This document shows positions 1-64,000 of a stretch of 64,000 bases of DNA, piece after piece. This DNA comes from Panorpa germanica (lineage: Eukaryota; Arthropoda; Insecta; Mecoptera; Panorpidae), in contig OY783212.1 in NCBI GenBank assembly GCA_963678705.1, forward strand, positions 17,856,001 through 17,920,000, in the 5' to 3' direction. A program made the position numbers and the translations under genes. Positions within the stretch are counted from its first letter, which is position 1. The number at the start of each line of letters is the position of its first letter. The notes below the pieces were generated by a model. It did not search any database. It was not told where the DNA came from and saw nothing but the letters and a program-made list of their open reading frames with translations.

Positions 1-276
1 AAACTTATCAACTAATGAAATCATTTTGGTTTTTCGATTTCAGAAAATCCAGTTATGAGTGGCACCGCAATGTTATTTTTATTTGTGACGTCTGCGGAGA
101 TTCGCTGTCAATGCTTCATTTCTTGATATTTATTTATGAAAATTTCACAAACTATTCTTTAAATGTTATTTTATCATGTAGTAATTATAGAAATAATTAT
201 ATATTAACTGTGTCGTCAAAACATATTATCGAAAATATGCTTTGTTTTTATCATTTTGACCTTGACCTTCAGACCT
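1..276 (+). repeat. Repeat family C, copy cut by window edge
   Basis: Same sequence as 38888-39170 on this strand and as the reverse complements at 26368-27024, 46847-47540 and 59545-60190. The landmark is GAAAATATGCTT near its 3' end. The short ORF here is part of the repeat and recurs in every copy, so it is not treated as a gene. Confidence 0.85.
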
Positions 277-402
277 AAGAGCTAAAGAAAAGTAATTTGA
301 GGCTAGTAGATACAAATAATCTTGCGTCCTGTATTAACTACCACCCCAGGCCCTCATATTGAGTACCGCCACAGCCCCAATTAGTCTCTAGTTATCTCTA
401 GT

Positions 403-512
403 TAGGTCTGAAGGTCAAGGTCAAAACTATAAAAACAAAGCATATTTTCGATAATGTTTTTTGATGACACAGTTAATATATAATTATTTCTATAATTACT
501 ACATGATGTTAT
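403..512 (-). repeat. Inverted partial copy of family C
   Basis: About 108 bp that is the near-perfect reverse complement of 169-276, including AGGTCTGAAGGTCAAGGTCA. The two arms enclose about 125 bp of unrelated sequence and could form a long hairpin. Confidence 0.8.
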
Positions 513-779
513 AGTAATAGTTACTTAAAATGTTGAACCATTTTTTCGAAAATCATGTAAGAGCTATAGTTACACTCGTTTCTGTCAGTTACCATTAATA
601 GCGATTAAAAGATTATTTTTTAACCAACAACAGCTTCCACATGAAATCATTGTATTGCAACATACGAATTAGGTCACTCAGGTAACAAAGTGTTGTCAAC
701 AATAAAAGTTCGTGTTTAATACATGGATTAATCTGTATTTGCCAACTGTAGCTCATTGTTGATAATTAACAATAAGTAT

Positions 780-1086
780 TCAACAGCGTACTCCATTCAC
801 CATCGGTCCATCAGCGTCGTTCACTTCGTTTTGTTGTAGCCTGTCATCTGTCATTTGTCGGGTTCGTCCATTCACAACGCGGCGGCCGTCGGATGTTTGC
901 ATTGAAGCTAATAACAGTCATTGTCTCCGTTTTGTATTTTTACATAATTTTTTCTTTACAATTTCGTAATACAATTGATATCCGATGTCGACGTTTAATG
1001 ATTCGATGGCGGTGTTATTTTTCTGCTTATGTGGATGACCTTTTGCTTTCCATGCGCTGGTGCACCGACTGAAGTCAAGGATGAAT
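780..1086 (+). other. GC-richer island, possible first exon on plus strand
   Basis: Unlike its AT-rich surroundings, this stretch is CpG-containing and unique in the window. A short reading frame from 1030 (MWMTFCFPCAGAPTEVKDEY) runs to a possible CAG|GT donor at about 1090. The donor context (GTTTCA) is weak and I found no partner exon. It could equally be an untranslated first exon or promoter region. Confidence 0.25.
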
Positions 1087-1446
1087 ACAGGTTTCATTTT
1101 TACTTGTATTTGACACGTTTATACTTTTTAGTTATTTATTATATTGCGACGATATTTATAAGTTTTTTTGTGATATAATTTATAATGCTGCTCATGTTAT
1201 TAATTATTTTATTTATGTCAAATATTGAAAGCTTGCTATAATCGATTATTCGGAATACGCTATCCGCCATAAGCGTCTGTAGAGTGCAAAATAGGGCAGT
1301 TAGCATTCTCCTGAGAACTACACAGAATTTGTGACAAATTTACACTAGATTATATTTAGAAAATATGTATCTGGTTCGGAAATCGAACACGAAGACACAG
1401 CAGTCAGCGCATAGCTCCAATGCTCTCGCTCACTGTGTCGTCACGA

Positions 1447-2020
1447 ATGGGCTTGTGTCCTATGTCTTAATTTCTATAAAAGTGTACTATATATTGATAA
1501 AGTGGGTTACTAGAACCTCAAATGTTCAATTATTTTTTAATAACTCCTTATATGTTACGAGATGTTAACAATTAAAAAAGTCATTTTGTCTCTTTAGTTG
1601 TTAAAGGTGCATGTGACATCACAATCCTTGTGTAAGGTTACCAACCGTACAGATCATAAATCTCTGCTATATGTATTTATATATCAAAATATCAAATATT
1701 ATTTACAGCTATTTCAAGGAACAATAAAATTTCAATATTATGTCTGCCTTAGCAAGCTTAAATAAAATAAAAACTTATTATTCTTTGACTTGACTTGATT
1801 ATGTCGACTACCAACAGCTACAATACATTACCGCAGCACTGACCTAATCAACAAATAACTGACGTATACAATGCATTTCACGTCATACAAATGGCCGATA
1901 TTTCTAGCGCTAAAACTACAATTCAAATTTTTAATTGCTATATCTCCGTCAACATTTAGATATTTAATAAAATAGACACGCCAATACACATTTTTTAACA
2001 TCAATTTCAATCAACAATTT
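1447..2020 (-). mobile_element. MITE family B, copy 1
   Basis: Begins with the terminal sequence ATGGGCTTGTGTCCT and matches the other B copies through to CAATCAACAATT, where it is truncated before the second terminus. It also has an internal deletion near 1610 compared with the other copies. Confidence 0.8.
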
Positions 2021-5000
2021 GTTACAAAATATGTTTGCTTGTGTTAAAATGTACCAGTAATCTTGCGCTCGATAATCCAATGTCATTCTAAATCAATTAA
2101 CAGAAACTATTTCCTTGTTTAGAGCTGCGCAGTAAAATTAGACGCTACTTTAGTTTTACTTTTAGTTTCAATACAGCAATTGGTCGACCTCACAGTGGAT
2201 TAGGTCCGGTGGACTTTTTTATTTTATTGTACGCGCCACGGGGCTCGTTTTTTGTTGTAATTCGTTTCGCTATGAAAACAACAACGTATACAAATGATAC
2301 AGTGTACTCGTAGGTCAGTTCTGTACTGCTCTGAGTTGTAGTTCAGTAGTTTTCCGTCCACACTGTTTGAGGTTATGTCATTTATTGTGAAATATATGTA
2401 TATAAAAGGTTTCCAAGAAACAACATTCCAAGGTGTCAGAAAAACTCTTAAGCGTGTTCATATATGCGTGATTGATTAATCGTGATGTTTATCGATTATT
2501 TGTGGTCGAATCGGCGAGCACGATAGTTTGGTGAACCACCTGTCCACACTTGTTTTTAAAATATAAGTTAGATTCTGATACGTTCATACTGAGCATTGTA
2601 GAAAATGTTTTAATTCAGAGTCGTTAACGCATGCGTGTACGGTACCCCGAGTATACCCGAAGCTAATATTCGGAATCGGTGTCGGTGTCGTTGCATACCA
2701 CGTTTCGATACGATAAATCCTATGTAGAATAAAAGAACTCAAAAACAAACTTCAAATAAAAGACAAAATAATATCAATAAATATTTATTAATAATAACAT
2801 TGATGTATATTGTATGATAACTGACGATTATATTATATAATTTTATATAAAATTACTCATAAATTTTACTATAAATTTATAGAATACATTCAAATGACAA
2901 CACATTTTAAATTCTATTTATTATGAATTATTGTGGGTGATTCTCTAGTACAAAATTGTTTTTTTTTTATTTTTTTATCTAAACATTTTTATAATTTTAT
3001 TTTGTTAATTTGTTATATTATTTGACTGGGAATATACGTTTAGAAAAGTTTTGTTGTATGTATTTATAAAATCAACAAAATTTATATATATATTTCCAAT
3101 CTAATATTCATTTTAATTATTATAAATAAAGTATAAAATTTTACCACATTTTTTTGTAAAAAATATTTAAATTATGTTCTGAATTATTTTTGAATAATTA
3201 TAATAAAATTAATTTATTTAGAAATGTGGTATTTTTTTAACTTTATCAGTTTTAGCAAATTCTGGTTAAAAGTACGATAATTGTTTATAGATAAAATGTA
3301 AAATAAACATAATATTTAAGTAACAAAAAATATTTACCATTTTTAGTATTGGTAGTGTTTCAAGTAAACATAAGTATTGTATATAAAACTTGAATATATT
3401 TATAATAACATTTGTAATAAAATTTGATTATTCATACTTTTAACTTTAATATCATCTCGTAAATATTTTTCTAATTTATAATTTAGTATTGACTTTATAT
3501 GGGATTTGTTTAATACTTCTAAACGAATACGGACATTTAACTAATTTTTAAAAAGGATCCACGTAAATATATTTATACTTTACAGATAAAATTGATTTAG
3601 TTTATTTAAATAAAAACATAATCAAATAATTTATAAATATATCTAATAAGTCATTTTTCACAATTAGAAATTAATTTATCTAATAAACACAAATATAACA
3701 TTTACATAACTTTTATAAAGTTGATAAATTTAGAAGTAAATGTTATATAACAAGTGTTTATCAGATAATGATTTTATAAGAAAATTACTAATTTATTGTG
3801 AATGCATTACATGAATTCACAGTTTCCTCCTCTCATAAATTCACTTAAAAATATAGTTATTGTGTTTTGTTTTAACTCTTAGGAAAGTATATGCCCTGGC
3901 ACTTATAAAAAATATTTTTTATTGCATAGAATAGGAATGACGAACTTATAGGTTTTTTGAATCTCGCGCCAAATTCAATTTTATCCAGTCACATTCGTCA
4001 TTCCTTATAAACATAAAGGTATGTGGACTACGCGTGAGTCTATGTTGTGTAGAAAATGAACGATACAATAGCAGTTTTGATAAGCTGAACTTTTTGCATT
4101 GCGTGAAGTTAATGGTTATTATTGTCTTGGGATTATTTGAAGACTATATTTTAGTTGATACATTTCATTTATCAACATCATTTAAATAGAGATTTTATTT
4201 TCTTATGACTAATTTCGAAATCGTGAAACTGTGAAAAACATTTCTGGTTTTATCAATTTATTTTAGTTTGCTTTACTATTTTTAGACAAATTTTTAGTAA
4301 TAAAGGGAATCTAGAAAATTTGATTTATTATAAATTGTATTTTATTTTTTTTTCTTAGTACAAATTAATAAAAAATGTATTTGTTTCTTTAATTAAATAC
4401 TCTGTTTATTAACATGATTTCTGACTCAATTTAAAATTTAAGAAACTTATAACGAAATATATCAAAAAGAGTTAATTCTTTTTAAAAATTTATGTAATGC
4501 TAATCAATCAAGCAATCAATTATATAGTTATAAATAGACACCAACTAATGAGTACAATAAGAGATCGATAAATTCCCATAAACATAAAATAAAAATAAAT
4601 TGAAATGAAACGAAACGAGTGAGTGTGCATCAGACACAGAAAGGGACAATCTAATTGTGCTCGTGTAAGACAGAAAGAGAAACAATTAACAATTACAAAC
4701 ATTGCAATATCGATTCTATCAAGAATACTTTTAAATATAAAAAGGAGGACTATGGAGAAATCAAGAAAATAATGAATTTAATAAATTATCCTTTTAAGGC
4801 TTACCCAAAAATCTGATGTCAATATTTTTTTTAATTCAAAGGAATCTGAATTTTATAGAACGTAGTTCAGCTTATCATATAGCATCATCATTAAAACTGT
4901 GATAATTCAACGCCAAATAACAATTTGAATTTGCGCCCTCCGAATCTCTATGGCGCTGCCGTCACTGCATTTTATAAGTACACTGTGGAAAATAAAAGTA

Positions 5001-6815
5001 TTTGACGATTACATTTTCTCGTTACAGTTTTTTTTTTTAAATAATTGATCTTAAAGGGTGTTAAAGTGCCATTTATAATTCAGTGTTAGTAATAAATTGA
5101 CCATCATTTTAACTATTACAGTAGAATAAATATTTGAATACTTTCAAGGACAGGGCTATACTAGATTTAAAGTAGGATACGTTTGTATTTCTGTACAAGA
5201 ATTTCTGCAAATTCATTTTTATGTTCATTTCTTATAAAACCAGTTTCTGCATTGCTTTTTAATGACATGTAAATTAATATATTATTTTATTCTTCTACTA
5301 TTAACTAAATCTGAGAGATTTCTTTTTCATAACTTTATATTTGTAAATATATATAATAAGTAATTTAAATAAATATTATTTCGTCCTTATAAATATAATT
5401 CCGATAATAAAAATACAATTTGAATGTAGTAACGATATGCAATAAAATCTCGTAATGTGTTATAACTTGTTAGTTTTAAGTAAATGTAAACAAAATAAAT
5501 ATCCCGCTAAATACAGTTATGTATTAGTTATCTAACATAATTAACGTTACAATTACGTAAACAATATTACATAAAATTCAATTCAATGAAAATGAAAAAT
5601 TAATCTAGTTTTTCACTATTAACATAATCATAAAGATTGAATTTATTGAGGATTCGTTTCTTTTTCTTTCTTTCTAATGATTAAATGGATCCTTGGTTAG
5701 ATCCTTTTAGATGAATTATGAATTAGGTTTCACCATAATTTGTGTTTAGCGGGATGTTTCTGTAAAATGTTTGTGAGAAACTTAAATATTCTTGTTTAAC
5801 AGCGTATGCTTTTATTACTGATAAGATATTAAATAGAAAATGTATAGCTCATAGTTAAACTGGGATTTCTTTAAAAATACTTCTTTTGAGAAAACTTAGA
5901 GTAATCAGTTATTTTAATACATCATTTATAACGGATTTTAACCAACTTTTATAAAGACGTACTAAAGACATTAGATAAAATAACAAATAAAGAATAAGGA
6001 ATTAAAGATCACAATTTTTACTTTTAAAACATTTTTAAAAAATATTTCACAGTGTAATAAAGTTTTTCACAAAGATTTTGAGTAAAATTATGTAGCATTT
6101 ACGTAGTATTTATGTAACTGTGATTTCGTTCAACTTTACTTATAAATAACACACATATACAACTAATTAAGTAATTAATATCAATGGTTTATTTTGCTTA
6201 TAATTGTAAAACTTTAAAAATATTTGAAATAGATTCATTTTAGAAATGTTTAAACATATTTTGTTTTTTTGAACACGATTTTCTATAAATAACAATTAAA
6301 ATTCGTTTTTAAAATATTTTTTTTTTAACTTTTCTTAAATAAGTGTTTTCTTATTATAATTATTTAAGTTACTTTTTGTAAAGGTTTTAACACATCATAT
6401 ATCTTGTATAACAAGACGCATTCCGCGCCTTCTAATCTAGTTTCACTGTTTTTAATACTTACATGTACTCTGCGATTTTATTTACATTTTTATACTAATT
6501 AATTTACACCGATATTTTTTTTTATATTTTTAATTATTTAAATTCGTTTAAGTTTAATTAAATTATTTTATAATATTAATAACAAAAATATCAATTCGTC
6601 TTATTATACAAAAATGATGAAATTTGTACAATCAATCATATTTAATAACAATTAGCTTGATTATTGCGATCGCAGTGCAGTCTATCGGTCTATGGAGAAT
6701 TGACATCCATTTTAGATTTTTAGGTTTCGTTTTTTTAAATATTTTTTTTTTTAGTTTTAAAATTGTTTTCTTTATATAATTGTTTTGAAATACGTTGAAG
6801 ATGCTTTCTGGCTCG
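2021..6815. other. AT-rich DNA, no gene seen
   Basis: Long A/T-rich stretch without convincing exons or repeats from the main families. It contains a TATAAAAGG at about 2403 without a clear start element, and a small inverted repeat at 3933-4005. ORFs here are short and have no recognisable motif. Confidence 0.6.
3933..4005. repeat. 12-bp inverted repeat
   Basis: AGGAATGACGAA at 3933-3944 is the exact reverse complement of TTCGTCATTCCT at 3994-4005, with a 49-bp spacer. It could be a small hairpin or a MITE remnant. Confidence 0.55.
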
Positions 6816-7357
6816 GGCGCTAGAGGTAAGTGAGTATGCAAAATGTGAGGACCGAATTCCACCAATGGATTTAAGTTAAGAAAAGGTCAAAAATTAATAA
6901 TGCGGATCTTGCCAGTCAAATATTTGGTCCATTTTTCTTTTACCCCTCTACTCTTATTTGTAAAGGAAATGTATTGAGTACAATCTATAAAATCATTTTA
7001 ATGATTATTTCAGTAATAATTTATACTTTTTTCTAATGTGGTCTTGTTTGCGTGCAGTATTTAAAATTTGTTCCGCTGCTGAATTTTCGAAACACAAATA
7101 CAGCTGCTTGTCTTTGTTCCTCGTTAATTTTCTACAAATTAAGCATTTCAACAATTTATTAGCTTCTGCAGGTGTCCTTGATGACGAACGAGATTTTCGA
7201 GAACGTAACCCCTCAGAGAGAGGATGTGAAGGGAGCGGGAAGGGACCATCACAGCTGGTGGCAAGATGTGTTTTGTTATTATTTGGGGTCTCAGGTATAA
7301 GAATCCGACCATTGTTGACGGTCCTCACATTTTGCATACTCAACTACCACTAGCGCC
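6816..7357. mobile_element. TIR element with 39-bp ends and internal ORF
   Basis: The left end 6816-6854 and right end 7319-7357 are inverted repeats matching at 36 of 39 positions, beginning GGCGCTAG and containing GAGTATGCAAAATGTGAGGA. I see no clear target duplication, so the superfamily is unassigned. A 112-codon minus-strand ORF occupies most of the right half. Confidence 0.8.
7005..7343 (-). CDS. Hypothetical ORF inside TIR element
   Basis: 112 residues. The start codon falls inside the right inverted repeat. The N-terminal half is rich in Ser, Pro and Arg. The C-terminal half has CLICRKLTRNKDKQLYLC followed by a helix-like segment ending in Lys/Arg/Leu-rich sequence. A Cys-x2-Cys start followed by an AAEQILNTARK-like stretch resembles fragments of zinc-binding proteins associated with mobile elements, but I cannot assign a family. 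There is no known partner and the plus strand is also open over the same span, so it may be non-coding. Confidence 0.25.
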   Translation of the reverse strand: MSMQNVRTVNNGRILIPETPNNNKTHLATSCDGPFPLPSHPLSEGLRSRKSRSSSRTPAEANKLLKCLICRKLTRNKDKQLYLCFENSAAEQILNTARKQDHIRKKYKLLLK

Positions 7358-8162
7358 TGCACTATTCTTTAAAAATTAAGACGTTGTCTGTTTCACTAGT
7401 GTGCTATTTATAATACGTCACTTTGCGTGCGCCCTTAATAACATTTATGACAAGAGTTTCTCATACACTTGTTCTACCATTCTACAATTGTTAACTTTTG
7501 AGCTGTTGAAGACATGTAATATTATTGTAACATCATAAATCGAATTAGTGCCTTACTTAAACTAAATTAAACTCTATATACAACACAGCCTTTCAGATTT
7601 GCTGCAGGGTTCAATAAAGGGTGCAAATCACACGGTAAATTAACTTATTTTTAAATTTTAAGTACAACAACTAACTAAAATTAAATACGAGTATTTTAAT
7701 ACAACTAAATTTACATTCGATTTTTTCTATGTACGAGTATCTATAACAATTAATTTTGACGAGAAGTTGAGCAACATTTCCTTACTTTTATATTTACGAC
7801 TACATTAGGCAGACGTTCGCTGATTTTATGCTGTACGACTAACAAAATAAGTTTTCTAGGTTAGATTGTCATTACTTAAATCGATTTCTAATTACGAGTA
7901 TATAACACTGAGACAGTACAAAAATAGCAATGTATCGTTCATCTAAGATACACTAAAGTAAAAATCGAATTCTCTAAGTTTACGCATAAGATAAACATGT
8001 AGGGAGAATCGAATAACATACGAAATTAATGAGTTATTAAGATCATTAACGCTTTACTTCTAATTAAGTTTACAATGGAAGAAATTATATATGTATTCTA
8101 TTTAGTCTTGAATAAATTGTTGAATAATCTGTATTTGATATAATACATAACTTAATTAGTAC
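7358..8162. other. AT-rich spacer, no gene seen
   Basis: No exon-like sequence found. It holds three of the sixteen TACGAGTA octamers noted in the window (7686, 7732, 7893). Confidence 0.5.
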
Positions 8163-8376
8163 AGTTCAAATTACGAGAGTTTGGCGGCGACTCATATTTA
8201 AAACAAGTTGTGGGGTATAAACTGCAAATACAACTAAAAAGCACTGACTCACTTATTTTTCTATAATGTATATAGAAACGAATAAGATAAAATTCATTAT
8301 CGTATTATATATTTATACCGCTCTTATAACCTCTTTTAGGTATGAGTCGCCACCAAACTCTCGTGATTTGGACTAT
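8163..8376. mobile_element. MITE family F, copy 1
   Basis: About 214 bp with inverted ends: AGTTCAAATTACGAGAG on the left and the reverse complement of AGTCCAAATCACGAGAG on the right. Related copies form a cluster at 44951-45806. Confidence 0.85.
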
Positions 8377-10484
8377 AATAATCTTATTTCGTTAACGTGA
8401 AAATTTTTACTTTAAAATTCAAACATTGGTGCATATTTACATTAAAATAAACAAATAATTAAAACACCCAGAAGCTCCCAATGCCGATCAATGGGAGAGT
8501 ACACGAAAAGATTATATTTTACTGAATTTATATAGTATAAATTTACCGTATCGATCGTTCAGTTTATTAGTGAGACATCTCGAAACATCTAAACAAAATG
8601 TGGCTTTGTAGAAATTATTTATTATTCGTGAAATACGTTTCGATAGAAAATCCATGTAAAAGTCTATTTATTTTGCTCTGATTCACCATTGCCAATTTGT
8701 ATTTTAACCATTTTTATTTCTTGTTGAAATTATTTGCTGTGTAATTTATTATCCGTGTATAGCTGGAGGACTATATTCCAGGCGAGTGTATCTCTTAATT
8801 TCAGTAGCAGTGATTAAATATTTTATGTAACAATCTCACATTATCACAAAATAAATTGAACGTCGAATATAGATTATATTCAATTAGAAAAATTCGTAAC
8901 TATTAAGCTGTTACTACAAGAATTAATTTTATAAATTCTCGCTGCAATAAATCCATATGTAAATTATATAAAGAAAACATATTTAATACCAATTTATTTT
9001 TCATTGAATTTTTAGTACTTATCCAAACGTCTTCTTAGATGTGCTCGTCCTGAATATCTGTAGAAAGAGAAAACTATGATCAGCTCCCAAATTTCAACTA
9101 AAATTTAGAAAATAAAACATTTTCTTTATGCGGTAAAAATCTCGTTACAACGCCAATTGTAAAAATATTTATTAAGAAAATACTGAAAATGAGTGAAGAA
9201 TTTTAATTATTTGGGAGATGATTATATAGTTTTTCTTTGACATATTTTGTACTTAATTGATAAATTATTAATTATAGTTATAACGAGATTTTATTGCATT
9301 GTTTTAATTAAAAATAAATCAAGAAAAACTACGTCATTATATGTATAAGGTGTTTCAATAAGAGGTGTCATTTTAAATTAACAGAAAAACGCATATTACG
9401 TTCGTGAACTTGTGATATTTTTATTTTACTCTAAAGTACAAACTTTGAGGTTATGAATGGAACACAACATCTGCTAAATATTACCGCAATGAAGGCTGTA
9501 TGATGATAGTAATAAATGGCGCGAAATTTAAAATGACCGCTCGTGTTGAAAGATCTTATATTTATATCTGAAAGGTAACTTGTCGTATCTGTAAATATAT
9601 GAGATACTAGTATATCTCACGTAAACATTTTAAATTCATTCTGGATTGAAAGGCGTATCTTTAGACAGAAGGAAAATGTTTTTACTTTAAAATTGTCAGT
9701 TATGACAGTTTATCTTTCAGATACAGATATTAATTGGAGAATAATATTAGACTTTAGCTTTAAAATTAAATTAAAATACCTATAGTTAATCATGTAAATA
9801 TCTAAATTCATTTTTAATAAAAAATAAAAGTGAAATTAATGGTGTATAACAAATAAACTAAGGAATAATTTGTTTCTAATTTAATGTTCAGCGCTATTTT
9901 TTCAATTCTCTGTTAAAAGCAACAGTATTATGCTTATAACAGTAAATTAAGCAAAAAAAAGTATTTGTTAACCAAATAGACAAATATGATTTAAGTAAAA
10001 TGCAAATGAGGAATTTGGTTATTAAAGTCCAGTTATGTTGAACTCAACAATTATGTAATGACATCAAATATTTATAGAAAAACTTGAAGTTCATTGACAG
10101 TGGGCATAATTTAGTAAGGAATAATTGGACAATATGTTAATTTAGTCACTGTTACAGTGCCGCAGTGTTCTTTGGGTATTTTCCTCGAATCCTTATAGAG
10201 AATAAAAGGAAATCTATAACAACTGTATGCTAAATACTTAGAATATATAACCAATTTAATAATCTTGTTTCAAAATCGCTTTTTTCATTTTATTCAGTAT
10301 AGATTTGTTCATTCCATTTTACAGATTCCATTTTATCCAGTGCGAATTTGTTACAAATTTCATTTTATGCAACGTTGTGTGACCTATTTTTGGTCCTTTG
10401 GACCTTTTTAATATAAGTCTGTCTACCTATTACCCATTAACATAACCATAATACTTTTTAAGGAGCCCTTTTTAAGTACTATAA
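8377..10484. other. AT-rich spacer, no gene seen
   Basis: No convincing ORF, RNA gene or repeat from the main families. A stretch near 9350-9550 is less AT-rich but lacks an open frame. Confidence 0.5.
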
Positions 10485-11051
10485 GGGCCTTATTCTGTAA
10501 AGTATTTCCACTGGTGAAAAAATTACATCGCTGTAAAATGACGTCACAAAAGCGATGATTTTTTATTTGGTATTTTCTAAGAAATTTCCATCGATTTTAT
10601 TTTTGTCGCTGGAAAAAAAGCGACCAAATTATAAGGTCGCCTGTAGCGATGACTTTAAAATTTTCCATCGCTGTATTTTTTACTGTCAAACAATTTGAAT
10701 TATAATTTGAATTTCAGTCATATGAATATACAAATATAAATATATCAGAAAGTGAGGTTATGTTGCTTGTCAATTGACATGTATTCGTACTTGTCAAGTG
10801 TTTGAATTTTTAAATATTTGAATATTCTGAATGCCGTGATTGGTCGAATATTTTTAAAGTTGATGACGTCTTAAAATACGTCACTATACTTTTTCACCGC
10901 TGTATATTATAAGGGCGATTTAAATTTTGCATACAGAATACCACTTTAGATATTTTAAATACAGCGACTTTATTCAAGCGGTGAACTAATTAAATATTTC
11001 CACCGCTGAAAAACTAAGGTCGATTTTTTGAAAAGTTACAGAATAAGGCCC
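10485..11051. mobile_element. Harbinger-like MITE with TAA duplication
   Basis: 567 bp. The left end GGGCCTTATTCTGTAA and right end TTACAGAATAAGGCCC are perfect inverted repeats. TAA at 10482-10484 and 11052-11054 fits the 3-bp target duplication of PIF/Harbinger elements. There is no transposase ORF. Confidence 0.85.
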
Positions 11052-11054
11052 TAA

Positions 11055-11881
11055 AACGCTAAGAAAACTCTTTTGAGGATTAAAATCTTTTAAACTAGGT
11101 CTCTATATGTAAAAGATTACATCCATGTTTATGTTTACCGGGAATAGACCGTTTAGTAAGTTTTTTATAAATTTATAACTGTAGCGAGAATGTCTAAATT
11201 GAAATTGGCGGTCCACAAATTTAAATTTGCCCGATGTTCTGAATTTTCATTAAACAAATGATTGAATTGAAGAAACGGCTAACATCACATCAAATTAGAA
11301 TTAATTTCATAGTGTGTTTTAGAAAACGTAAAATATATTTTTAAAATCAAAATGTTTGGGAAAGGCAGGTGTTTTAGATGATATTTGTTATGGTTTTTAA
11401 TGTAATACTAATACAATTTAAAAGAAATTAATTCAATAATTTCGATATGCTTTATGGGACGATAATGATTTGTCTATTACTAGAGCGGATATGGTTCAAG
11501 ATTTGAGAATTGCTAAATACGTTTTCTGTTATGTGCTTTATAATAGTATCTTGACTTATTTGTTTATTTAGGTGTATATTTTGAGTGTCTGTGTGTGTGA
11601 CTCCATTTTTACAGGTTTTAACATCGTGCTGACTTTGTGCTTTAATAATTGTTGTTTTGTGTAATTGTTGATATATATTTTTTGATATAGATTTATAGTA
11701 TATTTGATACATTTAATTTTATCATAATACGATTAATGTGACATGTATATTCAAAGTATTAAATGAATTAAAATTTATTTTAATGAACAGGTGTTCGAGA
11801 AGAAATCTTCACGGATTCGGTACTTTTAATATGACAATCTCCAGTACGAATACCATGATACAGGGTAAATAAATAAATTAA
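11055..11881. other. AT-rich spacer, no gene seen
   Basis: Contains an 86-codon minus-strand ORF (11452-11712) rich in Ile, Asn, Gln and His, with no recognisable motif. I do not call it a gene. Confidence 0.45.
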
Positions 11882-11885
11882 TTAA

Positions 11886-12730
11886 GGAGGTACAGGACGT
11901 ACCGTCAATGCAAACAGTTTATCTCTCGGTAATACGAAATGCAAAATACGAAGTAAATGAGGGACGAGCAAATATTGGGACTGTACCTTTGAAAATGAAT
12001 TTTTCAATTCCCTATTAAACTGCTTTTTGCTTGTTAAAATGATTTTTTATGCATATAATAGTTTAATAAATTAAAAATTACCTGTAATTAATATCAAATT
12101 TATATTAATTCAATTTAAATTCTAATTAAATATTTTGAAAAAGGAATAATAAATTTGGCAACGCTGTAAATTTACGTCTGTTGACGCATGCGTGATTTGG
12201 TTCTTTGACAAATAAATTGTTATATTTTATATAACATTTATTCCGATTTTGAATTTCCCGCTCAAGTTGGGATTTGCAACGTTGCTGGCTTATAACCTAC
12301 ATTTACTGTTTCTTACTGGTTTTATTTAAATATTTTCGTAAATAGGTATCCTTTTGATAATTTTCTTTTTGCAATAGTTACAGAAAAGATTCTTTTATAT
12401 ACACCTAGTTTTTGAAAGCCGTGTATTATATACTAGTATATTTTTACTATTATAATAGTAAACTATATAATAGTAAAAATACTTTTTACTATAATAATTA
12501 ATAATAGAAATACTAGTTATATTTTTTCATAGTTAAAAGTTATATTATGTCGTGAAATTGAGCTAAAAATTATGATTTGTATGGAAAATGACTGTTTTTA
12601 ATCATGTATAAAAAGAAAACTAGGAACCGTAGGTCTCTAAAATTTTGAGACAGCATGTATTTTAACTATTTGTATTGACCCTCCAAATTTCACAACGTTT
12701 TCATCATTTACGTTTACGTCCTATACCTCC
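11886..12730. mobile_element. TTAA-flanked MITE, family D, copy 1
   Basis: 845 bp between TTAA at 11882-11885 and 12731-12734. The ends are GGAGGTACAGGACGT and the reverse complement of GGAGGTATAGGACGT. TTAA duplication is typical of piggyBac-type elements. There is no transposase. The AT-rich palindromic middle (12430-12530) contains repeated TATAATAGTA. Confidence 0.85.
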
Positions 12731-12734
12731 TTAA

Positions 12735-13352
12735 AACGCATATGTGTTATTATTTAGAAGACAGTAGGATTACTTACATGTGTATATTAATAATAAAGAA
12801 ATCGAAGAACAGGATTTTCAAATAATTTTGGAGGTAGAACGGTTATTAATGTGAGTTTATGAAATTTTTATCGCAATAGATACAGCCATAGGAATTTTAT
12901 TTATACGTAATAAATTATTTACATATATTTTTTCTATAATCTCTTAAATGCATAACCCGGTACATGCAAAGAACACAAAACATTCATATGTCTTTTCTTA
13001 AAATGTTACATTTAAAATGTAACATACCTAATATAATATTTCATAAAAAGGTTCGATATACGTACAATCATGGATAAACGTTTATCAAAATTATTAAACT
13101 GATGTTGGCGGCTATTGACATCTGATTGGTTGAGTTTTGTTTGAAATATTAGTGTAGAAGGTTATAACTGGGATTGTTTCATATTGTGTAATAATTCGGA
13201 AAGAAAACATAAATTTATTTCACGTTGAACTATTTTCGATATTGAATCCTGTCTCCGACGACGTGGACTAATAAATTGCACAAAATTAACTTAATTTTGA
13301 AAGCAACCAAGCCCAGAAAATATAGCTGGTGTTCTTTTCTGCAGCTGCAGTA
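12735..13352. other. Spacer, no gene seen
   Basis: AT-rich sequence without an open frame or a recognised repeat. Confidence 0.45.
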
Positions 13353-13947
13353 CAATTGATTGTTCACTGAAATTGATGTTAATAAATGCGTATTGGTGTG
13401 TCTATTTTATTAAATATCTAAATATTGACTGAGATATAGCAATTAAAAGTTTGTATTGTAGTTTTAGAGCTAGAAATGGTCGGCCATATTTGTATGATGT
13501 GAAATGCATTTTAACGCCAGTTATATGTTGAGTAGGTCAGTGCTTTGGTAATGTTTTGTAGCTGTTGGTGGTCAAATAATCAAGTTAAGTCAAAAAATAA
13601 TAAGTTTTTATTTTATTTAACCCAGTTAAGGCAGACATAATATTGGAATTTGATTGTTCCTTGAAATAGCTGTAAATAATATTTGATATTTTGATATATA
13701 AATACATATAGCAGAGATTTATGAGCTGTAAGGTTGGCAGCGATTGTGATGTCACATGCATTTGGAATGTGTACAACGTTGAATCCCTTTAATAATTAAA
13801 GAGACAAAATGTCTTTTTTAATTGTTAATATCTCTTACATATAAGGAGTTATTAAAATATAATTGAACATTTGAGGTTCTAGTAACCCACTTTATCAATA
13901 TATAGTACACTTTTGTAGAAATTAAGACATACGACACGAGCTCATTG
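13353..13947 (+). mobile_element. MITE family B, copy 2
   Basis: Matches the other B copies from AAATTGATGTTAATAAATG to the right terminus, here degenerate as GACACGAGCTCATT. The left terminal repeat is missing or replaced. Confidence 0.8.
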
Positions 13948-14602
13948 ATTATTTAACTGCCGAACTTCACACTTCTATTCAAACAAAACTCTGATTCCAG
14001 TATCAGCTGTCAATTCGCCACGGATACTATGGTACGTTCAACACTGACATGCATTCTTTTTGTTTACACGTATATTTATATGATTTTTAAATTTAATTAA
14101 GTGTTTTATACAATTAACACCATATTGATTGTCGACAACTACAATTAATTACGCTAACATTTTTATAGATCTAGCTCAATATAAATTGGTTAAGATTAAG
14201 GACCATATCATTTGCATCTAGTGAAAAATATAAACTAAGACCTCTTTTTTGTAACTATTTGAGTTGTACTTTTATAACCTTAAAATGATGTTTTAAATGG
14301 CTTGTAGTAAGGTAGCAAGTGTGAAACTACACTGCAAAACCATCTGGGAGATACGAAAATTAAAGGGATGAATACTACGTTAATTTTTACGTCCGCGTAC
14401 ATCACGATTTGTTTTACTTTGTTCTACAGTTTCTCTCAGTTCTCCCTGAGATAAAATAATGGACTAAAAGTTTAAAGGCTGCTTTATTTTAGAACGTAAG
14501 ATGATATAGCGTTATCTAAATACGTTACAAAAGAGGGGTCTTAGAATACTCGAATTTTTGTGTTTATGCATTTTTGTGTAGCATACTCATGTATATTATG
14601 TT
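13948..14602. other. Spacer downstream of GABA-B-R1
   Basis: No gene found. The region lies beyond the putative polyadenylation site of the receptor gene. Confidence 0.45.
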
Positions 14603-14610
14603 GTGAAAAT

Positions 14611-14790
14611 CAGAGATGTGCACAAATACTTTTCAAAAGCATTTAAATACAAAATGCAAATACCTCGTTATTTTCCTATTTCAAATACAAATATACTCTT
14701 AAAAGATATTTAAATACAAAATGGAAAATAGGTATTTACTATTTTGTATTTGCATTTTGAGTATATGTATTTGAAAAACGCACATCTCTG
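14611..14790. mobile_element. hAT-like MITE, family H, copy 1
   Basis: 180 bp with inverted ends CAGAGATGTGC. The 8-bp target duplication GTGAAAAT at 14603-14610 and 14791-14798 is exact, as expected for hAT elements. The internal sequence is built from AAATAC-type repeats. Confidence 0.92.
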
Positions 14791-14955
14791 GTGAAAATGA
14801 TTTTTGAATTTAGGAATGTGGTTCCAAAATGAATAAGTATCATGCTCTGATATATTCGCAGTAATTATAGAAATATTATAGAAACGACCATCTGTATCAA
14901 GAACTCACAAGACACTGAAAGACTTAATCTTAATTAAGTCTGTTTATAAAAACGT

Positions 14956-14961
14956 TTTATT
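14956..14961 (-). terminator. Candidate polyadenylation signal of GABA-B-R1
   Basis: AATAAA on the minus strand about 175 nt after the stop codon. It is the only canonical signal I noticed before a MITE at 14790. Its position suits a short 3' UTR, but no transcript end can be read from sequence alone. Confidence 0.35.
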
Positions 14962-15133
14962 TCAGATATGAAAGTGCACTAGCTCTGACGTCATACTTGT
15001 ATATATATCTATATAAATCACAATTTATAAAACATTTCCTATCAAAACACATATAATATAAATTTATCTTCATTTCAATAAGTTCATTTCACAGTTTGAT
15101 AACAAAACTTAAAAAAAAACACATTATTACATT

Positions 15134-15418
15134 TTACAAATAACTTTCCGAAAATTCAAAATCGGATTGACTCGCCCTGGACGACCTCGTATACATAGAG
15201 AAACCGCCTCCTAAGGCTGAGTCAAAATCACTGTTAGTCACTAGGTCAGCAACAATTAGTGGTGCCGCTTCTGCGTTTGCTTTGCTCAGGGGCTTACCTG
15301 ATGTGATACCCGTATTTATGGGAGTCACTCCTGGAGGAGGAAGGACCGTGGTACCTGTCGTCCTTAATGATTCTCTCTCCGAAAGGCGTTGCTTGAGCAG
15401 GCGAATTTTATCTTCTTT
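15134..15418 (-). CDS. GABA-B-R1: GABA-B-R1 last coding exon e13, tail
   Basis: 94 codons and [19 protein letters not shown] completes the coiled coil. A Gly/Thr/Pro-containing linker follows, then an acidic, serine- and phenylalanine-rich C terminus ending ESYL. I see no RSRR-type ER-retention motif such as the one in the mammalian GABBR1 tail. A strong internal GTAAGC donor-like site lies at 15297-15292. Confidence 0.93.
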   Translation of the reverse strand, partial: KEDKIRLLKQRLSERESLRTTGTTVLPPPGVTPINTGITSGKPLSKANAEAAPLIVADLVTNSDFDSALGGGFSMYTRSSRASQSDFEFSESYL

Positions 15419-18400
15419 CTACGGAAATAATAAAATTGGTTGATGTTCTCTATTACGTTGAAAGCAATAATTATTTGACTTACTGCAGCTATTTGTTTTT
15501 GCAGTTCATCGTTTTCTACCAATAGTTTTTGATAACGTTCTTCATCTTCTTTTGTAATTCCAACATCCGGATTGTATTTTGATTCAGCCTTATCGCGTGG
15601 ATGTCGGATCACCTCGATTACCTAAGATTATAAAATGTGTAAAATTTAATTTTAATATTTTACTTAAAGAGCCCTTAGAGCATATATATGGAGTGTGAAT
15701 AGCCTGTGTTTCCTATATATTAAAAGTGTGTCCAAAATGTGTTTGAGAGAGAAAGGTTCCTATATATATATGTTCCTATTTGTTCTATATGTGCTTGCGT
15801 CTAAAGTGACAGCTGTCTAGATATAATAAATATTAATATTCTATTAAGATATAATAAATATTAAATATGTAAAGAAATTATATTTCTTTAGATGGTATAA
15901 AGCTCGTCTGTCGGTAAAACAATGACTGTTCAGTGAAAACATATACTCATGAACACCATAGATGCGCTGTAGGGATAACGGCCAACACAGTTGATATTTG
16001 GAGTGGATAGAATTCACGTTTTTAGTTATCTATATCTACATTACTTTATTTTAGTAAAATGTCATATACTGTCAACAACTGTCACGTATTATATCTAGAC
16101 AGCAGTGACTTGACAACTGACACTTTCGACACAAGCGCATATAGAAAAAATAGGAACATATACTTTTCTCCCTCGCACACACTTTCAGGTTCAGCATTCT
16201 CTCTCCGTATATATATGCTCTAAGAAAGAGCCTAATTTGGTCTTAACTTGTTGTTTGTTTTGTTTTAAAAGTAAAGCTTGTTGCAAAATAATGTAATAAT
16301 TTACCTTGGGAACAAATATTAGTGCCATACTTAAGAAACAGCAGAAAATAACCGCAAGCGCCACGAAGGCAAAACTTGCGTCCTGCTGGCTGGCGATGAC
16401 CATTGTCACAGGAGCAGTGATCAAACACAGCACCACCACGTTGTAAATTGACATCCCCACGTATCGGGAATCGTTGATTTGTTTTACTTTGATAGAGCGC
16501 GTTTCGTAGGCCAGAAATAAACCAAAAACCAGTACTAGGCCTTTGTATCCATATATGACACCTGTAATATACATATATAATTATTATATATTCCGGAAAA
16601 TGTAAACAAGAATAATTAAATAGTTAATTAAATTTATTGCAATTATTTGTCTTCAAATATTTTGATCGTGCAACATTGTAAATTTGTTAAAACAATACTT
16701 TAATTTGAATTATGTAAATATGGCAACAACACATCGTGTTTTGTTTATATTTGACCACCGGTAAGTCATATCAACTTCTATTAATTATTACGCAATGTTT
16801 TATTTTTAACAAAAATTATTGTAATATGTTAGAGTAGTGCTTAAAGATTTTTATATGTAAAAGAAAGAGATAGCAATATTATTTTAAAAAAATATTTCAT
16901 CTGGACAACAACGCATCGTGTTTTGTTTATGTTTAGCCACCTGCACTGAAATCAATGATCGGTAAGTCATAACAAATTCTATGAATTATTTCGTAATGTT
17001 TCATTTTTAACAAAAATTATTGTAATGTGTTAGAGTAGTGCATATTTTTATTTAAGATTTTTATATTTAAAAGAAAGAGATAGCAATATTATTTTAAAAA
17101 TATTTTAAAGTAAATAACTGAATTTAAGGTTAGGGTTGTGGGTGGATGTTTTACAGATAAAGACGAGCTTGAGACACTCGGGTCGACTGCTTAATGATTG
17201 TAAGTTGAAGGAAAGAGATGAATATAGTTTCTATATTAATCTAACAAAATAATTAGCAAGTACATATTCATTTGAATTTAAAAAAATATTTGTTTCGTTT
17301 GCAAGTTGAAACAAGTCAAAGATTTACTGGAATGTACTACGTGTGTGGGTGTTGAGTGGGTGGTGATAGTGTGAAAATGTGGGATGGGGTAAGTTTAAAG
17401 AGTGGGAGGGGGGTAGTGTTAACTCTCATAATTTATTCGAGTTTACGATATAAATAATTATGCAGAAAAATATAAATAAACAACAAAAACTATAGCTTTG
17501 CATGTTCTATTTATCTTCGGACAATGCAAAATATTTCTGTGCATTTTTTTCAAATAATAACTGACACATTTCCCTGAAACCACATTTATCATGCGAGGCA
17601 AACGGTTATTGACATGTCACACGTGATGATGACAGATACTGATGTCCGTCCACATCGTAAAGTTAAATGAACATATCGAATCACTAATTACCCAGCCAGA
17701 TAGTGTTGTGTTCACTCTCGCAGTGCTCCAGTTCCGGTCTGATTTTAATATCATCCTCGGATGTGAGCGGTGCTTCAAGTGGAAATTGTTCTATTTTTCT
17801 TTGGAGGGGATCATGCAGCTGCCACGTTAAAAGAATCACGAAGTCAATGATAATAAGACCCGTTACCATAGTGTATAACTTCCACGGTTCAACTTTTTTC
17901 TAGAAATATTAACAGGTTATATTATAGATATAAACATCTCAATAGATATAGATCTCAATAGATTGTTTTTTATGTATGGTAATATTTTACCTTAGGGTCT
18001 GTTTTTGCTTTTGTTGTAAATCTATGTACTCGCCAAACTTTACTAAACATGGCGCCGTAAGCCAAAGTAAATCCCATTGATAAAAGCCATGATCTAGCTT
18101 GACAAATCTGGAGGAAAACAAAATACATCATTTATTTCTATTTTCATTAAATGCTGTCACAGATTTTTAATGGGCTTGTGTCCTCATTTTTTAGTGGTCG
18201 ACTTTTCAATTGTTGATTGACTATTTTATTAAATATCTAAATGTTGACGGAGATATAGCAATTAAAAATTTGAATTGTAGTTTTAGCGCTAGAGATGTCG
18301 GCCATTTGTATGACGTGAAATGCATTGTATACGCCAGTTATTTGTTGATTAGGTCAGTGCTGTGGTAATGTTCTGCAGCTGTTGGTAGTCGAAATAATCA

Positions 18401-21400
18401 AGTCAAGTCAAAGAATAACAAGTTTTTATTTTATTTAACCCTGCTAAGGCAGACATAATACGGATTTTATTATTCCTTGAAATAAATGTAAATAATATTT
18501 GATATGTTGATATATAAATACATATAGCAGAGATTTATGAGCTGTAAGGTTGGTAACCTGTAAACTTGCCACAGGTCTGTCAACAATATAGCTCTGTTGT
18601 ATAAAAGAGATAGCAACTAGCGGTTGTAAAGTCACATGCACTTCGAATGTTGTAAAACGTTAAATCCCTTTCATAATTAAAGAGAAAAAATGACTTTTTT
18701 AATTGTTAATATCTCCTAACATATAAGGAGTTATTAAAAATAATTGAACATTCGAGGTTCTAGTAACTCACTTTATCAATATACGAGTATAGTACACTTT
18801 TATAGAAATTAAGACATAGGACACAAGCCCATTATCGTCATCAATATTACACAATCTGTAATGCATTTACCGCGTTGTAGCAGAGTCTACCGTATTCCAC
18901 ATAATAAACAAAATCTGTTTATACCTTACAAATTAAAGATACATAATTCGCGATTCCAATTTGACTATTGCATTGTCTTGTATAAAACTGAATTCAAACT
19001 AAAACGTGAAATTTGTTTCGATTGCAAATAGACATATGAATTTCTAATTATTCTTTTTATTGTTTTTGAAATTTTTAACCTGAGGATAAGTCTCCGCACT
19101 GACGAACTGCCCGTCGATTCCCAAGAGAAGAACAGAAATTAGACAAGTGATTACACCGGATAACATAATCGTATTGCAGACCGGGTGAGATGTTTGTATT
19201 ACCCTGGAAATAGAAATCAATAATTGTCAGTACAGTAACTTTAAATTCTGCTGACTATAAAGCCTTATTCCCACTCACTGTTTTGATATTTAATTTACTG
19301 TTTTTATTTAATATTGTAATCTAGATTTCAGGTTTTCGTTTAAGCATTCCTTTTTCACATTTGTGTTTTAATTTAAATTTAGTTAATTTAGTTGTTGCGT
19401 ATGCATTGTTAGTAATACAAATTTTGACAGTTCGACAAAATTGTATGTGAAATAATTAAAATTGCTATTTTTAATACCAATTAGTAATAGAAATTGTTTT
19501 CACTTCTATATTTAAAAAAAACTGACATTAAACTTCTTTTAAAAGTAAATCCTACTGCATTTTGACACATTGTCACATTTTGGAGGTTATAATATAATAC
19601 AGTTTTTCTTTGATTTTTAATTTGAAACATTGTAAGGTTCTAGAAAAACTAAAAAAACTTAAAATATAAATTTAATTAAAAAGTGGTACCGTGAATGACT
19701 ACGCGTATTGCCATATGCTAAACAATTTAAATTAAATACAAAATACAACATTAAATTAAAGCAGTGAGTAGGAATGATACTTAAGAATGTACCTTCTGTG
19801 GCTATGCCATATGTTAAAAATTATTAAGCCAAAAGCGACGAAGATCCCTGCGCTGGATATAGTTCCCATGCAGACAAATAGTGGAAGCGATACAGTCCGA
19901 AGTACTTTTCTTACAATTGTTCGATCTTGAGGAACTTTGCCACCTAAAAGAAATAGTTGGTTTATGTAAATGTTATCATTGTTGGTCGTGGAGATGTTGT
20001 CAATCAACAGAGATGTGCGTTTTTCAAATACATATACTCAAAATGCAAATACAAAATAGTAAATACCTATTTTCCTTGTATTTAAATATCTTTTAAGACT
20101 AAAAATCCTTTTTTCATTTTGTTACTTCATAGTGCTAATCAGTAAATATTATTTTTTGAATATAAACTTAAAACCGAACCAACATTAGCACCATCTATGA
20201 TCTAAAAATATCTGCACTGATAGATGTGCCTATTATTTTATTATCCTTTCTGTTTCCCCCACCATAAGACATCTGATTTTCGTTTACCTAAATTTGTTTA
20301 TCATATTTTCTTGTTCATTATTTGTTTTACTACAAGACAATCACTCCAGTCTAGTGCGACATAAACATACGACACTAATAAAACTCTTACCTTTTATTTT
20401 TATGAAACAAAAATGTTTCAAAACGAAGTCGGTCTTTATCAAAGAGAATTCTCATAATTATCAAAAAAAAATAACATTTATATTAGTAACATAAAGAGTA
20501 TTCTATTTTCTCAAAAGTATTTTTAAAATACGTGAACAAATATTTGAAATAGGAAAATAACAAGGTATTTGCATTTTGTATTTAATTGCTTTTGAAAAGC
20601 ATTTGTGCACATCTCTGTCAATCAACTTACCAGCCCATTCTTCCCGATTCATCCACGTCAAGTTGTCAGCCTGTGTGTCATAATATCCAAGGATGTTATA
20701 GGTACCGTTGATCATTTGTTCTATCTGCGTTAAGGCAATACGATCTCCCTGGGAACTGAATGCCACGACACCCTAAGACAGAGAGAGAAAACTTTGAGAA
20801 GTAATTAAGATAAGAGAAAAGTTTGTGGTCAGTTTGGGAAACCTAATACAATTAAAGTTATAAATTGTAAATGATTTGATTTGTTCTATAATTGTATTGT
20901 ACTCAAATACTGCAAAACCACATTTGAACTTTTTGAAGGAAACAAGAACTGAAAACAATATGAAACAACAGATACTGCTACTCGATACTTTAAACTTGAG
21001 ATGTTTAAAACTTTGTTCAAAGTATTTAACTTCATCATTTATTAATTAAATAATAAAAGTTTAGACATTTAATGTTTTATTTGCTGCTTACCGAAACTCC
21101 TAAGAACTGCGTTGAATTAATTGCTGCGTAGATATCATCTGCTGTTTCCTTATCTGTGTAAGTGAAATTTTTTAAACTTTTTCCTTGTCTGCTTAACCGG
21201 GACATCGTTTTATTGAAAGCCAGCGCGACGCTCCAGACTGCATCGTATGCCAGAGGTGCTTCCTGGTATCCTTCAGGGTAACGACCGTTGTCTATGTCGT
21301 ATCCATCGGAACGAAGGACATCTTCCAGGCGACTTCTAAAAAGGGAGGGTTTTGTAAATTAATTATTGAGATTATATTTCCTTTTTCACAACCATCGTAA

Positions 21401-24400
21401 TATAATAATTGTGAAATTGTCTATGAATTGCCATCTACTTTACACAACACACAAAAATAATTCATTATTAATTATTTTTATTTTGTTTATATTTAGTTTA
21501 AACATTATTATTATTTTGTTTATGTTTGACCACCTGCACTGAGATCAATGACCGGTAAGTCATAACAAATTCTGTTCATTATTTCGTAATGTTTCATTTT
21601 TAACAAAAATTATTGTAATGTGTTAGAGTAGTGCTTAAAGATTTTTATATGTAAAAGAAAGAGATAGCAATATTATTTTAAAAATATTTATAAAGTAAAC
21701 AATTGAATTTAATGTTAGGGTTATGTCGATGGATGTGTTGCAGATAAAGACGAGGTTGAGACATTCAGGTCGACTGCTTACTGATTATCAGTTGAAGAAA
21801 AGAGATGGATATAGTTTCCAGATCAATCTAACAAAATAACTAGCAATTACATATATATTTGAATTTAAAAAATATTTGATTTGTTTGCAAGTTGAAACTT
21901 GAACGTGTGGTGTGGAGGGGGTACGGATAGTATGGAAAGAGAAGTGTAAAAGCAAACATTTATATTTTTTGTAAATTAATAATTTGCCAAGAACTTTCCT
22001 TAAGTCGTTTAATATTTGATGGCAAAGTTTTCTATAAATTAATAAATTCTTGCTTTAAAATTGTCTCCGCGTACTATAACCTTTTCTCATTACTAAAACG
22101 AACCCGTTGAAATATACGAGGAAGATATAATAAATAGGAGGAACATGTCCTTAGCCCTTTATTCCACTTTTATGTCTTCTGACAGTCATCAAAGGGAGAA
22201 AGACTGGAGCGACATAAGCTCTTTAGATCTCAGTTCCTTTTAACATCGTTTCCACAACTGTCTCGGTACGTAAAATTCATTATTAATTTGCTGCTGAACT
22301 GAAAGTCATATTGTTATAAGCAGAAAACCGTTGTCACTGCTCGGTCTTCGTACACACTCGTGAACACTCGTGCACGTTTGAACGAGGTTTGAGCTTCGAT
22401 TAATATTAAATTAATTAAAATCTTGTTCTAAGCTGATTTAAAGATTAATGAAGTATTTGTATTACATAATATGTAGGTATAGTAAGATTACGACTTATCT
22501 AATTGATAAGTACATGTTAACATAGGTTTTAATGAGGTAGTGCAATGGTTCTGAACCTGTGAACCGCATTCCCACTCACTGTTTTGATATTAAATTTACT
22601 GCTTTTACCTGTAATCTAGATTTCAGGTTTTCGTTTAAGCATTCCTTTTCACATTTGTGTTTTAATTTGAGTTTAGTTATTTTAGTTGGCGCGTATGCAT
22701 CGTTAGTAATATAAATTTTGACAGTTCGACCTAAAATTGTATGTGAAATAATTAAAATTACTGTTTTTAATAACAATTAGTCATAGAAATTGTTTTCACT
22801 TCTATATTTTTGAGAAACTCTCATTGAACTTCTTTTGACAGATTGTCACATTTTGGAGGTTATAATATAATATAGTTTTGCTTAATTTAATATTTTTAAT
22901 TTGAAACGTTAGATATTGTAAGGTTCTAAAAAAACTAAGAAAACTTAAAATAAAAATTTAATTAAAAATGGTACTGTGAATGACTACGCGTATTGCCATA
23001 TGCTAAACAATTTAAATTAAATACAAAATTAAATTAAAGCAATGAGTAGGAGTAATACTTAAGAGGTTGCAACTTATTCAAGTTATTTCTCTTCTTTAGG
23101 TAATGTACAAAATGCAATAGCCTCACAAATGTAGGAAAAGAAATAACGGCGCATTTGCATAAGTAAATTATCCCCGCTAAACAGTTCTGCGAATTTAAGG
23201 TTATCTAACATAATAAAAATCACGACAACAATATTACCTAATATAAAATGTTTCATTACCTATTTTTCGGCTTTTAAAAAAATAAGTGTAAGTGCCTTTA
23301 ATAAATTTTAAAATCTAGAGAATACATTTGATTAACGTTTTTAAAATAGCTGTAAAATAATAAAGCAAAACCTAATTAAATAAAATATTACATGAATGAA
23401 AATCAACATTCATTTTTTGTGTTTAGCGGCTCCTTCTTTTCTAAATTCTATTCGAAAAGATATTCCACACACAACGTATTATGAGAGGTCTTAAAGGTTA
23501 AGAACCACTTAGCTAGCGGCTGAGATGTATTCCAACAATAGAATGACTGACATATTAGATGGGAACACAAAGACACTGCCTTCGAGCTTCGCGTGTGTTT
23601 GTAGCAAGGTAACAGTAAGAGAACAATCAATATGAAGGTTACAATTCTACCTATTATATTAATTTCAATCAAGGTATGATTATTCATGCTTCACAAATGT
23701 CTCAACTACATACGAATCATGATTAAGGGCACCATTTCGCTTAAGAGTAAGTTGTAAGGTTTATTATTATAAGAGTAACGTAGAGTATATTATCTTATTT
23801 TATGGGTTTATAAGATATTACATTAACCGCTGAGGATTTTTACATTCATTACGTCTTTTATAGGCGTCGGTGGTGTAATGGTCAGCATAGTTGCCTTCCA
23901 AGCAGTTGATCCGGGTTCGATTCCCGGCCGACGCACTTTCTTTTAAAATTTTTACCATTTACATAATACGTACACCGCAATTTCGAATATATGACTCCTC
24001 TCTACCCTAAAAATAACAACATCCCTACTACCTACAACCCTAATACCGGCTAGAGCCTTTCCAACGTCAAACCATTCTGTGCACACCACCACTACTCTTT
24101 CTTATTAAGCCTTTATAATAATTAAAAACAAGTTACAAATATTTTACTAGTCCCAACGCAACGGCTGAGTATAGACATAAGGGTTCTTTCACCCTTTGAA
24201 ACAGACTGCGTTCGACATACTACTTTGTAGTAGAGTGTATTGTAGTTGCTTTGCATTAGCACACTTTATTAAGGTAGCAAATTGATATTTTAATATGTAT
24301 TAATACACTACTGCTGCGAAATAAGGGCCTTACTACACTGCAATCCTTTTCTTGTGTAATGCGAATTCCTCTTTGTGTTTACGATATCATATATCTAAAA

Positions 24401-27400
24401 TATAGTATATAATATAGTATATATATAATATATACTTTTATTACTTTCGATCCAGTAGTATATTGATAAATATTTCAATAGAAACTTCCTCTCATGACAA
24501 AGTGTGTTAATGCGAAACAACTCCAATACAATCTCTGTTCCACTGTGAGATAAACCCAACGTTTTAGCGTCATCCATTTTCAGGCTAGTGCTAGTGAAGT
24601 GGAAAATTTCTTAGAAGTAACCTAAGTGCGTTATACACAGTTTGTTAAATATAATCAACAATGAATCTGTCAATTAACTAGGACACAAAACAAATATTTA
24701 CCTAAATTCTTCTCTTGTCATTCCAGATATTGTTTTTTGGTTATTCCGGTTCCACATCAAAGCTTCCGTCGTCAAGTGTCCTTCCGCTGCGATTTTCATT
24801 TGTTCCTTCGTACATTCGATGCCTTCCTTCTCCAAATTCACTTCAAACCAATTGTCCTCGTACCACCCTAAAATTCATCAAATATTTGCTCACACTTTTA
24901 TACAAATTTCTTATCAGTGCTTAAAACCTCATTCCCACTCACTGTTTTGATATTTAATTTACTGTTTTTATTTAATATTGTAATCTAGATTTCAGGTTCT
25001 CGTTTAAGCATTTCTTTTCACATTTGTGTTTTAATTTAAGTTTAGTTAATTTAGTTGGTGCGTATGCATCGTTTGTAATATAAATTTTTAAATGTGAATT
25101 AATTAAAATAGCTATTTTTAGTAACAATTAGTAATAGAAATTGTTTTCACTTCTATATTTTTCAAAAACTGACATTAAACTTCTTTTAAAAATATATACA
25201 TAGTTTTTCTTAATTTAATATTTTTAATTTAAAACATTGGACCTTGTAAGGTTCTAAAAAAAACTAAGAAAACTTAAAAAATAAATTAAATTAAAAATGG
25301 TACTGTGAATGACTACGCGTATTGCCATATGCTAAACAATTTAAATTAAATACAAAATAAAATTAAAGCAGTGAGTGGAAATGATACTTAAGACTACTAA
25401 TCATTTTAATTTAGAATAACAGTTTTTTAAAAAAGTTTATAAATAAGATGACAGAAAAGAAATAAATAATCAAGATGGCAAATCAGCGGATGTGATTGCA
25501 CCTACCAATAAAGAACCAGACGTAAGACCTTCCATACAGCTGCTGTTTATACATTTCACACAAAACTCTTCTCGCGGCAACAACATAGAAGAGTCCCACG
25601 ATGACCCTTGCATCCTGTCTTCGTAAATTACGTACTGCATCTGTAGGATCTGATAAAAAAGATTGTCTTGTCACGATTTCGATTCCAGATTCAGTACACC
25701 TCGACTCCAAATCCTCGACAGTCTGTGGAACAATATTTCACCAGTTAAACCACGATCATAATCACGAGAATTCACAATATGTCTATATAACATAGAAGTC
25801 AATGTAATAATAAAAGGGAACGAATCAAAGTTGATTTGTTGTTTTCCATTCTCTAAAATTGACACCATTTGCTATCTAAATTACCCTTTCAAAAGTCCAT
25901 ATGTCCGTTTTAACGTTAGCGAATATACGGGTGAATGAAGGGGAGGGTTTTGCGCTCTGTTCTGTTGAACTTTGATCCTTAGAAATTTAAACCCTTTGAT
26001 AAGAGTAATTGAGATATTAAAATGACCACATTTGGAATATATAGAGCATGGAACAGGGGTTGTGAAGTTATGGATGCGTGCCAGATTGAACATTTTGTTG
26101 GCACGTTTCCGATTTATTTGAGATATAATCATAAAAATTCAAATTTGCGGATAGAATTCAATTTAGTCCAAATCCAATTATTTCATAAGAATATTTGTTT
26201 CTCTTTCCAACACCATACATTTAAATATAGTCTTAGTATAGTTGTCTCTTTTACATGTGAAAATATTTATTTTAGAATAACATAGAAAAAGAAACAAGAT
26301 ATATTTGTCTCTGTTACACTTTAATGGTTTATTTGTAACTTCATTCACGGTAGTGAGGCCAGGTGAAGTGATTTTGCCAAAACGATAAAAAATAGCATAT
26401 TTTCGATAATGTTTTTGGACGACACAGTTAATATATAATTATTTCTATAATTACTACATGATAAAATGACATTTGAAGAATACTTTGTGATATTTTCATA
26501 AATAAATATCAAGGAATGAGACATTGATAGCGAATCTCCGCAGACGTCACAAGAAATAGTAACATTGCGCTGCCACTCATAACTCATCACTGGATTTTTT
26601 TAAATCGAAAAACCAAAATGATTTCATTAGTTGATTAGTTTCTGCATGTAACGCTGTCGCGTTTTTATTTTTTGAAAAAAATCAGAAACTTTGTTATTTT
26701 AAAATACGTTAAAATAAAAAAATTAAAAAAAACTCGAAAGCGTTATCTCGACATTTATGTAAAGAAAGAGTGTGCAAAGTTTTAAAAGAATCGGTCCAGT
26801 AGATTTTGAGCTAGAGAGGGCCCCGACTCTAAAAAAGCTATGTGTGAGAAACCGCATTTAAAAGTTTCAAAGTAACACGAAAGCAGATCAGAGAAGTGAA
26901 GACTTAAAATTCTATATCTCCGACAGTTTTACTCCAATCGACTTCAAATTTTTACACAATAAACTTAATATGTTGTACAATAATATAAATACATTAAAAC
27001 AAAGTTAAAACCTTAGCCCCCCCTTAACGGCATATCAGAATTTCGTAATGTGCTCCTAAAAATGTTTACCACTACTGATATATAGTACTAGGTTCATTAA
27101 TTCTCAACGTGTCAATGCTGCTGAAGTGGGGTGTCCTACCTTTTGATAAATGAAGAACTGTACATTGTATAGTGTTTTGCATGTAGTGAATAAATATGAT
27201 TCCATGTTTACTAGAATATCCATTAGAGTTGGAAAACTAGCAAGTTGGAGCACTTGACATTGTGTGAACTCGTTACCCGTACCAGTTCATGTTCATGCAA
27301 TGCCAAGAAGTTAATATTATTAGGTGAACTTTTCTTTAAGACTGACCTCCACCACTTGTTGCTGATGTGGTATACTATAGCAGACTATTACTATTGCAGA

Positions 27401-30400
27401 TAATGAAATCACAACAGCGCGATAAAATAAATAAATTGTTCGAAAAATCGTGCAGTTTGTCTTACGCTTATAATATAGTCATAGATATAGTTATAAGCTT
27501 ATACATTATTGTTGAATATTGACCTATTTCTGCGTCTCAGTTTCTTTTCTATAATGTTTATCAATTCTGCTTAAAGCCTCATTCCCACTCACTCATATTT
27601 AATTTACTGCTTTTATTTAATATTGCCATCTAGATTTCAGGTTCTCGTTTAAGCATTCCTTTTCACATTTGTGATTTAATTTAAGTTTAGTTAATTTAGT
27701 TGGTGCGTATGCATCGTTAGTAATATAAATTTTTAAATGTCCAATAATTAAAAATGTTACTTTTAATAACAAATAGTATTAGAAATTGTTTTCCCTTTTA
27801 TATTTTCCAAAAACTGACATTAAAGTTCTTTTAAAAGTATTGACTGCATTTTGACAGATTGTAAAATTTTGGAGGTTATGATATAATATAGTTCTTCTTA
27901 ATTTAATATTTTTAAGCAGAGATGTGCACAAATAGTATTCAAAAGTATTTAAATACGTACAAATACGACACAATAAAATCCCCTATTATGCTATTGTTCA
28001 AAATTCTATAGAGTCACGAAACACGGCTCGACTAGTTTGCAATCAGTATACAGTAGTTTTTATTGTGTTTTGCACAGTGTCGTTGTGATTTTCCTACAGA
28101 ATAAGCAGATAATGATGGCCAATTGATATTTAATATGGTAGGGATATATACAAGCAAGAAAAATGCGGAATACGAAGAAATTCTGATTCCTGGATTAGTA
28201 GGAAACTTAAGAGCCTTGTTGTTAGTTAAAGAAAATCAAATTCTATACTCCTTCGTAATTACCATATCAAGTTTCTTTCTCTACTATCAACATCGTAGAT
28301 TCTTCGAATATCAAAAAGCAGCACTCGAGGGGTAATTACCCCTCGTATTAACCCCTTGTGCGTTACTATATTACCGTTATCGAATTTCATTATCGAATCA
28401 TCTTGGATTTCGCCGGTTGAAGCCCGGTTGTTTATTTTATATTATAAAAAGGTAAAGCGCTAGGTAATATTACAGTATAATCTATTATATCAGATTGTTT
28501 ATCCTGGATAGATCCCGCTATCCTGTATCCAGTGCAGAGACGGCACTGGATACAGGATGAATCCTGGTCAGTGGGATGTCTGACGTAATAAGTATTGCCA
28601 AGGGAGAAAAGTTATGGAAATTAATGTAAATATTGTGAATATTAAATTAGGAATTTAAAATATACAACAATTTCTTTGAGCCGAGTTGGTTTTGTAATAG
28701 CTTCTGTTGATTTACGAAGTATGAGAGCTTGAAGAAGATACTTTCATGATATTAGAGCGAAAAAGAATTTAATATTGTATATGATTTTGAACTGATTTTA
28801 TATACGAGTATATTCTAGAGATGCTTTGAATTTAGCTAACGTAGTGCAAAAGTGGGTAAGGCTTCAACTTTTGTCTTTTAATTTTTTCTTTTATTTATCA
28901 TCATCTTACTATTATAATGTTCGTAATGTTCCAATTTAACATGGAAAACTCATAAGAACTCATAGATATTTATATATATATATATATATATATTTCCGGT
29001 AACAAAATCTGTATGGTATCTTCTAAACGGCGCCTACAAAGTTTTTTAAATTTTGATATTATGTAAAGGACGAATTTCTAAGACTTTCTACGTCCCTGAA
29101 TTTTTCCCTGAATTTCCCTGGAAAAAATTATTCTGGAAAAACTGGAAAATTTGAAAAAATACTTTTGCAAATATCTGACGAACTAGAAAAGATAGGAAAC
29201 TGAAATTTGGTATGTGTATTGAGATCATAATTGTGCACATTTGCCAATAGTTGGACATTTAAAATTTAAGTTCAGTAGCGGCGCGAATTTCCGGGGGCAA
29301 TGTTAGAATAAAGTTAGGACGTTCAAATTTAATATGTAGGCTCGCTCTAGAGTGTTATTAATGAAAAAAAATAAAGAGCCCCAAATTTCCAGTGGCGGCG
29401 GGAGTTGAGTTAGTAAAAGCCAGAAATATTGAAAAAGTAGTAATAAAACTTAGGGCATGTATTAAGACACTAATTGCGAATGTTGCCAATAATTGGATTA
29501 CAAAAATATTAATTCAGTAGCGGCGTGATTTTTTGGGGGCAATGTTGCAACAGAGCTAGAACGTTGATATTTGGAACGTGGGCTCTATATAGAGTGTCAT
29601 TAAAGACAAACTATAGAAAACTGCAACTTTCCAGAGGCGGCGGGCGCTGTGGGCCAAAAACCAGAAATATGAAATATATAGAAATAAAAGGCTATAGTTT
29701 AGATTATATGTTCTTAGATATAAATAAAATAGATCCCTGTGTTAAAATTTGACAAACTTGTTCAGTAGCGCAGGTATGTGGGGGGGTAATAATGCTAAAT
29801 ATAAATACAAAGCTAAAATTTAGTATGCAGATATAGATTGACAAATTAATAACGAAAATATAAAAAAAAAATCCTTTTCTTAAGTGTAACACTAGAGTGG
29901 GGAGTGATAAACCGAGTATAAGAACAAAATAGAGGTACAACGATGATATTTTGCATGTAGAATATTAAATAGAAGCACAATAGTTCTCTATAAGTTAGAT
30001 AGTCAAATTACATTCAATAGTAGAATTGAATTGATTTTTGGTGCGTTCGTTGTGCTGTGAAATCGAACAGGAGTGAGAGGTATAGTTAACAGCCCCAAAT
30101 ATCAAATTAAAAAAATAGAAACTACGCATGTGCATATTTGCGAAAAATAAGTTTAACCTTAGTAGCGGCGTGAAATTGGGGAAGTGGGGGCGGGAAAGGC
30201 TTTGCCAAAGAGCTCAATTTTAAATTTCGATCATTTATAAAAGTAGATAGTAGTAATAAAGGTTATAAAAGTAGAGAGAATTGTTATGAGCAAAATAGAT
30301 TGTTATGCCTAAAATTTGTCAATTTTATTTCAGGAGCGGGAATTAATGGGGAGGACAATATTATATCGTAAATATAAATACAAAAATTAGAACGTAAGAT

Positions 30401-33400
30401 TACAGTGCAGTTTTAATTATGTAAATGAATTGCTGTAATATTGAATTGGTAGTGCCTGATTGGAGGAGAGGGTGGCGCCGGGGTTCAGGACACCAAGTAA
30501 CGGTGGTCTTAGAAGAAGTAGCGATAGATTATAATGGTTCTGGAAGATAACCGTGTTGTAGAATATGTGCTTTGGTGCTGGAAATGTGGGCGGCGGTTCA
30601 GGGGATTAAATTGAAAGTACAATAACGGGAAGGATAAGGGCTAGAGATGAGATGATTAGGAGCGAACCGCTAGGCTTTCTTAAAAACATAAATGAATTGA
30701 TGTAATTAGTAGGTTTACATTGAAATGAGTGAAAATTAATTTTATCAAGCATTTATCTTATCGAATAATTGTTAAAAAATAATATACTTCTAAGGATGAA
30801 ATTTAGTGTGTAGGTTGCCAGTAAAGTATTAATTATGAAAACTAATTGTTAAGAGTATTAGTACGCAGGAGGTAAAAGCGCAAGATTGTTTAATGATTGC
30901 GGTAAAAGGGGCGATAGGACAGTGCCGTTATGTGCGATGATTCTCAGGTTGGCTGTGGTGTTGCAAGTGGGCGCATTGTGGCAGAGGTGCAGAGGAATAC
31001 AATTGAAAGTGCGAGAACGATACAGAGCATGGAGCCAAGAGGTGATGATTAGTATTACGGGGCGGGGCAGTGGACATTTCTCAATACTGCGCTTTATTAG
31101 GGTATATAATAATTTTACACAGAGAGGAGGAAACGAAGGATTATTTAATTATAGTGCTAAAGCGGGTCCGCTGTGAATGTACTCTAAGGACCGACGATGC
31201 TCAGGAAAGAAGCGATACAGAGTGCTGAAGGAAAAAGGCGCTCCATGGCGGAAGTTTAGAGGAATCAAATTAAAAGTTCGGAAATGTAAGAGAGCATGGA
31301 GCCAAAAGGTCATGATTGCGGCTTATGGGCGGGGGCACTGGAGACTGGTCAATACAGTGCTTTATTACTGTAAATAAAAGAATTATAACAAAATAAAAAA
31401 AAAAAGTTTAAAAAAGGATATATTATAACGAAAATTACTTAAAAATAATATTTTGCATTATTTTCAATTTAGCAAATAAATTTATTTATTCACAAATATT
31501 AGATACACGTCGCTTTGCGACGGGGCGAAGCGCTAGTCATATATTATAATGTCCCAGGTGTATATTTGTTTTCTTATATTCTTATATGTTTGGTTCAAAT
31601 TTTGTATGGCATCTCGAAAACGGCTCCATGGAAGTTTTTAAAAATTTCCTATTTCGTAGAGAAAAAAATTCTAAGACTTTTGGCGTCCCCGGATTTTTCT
31701 CTGAATTTCCTGGAAACCCGTAATTTTGGAAAAACTGGAAAAAAAGTGATTTTTTTTTTGCTCTTTAACTTTTAATTAGTAAAAGATAAAAAGTTGAAAT
31801 TTTGCATGGGTATTAAGGTATTCAATGCTGACATTTCTCAAAAATTAAAAATTCAAAAATTCAAAAAAGGGGGGTTCAAGAAATTCGGGGGCCCGGTAGG
31901 GAACTTTTGAGTAAGTTTATATTCTGCATTCTAGAATAATTAAGTATATTATTAATAAAAAAAAATTAGAAATTTCAAAATTTTGTTTGGGGGCACGGGG
32001 GGCAATATTTGCCGAGAGTAAAAATTGTGCTAGAAAGTTAAAATTTTGTATATAGGCTAACCTTGGTAACTTATTTACGAATCGAAAAAAAAAATCCCAA
32101 ATTTTGAAAAAAAGTTGGTCAAATAACGCATAAATTGAAAATATTTTTTATTTTGAAAAAAAAATAATATTTTTTTAGTCAATTTATATGTGTGTATATG
32201 TGCGCGAGTTTATTTATTATTTCAATTTAAAAATAGAACAGTTAAATATGAAATTTAATTACGAATTATTTTATTGGATTTAAATGATACACGCCAAAAA
32301 GACGTCGCATTGCGACGGGGGTAAACTCAAGTATATTATAATGTCCCAGGTGTATATTTATATTCTTATATGTTTATGTGTTTATATGTTTGGTTCGAAT
32401 TTTAAATGGCATCTCGAAAACGGCTCCAGGGAAGTTTTTAAAAATTTCCTATTTCGTAGAGAAAAAAATTATAAGACTTTTGGCGTCCCCGGATTTTCCC
32501 CTGAATTTCCTGGAAACCCGTAATTTTGGAAAAACTGGAAAAAAACTGATCTCTTTTTTGCTGTATTACTTTTAATTCGTATAAGATAGAAAGTTGAAAT
32601 TTTGCATGTGTATTAAGGTATTCAATGCTGACATTTCTCAAAAATTAGAAATTCAAAAATTGAAAAAGGGGGGGTTAAAGAAATTCGGGGGCCCGGTAGG
32701 GAACTTTGGAGAAAATTCATTTTCTGGATTCTAGAATAATTAAGTATATTATTCATAAAAAAAAAATTTTAAATTTTAAAATTTTATTGGGGGGCACGGG
32801 GGCAGTATTTGCCGAGAGTAAAAATTGCGCTAGAAAGTTGAAATTTTGTATATAAGCTAACCTTGGCAACTTATTTACGAATCGAAAAAAAAATCCCAAA
32901 TTTTGAAAAAAAGTTGTTCAAATATCGCATAAATTCAAAATATTTTTTATTTTGATATAAAAAATGTATTTTCTTAGTCAGTTTGTATGAAAAATTAATT
33001 GTTATTAAATGTTAAATCAATATAGGACGAGTTTATTTATTATTTCAATTTAAAAATTAAATTTTGACTTAAAATTCAAGCCACTCACAAAAAACAAACG
33101 TCGCTTGCGACGGGGGTAAAAGCTAGTATATTATAATGTCCGAGGTGTATGTTTATTTTCTTATATGTTTATATTCTTATATTCTTATATGTTTATATTC
33201 TTATATGTTTACGCGATTCGTATGGTAGCTCGAAAACGGCTCCATGGAAGTTTTTAAAAATTTCCTATTTCGTAGAGAAAAAAATTCTAAGACTTTTGGC
33301 GTCCTCGGATTTTTCCCTGAATTTCCTGGAAACCCGTAATTTTGGAAAAACTGGAAAAAAAGTGAACCCTTTTTTGCTGTATTACTTTTAATTCGTAAAA

Positions 33401-36400
33401 GATAGAAAGTTGAAATTTTGCATGTGTATTAAGGTATTCAATGCTGACATTTTTCAAAAATTAGAAATTCAAAAAGTGAAAAAGGGGGGGTTGAAGAAAT
33501 TCGGGGGCCCGGTAGGGAACTTTGGAGAAAGTTCATATTCTGGATTCTAGAATAATTAAGTATATTATTAATAAAAAAAAATTCAAAATTCCAAAATTTT
33601 ATTTGGGGGCACGGGGGCAGTATTTGCCGAGAGTAAAAATTGTGCCAGAAAGTTGAAATTTTGTATATAGGCTAATCTTGGTAACTTATTTACGAATCGA
33701 AAAAAAAAATCCCAAATTTTGAAAAAAAGTTGGTCAAATAACGCATAAATTGAAAATATTTTTTATTTTGTTAAAAAAAATAATTTTTTTTAGTCAATTT
33801 ATATGTCATGTATATGTGCGCGAGTTTATTTATTATTTCAATTTAAAAATAGAACAGTTAAATATGAAATGTAATTACGAATTATTTTATTGGTTTCAAA
33901 TCATACACGCCAAGAAGACTTCGCTTTGCGACGGGGGTAAACGTTACTGGAATTTAAATTTTTACATGAAGTTCAAGCCACACACAAAAGACAAACGTCG
34001 CTTGCGACGGGGGTAAAAGCTAGTTTATTTATATTATTGTACAACATATTAAGTTTATTGTATAAAATTTTGAAGTCGATTGGAGTAAAACTGTCGGAGA
34101 TATAGAATTTTAAGTCTTCACCTCTCTGGTCTGCTTTCGTGTTACTTTAAAACTTTTAAATGCGGTTTCTCACATATAGCTTTTTCAGAGTCGGTGCCCT
34201 CTCCAGCTCAAATTCTACTAGACCGATTCTTTTGAAATTTGCACACAATTATTGTGCCATCCCCCACAGAGTCATAATGCACCATTTCTCAAGACGAGGG
34301 GAGTTGAACATATTTTCTAACATTAACATTAAGTAGCGTATGTGAGCACTGGCGTAGCTAGGTATGGGCCAGTCGGTGCTGGGCACCGGGGCCCTCAAGC
34401 TCAGGGGGCCCTCGGACCAAGACCAGCAAACCTCATATTGTACTAGCTAAAAATTCTCCAACCTTTGGAATGTAAATAAAATAGGTATATATAAATAAAA
34501 TAGGAATGTAAAAAACACGAATTTAAGGTAGTACTGTCGGTCAGAGATCAATGACCGGTAAGTCATATCAAGTTCTATTAATTCTTTTGAAATGTTTATT
34601 TTTAGAGAAAAATTATTGTAATGTGTTAAAGCAGTGCTTAGTTTCATTTAAGTTTTTTATATGTAAAAGAAAGAGACAGCAATATTATTTCAAAAATATT
34701 TATAAAGTAAATAATTTATGTAACTATGGCAACGCATCAGTGTTTTGTTTATATTTGAACTGAATTGAACACGTGCAGCATCAAGTTATATTAATTATTT
34801 TGGAATGTTTCATTTTAAAGAAATATTTTTATAATGTGTTAGAGCAGTGCATAGTTTTATATAATATTTTTATATGTAAAAAAAGAGACAGCAATATTAT
34901 TTTAAAAATATTTATAAAGTAAACAATTGTATTTAATGTTCGAGTTATGTCGGTGGTTGTCTTGCAGATAAACACGAGTACTTATTTGAATTTAAAAAAA
35001 TATTTGATTCTTTAGCAAGTCGAAACTTGAACGACAAACCATTGTCGAGTGGGTGCTGATAGTGTGGAAAGAGAGGTGTAAGGGGCAGGTGCAGTTTCAT
35101 TATTTTAACTCTTGTGTCAAATTCTTATATAGAGATATACGCGCCAAATTCAAAATTTACTGGCCTAGAATTTTTAAATAAATTCACTTAGATATATATT
35201 TTGAGTCAAGCTCAGGAGGCCCTCAAGTAAAATATATATATATATATTACTTGATAAAACCTAAACAGTTGAGTTAAGGCCCCAGTTTTTTTTTTGCACC
35301 GGGGCCTTTGGTTACCTTGCTACGTCACTGTATGTGAGTACGTGCATACTTGTTCAAAGAAAATTCTTCAAGATTGTAAAATACTTGAGTTGGAGTATAG
35401 ATAAATATTCAACGTGTACAACTAGGGGTAGGGGTAGGAGGATGGAGAATAAGAAGGTGGCCGGTGTTTACACAGAAGTACGAGTACGTATCATATCCTT
35501 TAAAATGTTTATAAAGCACTAAGCACATTCTTAAACATTTTATTTAATGAAAATAGACAGAACTTCAGATAAAAAATATTTAGAAAATAATAAAAAGGTG
35601 ACTTGAAGTGGAAAGGAAGAACTGAGGGGGTAGTTACTGGGTTGGATAACTAAATAAAATGTTTTATGATGAATAAAGATAACTGTTCGACTTTTGACCT
35701 GCATAAATAATGTTATAAGGAAAGTACCACTTAAAATAGCCGCAAACAGTTTACATGGGTTTTTATTTTCAATTGTGATCTATAAAATGGTGGACGGATA
35801 TAAAGGCATCTTAAACATTTATTGTATACTTACAAATTGAAACACAAACAGAGCGGAAAGCAAAATTTTAAAGAAAATAAGAGAGGATAGCATAAAGAAT
35901 GGGGGGGAGGAGGTCCAAAAAAGAGAAAGGAATACTTTGAAAGGAATGGAATGGCGATCGAGGAGGCAGAGAACAGAAGAGAAGGTGGCGCAAGTGTGGA
36001 AGAGGAGCTAAGGAGAAGGGATAAGGAGATACAACAGCAGGAGAGAATGGGCAAAATAGAAAAAAGTAACTACAATAAAAGATATAAAAGGTTATGTAAA
36101 AATAATGTGCCTCAGTACCTTATAGAAAAATACATAAAACACATAAGAAGAACAGCAAGGTTTAGATTGGGAAATGAGGAAAAAGGAAACAGATACTGGG
36201 AAAAGAGTGAGGAAAGAAAATGTAGAATGTGCGGAGCGGAGGACGAAACACTGGAGCACATTAAGTTTGAGTGTAAGGAAAAAGTAGCGAGCGAAAGGAA
36301 TATTGGCCAGCTACTAAAGGAAGGCAGTGAAGGAAAGAGGTGGATGGCGGAAATAGTAAGAAGGAAAGGAAGAACAGGAGAATAAATAAGCTGGTGGAGA

Positions 36401-39400
36401 ATAATGTAAATTTAATTGTAATTTGAAGTATATGGGATGTAATAAGAATGTAGATTGTAAAGCCGAAAGGCGAACAATAAACAATAAATAATAATAATAT
36501 ACTTACAAATTTGAATAAATATTTGATTTTCTACATTAAGAATGTAATATAAATTTTAGATTGGTTTTTTCTTCTATTATTACTATTTTATATTTTACGT
36601 GAACGTATATTTTTAGATTTGCAAATGACGTTATTAATACATATGTTTTCAGTTCACTTGATAGCATTAACTTTTGAAGCCATGGATCCATGTTCATGTT
36701 ATAAAACCACCTGAACAGGGAAACCAGGTATTCTGGTGAAAAATATTTGTAAACAAATGTAGTACGATGATAAAAAAAAATAATTGCTAAAATAGAAATA
36801 AATGCAAAATAATACTTTTTATAAAACAGCAAATAAAACATCGCGGTGGTACGAACCCCAGTCCAGGTCCAGGTCCAGGTCTAGGGTGAGCGTATAAGCT
36901 ATGGCAAACATAAAAAAATATAAAAAAGTAACAAAATAGGAAATGAACAAACCACAAACCAAGAAACTGACAAAGAATAAAACGGAAAACTTGGATAAAA
37001 TCTTCAGGGATCGGACGAGTCAGAAAATAATGTCGTCAGAGACAGAATATAACATTGTAAAATGTTATAAAGGATTGTCCCTATAAAAACGTTGTTTAAA
37101 AGATGTGGTATGTTCAGAGGCGTGCTGTACCATACTAACAAACTGTCTAAATTATCAGTTAAAATATTATCGAAGGATTCTATCTTACAACAAGTTAACA
37201 GTGTGCAAAAATGCTATGTAAAGATTAATATAGTTGCTAAATATTGTATGCTGCATGAATGAATTAACGAATTCAATACACAAGCCTCATTCCCACTCAC
37301 TATTTTGATATTTAATTTACTGTTTTTATTTAATATCATAATCTAGATTTCAAGTTTTCGTTTAAGCATTCCTTTTCACATTCGTGTTTTAATTTAAATT
37401 TAGTTAATTTAGTTGGTGCGTATGCATCGTTAGTAATATAAATTTGGACAGTTCCACAAAATTGTATGTGAAATAATTAAAATTGCTGTTTTTATTAACA
37501 ATTAATAATAGAAATTGTTTTCACTTTTTTATTTTTCACAAACTGACATTGAACTTCTTTTAAAAGTAAATCCTACTGCATTTTGACAGATTGTCACATT
37601 TTGGAGGTTATAATATAATATAGTTTTTCTTAATTTAATATATTTAATTTAAGACATTGGACCTTGTAAGGTTCTAAGAAAAAACTAAGAAAACTTAAAA
37701 AATAAATTAAATTAAAATGTGTTAAACAATTTAAATTAAATACAAAATAAAATTAAAGCAGTGAGTGGGAATGATACTTAACGCAGTTGCATATATTTAA
37801 TGTTTATTTAACCTAAAAAACTTAACCTGTTACATAATCTTTTTAAAGTTACTTCGACTTTCGACATAAATACGTCAATAAATCTTTTTATGCAAGATTA
37901 TATAATGTAACATGTTAAATTATTATGTTACTAATGTCTTTTACATTTATTTAATGATTATGTATTATGAATTATGTTAAACATGAATGTATGTTATATG
38001 TTCAGCAGGTTCGAGGTTGCATGATTGTTGCTTAATGGGTACGATGCTTAAGATACCACAAAAAGAAAAACAAAAGTAAATAAATATGTGACAGATAGCA
38101 GGAAAATAAGCACCACTTCTTAGTGATTTGGGAAGCAGCCAGCGCGAGCGCGGTTCTGTTGCTATAAATTATTAATATTTTAACATTATTATATTATGTT
38201 ATACTCGTACATCAGATATAATAACGACATGACTTTTTGTGTATACGAAGATATTTCTAAAAAATGTTTAACCACAAATATCACGTTATAAAGGAAGAAG
38301 GAAATGTGAGGAAAAATGGAGGAAATTTGATTACGTAGCCTAATGAAATTCTATCTCATGGAATTTATTTATTTTATTTGGAATTTAACCCTAAGGGTGT
38401 TTTGATTTGCTGAGAGTTTTAAACTTTTGAGATGGGCTGGATATGTAGCCAGGTAAATGTTTAATAGAAAAGGAACATTTTAGAATGATTTAAACTTAAG
38501 AGGGAGGGGGTTAATGTTTCAACTTTTTTATATTATTGTACAACATATTAAGTTTATTGTGTGAAAATTTGAAGTCGATTGGAGAAAAACTGTCGGAGAT
38601 ATAGAGTTCTAAGTCTTTACCTCTCTGGTCTGGTTTCGTGTTACTTTGAAATTTTGCGGTGTCCTCTCTAGCTCAAAATCTACTAAACCAATTCTTTTGA
38701 AATTTTGTACACTTTTTCTTTACATAAATGCCGAAGTAACGCTGTTGAGTTTTTTTTTATTTTTTAATTATAACGTATTTTAAAATAACAAAGTTTCTGA
38801 TTTTTTTCATGAAAAATCGGTATTTTGACTTTTAAGTGCTGTAAAAAATTGAAAACTCAATAAAAAAAGAAAAACTCGACAGCGTTACTTGCAGAAACTT
38901 ATCAACTAATGAAATCATTTTGGTATTATGATTTCAGATAATCCAGTGATGAGTTATGAGTGGCACCGCAATGTTTCTTTTTTTTTGTGACGTCTACAGA
39001 GATTCGCTGTCAATGCCTCATTTCTTGATATTTATTTATGAAAATTTCACAAAGTATTCTTCAAATGTCATTTTATCATGTAGTAATTATAGAAATAATT
39101 ATATATTAAATTTGTCGTCAAAAAACATTATCGAAAATATGCTTCTTTTTTATCGTTTTGACCTTACTGTTGTTTTTTAAATTGTAGGTTAATTACTGGC
39201 TCTCTGTACTGAATGCAAATTGGTGCTCGTATTTAATGAATATTAAATTTAATTAAGTCAAGAGTCTAACGCACAACTATGCCGAGCCCACGTTCGATTA
39301 GTATTAATTTTGTGGCTGTTTAAAGAAATCTGCGTCTACAGTGAAGACTCTGCTTTAGAATATATCAAATCATGATGTGATTTCACTTACCGATATAAAA

Positions 39401-42400
39401 ACCTCCTCAGCTTGTTGCAGAATGGCAATGCGTGACCACCCGAACCTCTCCATGAGCTTAATCCTCGTAGGGTTGTGTACCGTGGCTGAAGGGTGGGTTC
39501 TGAATAACGTTGGAAAGCGTCGACGGTCTGACAAGGCGGGTGAACTCGCCCCATAACAAAGCTGAAAGTGATACAAAGATTATGCTTTATATTATACGTA
39601 TGTACGAGTAGTAAACGAACCTCCTCCCTCCCTCTTGTCTCGTATGAGTGGAAGAACAGGGTCATCGAAAAAGATGACCTGATTTCAAAACTGAAATGTA
39701 TCTGGAAATAAAGGAACTGAATAGTTTTCCTTTCTACATTGTAAAATGTGCGGAAGTTTTTCTAAATTTTCAGTTTATCAGCTAAAGATAGTGAACTTGA
39801 TTGACCTGAGAAAGTGTTTCTTATTTTATAGTTTATTCAAAAGTAACGCAAATTTTTGGTGGTTCAACGATCCGATTTTGAGATAACCCAGTAAACATTT
39901 GGTGAAATAGAATGGCTAGGTGAAGTTCTACTCCCTCGTACTGTTTAATTCTAACGTTTTACAAGTTCGCGCTACACACAGAAAATCAATTTTAGTTCAA
40001 ATTGATTGCCTACCTGTCACAGGAGTCGCTTTTATTCAACAGTGAGCAGTCGTTGCGCCGTCTGTAGCTCATAAAAGAGACATTCCCTATGAACGACTGA
40101 ATAGAAAACAAACGCGTTCATGACAAAAAACTCATGAAAGTAATAGAAATGAAATAGAATTTACTCTAAAATGTTTACTGGGAATTTAATATGTATAATT
40201 AAGCAGTGCAGTAAGAACAAAACATAGAATTTAAAGAAAAATACTTTTTTAGTAGTTTACAATGATAACACAGTGTGTTTACAAGGAACATATTTCAAAT
40301 AAGTAGCAGATATTTTTGATCATCCTGTATGGTATAACAAAAAGATAAAATGTTATTTTCATATGAAATCTGATACCATGTCAAATGATGCTTATTCAGT
40401 CGGAAAATTGCAAATGGAACATTGGAAAAACTACATATTTAATATTTTTTTTTTTTACAAAGTTTACAAAACGAAATAAAAGTATAACAATTTTCGGTTT
40501 TCTTTGTACGTCAAATTTATAATTCACTGCACGCAAATAACCCTCAGGCCTTGCGAGATTACTTGTAAGAGAACACAATTATATACCGTGCATACGACAT
40601 GCAGAGCCGCATTAACCGATAGACTAGTAAGGTAAATGCCTATGGCCCGTAATTCGGAGGGGACCGAGATTTGTGTTTTAAAATGTTACGTGGAAATATT
40701 CCATATACTTTGACCTAACATTTGATGACTTATAGCCTCAATACTTTTTATTTGTTGAAACGTATTTTATTCTTTTAGGTTATATTTATCTTTGATATAT
40801 TTTAAACAATGGCAAAAGGGCAGAGTAAGGGAAGCGGAAAATGTATATAGCTAACGGCGATTGTATATACAACAATGTAAAAAAGTAAGGTAACTTTAGA
40901 AAACAAATCACAAATCGCAATGTAAAAATTTTGGCGCATTTCAAATAGTACATATGTAATGTTTATATCCATTGAAATGTCATGATGAAACGTTTTGGAA
41001 ATGACGCTCAATTTACAATCTAAAAAGCTACGAGTATGTTGAAAAAAACTTGAATCTCTTCCCTCTTAGGCTAAAGTCGCACTGTAAAATAAATTCGTAT
41101 TTCTGTAACATAAAATTCGCGTGAAAAAATCTGCAGTTTGAAGCAATTTATTACAGCTCGATTTTTTCAGCTCAAAACAATTTTTTTTACAGTAATTTTA
41201 TGCCAGTTTTTGTCTCATATAATTTGCACAGTATATTATGCACCCGTATGTATAAATGCGCTTCTATTTATGTTAGAACAATACATGTTCAATTTAGGTT
41301 TTTGTAATTAAAGTAAGTGTCCAATGTATTACCTTCCTAACCTGGAATAATGTTGTGGTGCTCTCACAAGGGACCGGAACTCCGAACTTTGCGAACATTT
41401 CTACGAATTGTAAAGGATACAGTATTACAGTACTCCATAGATTCGACATCGGTTCGACATTGGTTCGACCCACGCACACATTAGGTGAGACTAGTCATAC
41501 AGTATGTGATGCTGGTTTCGTGTCCTTGTATTTAGGGTTGCGAGACATTGGGACAACTGGGACCCGTTTCCCGGGACATTTCCTAGGGAGTAATGAAGAG
41601 CTACGCGCTCCAGTCCCTTCTACTACGCCTCCCTCCTCTTCATGCCACACTTAAGTACGTGATTACATACACGAGAGTGCATGGCAGACACATTCGGAAA
41701 CCGGGGACCAAGAAAGACACGTGATCTTGCAGGGAGCTTGATTCGCAATCGCGTATCGTGTGTCCTCATTTTTTAGTGCTCGATTTTTCAATTGTTGATT
41801 GAAATTGATGTTAATAAATGTGTATTGGCGTGTCTATTTTACTAAATATCTAAATGTTGACGGAGATATAGCAATTAAAAATTTGAATTGTAGTTTTAGC
41901 GCTAGAAATGGTCGGCCATATTTGTATGACGTGAAATGCATTTTAACGTCAGTTATTTGTTGAGTAGGTCAGTGCTGTGGTAATGTTTTGTAGCTGTTGG
42001 TAGTGAAACAATCAAGTCAAGTCAAAGAATAATAAGTTTTTATTTTATTTAACTCTGCTAAGGTAGACATAATAATGGAATTTTATTGTTCCTTGAAATA
42101 GCTGTAAATAATATTTAATATTTTGATATATAAATACATATAGCAGAGATTTATGAGCTGTAAGGTTGGTAACCTTACACGAGGATTGTGATGTCACATG
42201 CACTTGGAATGTCTACAACGTTGAATCCCTTTAATAATTAAAAAGACAAAATGATTTTTTTAATTGTTAATATCTCTTAACATATAAGGAGTTATTAAAA
42301 AATAATTGAACATTTGAGGTTTTAGTAACCCACTTTTATTGAAATCAAGACATAGGACACAAGCCCATTGGATGCCTGCGTGGTTTATTAGGAACATTAG

Positions 42401-45400
42401 TGAGGTTATAATTCTATTTGGCAATAAGTTTTCATAAAATTGATATTTAGCAATGGACGATTCAATATTCAAAAAGAAATCTGCACCATTTATTTATAAT
42501 TTAAACTTCCCGCTGATACCCTGTAGTTGTATAATAAGAAAATTCGTTTTGATTAAAAAAGACAGCTCATAAAAAGAAAAACGTTACTAGTGATGGAGAA
42601 AAACGTAATGGGACCGGTCAAGAAAGCTGTCGGATTTGCTGATATCAAATTCAATTCAATTTATTTAATTTACTGTAGAATTCCAAGTCAGCGCAAACCA
42701 TTTTCCTTCTTTTTTCACATTTTCTCTACTGAATTTCAAATAGTTTACATAGATCCCTTTTTATAAACGGTTTTAATCCGAAAAGAAAATTCTTATTTTG
42801 TAGATTTTCATGTAAGAAAGATTCTGTTATGTGTATACGTAATCAGTGCTAAATATTCGTAGGTTCTTTCAACGTGAACTGAGGTTTGAGAAATGAGAAA
42901 TGAGAAATGAAAATTTTGTTTGTACGAGTACATTTGTGTTTAATGGATTTTATGAAAGTCAAAGAGATTTGATTTGGAATATATTTTACATGTTTTTAAT
43001 GAAAGAAAAACCTTTCTTTTTTGTAATGAAATCTGACTGTGCTATAAAAAAGGATAAAAGCCGACCTTCAGTAATATAATTATCGCTCACTCCAAGGATT
43101 CTTCAGTGAGGCAGCTCAATGAGCGTTCGCAAGTATTAGCAAATGAAACCATACGCCACACCATCAACCAAAGGTATGTTAAATTTACTGCGTACTGCTT
43201 ATTTAAGGAGGTATAGGACGTTAACGTAAATGATGAAAACGTCGTGAAATTTGGAGGGTCGATATAAATAGTTAAAATACATGCAGTATCAAAATTTTAG
43301 AGACCTAGGGTTCATAGTTTTCTTTTTATACATGATTAAAAATAGTTTTCCATACAAATCATAATTTTCAGCTCAATTTCACCACATAATATAACTTTTA
43401 ACTATTAAAAAATGGTGACACGGCTTTCAAAAACTAAGTGTATATAAAAGAATCTTTTCTGTAACTATTGCAAAAATAAAATTATCAAAAGGATACCTAT
43501 TTACGAAAATATTTAAATAAAACCTTTAAGAAACAGTAAATGTAGGTTATAAGCCGGCAACGTTGCAAATGCCAATTTGAGCGGGAAATTCAAAATCGGA
43601 ATAAATATTATATAAAATATAACAATTTATTGGTCAAAAAACCAAATCACGCATGCGTCAACACACGTAAATTTACAGCGTTACCAAATTTATTATTCAT
43701 TGAATTAATATAAATTTGATATTAATTATAGGTAATTTTTCATTTATTAAACAAGCAAAAAGCAGTTTAATAGGGAATTGAAAAATTATTAGCCTTATAA
43801 GTTTACAATTATGTATGTTACATAATCGAATCCGAAGACATAGCAGTCAGCGTTTTGCATCAATCCTCTCGCTCACTGCATCGCCATATGTATAAGTAAT
43901 AGACCAATCAGAATGGACCTTACGGATTCTAAACTCAACTTATACTTGGATTACTAAACATCAAAGCGAACATCACGTGGTACAATCGTATGGCTATCAC
44001 GTGTTTCAGTTCATCCACATCAAATTTCATAATTTAAAGAAAGATACATATACGTAAAAATGAAAGAGACAACAATAATATTTGAATTGTATTCCTGTCA
44101 TATCTTGTTAGAAGAACTAAAACATGCTTTGCATATTCCAATAGAGCTCATTTTTGTCAATAATTCGTATGCGTTTTTTCTTTCTCCCCCGTCACATTAA
44201 ACCAATTCTGACGTAACACAAAAGGAGAGTTACATTTAGAGAAGTATGGTATTTTATGTGCAGCGGCACATTTTTTGAAAATCGAACATGTTATTTTTTA
44301 TTCAATATATGTATGTAGCACAAAAACTCAACCAATTGCTTGGCAGAGTATGATTAATAAAGGATAACAGATGCATCTCCATATCTGCGATAAAGTTCTG
44401 TATCAAATTATGAATATATGTAATGTTCACTGCATGGTTATCATTTGCCTTTGCAGAAGAGAACCATGAAGCAATATGACTCGCTGTATGTAATTACAAA
44501 GCGATAGCAAAGTACGAGCAAATCCATGCATAAGCGGATTTAGTAAACCTAATCCTTAATTAAGAACTCCTAGTGAGAATTAAGGGAACTAAAAAGTAAT
44601 GTCATGCTTTTAGGTGGATGCAGCCACAATCAAATTTCATCTGCAATGTGAATATATATGAAATTACGTGTAAAACCCGACAAAGCGAGTATGCGCTACT
44701 AATTGCATTAGTGAGCTACACTAACATTGAGAGTTTTGTGGCTACAGCTTATCCTCGTATGTTAAGGAATTATAAAAATGTGTTACGAGTATGTTATAAT
44801 TTCATTTTAGTTATGCTGTCACTATCATAGAAACATTATTTTGTTGTTTATGCAATTAACAAATTTTTTGCATGTTTTTTATGCCCTTTGACTGCATAAG
44901 GGCACGATATTTCTAACAATGATACTGGTTGAAGATGAAAATAAAATGTATACTTAAATTATGAGAGTTCGGCGGTCACTTGTGCTTAAAAGAGGTTAGA
45001 AGAGGCGTATATCTTTTTGATAAATCTATAAAGCACTTTATCTTATTGGTTTCTATATACATTCTATACAGTCCCGGATTTGAAGGAGGGCGGGCGGGGC
45101 TACTGCACCGAGGCCTCCACAATAGAGATAAAAGCAATACATTTTTAAAAAACTTGTCGGAAAAAAATTATTTCTTTTATTCGGAAAATAAATAGAGGCT
45201 CCTTCGTAGCCCCAGGGCCTCCACACCTTTAAATCCGGCCCTGATTCTATATGTTTTAAGCATAAGTCACCGCCGAATTATCGCAATTTAAACTTTATTT
45301 CTTATATTATTACGTGTTATGTATTATATTTAAATGTTATTATTCAGTTAATAAAATAATGTTTAATATAGTTCAAATTAGGAGAGTTCGGCAGTGACTT

Positions 45401-46731
45401 ATACTTAAAACAAGTTGTGGGGTATAAACTGCTGATATAACTAAAAAGCACTGTCTCACTTATTTTTCTATAATGTATATAGAAACGAATAAGATAAAAT
45501 TCATTATCGTATTATAGATTTATACAGGTCTTATAACCTCTTTTAAGTATAAGTCACCGGCGAACTCTCGTGATTTGGATTATATTTATCATAGATATTA
45601 GATATAGTTCAAATTACGAGAGTTCGGTGGCAATTCATGCAGAAAAGAAATTGCACCGTATAAATCAATGATACAATGAAAAGCACTGTCTCGCCGATTT
45701 CTTTAAAATGTATATAGGAACGAATAAGATAACATTCACAAATCGTATCGTAGATTTATACAGCTATTATAACCTATTTTTAGCATAAATTGCCGCCGAA
45801 CTCATAACAACATGATACAATACCATTTATAACTCGTATACAATAAAAACTATAAAACGAGCGCGATGGACTCAAGACTAATATAAATTAAGAGGATTAT
45901 AATGAGATTAAAGATATAAAAAATGGAACAGTATTACATGTGAAGAGGGGTCAAATGGAGAACAAAATTGAGATATCAATAAGAAAAAGAATAAAAGAAT
46001 GGTCGGAAAAGCTTTTCATTTTAATAAATATACAGGAGGGTACACGACTGGATCCCACTTCTGATATCAAAGACTATAAAATAATAATCATAATTCAGAT
46101 CTACAATAAATCTTTCAATAAATTCTTAACTAATTAAGAAATTATAATTTCAGTACTATTAAAAATAAAAATAATCATTTCAGTGTTCTTTAATCTTCTC
46201 TATAGATCTTATACTTATAATAATTGTTTTCAATTTGTTCTAGATTTATCTTTAACATTCACCCTTGGCTTTTAAACTTTAAGGGTAGGTTAAAGTTGGA
46301 TATCGTAAAACGCAGACTGATAGATAATTATAAAAATTAATTTCAAAAGCATCTTTAAAGTAGAGCTTGCCTTAGGGGTATCAGACTTTCTACAGCACCC
46401 TTTTGAACCCTTATTTGTTAGTAGTTTGTTCTCTTCAGGTGTAGGTAAACTATAGGAGGATGTTGTTTTATGAAACATAATATGTACGGTGATGTGAATA
46501 GACGGACAATGGACAGGGAAGGTAATAATGGTAATAATGCGTTCAGGGCTTAGGGCTGAGGGTTGAAGGCGCTGGGCTGAGGTACTTGGTACTCACCACC
46601 ACCAGGTTCCACATTTTAGCTGCCTCGGCTACGGTGGTGCACACCGTGCTACATCCAGCTAGAAGCATCAGCTTGTTGGGCCTGTTGTAAAGTAAGTTGT
46701 ACATGACGCTAGCTCCCAGGCCGGGCTCACA
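15134..46731 (-). CDS. GABA-B-R1: Metabotropic GABA-B receptor subunit 1, 13 exons, 5' end missing
   Basis: Class C G-protein-coupled receptor subunit that binds GABA in its extracellular Venus-flytrap domain; in known animals it works as a heterodimer with subunit 2 at the neuronal plasma membrane and signals through Gi/o. Joined exons: 46731-46597, 39561-39391, 25722-25506, 24867-24702, 21335-21092, 20772-20631, 19943-19793, 19203-19080, 18107-17991, 17899-17692, 16561-16305, 15621-15484, 15418-15134. They total 2355 bp, in frame, giving 784 residues and TAA. In this numbering the ligand domain is 1 to about 375, the seven helices about 377-644, the coiled coil about 645-705 and the tail to 784. 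Subunit 1 rather than 2 is supported by [36 protein letters not shown] and QEAPLAYD, which match mammalian GABBR1 including its agonist-contact Ser, His, Tyr, Trp, Glu and Asp positions. The signal peptide and first ligand-lobe segment are on exons not found in this window. Every intron is GT-AG. Confidence 0.96.
15484..15621 (-). CDS. GABA-B-R1: GABA-B-R1 exon e12, coiled coil
   Basis: 46 codons, phase 0, [14 protein letters not shown] to [12 protein letters not shown]. The charged heptad-like stretch ([20 protein letters not shown]) is the cytoplasmic coiled coil through which the two GABA-B subunits pair in characterised animals. Acceptor ATCTTAG, donor GCA|GTAAGT. The next intron is 65 bp, the smallest here. 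Confidence 0.95.
15669..16229. mobile_element. MITE in intron 11
   Basis: Inverted ends CTTAGAGCATATATAT at 15673-15688 and 16209-16224, with further inner inverted stretches (TATATCTAGACAG near the middle). It makes up most of the 683-bp intron. Family not assigned. Confidence 0.75.
16305..16561 (-). CDS. GABA-B-R1: GABA-B-R1 exon e11, helices five to seven
   Basis: GT plus 85 codons, [20 protein letters not shown] to SMALIFVPK. Three hydrophobic runs give transmembrane helices 5, 6 and 7. The third intracellular loop [20 protein letters not shown] is the G-protein-facing segment of this family. Acceptor ATTACAG, donor AAG|GTAAAT. Confidence 0.96.
16722..17420. repeat. hAT-like element interior, family G, in intron 10
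   Basis: Two successive related units (from about 16722 and 16908, each with CGGTAAGTCATA and GTAAAAGAAAGAGA-like blocks), then a G-rich tail. It matches the interior of the intact element at 34347-35330, but the CACTGGCGTAGC ends are not visible here. Confidence 0.75.
17692..17899 (-). CDS. GABA-B-R1: GABA-B-R1 exon e10, fourth membrane helix
   Basis: 69 codons plus one base, [20 protein letters not shown] to [11 protein letters not shown], then a split Gly. It holds transmembrane helix 4 and the long second extracellular loop with [11 protein letters not shown], including the Cys expected to bridge to helix 3. Acceptor TTTCTAG, donor CTGG|GTAATT. Confidence 0.95.
17991..18107 (-). CDS. GABA-B-R1: GABA-B-R1 exon e9, third membrane helix
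   Basis: 39 codons, phase 0, [20 protein letters not shown] to TTKAKTDPK. It carries transmembrane helix 3 with its conserved Cys at the extracellular end, then the basic second intracellular segment [12 protein letters not shown]. Acceptor TTCCTCCAG, donor AAG|GTAAAA. The next intron is only 91 bp. Confidence 0.96.
18169..18833 (+). mobile_element. MITE family B, copy 3 (both ends present)
   Basis: 665 bp in intron 8, running from AATGGGCTTGTGTCCT to AGGACACAAGCCCATT. TA flanks both ATGGGC ends, compatible with a Tc1/mariner-type TA target, although other copies do not keep it. Two thirds of the 972-bp intron is this element. Confidence 0.88.
19080..19203 (-). CDS. GABA-B-R1: GABA-B-R1 exon e8, second membrane helix
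   Basis: One base plus 41 codons, [20 protein letters not shown] to [31 protein letters not shown] is transmembrane helix 2. Acceptor TATTTCCAG. The donor is CAG|GTTAAA, the weakest in the gene, but it is required for the join to ICQARSW in e9. Confidence 0.93.
19257..19784 (+). mobile_element. TTAA MITE family A, copy 1, in intron 7
   Basis: Inverted ends related to CATTCCCACTCACTG, with TTAA at 19781-19784 and a mutated ATAA at 19257-19260. TTAA begins 9 nt after the exon 7 boundary. It accounts for about 530 of the 589 bp of the intron. Confidence 0.88.
19793..19943 (-). CDS. GABA-B-R1: GABA-B-R1 exon e7, first membrane helix
   Basis: GT, 49 codons and [22 protein letters not shown] to NIWHSHR. 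Acceptor CTTTTAG, donor AGAAG|GTACAT. It links the ligand domain to the membrane domain. The hydrophobic run [20 protein letters not shown] is transmembrane helix 1. A TTAA-flanked MITE starts 8 nt into the following intron. Confidence 0.95.
20008..20617. mobile_element. hAT-like MITE, family H, copy 2, in intron 6
   Basis: 610 bp with CAGAGATGTGC at both ends in inverted orientation. The 8-bp target duplication TCAATCAA at 20000-20007 and 20618-20625 is exact. The duplication includes the sixth base of the exon 6 donor site. It fills nearly all of the 687-bp intron. Confidence 0.93.
20631..20772 (-). CDS. GABA-B-R1: GABA-B-R1 exon e6
   Basis: 47 codons plus one base, [20 protein letters not shown] to MNREEWA, with a split Gly. 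Acceptor TGTCTTAG, donor GCTG|GTAAGT. This is the C-terminal part of the ligand-binding domain. The open frame runs past the donor into a transposon, but the homology stops at the splice site. A MITE begins 13 nt into the following intron. Confidence 0.95.
21092..21335 (-). CDS. GABA-B-R1: GABA-B-R1 exon e5
   Basis: One base plus 81 codons, [13 protein letters not shown] to STQFLGVS. Acceptor CCTTTTTAG, donor TCG|GTAAGC. It includes [13 protein letters not shown], where the conserved Glu and Asp match agonist-contact positions in mammalian GABBR1. It is followed by a 319-bp intron in which I recognise no repeat. Confidence 0.96.
21520..21950. repeat. Family G fragment in intron 4
   Basis: Shares ACCGGTAAGTCATA, the AAGAAAGAGATAGCAATATT block and the G-rich tail with 16722-17420 and 34347-35330. 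It has a single unit rather than the doubled one. No terminal repeats seen. Confidence 0.7.
22563..23062 (+). mobile_element. TTAA MITE family A, copy 2, in intron 4
   Basis: Left end GCATTCCCACTCACTG, right end degenerate (CAATGAGTAGGAGTAATA) followed by TTAA at 23059-23062. It shares the core ATGACTACGCGTATTGCC with the other A copies. Confidence 0.85.
23864..23935 (+). tRNA. tRNA-Gly (anticodon UCC)
   Basis: 72-nt cloverleaf. The acceptor stem GCGTCGG pairs perfectly with CCGACGC and has discriminator A. The A box is TGGTGTAATGGTC. The anticodon loop CTTCCAA gives UCC, decoding GGA. The T arm is CCGGGTTCGATTCCCGG, with a perfect 5-bp stem. A TTTT run (23941-23944) follows as Pol III terminator. 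There is no intron and no mismatch, so it looks functional. It lies antisense within intron 4 of GABA-B-R1. Confidence 0.97.
24702..24867 (-). CDS. GABA-B-R1: GABA-B-R1 exon e4
   Basis: GG, 54 codons and a trailing [21 protein letters not shown] to SGMTREEF, then a split Arg. The WYEDNW motif supplies the conserved lobe-2 Trp that contacts GABA in GABBR1. Acceptor AATTTTAG, donor TTTAG|GTAAAT. The following intron is 3366 bp and hosts a tRNA gene on the opposite strand. Confidence 0.95.
24921..25391 (+). mobile_element. TTAA MITE family A, copy 3, in intron 3
   Basis: Inverted ends with CATTCCCACTCACTG on the left and CAGTGAGTGGAAATG on the right. Exact TTAA at 24921-24924 and 25388-25391. 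It fills most of the 638-bp intron. Confidence 0.9.
25506..25722 (-). CDS. GABA-B-R1: GABA-B-R1 exon e3
   Basis: 72 codons plus one base, TVEDLESRC to YVWFFI, with the next Gly split across the intron. Acceptor TTCCACAG, donor ATTG|GTAGGT. It contains [12 protein letters not shown], with the conserved Tyr that contacts ligand in GABBR1. It covers the hinge and start of lobe 2 of the Venus flytrap. Confidence 0.96.
26368..27024 (-). repeat. Repeat family C, full-length copy in intron 2
   Basis: Runs from the GCATATTTTCGATAATG end to a CCCCCCCTTAA block. It includes the 19-bp inverted pair around GTAACGCTGTCGAG and the AGTTTTACTCCAATCGA block shared by all C copies. The 81-codon ORF inside is repeat sequence. 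Confidence 0.85.
27571..27916 (+). mobile_element. TTAA MITE family A, copy 4, truncated
   Basis: Starts at TTAA (27571-27574) with the CATTCCCACTCACT end and stops abruptly at 27916, where a CAGAGATGTGC sequence begins. The right half is absent. Confidence 0.82.
27917..28040 (+). repeat. Family H variant end
   Basis: Begins CAGAGATGTGCACAAAT and continues with AAATCCCCTATTATGC and CACGAAACACGGCTCG, shared with 50775-50912. No matching right terminus was found. Confidence 0.7.
28520..28558. repeat. Perfect 16-bp hairpin, 7-nt loop
   Basis: ATCCTGTATCCAGTGC (28520-28535) is the exact reverse complement of 28543-28558, with loop AGAGACG. Weaker outer pairing may extend it. It is GC-richer than its surroundings. 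Function unknown. Confidence 0.7.
28973..31536 (+). repeat. Decayed Helitron-like or satellite region
   Basis: Opens with a TA microsatellite (about 28973-28992), then sequence diverged from the units at 31537-34023: GGCGTCCC-like, GGAAAAACTGGAAAA and GGGGGCAATGTT blocks. CAGTAGCGGCG-type motifs recur near 29273, 29517, 29762 and 30162. It ends with the hairpin CGTCGCtttGCGACG (31508-31522), 10 nt, then CTAG (31533-31536). Confidence 0.65.
30600..31377 (+). repeat. Purine-rich G/A repeat, three diverged units
   Basis: Blocks resembling AGAGGAATAAAATTGAAAG then GAGCATGGAGCCAA and ATGATT occur at about 30600, 30988 and 31257. Two consecutive ORFs (30886-31176, 31177-31377) share RGI.LKVR, RAWSQ.VMI and GRG. 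They look like translations of one repeat and not like independent genes. Confidence 0.55.
31537..32331 (+). mobile_element. Helitron-like tandem unit 1
   Basis: 795 bp. It starts TCATATATTATAATG directly after a CTAG and ends with the hairpin CGTCGCattGCGACG (32303-32317) and a degenerate CTCAAG. 5' TC, a 3' hairpin about 10 nt before CTRR, no terminal inverted repeats and no transposase are the signs of a non-autonomous Helitron. Confidence 0.72.
32332..33126 (+). mobile_element. Helitron-like tandem unit 2
   Basis: Exactly 795 bp, head to tail with unit 1 and very similar along its whole length. It ends with the hairpin CGTCGCttGCGACG (33099-33112), then GGGGGTAAAAG and CTAG (33123-33126). 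Confidence 0.75.
33127..34023 (+). mobile_element. Helitron-like tandem unit 3
   Basis: About 897 bp: a third head-to-tail copy with its 3' end duplicated. One hairpin lies at 33919-33933, with one mismatch, and a second at 33996-34009 with CTAG at 34020-34023. The open frames inside repeat in every unit and are not genes. Confidence 0.74.
34024..34250 (+). repeat. Repeat family C, partial copy
   Basis: Starts TTTATTTATATTATTG directly after the last Helitron-like CTAG and carries the AACTGTCGGAGATATAGA block. It is truncated after GACCGATTCTTTTGAAA. Confidence 0.75.
34347..35330. mobile_element. hAT-like element with 8-bp TATGTGAG duplication
   Basis: 984 bp. The ends CACTGGCGTAGCTAGG and CAGTGACGTAGCAAGG (right end, reverse complement) are imperfect inverted repeats, each followed by a GGGGCC-rich subterminal region. 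TATGTGAG at 34339-34346 and 35331-35338 is an exact 8-bp target duplication. The interior contains the doubled family G unit (about 34545 and 34725). No transposase ORF. Confidence 0.92.
35893..36505 (+). pseudogene. 3' end of an R1-like LINE, ORF2 C terminus
   Basis: Open frame from after a stop near 35890 to TAA at 36383-36385. The translated part (from Met at 35951, 144 residues) contains [24 protein letters not shown] and a Cys-x2-Cys-x8-His-x4-Cys cluster ([18 protein letters not shown]). This arrangement is typical of the C terminus of R1/I-group LINE polymerases in insects. Reverse transcriptase and endonuclease are absent, so this is a 5'-truncated copy. A short 3' UTR ends in an AATAATAATAAT tail around 36490-36505. 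Confidence 0.85.
37279..37791 (+). mobile_element. TTAA MITE family A, copy 5
   Basis: Ends CATTCCCACTCACT and CAGTGAGTGGGAATG, with TTAA at 37788-37791. The left target is mutated. The internal ATGACTACGCG core is deleted here. Confidence 0.87.
38500..39171 (+). repeat. Repeat family C, full-length copy in intron 2
   Basis: Begins with a GGGAGGGGGTTAA block and ends GAAAATATGCTTC...TTTTGACC. An internal inverted pair (GTAACGCTG at 38737 and its partner around 38870-38888) encloses about 130 bp. Opposite in orientation to the copies at 26368 and 46847. Confidence 0.85.
39391..39561 (-). CDS. GABA-B-R1: GABA-B-R1 exon e2
   Basis: 57 codons, phase 0, [12 protein letters not shown] to AEEVFIS. 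Acceptor CACTTTCAG, donor TCG|GTAAGT. It holds the SSPALS and [13 protein letters not shown] segments, whose Ser and His are conserved with the GABA-binding residues of GABBR1. It continues the sequence of e1 directly (NLVV then LCYG), which excludes any exon in between. It is followed by the largest intron, 13668 bp. Confidence 0.96.
39830..40200. repeat. Diverged repeat shared with 57880-58040
   Basis: Shared blocks in the same order are TATGAACGACTG, TCATGACAAAAAA.TCAT and AAAATGTTTACTGGG. Old and degenerate. Class unknown. Confidence 0.5.
41759..42369 (+). mobile_element. MITE family B, copy 4
   Basis: From TGTGTCCTCATTTTTTAGTG to AGGACACAAGCCCATT, in intron 1. Close to full length. Its left outermost bases are altered. 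Confidence 0.86.
43043..43173 (+). promoter_or_regulatory. Candidate TATA/Inr promoter and short first exon
   Basis: TATAAAAA begins at 43043. The arthropod initiator TCAGT lies at 43068-43072, placing +1 at 43070, 27 nt downstream. The following 104 nt end at AAG|GTATGT. An ATG in this exon opens [10 protein letters not shown] up to the donor. It lies antisense in intron 1 of GABA-B-R1. No downstream exon was found. A family D MITE sits 30 bp further on. Confidence 0.35.
43207..43788. mobile_element. TTAA MITE family D, copy 2, truncated
   Basis: Starts after TTAA (43203-43206) with GGAGGTATAGGACGTTA, inverted relative to the copy at 11886. It is shorter and ends in TAGGGAATTGAAAAATTA without the second terminus. 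Confidence 0.82.
43800..44950. other. Spacer in intron 1, no gene seen
   Basis: A 70-codon ORF at 44618-44830 has no recognisable motif. No repeat from the main families. Confidence 0.45.
44951..45291. mobile_element. MITE family F, copy 2, with nested insertion
   Basis: Ends ATGAGAGTTCGGCGG and the reverse complement of GATAATTCGGCGG. It is interrupted by a 175-bp hAT-like element at 45069-45243. Confidence 0.82.
45069..45243. mobile_element. 175-bp hAT-like MITE nested in family F
   Basis: Inverted ends CAGTCCCGGATTTGAAGG and CAGGGCCGGATTTAAAGG. The 8-bp target duplication ATTCTATA at 45061-45068 and 45244-45251 is exact. Confidence 0.92.
45367..45583. mobile_element. MITE family F, copy 3
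   Basis: About 217 bp. AGTTCAAATTAGGAGAG at the left, inverted partner at the right. Very similar to the copy at 8163-8376. Confidence 0.85.
45598..45806. mobile_element. MITE family F, copy 4
   Basis: Starts ATAGTTCAAATTACGAGAG; the right end is degenerate (GCCGCCGAACTCATAA). It is the third F copy in 0.9 kb and more diverged than copy 3. Confidence 0.8.
45807..46590. other. Spacer in intron 1, no gene seen
   Basis: Includes short ORFs on both strands (45940-46137, 46290-46478) without a recognisable family. Confidence 0.45.
46597..46731 (-). CDS. GABA-B-R1: GABA-B-R1 exon e1 (first found in window)
   Basis: 45 codons, phase 0 at both ends, starting [14 protein letters not shown] and ending KMWNLVV. 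The 5' edge is a TTTTACAG acceptor, so this is an internal exon and not the first. The donor is GTG|GTGAGT. It carries the Ser-containing AGCST turn that corresponds to an agonist-contact segment of mammalian GABBR1 lobe 1. It is followed by a 7035-bp intron. Confidence 0.95.
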
Positions 46732-46846
46732 CTGTAAAATAAAATATATTTTCTTGAATATTAAAGTTTTTATTACATATATGAATTATATTTCTTTTGT
46801 TTGTTGCTTGAGATAAAAACAATCTACTTATTCTCTCCTATAAGCT

Positions 46847-47540
46847 TTTCTCTTAGGTCAAATCGATAAAAAAGAAGTATATTTTCGATAATGTTTTTTG
46901 ACGACACAGTTAATATATAATTATTTCTATAATTACTACATGATAAAATAACATTTGAAGAATACTTTGTGAAATTTTCATAAATAAATGTCAAGAAATG
47001 AGGCATTGCCAGCGAATTTTCGCAGACGTCACAAAAAAAAGTAACATTACGGTGCCACTCATAACTCATCATTGGATTTTCTGAAATCGAAAAACCAAAA
47101 TGATTTCATTAGTTGATAAGATTCTGCAGGTAACGCTGTCGAGTTTTTCCATTTTTATTGATTTTTCAATTTTTTACAGCACTTAAAAAAATCAGAAACT
47201 TTGTTATTTTAAAATAAGTTAAATTTAAAAAATTTAAAAAAACTCGACAGCGTTACCTCGGCATTTATGTAAAGAAAGAGTGTGCAAAGTTCCAAAAGAA
47301 TCGCTCTAGGAGATTTTGCGCTAAAGAGTGCACCGACTCTGAAAAAACTATGTGTACGAAATCGCATTTAAAGTTTCAAAGTAACACGAAAGCAGACCAG
47401 AGAGGTGAAGACCTAAAAGTCTATATCTCCGACAGTTTTACTCCAATCGTCTTCAAATTTGTACACAACAAACTTAATATGGTGTACAATAATATAAATA
47501 AATAAAAGAAAAGGAAAATAAAAAAAATTTAAACCTTACC
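46847..47540 (-). repeat. Repeat family C copy just upstream of exon e1
   Basis: Full-length arrangement from the ATATTTTCGATAATG end to ACCCCCCCTTAA-like sequence. About 115 bp separates it from exon e1. Confidence 0.85.
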
Positions 47541-48358
47541 CCCCCTTAATGAACTTTTATATGTAAATGTAATGATCTATAGGATACTAGATATCTTTGT
47601 TATTGGTACTAAATACTATGAACAAATACCATTTATCCAACAAAATGTAACATATGACAGAAAGCAACAAATGTTTCCATTTTTAAGTCGTAAGCCTTTC
47701 GCAGAGTTTGAATGTGTGTATATTTCCAATTGAAGTGCATCAACTCCAATAGAATCTTCCAGACCATTAATGAAATCTTTTCAGATTACGTGAAACATAT
47801 CGTTGATACAGTGGTCCCGTGATTCGATTCACACGAGACAAACACAGCGACGCGACGCCAGTTAATTGAATAAATTCTATGGATTATTTGTGCATTGTTC
47901 AAGTCGATGCAGACATTATTATTCACAGACAGTGAGCATTAACGCAGACACTAGACTTAAATATTAATGTACTCTAAAATGTGTTTTGTAAACGTTACGT
48001 AACTCGTAACGTATCGCGGTGTTCCAAGCCGCGCCTTTTGTTTTTTAAGTGATGAATATCTCTATTTAATTACGAATTTGCATGAACATAATAGAAATAA
48101 ATAAACGGTGAAGAAAATATTCGCTCAGCGCATGTAGTACGAGAATTTGCAGCACTACCAAAGAAAAACAGAGGTTTGTTTGTCACAATTGAATCAAATA
48201 CTTGCGTCGCCGACTAGTAGGATGCATTCTATTTTAATAAGATGTAAATGAAGCTTCTACTCTAATGTTTATCAATACACCACTGTACTATGTGTTATTA
48301 AATGTTCGTATTATATACTTGAAGCCCATGAGCACACCGTGGTCCTTATGCACAAAGA
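47541..48358. other. Upstream spacer, no gene seen
   Basis: Unique-looking AT-rich DNA. I searched the minus strand for the missing receptor N-terminal exon and found none. Confidence 0.45.
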
Positions 48359-48748
48359 CAGGGGCGGCCTTAGCCATTGCGAGGCCCTGGGCAACAGATC
48401 TTTGCGAGGCACTTGTTCTTTGTATAATTTATGTAAATTGTAAGTAAGTATTTTTGATATTAATTGCCGAGAAATAAATTGTAATAAATTATATTGGAAT
48501 ATTTATAAAAGTTAACAAGCAGAAAGACGACAAATATTAATGATGATAAACTAAGGCACATGAATGTCTTAAAAGATATACGCAGTGATTCTAATGTGAT
48601 TTCTAAAGAGTGTGGCGCGAGATTCAAATACATATATAGTAATGAATTTGTACTTTTGTATTTGGGTTGTTGCGCGAGAATGCGAGGCCTCTACAAGAAC
48701 GAGTCCCCGGGCGGTTGCCCTGCCTGCTACCCCCTAAGGCCGCCTCTG
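48359..48748. mobile_element. hAT-like MITE, CAGGGGCGGCCTTAG ends
   Basis: 390 bp with CAGGGGCGGCCTTAG on the left and CAGAGGCGGCCTTAG (reverse complement) on the right, with GC-rich subterminal parts and an AT-rich middle. I could not confirm an 8-bp duplication. Confidence 0.75.
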
Positions 48749-49021
48749 ATTCTGGATCCTTAAGCAGATATATGTTTCCAAGTATGTTCAGATATACACG
48801 AATGCGAGTTGAACGTAGTGCGGCACTTTGAGATACCTATGTTTTATCCATATTATGAAAACGGACGTATGCAATATGTAATTTTACGGTGCTTTGTAAA
48901 AATATAGCGATAGGTACTTTAGCATAACGCGATTTTCTCGTACAACGCGTCTACTACAGCATAGCTTGTTTCTAAAGCGTATTATATACACTTACATAAT
49001 GCTAACGCAAACTCTCTCCGC

Positions 49022-49660
49022 AATGAGCTTGTGTCCTCATTTTTTAGTGGTCGATTTTTCAATTGTTGATTGAAATTGATGTTAATAAATGTGCATTGGC
49101 GTGTCTATTTTATTAAATATCTAAATGTTGACGGAGATATAGCAATTAAAAGTTTGAATTGTAGTTTTAGCGCTAGAAATGGTCGGCCATATTTTTATGA
49201 CGTGAAATGCATTTTAATGTCAGTTATTTGTTGAGTAGGTCACTGCTGTGGTAATGTTTTGTAGGTGTTGGTAGTCAAATAATCAAGTCAAGTCAAAGAA
49301 TAATAAGTTTTTATATTATTTAACCCTGCTAAGGCAGACATAATATTGGAATTTGATTGTTCCTTGAAATAGCTGTAAATAATATTTGATATTTTGATAT
49401 ATAAATACATATAGCAGACATTTATGAGCTGTAAGGTTGGTAACCTTACACAAGGATTGTGATGTCACAAGGACTTGGAATGTGTACAACGTTGAATCCC
49501 TTTAATAATTAAAGAGACAAAATGACTTTTTTAATTGTTAATATCTCTCAACATATAAGGAGTTATTAAAACATAATTGAACATTTGAGGTTCTAGAAAT
49601 CCACTTTATCAATATATAGTACACTTTTATAGAAATTAAGACATAGGACACAAGCCCATT
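49022..49660 (+). mobile_element. MITE family B, copy 5
   Basis: 639 bp, from AATGAGCTTGTGTCCTCAT to AGGACACAAGCCCATT. Both ends present. Confidence 0.88.
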
Positions 49661-50334
49661 TGTCAAAAAAATTCAGATAAATGTTTTTATTATTTTATGG
49701 CCTGATGATTTTTATGAAAATGTCTCTGCAATTAATTTTTCTTGGTTGGTTTCAGATGGAATTTCCTAGTTATGGTATGTATTACACTGTATATTTTAAA
49801 TTTACTTATTATAATCTTACATCAAAGATTTCATAAAATATACTCACTAAAATAAGTTTAAAAGTTTTAATAACAAATGCTCCTAGTTAATTATCAAAAA
49901 TTAATTTTTAATTAGTTTGTATACAAAACATATTTCCCTATTCACTGCGATAAACTTTCCATCACGGAAATAGAGAAAATAACTATTAATTAAACAACTA
50001 TATCGTACTAATTAAATTAATAATGACTACGAGTAATTATACTTTGTTTGTTGTTGGTTTCAAAACACAATATTCTAGAAATTTAATTTAGTATTTTACA
50101 ATTATGTTAAATAAATATAACCCATACATAAATATGAATTAGTAAACAGTAAAAACCAACATTTTATTCGTTTTGTTTAAAATGTTTAAATTATTTTAAA
50201 TAAACAACAGAAATTTATTTACAATTTTATGTAAATATTATGAAAATAAACCGAAAAATAAATTTCAAAACCAAACAAAAGATGTTTGATGAAAGTGCCT
50301 TGACTTTTATGTAAAATCAAAACCTAAGGATTTG
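49661..50334. other. Spacer, no gene seen
   Basis: Very AT-rich. One splice-like micro-exon arrangement at about 49755-49773 is too short to support. Confidence 0.4.
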
Positions 50335-50425
50335 TTTGTTTGGCCTGGGGCTTTTGGCCCTCGAAGGGCTTCCTTGTAAGATGATGTCCTGGGGGACAGT
50401 GTTGTGTTTGCTCATTGAGAAACGT
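50335..50425 (-). pseudogene. Possible LINE ORF1 fragment
   Basis: The minus-strand reading frame gives LSPRTSSYKEALRGPKAPGQ, resembling the proline-rich start of gag-like ORF1 proteins of LINEs. It is short, with stops on both sides. The call rests on resemblance alone. Confidence 0.25.
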
Positions 50426-50774
50426 TTTTAGGAAATATTATATAAATTACTTAGCAAAATAGAAGTACGAGTATAGCACGGAAATTAACGATCAATAGAG
50501 GAATATACTCGTATGTGTTTGAGAGGTGAAGGGTCGCCCATTTACGTCCGAATTCGCCGTCGCTTAAGGGTCGATTGATTGCAAACCTTAGCTCCGAATC
50601 TGCCCGTACCGAAGGAGAATGCAACTGTGTTGTAAGTAAGAGAACGCATGTGTATACGAGTGAGAGAACGCACAAGCTCGAATGAAACAAAACTGATTTG
50701 AAATTGGTTTTGAGCGACTGTGTTTTTAGGTCGCAGAGCAATTACGTTGCATGCTTTCGATGGTAACCTCATGA

Positions 50775-50912
50775 GCAGAGATATGCACAAGTACTTTTCA
50801 AAAAAATTTAAATACATATATGCATACAAATACCTCATAATACGACACAATAAAATCCCCTATTATGCTATTGTTAAAAATTCTATAGAGTCACGAAACA
50901 CGGCTCGTTTTT
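50775..50912 (+). repeat. Family H variant end, copy 2
   Basis: CAGAGATATGCACAAGTAC followed by AAATCCCCTATTATGC and CACGAAACACGGCTCG, as at 27917-28040. Confidence 0.7.
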
Positions 50913-51435
50913 CGTTTTCGTTGGAAACTTCGAGTTTGTAATCAGTCAAATACGCTTGCAGTGTGGAATAAATCCGTAATTCTGTAATAAATTAAATAAT
51001 ATAAGTGTACATGCACCGTGCTGATTTAAAAGTCGCGGGGAAATTATTATTTATATTTATATTACATCACGTTTAAAAATATAAAATGCGCAAATTTTTC
51101 TTAGTTGCAAGCATTAACTGAGTCGCTTGTGGTCTTAACAAAAGTGCATAAAATAAACTTTTATTCGTACTCCAAGTCAACCAGAACACAGTGTCAACCA
51201 AACTATTTGGTTGTAGTTCATTTGTAACGTAATCACGAGTGACTCTGTAAATGATGTACAAATAGGCAAATTAATTCTGCACACAAACCTACTAATACCA
51301 TCAAATTAAATACTAATTGTTACCGTAGTCCAACCTTAAATGAAGGCAGTCGATCTGCTTGTAAATAACGAATTCTTGAAGTGCATTACTGAGTTATACA
51401 TTGTCGTAAGGTTATTTTATTAGATGGATCTTTTA

Positions 51436-52051
51436 AATGGGCTTGTGTCCTATGTCATAATTTCTATAAAAGTGTATATATATTGATAAAGTGGGTTACT
51501 AGAACCTCAAATGTTCAATTATTTTTTAATAACTCCTTATATGTTAAGAGATATTAACAATTAAACAAGTTATTTTGTCTCTTTAATTATTAAAGGGATT
51601 CATCGTTGTAGACATTCCAAATGCATGTGACATCACAATTCTTGTGTAAGGTTACCAATCTTACAGCTCATAAATCTCTGCTATATGTATTTATATATCA
51701 AAATATCAAATATTATTTACAGCTATATCAAGGAACAATAAAATTTCAATATTATGTCTGCCGTAACAGGGTCAAATAAAATAAAAACTTATTATTCTTT
51801 GATTGGACTTGATTATTTGACTACCAACAGCTACAGAACATTACCACAGCACTGACCTACTCAAGAAATAATTGACGATAAAATGCATTTCACGTCATAC
51901 AAATATGTCCGACCATTTCTAGCGCTAAAACTATAATTCAAATTTTTAATTGCTATATCTCAGTGAATATTTAGATATTTAATAAAATAGACATCAATTT
52001 CAATCAACAATTGAAAAATCGACCACTAAAAAATGAGAACACAAACCCATT
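51436..52051 (-). mobile_element. MITE family B, copy 6
   Basis: Inverted orientation: AAATGGGCTTGTGTCCTATG on the left, GAACACAAACCCATT on the right. Both ends present with small changes. Confidence 0.87.
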
Positions 52052-52129
52052 CAGAGGTTTTTTCACGATGTATGATCTGATTTATTTTCCTGGTTCATCA
52101 CTGGTGGGTCACTGCTCCTCGTTCCATCA

Positions 52130-52137
52130 TGACGTCA
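52130..52137. promoter_or_regulatory. Palindromic TGACGTCA (CRE-like) site
   Basis: A full cAMP-response-element palindrome in non-repeat, GC-richer DNA (52060-52220) about 5.4 kb upstream of the first receptor exon found. No start site can be tied to it. Confidence 0.25.
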
Positions 52138-52219
52138 CTCTAGTTTGAGTTCAACATCCGCAGCCGCAGGTCAGATATTGATGATCAGCTTATCAGGCTT
52201 ATCACGTACGCAGTGGAAA

Positions 52220-55200
52220 TAGGATATTAATGTTAATAGTTGACTGATAAATAGTTTTATTATCAGATGGTGAATTGACACTAAATATGTCAAATCTAAT
52301 GACGGTAAACGATTTTATTTTTATTCGCAACAAACCAAACCTCTAAAGATTTCTTACAGATATGTATTACATACATTTTAAAAATAATTCAATTTCTTTG
52401 TTGTAGACTTGTAGTTAGAAAATAATTCTTATTAATTAGGTTAGTTAGATTTTAGTGCGTGAAACAACTCTGGATTTACAACACACTAGTATTATAACAC
52501 GAAATTACAAAATATGATTTGTATAATTTATTTATCTTCTTTTTAAATCTGTTGTTTTTGATAACTGATAACGATAATTGTCTCGAGAGCTGTGTTGCGA
52601 GTGTCTGTTTGAACCAGCAACAGGGCAAGTCGGTGCTTGCAGTCGGAGCAGTATCGTGCACAACGGCATAACGAAATCAAAATATATTTTGAACCATTCA
52701 ATAATTAAAAATCTTCTTTAATAAAATAATTAAATTACTTAGTATCCTTTTTTTATTATTTCATTTTTTCTTAACGTCGGTCTATTTCCGAAGCTGAGTC
52801 CTATCAATCAACGACCTCTTAATATGTTAGTAGTTTTTGTGGTGTTATAGCTTCATATATGTGGACTACACGACTGCCTTATTTACTGAAGTTAAAATTG
52901 GAAGGCTGGAACTGTAGTATAATCTTCTATTTGTTAGTTTATGTCACTTTATTTTAAAGTAGTTTATATTTTCACTTTTTTTGTAAATCACAATCGAAGG
53001 TTATTTTCGAATTCGAAGGAAATTTCGAAGATGGAGACGGACCTGCTTGCGGCATTGAAGCACAACAAACCAAAGAAAAACCAAGCTTTAGATTTGTAGT
53101 TTTGCATAAGTTTTTTCACCTTTCTGCATTGGTGCTACTGACATGAACCCGTTAACGTTCAAGTGCCTCACTGAAAAGTTTGTAGACCTCGGTACAACAG
53201 CGTGATGCCTTGCATTTACCAATTGCTTATGAATAGGTAATAAACTTTGTGTTTAATTAACCGACAACTATACTCAGCGGAGTAATTAAATTCGGCGTGA
53301 CACCGTGTAAATGGGACCTGGTGGAACTCATTTAAATAAAAACTAGAAACTCGTAGCCTAAAAGCCTAAACTAGAAACTGCTCCTTGTTCTGAGTCAACA
53401 AAAAAGCAAACAATAGGTTAAAAAACCCCGTCCTTGCCTCATCTACCCCCGTAACAATCCGTGCAGCTTGCAGCAACGAGATATCACATGCAAATATTAA
53501 TTTAAAAAAGTGGAATCAGCAGAAATATGGTAAAAATGAACTTGACATGGAAAACAGTAAAGAGTGTCAAACACACATCGATTTTCTGTTGTCATTTTTC
53601 TGCGTCATGGACAACTGGGGGAACGAGGGGAGGGAGACGATTGTGACACATTTATCCAAGTAAAATGCAATTTTTCTAGATGGATGGGTTCATAAAAACA
53701 ATGTGCTAATAATTTTGAAAGCTTTTCTGATTTTAGTAATGTTACGACCAGTGCAAAATTTCTACTTGATTTGACACACATGAAAAACTGCTTACATTGT
53801 AGAAGGAGCTCGTTAGGGAAAAGTTAGCATTGCAAATATTTGAACGTCAAATGAACGCAATTAAAGGAATATATATTTTGAATATAGATTTAATTTAAAC
53901 TATACTAAATTACAAAAGAGTAAAAAGTAAGGGAATATATTTATTTGAAGTGTTAAAGACTTTTTTTTGTCCTATTTTTATATTTGGTTACTTAGTTTAT
54001 ACCAGAGTCCGCTGATTTACTGTTTACTACTCCTACTGTTAATTATTTAAAATCGGTAATATTGTATTGTATTTTATCAGTAATTATTTATATTTAAGTT
54101 TTTAAAATATTTAAATTCACCGCCGTGAAATTGGTGCAGATGCTACCATCTGAAATTTATTGAAGTTCTTAAGATGGCAACACTTGCAATTTAGTATTTA
54201 GTTTAAAATGTGAAGTGTTGACGTTTCTTTAAATTTCTAATTACATTTATTTAGTTAAAAAAGTGTTTTACAGTGTAAAATATATTGTAGTGTATCAATA
54301 AATGTTTAAAAAATTGTTTGAACTTGTTACTTTATATCACAAAGTGTTTAATAGTTGTAATCGTGTAATATACTACATGATAGACTGTGTACAAAAGTAC
54401 CACTAGCAAGTACAATACATAGTTTCCTTTTATATGCATATAAGATGTGATTGGTGTTATTAACATAGTGAATCAATAATTATCAATTGGTGTTAATTAA
54501 TTATTTTCCATTAGAAGTGTTTTTTTTTTATAAATAATACCTAACCTAAACAGTGGAGTAGAAGAAGTGTAGTTTTATTTGAAGAAATAATCGAGCGCAG
54601 CAGTTTGTTCCTGCCATCTATCGGATATTGGAAAAGTACTAAGGTCAGTCATCTTTTTTGTTGTTTACTTTACGAACTGTCAAAGTAGTATACGTCAATG
54701 TGCATAATTAAAACTGATTAATGTCATTAATATATTTAAACTTTGTAAATTGTTTAATTCTGCACTAAACTAAGTCGGTTATACGAAATTATATCCGTAT
54801 GTAGACTTTAACTCCCATGTATGTATGCTAGTGGTCCTGTATAGTAATATATATAGTCTGTATTATATATATTAATAATGTTTTAATTAGTGACAATATT
54901 ATATAAGATATTACCAGTATAAAGTGTATAAAATAACCCGGCATAAACCTGAAGGCAGAGTTGTGCTTGTAACGTTACTTTGATAGTTTTCATAAAAATG
55001 TCATGACTGTAGTGAACATATGTCATCAGAACGTATGAAACACAAATTGCAACCATTATTCTTTTGTCTCATGCGCACCTGCACTCTGCCTTCAATATCC
55101 CAAAGCCCAAACGACGAAGATTCCTCGGTGATGATTCACTATTCACTTCGCTCACGAATTTCTTACATAACGTAATATTTGAGATGGAAAACATTGTTAT

Positions 55201-58200
55201 TAGACTTGCTGATAAAAAATGTCTGGTACGTGGTGAGTTGAGTATCCGAGTACTTCAACATCCAGCGCACACCTATACAGCAGGAAAAGAAGGCTTTTCC
55301 ATTGGGTAAACACCGTTCCTGATCAGAGGCGGATTTACCTTAGGGGTTGCTTTTTTAATTCTTTATTGAAATATTGGTAAATTTACATATACGAGTATTG
55401 GCGTTTTTTTTATATCACGTATTATTTTCTTTTATATCACGACATTATACTGAAACATTATGAGTCACCCCAACAGCTGCTATAGCTGTGACGTTTAATT
55501 CTGCATCTCTTTTGCACTGCTCTTGTTTAATAGTGATTGAAAAGGTTAGAAAATGGTAGTGGGGAAACACCGACAAAACCCCGTCAATTTTACCGTTAGG
55601 ATCTGGCGGATTAGTCCGGTACTGTTGCTTGCAATTCGGAACTGGGGATGTCTTCAGTTCTAGGTACACCTATTGCCTATTCCTCTGAAGCTACGAGCAC
55701 ATACAACTTTTAGCTTATTCAAATAAAACCTATATTTCACACACGTCTTATATGACGTCACGTACATGCGTTACAAACATTCGTCACTTTCTTTTGACAT
55801 TTTTACTGTTTTTACATTTCTACATGAATATTTTTCCTATTTTTAAGTTGAACTTTTAAATATTTTCTTCTTTCTATCATTTTTTTTTCTTCTTTTTTTA
55901 AAAATAGCTTAAAAGTTTTTCTCACTAAACTTTAAAATGGATTACAATAAATGAAATCTCAACTTGGATGAGTTTTAGATGGGAACATTTTTATGTTTGA
56001 GAGAGCTTTAAAGCTCTAAATATAGTATAGTTGTATAAAAGCTTTTTCCTTATCAATTATTCAGATCAATCCTTTTATTGAATTTGTTTCAATAGTTAAA
56101 TATTTGACAAAACTTTCATCTTCAATATGTAATTTATTTTTGACATTATTTGCAAAATCAGTGTCACAAGCTGTTTCTCTTTCATAAACCTGATCCACAT
56201 TTATTTTTATTCTGACTCAGCAGTTATAGTCATTCCGTGGTACTGTACAAGTTAAGATCACATATGGCACTTACTCTGGACTGTCTTAACACATATCTGA
56301 GCAAAAATATGTGGTCCTCGTTAGGGATTGTAATAAGATTTGTAAAAGTTCATCATATAGTTTTATCACAAGTTTTTTTCAATATTTCCGATCCAAATAG
56401 TGGTATATTTTACCAAAATTTTAATCTCAATTCTGCAAGCAAGTGAACCACTATAAACTGCTGCTACTATAAATTTTGGGCCACTACCAATAAATGGGCC
56501 TCCATCAATTGTTTATAAACTCATTGTTCTAGTAGAAGTACTAAAATAAGGTTTATCGAGAAGAGTCAAGCAAGGCAAAGGGTGAGAGACGGAGGTATAG
56601 GCAAGAAGGAAGGAAGGATACCGAAAGTAAGGAGAAAGGAGTCGGGAGGAATGATTGCAAGAGAAGAGAAAAAAGTAGATAGCTGGCATTGAGAAGGCTG
56701 AGGAGGAATATAAAGAAGGAGACAAACATTGAAAAGGAAGAAAAGAATTTAAAAAATGTTGAAAATTTGTTATGAAATGAATGTAAGGAGGTTGTAAGGC
56801 CGTAGATTAAAGTTGACGGGCTCCCAATTTTAAATTTGTTTGGGCCTAATCCCATGAAGTACTCAAAGTAACGTTAGGGTTAAAATAAGTGTATAATATT
56901 TCTATTACATATCTTTTAACGATAAATTTAATAAGATTTCCTTTTACTTGCGTATCAATACTGTTAACTACTTCAATTGTGACCCCTCCCATGCGAACTA
57001 AAGAGAAGATATCATCAGTAAAGTACCTTACTGATAGACCACGTTGAATCTTCTATCTTATGTTAAGAGCGTCGTTAACTTGACTTATGTTATTTCAACG
57101 GTGTTTTCCTATAACATAATTAGATTCAACTTCTTTACTTTTCATTTAAGTGCAAATAAAGTCTAACATTTAACCGCTGCATCTGATGCTGCTGGTGGAA
57201 ATAGGTTTCCACTATAATATTTATTGACAGGAAGTATCAAAATGCATCCCAATGCTACAGCATTATTTATTACAGCCTCTCGAGTTGTAGGCTACATTCA
57301 TATATAGAAGTATCGTATTTTATAAGATGGTTAAGTTATGTATGCCAATATTTATTGCAAGTCATTTTAAATTTTTGTTTATACACATTGAAATATAATT
57401 TTAACATTAGTAGTAGTAGTAACATAAAAGTATATAACATTTTCATAATAACATACTAATTTATAAAGTGCAGCGCCCCATGCTTTTGACCATTTAATTT
57501 CGTTTCATGTTATAAACATAACGTCTAAAAATATAATATGTTATTTACATTCAATTGAAACTAAATTGATTCTCACCAAGTAATTTAAATAGCCGATATA
57601 TTTCAGCTAATATTACATATATGGTAAACAGATATAGTTGACATTTAATTACTTTTGACACTGCCGTTAATTAAGTGATTAAAAAGCATGTAATATGGTA
57701 CTACTAAAGTGAAATTCACTATATTTGTCAAAGGTTTTGCGTTATTAAAATATTTTAATATGCCAATACATGAAAGCACGGTTCAATTCTATTTAGGTGT
57801 GTTTTATACAGTGGTGTCGTTACAGAGGGGTAATATACATCCAATTATAGTTCGTATCAAATGTATATGCATTTGTATTCCGACAGGTGGAGTGGTTTCG
57901 TCATTTGTAGCCGATAAAGTAGACATTTCATATGAACGACTGTGAGAAACTGAATTCTTTCATGACAAAAAAATCATACGCATCTTCAATGTGATGACAA
58001 AGTGACTCCAAAATGTTTACTGGGTATTACTTTTAAAGAATCCAAATATGTACTGGGTTTTCTGTTTCTGTGGGTTTCTGTTATACTTTGACATCTCGAG
58101 ATGGAGGGTAGATCATGTGGGAGGATATGTGCAGGTATGGAGAGGAAATAGCGGGTCCAGATCACTTCATTTTTGGAAGTAGAAGTGCAAAAATCTGCAG

Positions 58201-59240
58201 AAGGAATCTATACATGGCTATAAGTGAAATGGGCTTGGTTTTGCCAACAAATGCATAGGCGCTAATAATATATCTGACTTTGTATCTATGCCATCGATAG
58301 GATCTGGCTCGTGGCATCTAGAAACTCTAAAGGTTTTAGTTTGATCCAAGGAATGAAATAAAGTCACTGATGATTAAGTTGTGGGAGTACGAATGGGGTA
58401 GCTGTCATGAAATTTATGGTACAGTAAGTGGCAGTGCAGACTATATGGCGAAAAAAGAACTAAAGTTTAGGAAGCTATCCAAAATATATATTTAAAAAAA
58501 TAACTTTGCGTCCTTCTGGAAATTTATTTGAAAACGCTACTGGTAGGAAACACGGAAAATGGATAGATACTACCATAAATGATAATAACATAATTAAACA
58601 AATCTGGAAATTTAATTAATTTTGTGATTATTACTGCACTAATAATGAATATATGATCCGTGTTCGATGCATTCAATGAAAGGTTAATTAGATATTAGTT
58701 ATATGTGTTTACCAGAGACGGATTTAACGGTGGGTGAACTTTGCCACAAAGCTAGAGCACGAAGAAGACCTCAACTTTATCAATATATAGTACAATTTTA
58801 CAGAAATTAATAAGGAATAAGAAGTGCATGTTGTAGGATAGTTTTTGTTACCTATTTTGCAAGTTCTTGTTTCTTGCAACACTGTCATACAGGGTTATAG
58901 AGTTATGTATTTAACAGCCGTCTGTTGGCTGCTCCACCATCTGTGTGCGCATGTGGCCTGTACGATTTAATAACGAGCTTAGTGAAGCCACCGCAATGAA
59001 AACTCATTGTTCAGAAGCGTTTATTAAACAGAAGAGGTGAAATTCATAATATGTACTGCAAACAAATGTTGGCAAACAAAGGAATTAAATACATTTGACT
59101 TTCCCACATTTGTTTATGTTAGTAATGATATTGTGTTAGCTGTGTATTGTACTGACTTAACAAAGAGACGTTTTGAATGAAGAGATTTCGTTTTAGATTT
59201 TTATAAAGTCTTCTTATTAAATGAAATATTTTATATATAG
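52220..59240. other. Upstream DNA, no gene called
   Basis: Mostly AT-rich. Items seen: an isolated CAGAGGCGGATTTACC terminus (55325) and a CAGAGACGGATTTAACGG terminus (58713), both hAT-like ends without partners; a purine-rich 56545-56790 stretch that may be a decayed LINE tail; an 81-codon ORF at 55064-55309 with no recognised domain. Confidence 0.45.
57880..58040. repeat. Diverged repeat shared with 39830-40200
   Basis: Same ordered blocks (TATGAACGACTG, TCATGACAAAAAA, AAAATGTTTACTGGG) as in intron 1. Class unknown. Confidence 0.5.
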
Positions 59241-59246
59241 TGGTAC

Positions 59247-59351
59247 CTCATGTTACGAACGCCTCTAGCTACGAACAAATCGGATTAAGTTCGATAGAAA
59301 AAATTGTTTCCGTTTGCGAACTACGTTTATGAATTAAGTTCGTAACATGAG
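59247..59351. mobile_element. Short inverted-repeat element
   Basis: CTCATGTTACGAAC at 59247-59260 and its exact reverse complement at 59338-59351. About 105 bp in total, with a second, weaker inner inverted match (TTACGAAC-like). Confidence 0.7.
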
Positions 59352-59544
59352 TCATTACAAATAATTTTGATCCGAAGCGTATAAAATTCGAATACGATAT
59401 TCTAGAACTCGACTTAGTATAGGAATCGACATTAGGGCGATAAAGGGTGACTTATGGACAACAAAAAGAATAAGAGAGTATTCGTTTCGAAGCCATTTTG
59501 GATCAAAAACGGAAGCGAAAGTTTCAGAACCAAAGTGCATTACC

Positions 59545-60190
59545 CCACCTATATAAAGAAGCATATTTTCGATAATGATTTTTGACGACACAGTTAATAT
59601 ATAATTATTTCTATAATTGTTACATGATAAAATGATATTAGAAGAATATTTTGTAAAATTTTCATAAATAAATATCAAGAAATGAGGCATTGACAGCGAA
59701 TCTTTGCAGACGTCACAAAAAAAAGTAACATTGCGGTGCCACTCATAACTCATCACTGGATTTTCTGAAATCGAAAAAGTAAAATGATTTCATTAGTTGA
59801 TAAGTTTCTGCAGGTAACGCTGTCGAGTTTTTCTTTTTTTTTTTGATTTTTCAATTTTTTACTGCACTTAAAAGTCAAAATACCGATTTTTCATGAAAAA
59901 TTTTAAAATACGTTAAAATAAAAAAATTAAAATAAAAGCTCGGCAGCGTTACCTCGGCATTTATGTATAGAAAGAGTGTGCAAAATTTCAAAAGAATCGG
60001 TCCAGTAGATTTTGAGCTAGAGAGGGCACCGACTCTGAAAAAGCTATATGTGAGAAACCGCATTTAAAAGTTTCAAAGTAACACGATAGCAGGCCAGAGA
60101 GGTGAAGCCTTAAAACTCTATATCTCCGACAGTTTTACTCCAATCGATTTAAATTTTTTGCACAATAAACTTAATATGTTGTACAATAAT
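59545..60190 (-). repeat. Repeat family C copy
   Basis: From AAGCATATTTTCGATAATG to TTGTACAATAAT. Part of the middle (AAAATC...AAAGTTTCTG) is deleted. The open frame across its left edge (59355-59756) joins flanking DNA to repeat and is not a gene. Confidence 0.85.
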
Positions 60191-60199
60191 TTCCTGAAC

Positions 60200-61417
60200 G
60201 TACCCAAATATATTTCCTGCCTGTGGTTTAGAACGTGTTTCGAAAAATCTTACTCAAATTGTAATCTGCTTAATTCGTTTCACAACATGTTCGAGTACAT
60301 CGGGTTTAAACGCTGGTATCGTTTTATTTTTGAAATATACGTAACCTACAGTCAGATGTGCAACTCCAAATATCTCATATAATAAAAACGAAGGACCAAA
60401 AATTCTGTAGACGTCAGAAAGTTATAATAAATCAATTACATAACACTATAATAAACGCTCAATTGAAATTCAAAGGAAGTTACCCTCCAGAAGACTCTAA
60501 ATCCCCTGTTATCGCAGCGCGTTATCACAGTTGTATGATTAATAGTGGCTGGACCACTAAGACTACACTTCCAAGGGCTACAGACCAGTGCAGACCGTGA
60601 GGGTGAAGCCTAGTGAAGAAGGGATGTTATTTATTATTTATTAACATTAATTCAGACAGAAATAAATAATAGAGAAAATAAATGTTCGCGTTAAAGTTCA
60701 TTGCTCTTACGGGGTCATAAGAAAAATTTAATAAAGAAAATGATTAGATGCTATAGTTACTAATGTAAGGTAAAATCCAGGTTTTATATCGTGCGCGTAT
60801 CAAAAAAATATGTAATATGCATATTTTCTTGTTTATCTATCCTATTAAGAGATAACATGCTTTGAAATGGTACCCGTGCATAAGGTTGATATCTCCTATT
60901 GTTAGAGATGAATCAGTGGAGCCCTCTAGGCAGTACGCATACAACCACAGACAATTTAATATAATTGGATAGAAACGAAAAGGCTGAATAATAAAGTTTT
61001 AGATAAATATCTAATGTAGACTTCATAATACCACGAGATTCGGTTCACCAGTTAAAAAAGAACATTTTATTTCTCTTAAATACATTTCTGTAGTTTGCCA
61101 CAATAATGTCTTTAACTTCATTTTAAGTTAGCTGCGTTATGTTCTCTCTTACTTGAAAAGTTAAGCAATAAAAATTGTGGAATCTGATTATGATTATATT
61201 AAAATAAACTGGAGTAATTAGACTATGAAAAATTAATTAACTCGCATATTTAGTGTAATTTGGAATAATTTAGGAAGCAAGGATTGATAATATTAGGCCT
61301 TTCTTGTTAAAGATTAAACCATGATCCTGAGGAATGTAATTTAAAATGCTTCTTATGCTCGTAGCTTTCTTTTAGCTATCTCTACATATACAATAAGATT
61401 TATATTTGAAAAACTAT
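60200..61417. other. Spacer with an unassigned plus-strand ORF
   Basis: An 80-codon frame (60358-60600) ends in a compositionally protein-like stretch (SYPPEDSKSPVIAARYHSCM). I do not recognise it and no flanking exon was found, so it is noted only. Confidence 0.3.
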
Positions 61418-61917
61418 ATTCATTCACTAAATTCCACCACTCCTGCTTTAATTTAATTTTGTATTTTGTATTTAATTTGAATTGTTTAGCATATGGAAAT
61501 ACGCGTAGTCTTTCACATTATTTTTTAGAACCCTACAAGGTCCAATGTCTTAAATTAAAAATATTAAATTAAGAAAAACTATATTATATTATTATCTCTA
61601 AAATGTGACAATCTGTCAAAATGCAGTAGGATTTACTTTTAAAAGAAGTTTAATGTCAGTTTATGAAAAATATAGAAGTGAAAACAATTTCTAATAGTAA
61701 TTGTTATTAAAATTAGCAATTTTAATTATTTCACATACAATTTTAGGTCGATCTGTCAAAATTTATATTAACGCACCGACTAAATTAACTAAACTTAAAT
61801 TAAAACACAAATGTGAAAAGGAATGCTTAAACGAGAACCTGAAATCTAGATTATAATATTAAATAAAAACATTAAATTAACTATCAAAACAGTGAGTGGG
61901 AATGAGGCATTACTTCT
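61418..61917 (-). mobile_element. TTAA MITE family A, copy 6, inverted
   Basis: Reverse complement of the other A copies. The right end CAGTGAGTGGGAATGAGGC is intact; the left end is degenerate. The core ATACGCGTAGT is present. Confidence 0.86.
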
Positions 61918-62380
61918 CGTTATAAAGAACGTAAGAACAAAAAAAAGCATACTCCTTTTTTAAATTTTATAAGCCCAGACCCGGAATACATCTATTTCGA
62001 TTCTGAAAATCAAATGTCTGTTAATATACCCAATTATAATTTGACAAGACTTTACAATCGATATAGATAGATATTTGGTTTAAAAATGTATTAGAAGCTG
62101 ATACCCTATGGCATAGAGGCATAAGGGATGTAGCTCTCGAAAACAACACAGCATCCCTCGAGGGATGCGCGGTCAAAACACTAAACAATTTCTCGAGTGA
62201 ATAGTTAATCAAAATGTTCTTTTTGTGATGTTATAAAATGTCAAACTAGTTGAAAGAAAAGGAAAAAAAGAAATAAGACGACAGTCCTAAATTCTAAAAA
62301 TGGATGGGGGCGAGGGAGTAGTATCTGAGTTGTAAAGTTCAAGTAAACTTCTCGACATGTTTATTGTATTGTGTTCCACT

Positions 62381-62420
62381 CCCGTTCCCGTTCCCGTTCC
62401 CGTTCTCGTTCCCGTTCTCT
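62381..62420 (+). repeat. CCCGTT hexanucleotide repeat
   Basis: About six tandem CCCGTT units with one CT variant. They lie inside a 95-codon plus-strand ORF, where they encode Pro-Val repeats. The rest of that ORF has no recognised motif and the opposite strand is also open. Confidence 0.8.
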
Positions 62421-62649
62421 CAAAGACTGCGACTGGAACTACTTTGTCTTGTGCGATAAAGTTTTATGTCCTGGATGATCTGACTCGGCCTAAATGTACG
62501 CGAATGCCCATTGTTAAGGATTTGGATTTCTGCGCTGCTGGTGTAACATATAAAGATAGTTTTATTAGCAACATTGAACTTTGTAACAAATTGGTAGTGT
62601 CTAAGATCAGACGGCGCGATTGCTACGTCCATTTGTTTTTTTAATTAAA

Positions 62650-64000
62650 ATGCATATAAATAAGTAACTGACCCGACAGACGTTGTCCTGTCCAAATTTC
62701 AACAAACTGAATCAATTTTTCGTCACTATTAGCTTGATTCACAATTTGACTATCAGCTGTCAAACGCATTTTGCGCAAATAGTAGCAAAAATCTAATAGA
62801 AAAAAGCACTTTAGAATTTTTCAATATTCTGAGCAAATTTTCGAATTTTTCGTTCGCTAAAAATTTTATTCAGACTATTACAAACATTTAAAAAAGAATT
62901 AGCCAAACGAATAGTGAATTTAATTTTTATTTATACACATTAAATAGAGCTTAAATATTTTTAATTAGAAGTTAACAGTCAGCAAAATTTTACTTGTAAA
63001 ATTGTAACAGCAGAGAAATTTAGTGATGGTAAGCATTTTGCCACAGTAAAAGCAAAAAATATATGTCTATTAACATTTCTTACTTCCGACCGTATATATT
63101 TCTTGAAGCATTTGTAAATATTTTAAAAGAGAGAAAAATGATAAAATAAATATGTTATTTTATTTGACAGCGCCTGAATTATAGTCAAATATATATACAC
63201 AAAAGACTTTTTTCTGTTATTTTAACTCAAAAATACTGTGGTTTTAACAAAAAAGCTATTTTATCTTATCAATACAGTTAGGAAATGTGAAAAGTTCTTT
63301 TCTTTTGCTATTTTCTGCTGTCCCTATTTATATTTCTATATAACTAATTTTAAAGAAACACGTGTCAATGTTAAGTGGGAGGAAAGATATTACTGATTAT
63401 ATGTACAGGGTATTTTAGAAGTATTTTAAATTATATAAAACAGGGTGATACATAAATATTGTCTATACACAAGGACACAAGTTGTATTTTTTTGGACCTT
63501 ATCTTAACATAAACACACTCAGAAATGAAGGAATTGATCTAACACTTTCAACCCTTTGGTCTTAGCTGTTTTTAGTATTGTATTCATTTTTTACATTTGT
63601 TAATAAGTAGAATAGCACCAATACTAAACAGATTATAATTTATAATTAGTAAATCCTAATTATATCTGACACAAGGATATCTCCTTGAACTTATTGCAGA
63701 ACACAACCATTAAATATTTTCGAAATTATTTATTTTCTATATATTTTTTACCTCCGCATTTTTGTTTCTTAAAATTTATCGATGTGTACCACCGTAGGGT
63801 ATAACGAGGCCAGACCATTTGTTAAAAAAAGGACAAACATCTGTGTTCCCACAGGCTTTTGTTAATCCTTAGGGAACATATATAGGATTATTTTCATTAT
63901 TTACGATTAACCTCATCATTTTTGTATGTTTGAATAAACTCTATTGTTTTGAAAAAGATCAAAGAGGGAAATAAATTATTATACAGCATATGATATAGAG
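62650..64000. other. AT-rich DNA, nothing recognised
   Basis: No exon, RNA gene or repeat from the named families. The upstream exons of GABA-B-R1 probably lie beyond 64000. Confidence 0.5.

Follow-up and report, generated by a model that had tools for sequence, protein, structure and literature searches.

In a 64,000-nt stretch of Panorpa germanica DNA, referred to here as the window, a 610-bp element that belongs to a large family is bounded by an exact 8-bp duplication and sits beside an unchanged donor site. We consider it very probable that this element, from a Hermes-like hAT family, inserted into a 69-nt intron of a GABA-B receptor subunit 1 gene and left the donor intact, and that the intron is normally spliced.

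The element and its host intron

Between 24867 and 15134, ten minus-strand exons join as one open frame that matches GABA-B receptor subtype 1 (E 4.6e-301); judged by this match, the host gene is GABA-B receptor subunit 1. The gene model used here comprises the ten 3'-most exons, and the exon label e6 was taken from an earlier note on this DNA. Exon e6 (20631..20772, minus strand; 142 nt) encodes the end of the ectodomain. The following exon (19793..19943, minus strand; 151 nt) encodes what we take to be the start of the membrane part, judged by the alignment. Between them lies a phase 1 intron of 687 nt (19944..20630, minus strand), which before the insertion would have measured 69 nt. A tRNA-Gly (tcc) is found within the 3,366-nt intron of the same gene (23864-23936, plus strand).

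The element, a non-autonomous hAT, occupies 20008..20617 on the plus strand. The inverted ends, CAGAGATGTGC, agree at 11/11 positions on both sides: CAGAGATGTGC begins at 20008 and its reverse complement terminates at 20617, and the match at both ends extends to 12 bp when the flanking base is counted. With at most one mismatch, CAGAGATGTGC occurs seven times in the window, five of them exact, compared with 0.38 expected (100 shuffles, largest count 2). The earlier note had reported an exact 8-bp duplication at 20000-20007 and 20618-20625, and we found TCAATCAA at precisely these positions, exact in both the acceptor-side copy (20000..20007) and the donor-side copy (20618..20625). Taken by itself, TCAATCAA is not rare (11 occurrences in the window, 5.5 being expected), and the chance agreement between two random 8-mers of the window is 9e-5; the duplication carries weight because it exactly abuts both ends of the element, not because it is rare.

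The host intron reads, in order, GTAAG, TTGATTGA, the 610-bp element, TTGATTGA and 56 nt ending in AG. The proposal that the element entered at the edge of the donor was borne out, as the first base of the duplication on the minus strand is donor position +6 (20625). Removal of the element and one copy of the duplication leaves exactly 69 nt (687 – 618), in agreement with the earlier estimate, and the intron used there for comparison (15483-15419) measures 65 nt as described. Splice sites were scored with an approximate matrix of rounded frequencies; by this matrix the unchanged 5' splice site GTAAGT (20625..20630, minus strand) scores 7.5, the highest of the nine donors in the gene, and the acceptor, TTTTAG, ranks seventh of nine. 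The strongest competing donor, AAG/GTAAGA (20390..20391, minus strand), lies within the element and scores 6.3, and the next in the intron, at 20262, scores 3.9. The AAG at the 20390 donor was present in 0 of 20 aligned family copies: the commonest form is AAA/GTAAGG (7 of 21 rows), and the G at position –1 is private to the window copy among the 21 aligned rows.

We propose that a transposase acting in trans moved the non-autonomous element. A staggered cut would have spanned positions +6 to +13 of the 69-nt intron, and gap repair would have doubled these 8 bp. GTAAGT and the next 7 nt (13 nt together) would then have stayed beside the exon, and the last 56 nt, which carry a presumed branch site and polypyrimidine tract as well as the acceptor, would have come to lie beyond the element. 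The insertion would have lengthened the intron about tenfold, from 69 to 687 nt, while the strong donor would still be recognised and the entire intron removed. We suggest that the insertion was tolerated because it hit the short unconstrained stretch that separates the donor from the branch region. The earlier note had credited the duplication with keeping the donor intact; this holds, but every staggered insertion has that effect on its flanks, and we regard the present case as well preserved but of an ordinary kind. In searches of the 464-Mb assembly (249 contigs), the upstream flank, consisting of the exon and the intron before the element, gave one match and no second, empty copy. Read in this way, the locus would record the entry of a transposon into a very short intron that stayed unbroken, both splice signals having been spared by the stagger of 8 bp.

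We give almost no credence to the alternative that the element itself made the intron in the manner of an introner, with the splice sites arising from the insertion. A MITE-like element with a target site duplication inside an intron is compatible with such an origin. However, the acceptor and the first five donor bases lie outside both the element and the duplication, with which only donor position +6 is shared; 5 nt of donor stand on one side and 56 nt including the acceptor on the other, and what remains is an ordinary intron of 69 nt, GT...AG and in phase.

The family and its hAT affinity

In the assembly, the 610-bp query retrieved at least 89 matching pieces (40 of 2211 first-look candidates scored), and the 180-bp relative described below, used as query, retrieved at least 77 (40 of 2544 candidates scored). 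Among 20 copies from the 610-bp query, the target site duplication was exact in five, had one mismatch in four and two mismatches in one, and no pair was found for the other ten. Among 20 copies from the 180-bp query, four duplications were exact and two had one mismatch; in 14 no pair was found within the short stretch examined. In the set from the 610-bp query, one copy (L015) has an exact duplication, yet three mismatches in one inverted end, and another (L011) has two perfect ends, yet is among the ten without a pair. The family to which the window element belongs is large and non-autonomous, and its 8-bp duplications vary in sequence. The longest stop-to-stop frame within the element is 97 aa, for which Pfam gave no match; short, non-coding and of high copy number, the element is a MITE.

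A second family member, 180 bp long, is located downstream of the GABA-B gene (14611..14790, minus strand) and is flanked on both sides by the exact duplication GTGAAAAT. It has 97 bp and 77 bp of the ends in common with the 610-bp element (96%), in opposite orientation. Solo ends of the same family were observed at 27917 and 50776, with about 130 bp in common (80%) including CACAATAAAATCCCCTATTATGCTATTGTT; for neither did a search over 9 kb reveal a partner end with a corresponding duplication. Elsewhere in the window (31507-33942), a stretch with a strong G-over-C skew contains diverged direct repeats that are spaced by about 0.8 kb and resemble one another at 87-90%.

In an alignment with 20 copies, four blocks (58, 27, 149 and 24 bp) that are present in at least 10 of these copies are missing from the window copy, which is accordingly a version of an approximately 870-bp form shortened by internal deletion. 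Of 589 sites on which the family agrees well, it differs at 22; six of these cluster at 527-533, where an effect of the alignment is possible. A divergence of about 4% indicates that the copy is not fresh.

We next consider the affinity of the family. Three copies (L011, L025 and L026) contain interior sequence that is absent from the other fetched copies. In L025, a 54-aa frame has two matches elsewhere in the genome, a 610-aa open frame (C7:8837635; E 2.9e-17) and, with E 7.3e-10, a disrupted piece at C3:21360218. The 610-aa frame in turn matches Hermes transposase structures in the PDB with E values of 2e-7 to 6e-7 (2bw3, 2e-7; 8edg, 2.8e-7), and the Pfam domain Dimer_Tnp_hAT was detected at its C-terminal end with 15.0 bits, under the cut-off of 21.4. 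Its DNA is 77% identical to parts of L011 and L026 and 86% identical to parts of L025, and the DNA beside it matches positions 95-341 of the element (75%). The copy carrying this frame has diverged ends and unmatched flanking 8-mers. The locus at C3:21360218 (L064) is 1,517 bp long and has both family ends, a duplication matching at 7 of 8 positions and transposase fragments in between. Among the genome copies examined, no intact transposase was found between intact family ends; no hAT match was obtained in Pfam for four transposase pieces or in a PDB sequence search with one of the four. Because some family copies carry Hermes-like transposase fragments, membership in hAT rests on more than the ends. 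Through L064 and the 610-aa frame, the ends in the window are tied to a Hermes-like hAT, and the hAT-like identity suggested in the earlier note agrees both with these fragments and with the 8-bp duplications of the family copies.

We regard it as highly improbable that the element should be assigned to a different superfamily of transposons whose duplications are likewise 8 bp long. The inverted ends and the length of the duplication, taken alone, would be compatible with such an assignment; however, L064 carries hAT transposase fragments between the same ends, and the relative's frame of 610 aa has its match in Hermes. We retain the assignment to hAT and turn to the duplications themselves. 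The Hermes target pattern is given as nTnnnnAn in PMC10368747. Among 11 exact duplications, two of them from the window, T at position 2 or A at position 7 is present in 10 (57% expected), and both are present in 2 of 11 (12% expected); TCAATCAA fits at one of the two positions. The central TA of the Buster pattern, nnnTAnnn, is seen in 0 of 11 (11% by chance). On these sequences, the pattern appears to lean to Ac/Hermes and away from Buster.

Two candidate sources of transposase in the genome were rejected. One was the young hAT family of greatest abundance (L029-L058): in the 3,240-bp stretches compared, which stop short of one family end, the element was unmatched. A hAT gene about 1.5 kb from the family copy L059 lies outside that copy. 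The L029-L058 loci form a separate young hAT family, in which 585-aa frames occur in 8 of the 30 listed loci (one with a stop) and matches of at least 1.4 kb between L039 and other loci are 97.8-98.7% identical. Exact-pattern scans for the family ends gave 0 matches in viral and prokaryote contig collections, which says little because these collections hold viral and prokaryote contigs. A literature search combining the start of the inverted end with 'hAT' returned unrelated papers only, judged by titles and abstract starts.

Predicted folding and splicing

The earlier note had also proposed that a donor so close to a fold-prone element might splice with variable efficiency, and this part fared less well. 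We consider it unlikely that the insertion damps or varies splicing by folding on itself, with a stem extended through the duplication to the donor, U1 partly blocked and some of the intron retained. In equilibrium predictions that leave out proteins, the fold of the region is somewhat more stable than those of shuffled versions (z –2.46), none of which, in a set of 20, folds as well. In the predicted structure the inverted ends pair with each other, and wobble pairs formed by the two TTGATTGA copies would lengthen the stem to donor positions +5 and +6. The predicted probability that the first intron base is unpaired is 0.02-0.14 with the element, compared with 0.05-0.84 without it (12 contexts each).

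However, the predicted cost of opening positions –3 to +6 is 5.6-7.1 kcal/mol with the element and 3.7-5.4 kcal/mol without it, a difference of 1.0-2.1 kcal/mol over 12 matched contexts. In five partial transcripts, in which the far arm is not yet transcribed, this cost is 3.0-3.8 kcal/mol. In a single matched context, opening the U1 site is predicted to take 6.5 kcal/mol when the element is present and 5.3 kcal/mol when it is removed, and 20 shuffled elements placed in the same context gave 5.1 ± 1.0 kcal/mol, 2 of 20 reaching the native value. Since the opening cost lies within the shuffled range, a strong effect on splicing is unsupported, and the donor concerned is the best scoring in the gene. 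The models thus allow some effect on splicing, but do not predict a strong one, and normal removal of the intron remains our preferred reading.

We also derived the products of altered splicing in silico. Retention of the present 687-nt intron would add 42 residues and then a stop, truncating the receptor ahead of its membrane part. The 69-nt intron assumed for the empty state amounts to 23 codons without a stop, so that ancestral retention would have kept the frame and added 23 residues, although this may be due to chance. The insertion would in that case have turned an in-frame outcome of 23 residues into a stop after 42. Skipping of the 151-nt exon gives an immediate stop after ...EWAG.

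The neighbouring intron and known systems

The next intron (19792-19204) is 589 nt long and contains a 521-bp MITE (19781-19261) that is flanked by TTA at either end and has similar inverted ends. Its first base is at intron position +12, and an intron of 65 nt is left when it is removed. We take this MITE to be Harbinger-like, a label that derives from the TTA duplication, a 3-bp duplication being weak evidence. Its relatives in the window are located at approximately 22568-23064, 24922-25393, 37282-37781, 61439-61912 and 27563-27899. The following intron holds a 659-bp element (18172-18830) with the ends GGGCTTGTGTCC and GGACACAAGCCC, to which stretches at approximately 1446-1978, 13399-13946, 41759-42369, 49022-49660 and 51436-52051 are related.

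We infer that both introns around the 151-nt exon grew through different MITEs near the donor. As the gap between donor and branch site is small in introns of 65-69 nt, survival would leave insertions near the donor, although two cases are too few to establish this. It is a rather remote prospect that the independent insertions at +14 (hAT) and +12 (Harbinger-like) placed the 151-nt exon, once recognised through intron definition, under exon definition, so that it could be skipped. If this were true, the skipped form, stopping at ...EWAG, would be a soluble ectodomain like mammalian GABAB1e. Two adjacent short introns of one gene with one insertion each provide a small, testable natural case. 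Invertebrate introns under intron definition have been argued to be selected against transposable element insertions, and in the fruit fly, the introns that bear such elements have a median of 5,822 bp after subtraction of the element, compared with 72 bp generally (PMC2911107).

With regard to the host gene, a comparison can be drawn with a mammalian isoform. The human counterpart of the 151-nt exon is also 151 bp. In mammalian GABAB1e, loss of exon 15 truncates the receptor ahead of its membrane part (PMC2987798). Skipping of the 151-nt exon here would have the same outcome, although GABAB1e is a real splice form and the product described here was obtained in silico only. MITEs also occur in gene introns of Helicoverpa, where hAT is among the less represented superfamilies (PMC9033116). 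The present element is likewise intronic in an insect gene, but its placement next to a donor is not reported in the passages of PMC9033116 consulted.

The family resembles the Hermes/Ac group in its 8-bp duplications, its short inverted ends and the match of its relative's transposase to Hermes. Inverted ends of the Hermes group begin with CAGAGA. Unlike that group, the window copy carries no transposase, the copy with a full frame has diverged ends, and the fit of the duplications at both positions (2 of 11) is near the background of 12%. A further comparison is offered by Mar, a hAT MITE of Drosophila willistoni, which is described in PMC3517528 as non-coding, frequently in or near genes, and canonically 610 bp long, with 11-bp inverted ends, CAG(G/A)GGTAGGC, and 8-bp duplications whose consensus, nnnTAnnn, places it in the Buster group. 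The window element differs from Mar in its inverted end, CAGAGATGTGC, and in the central TA, seen in none of the 11 family duplications, but shares with it the length of 610 bp, the 11-bp inverted ends, the 8-bp duplications, the lack of coding capacity and the association with a gene.
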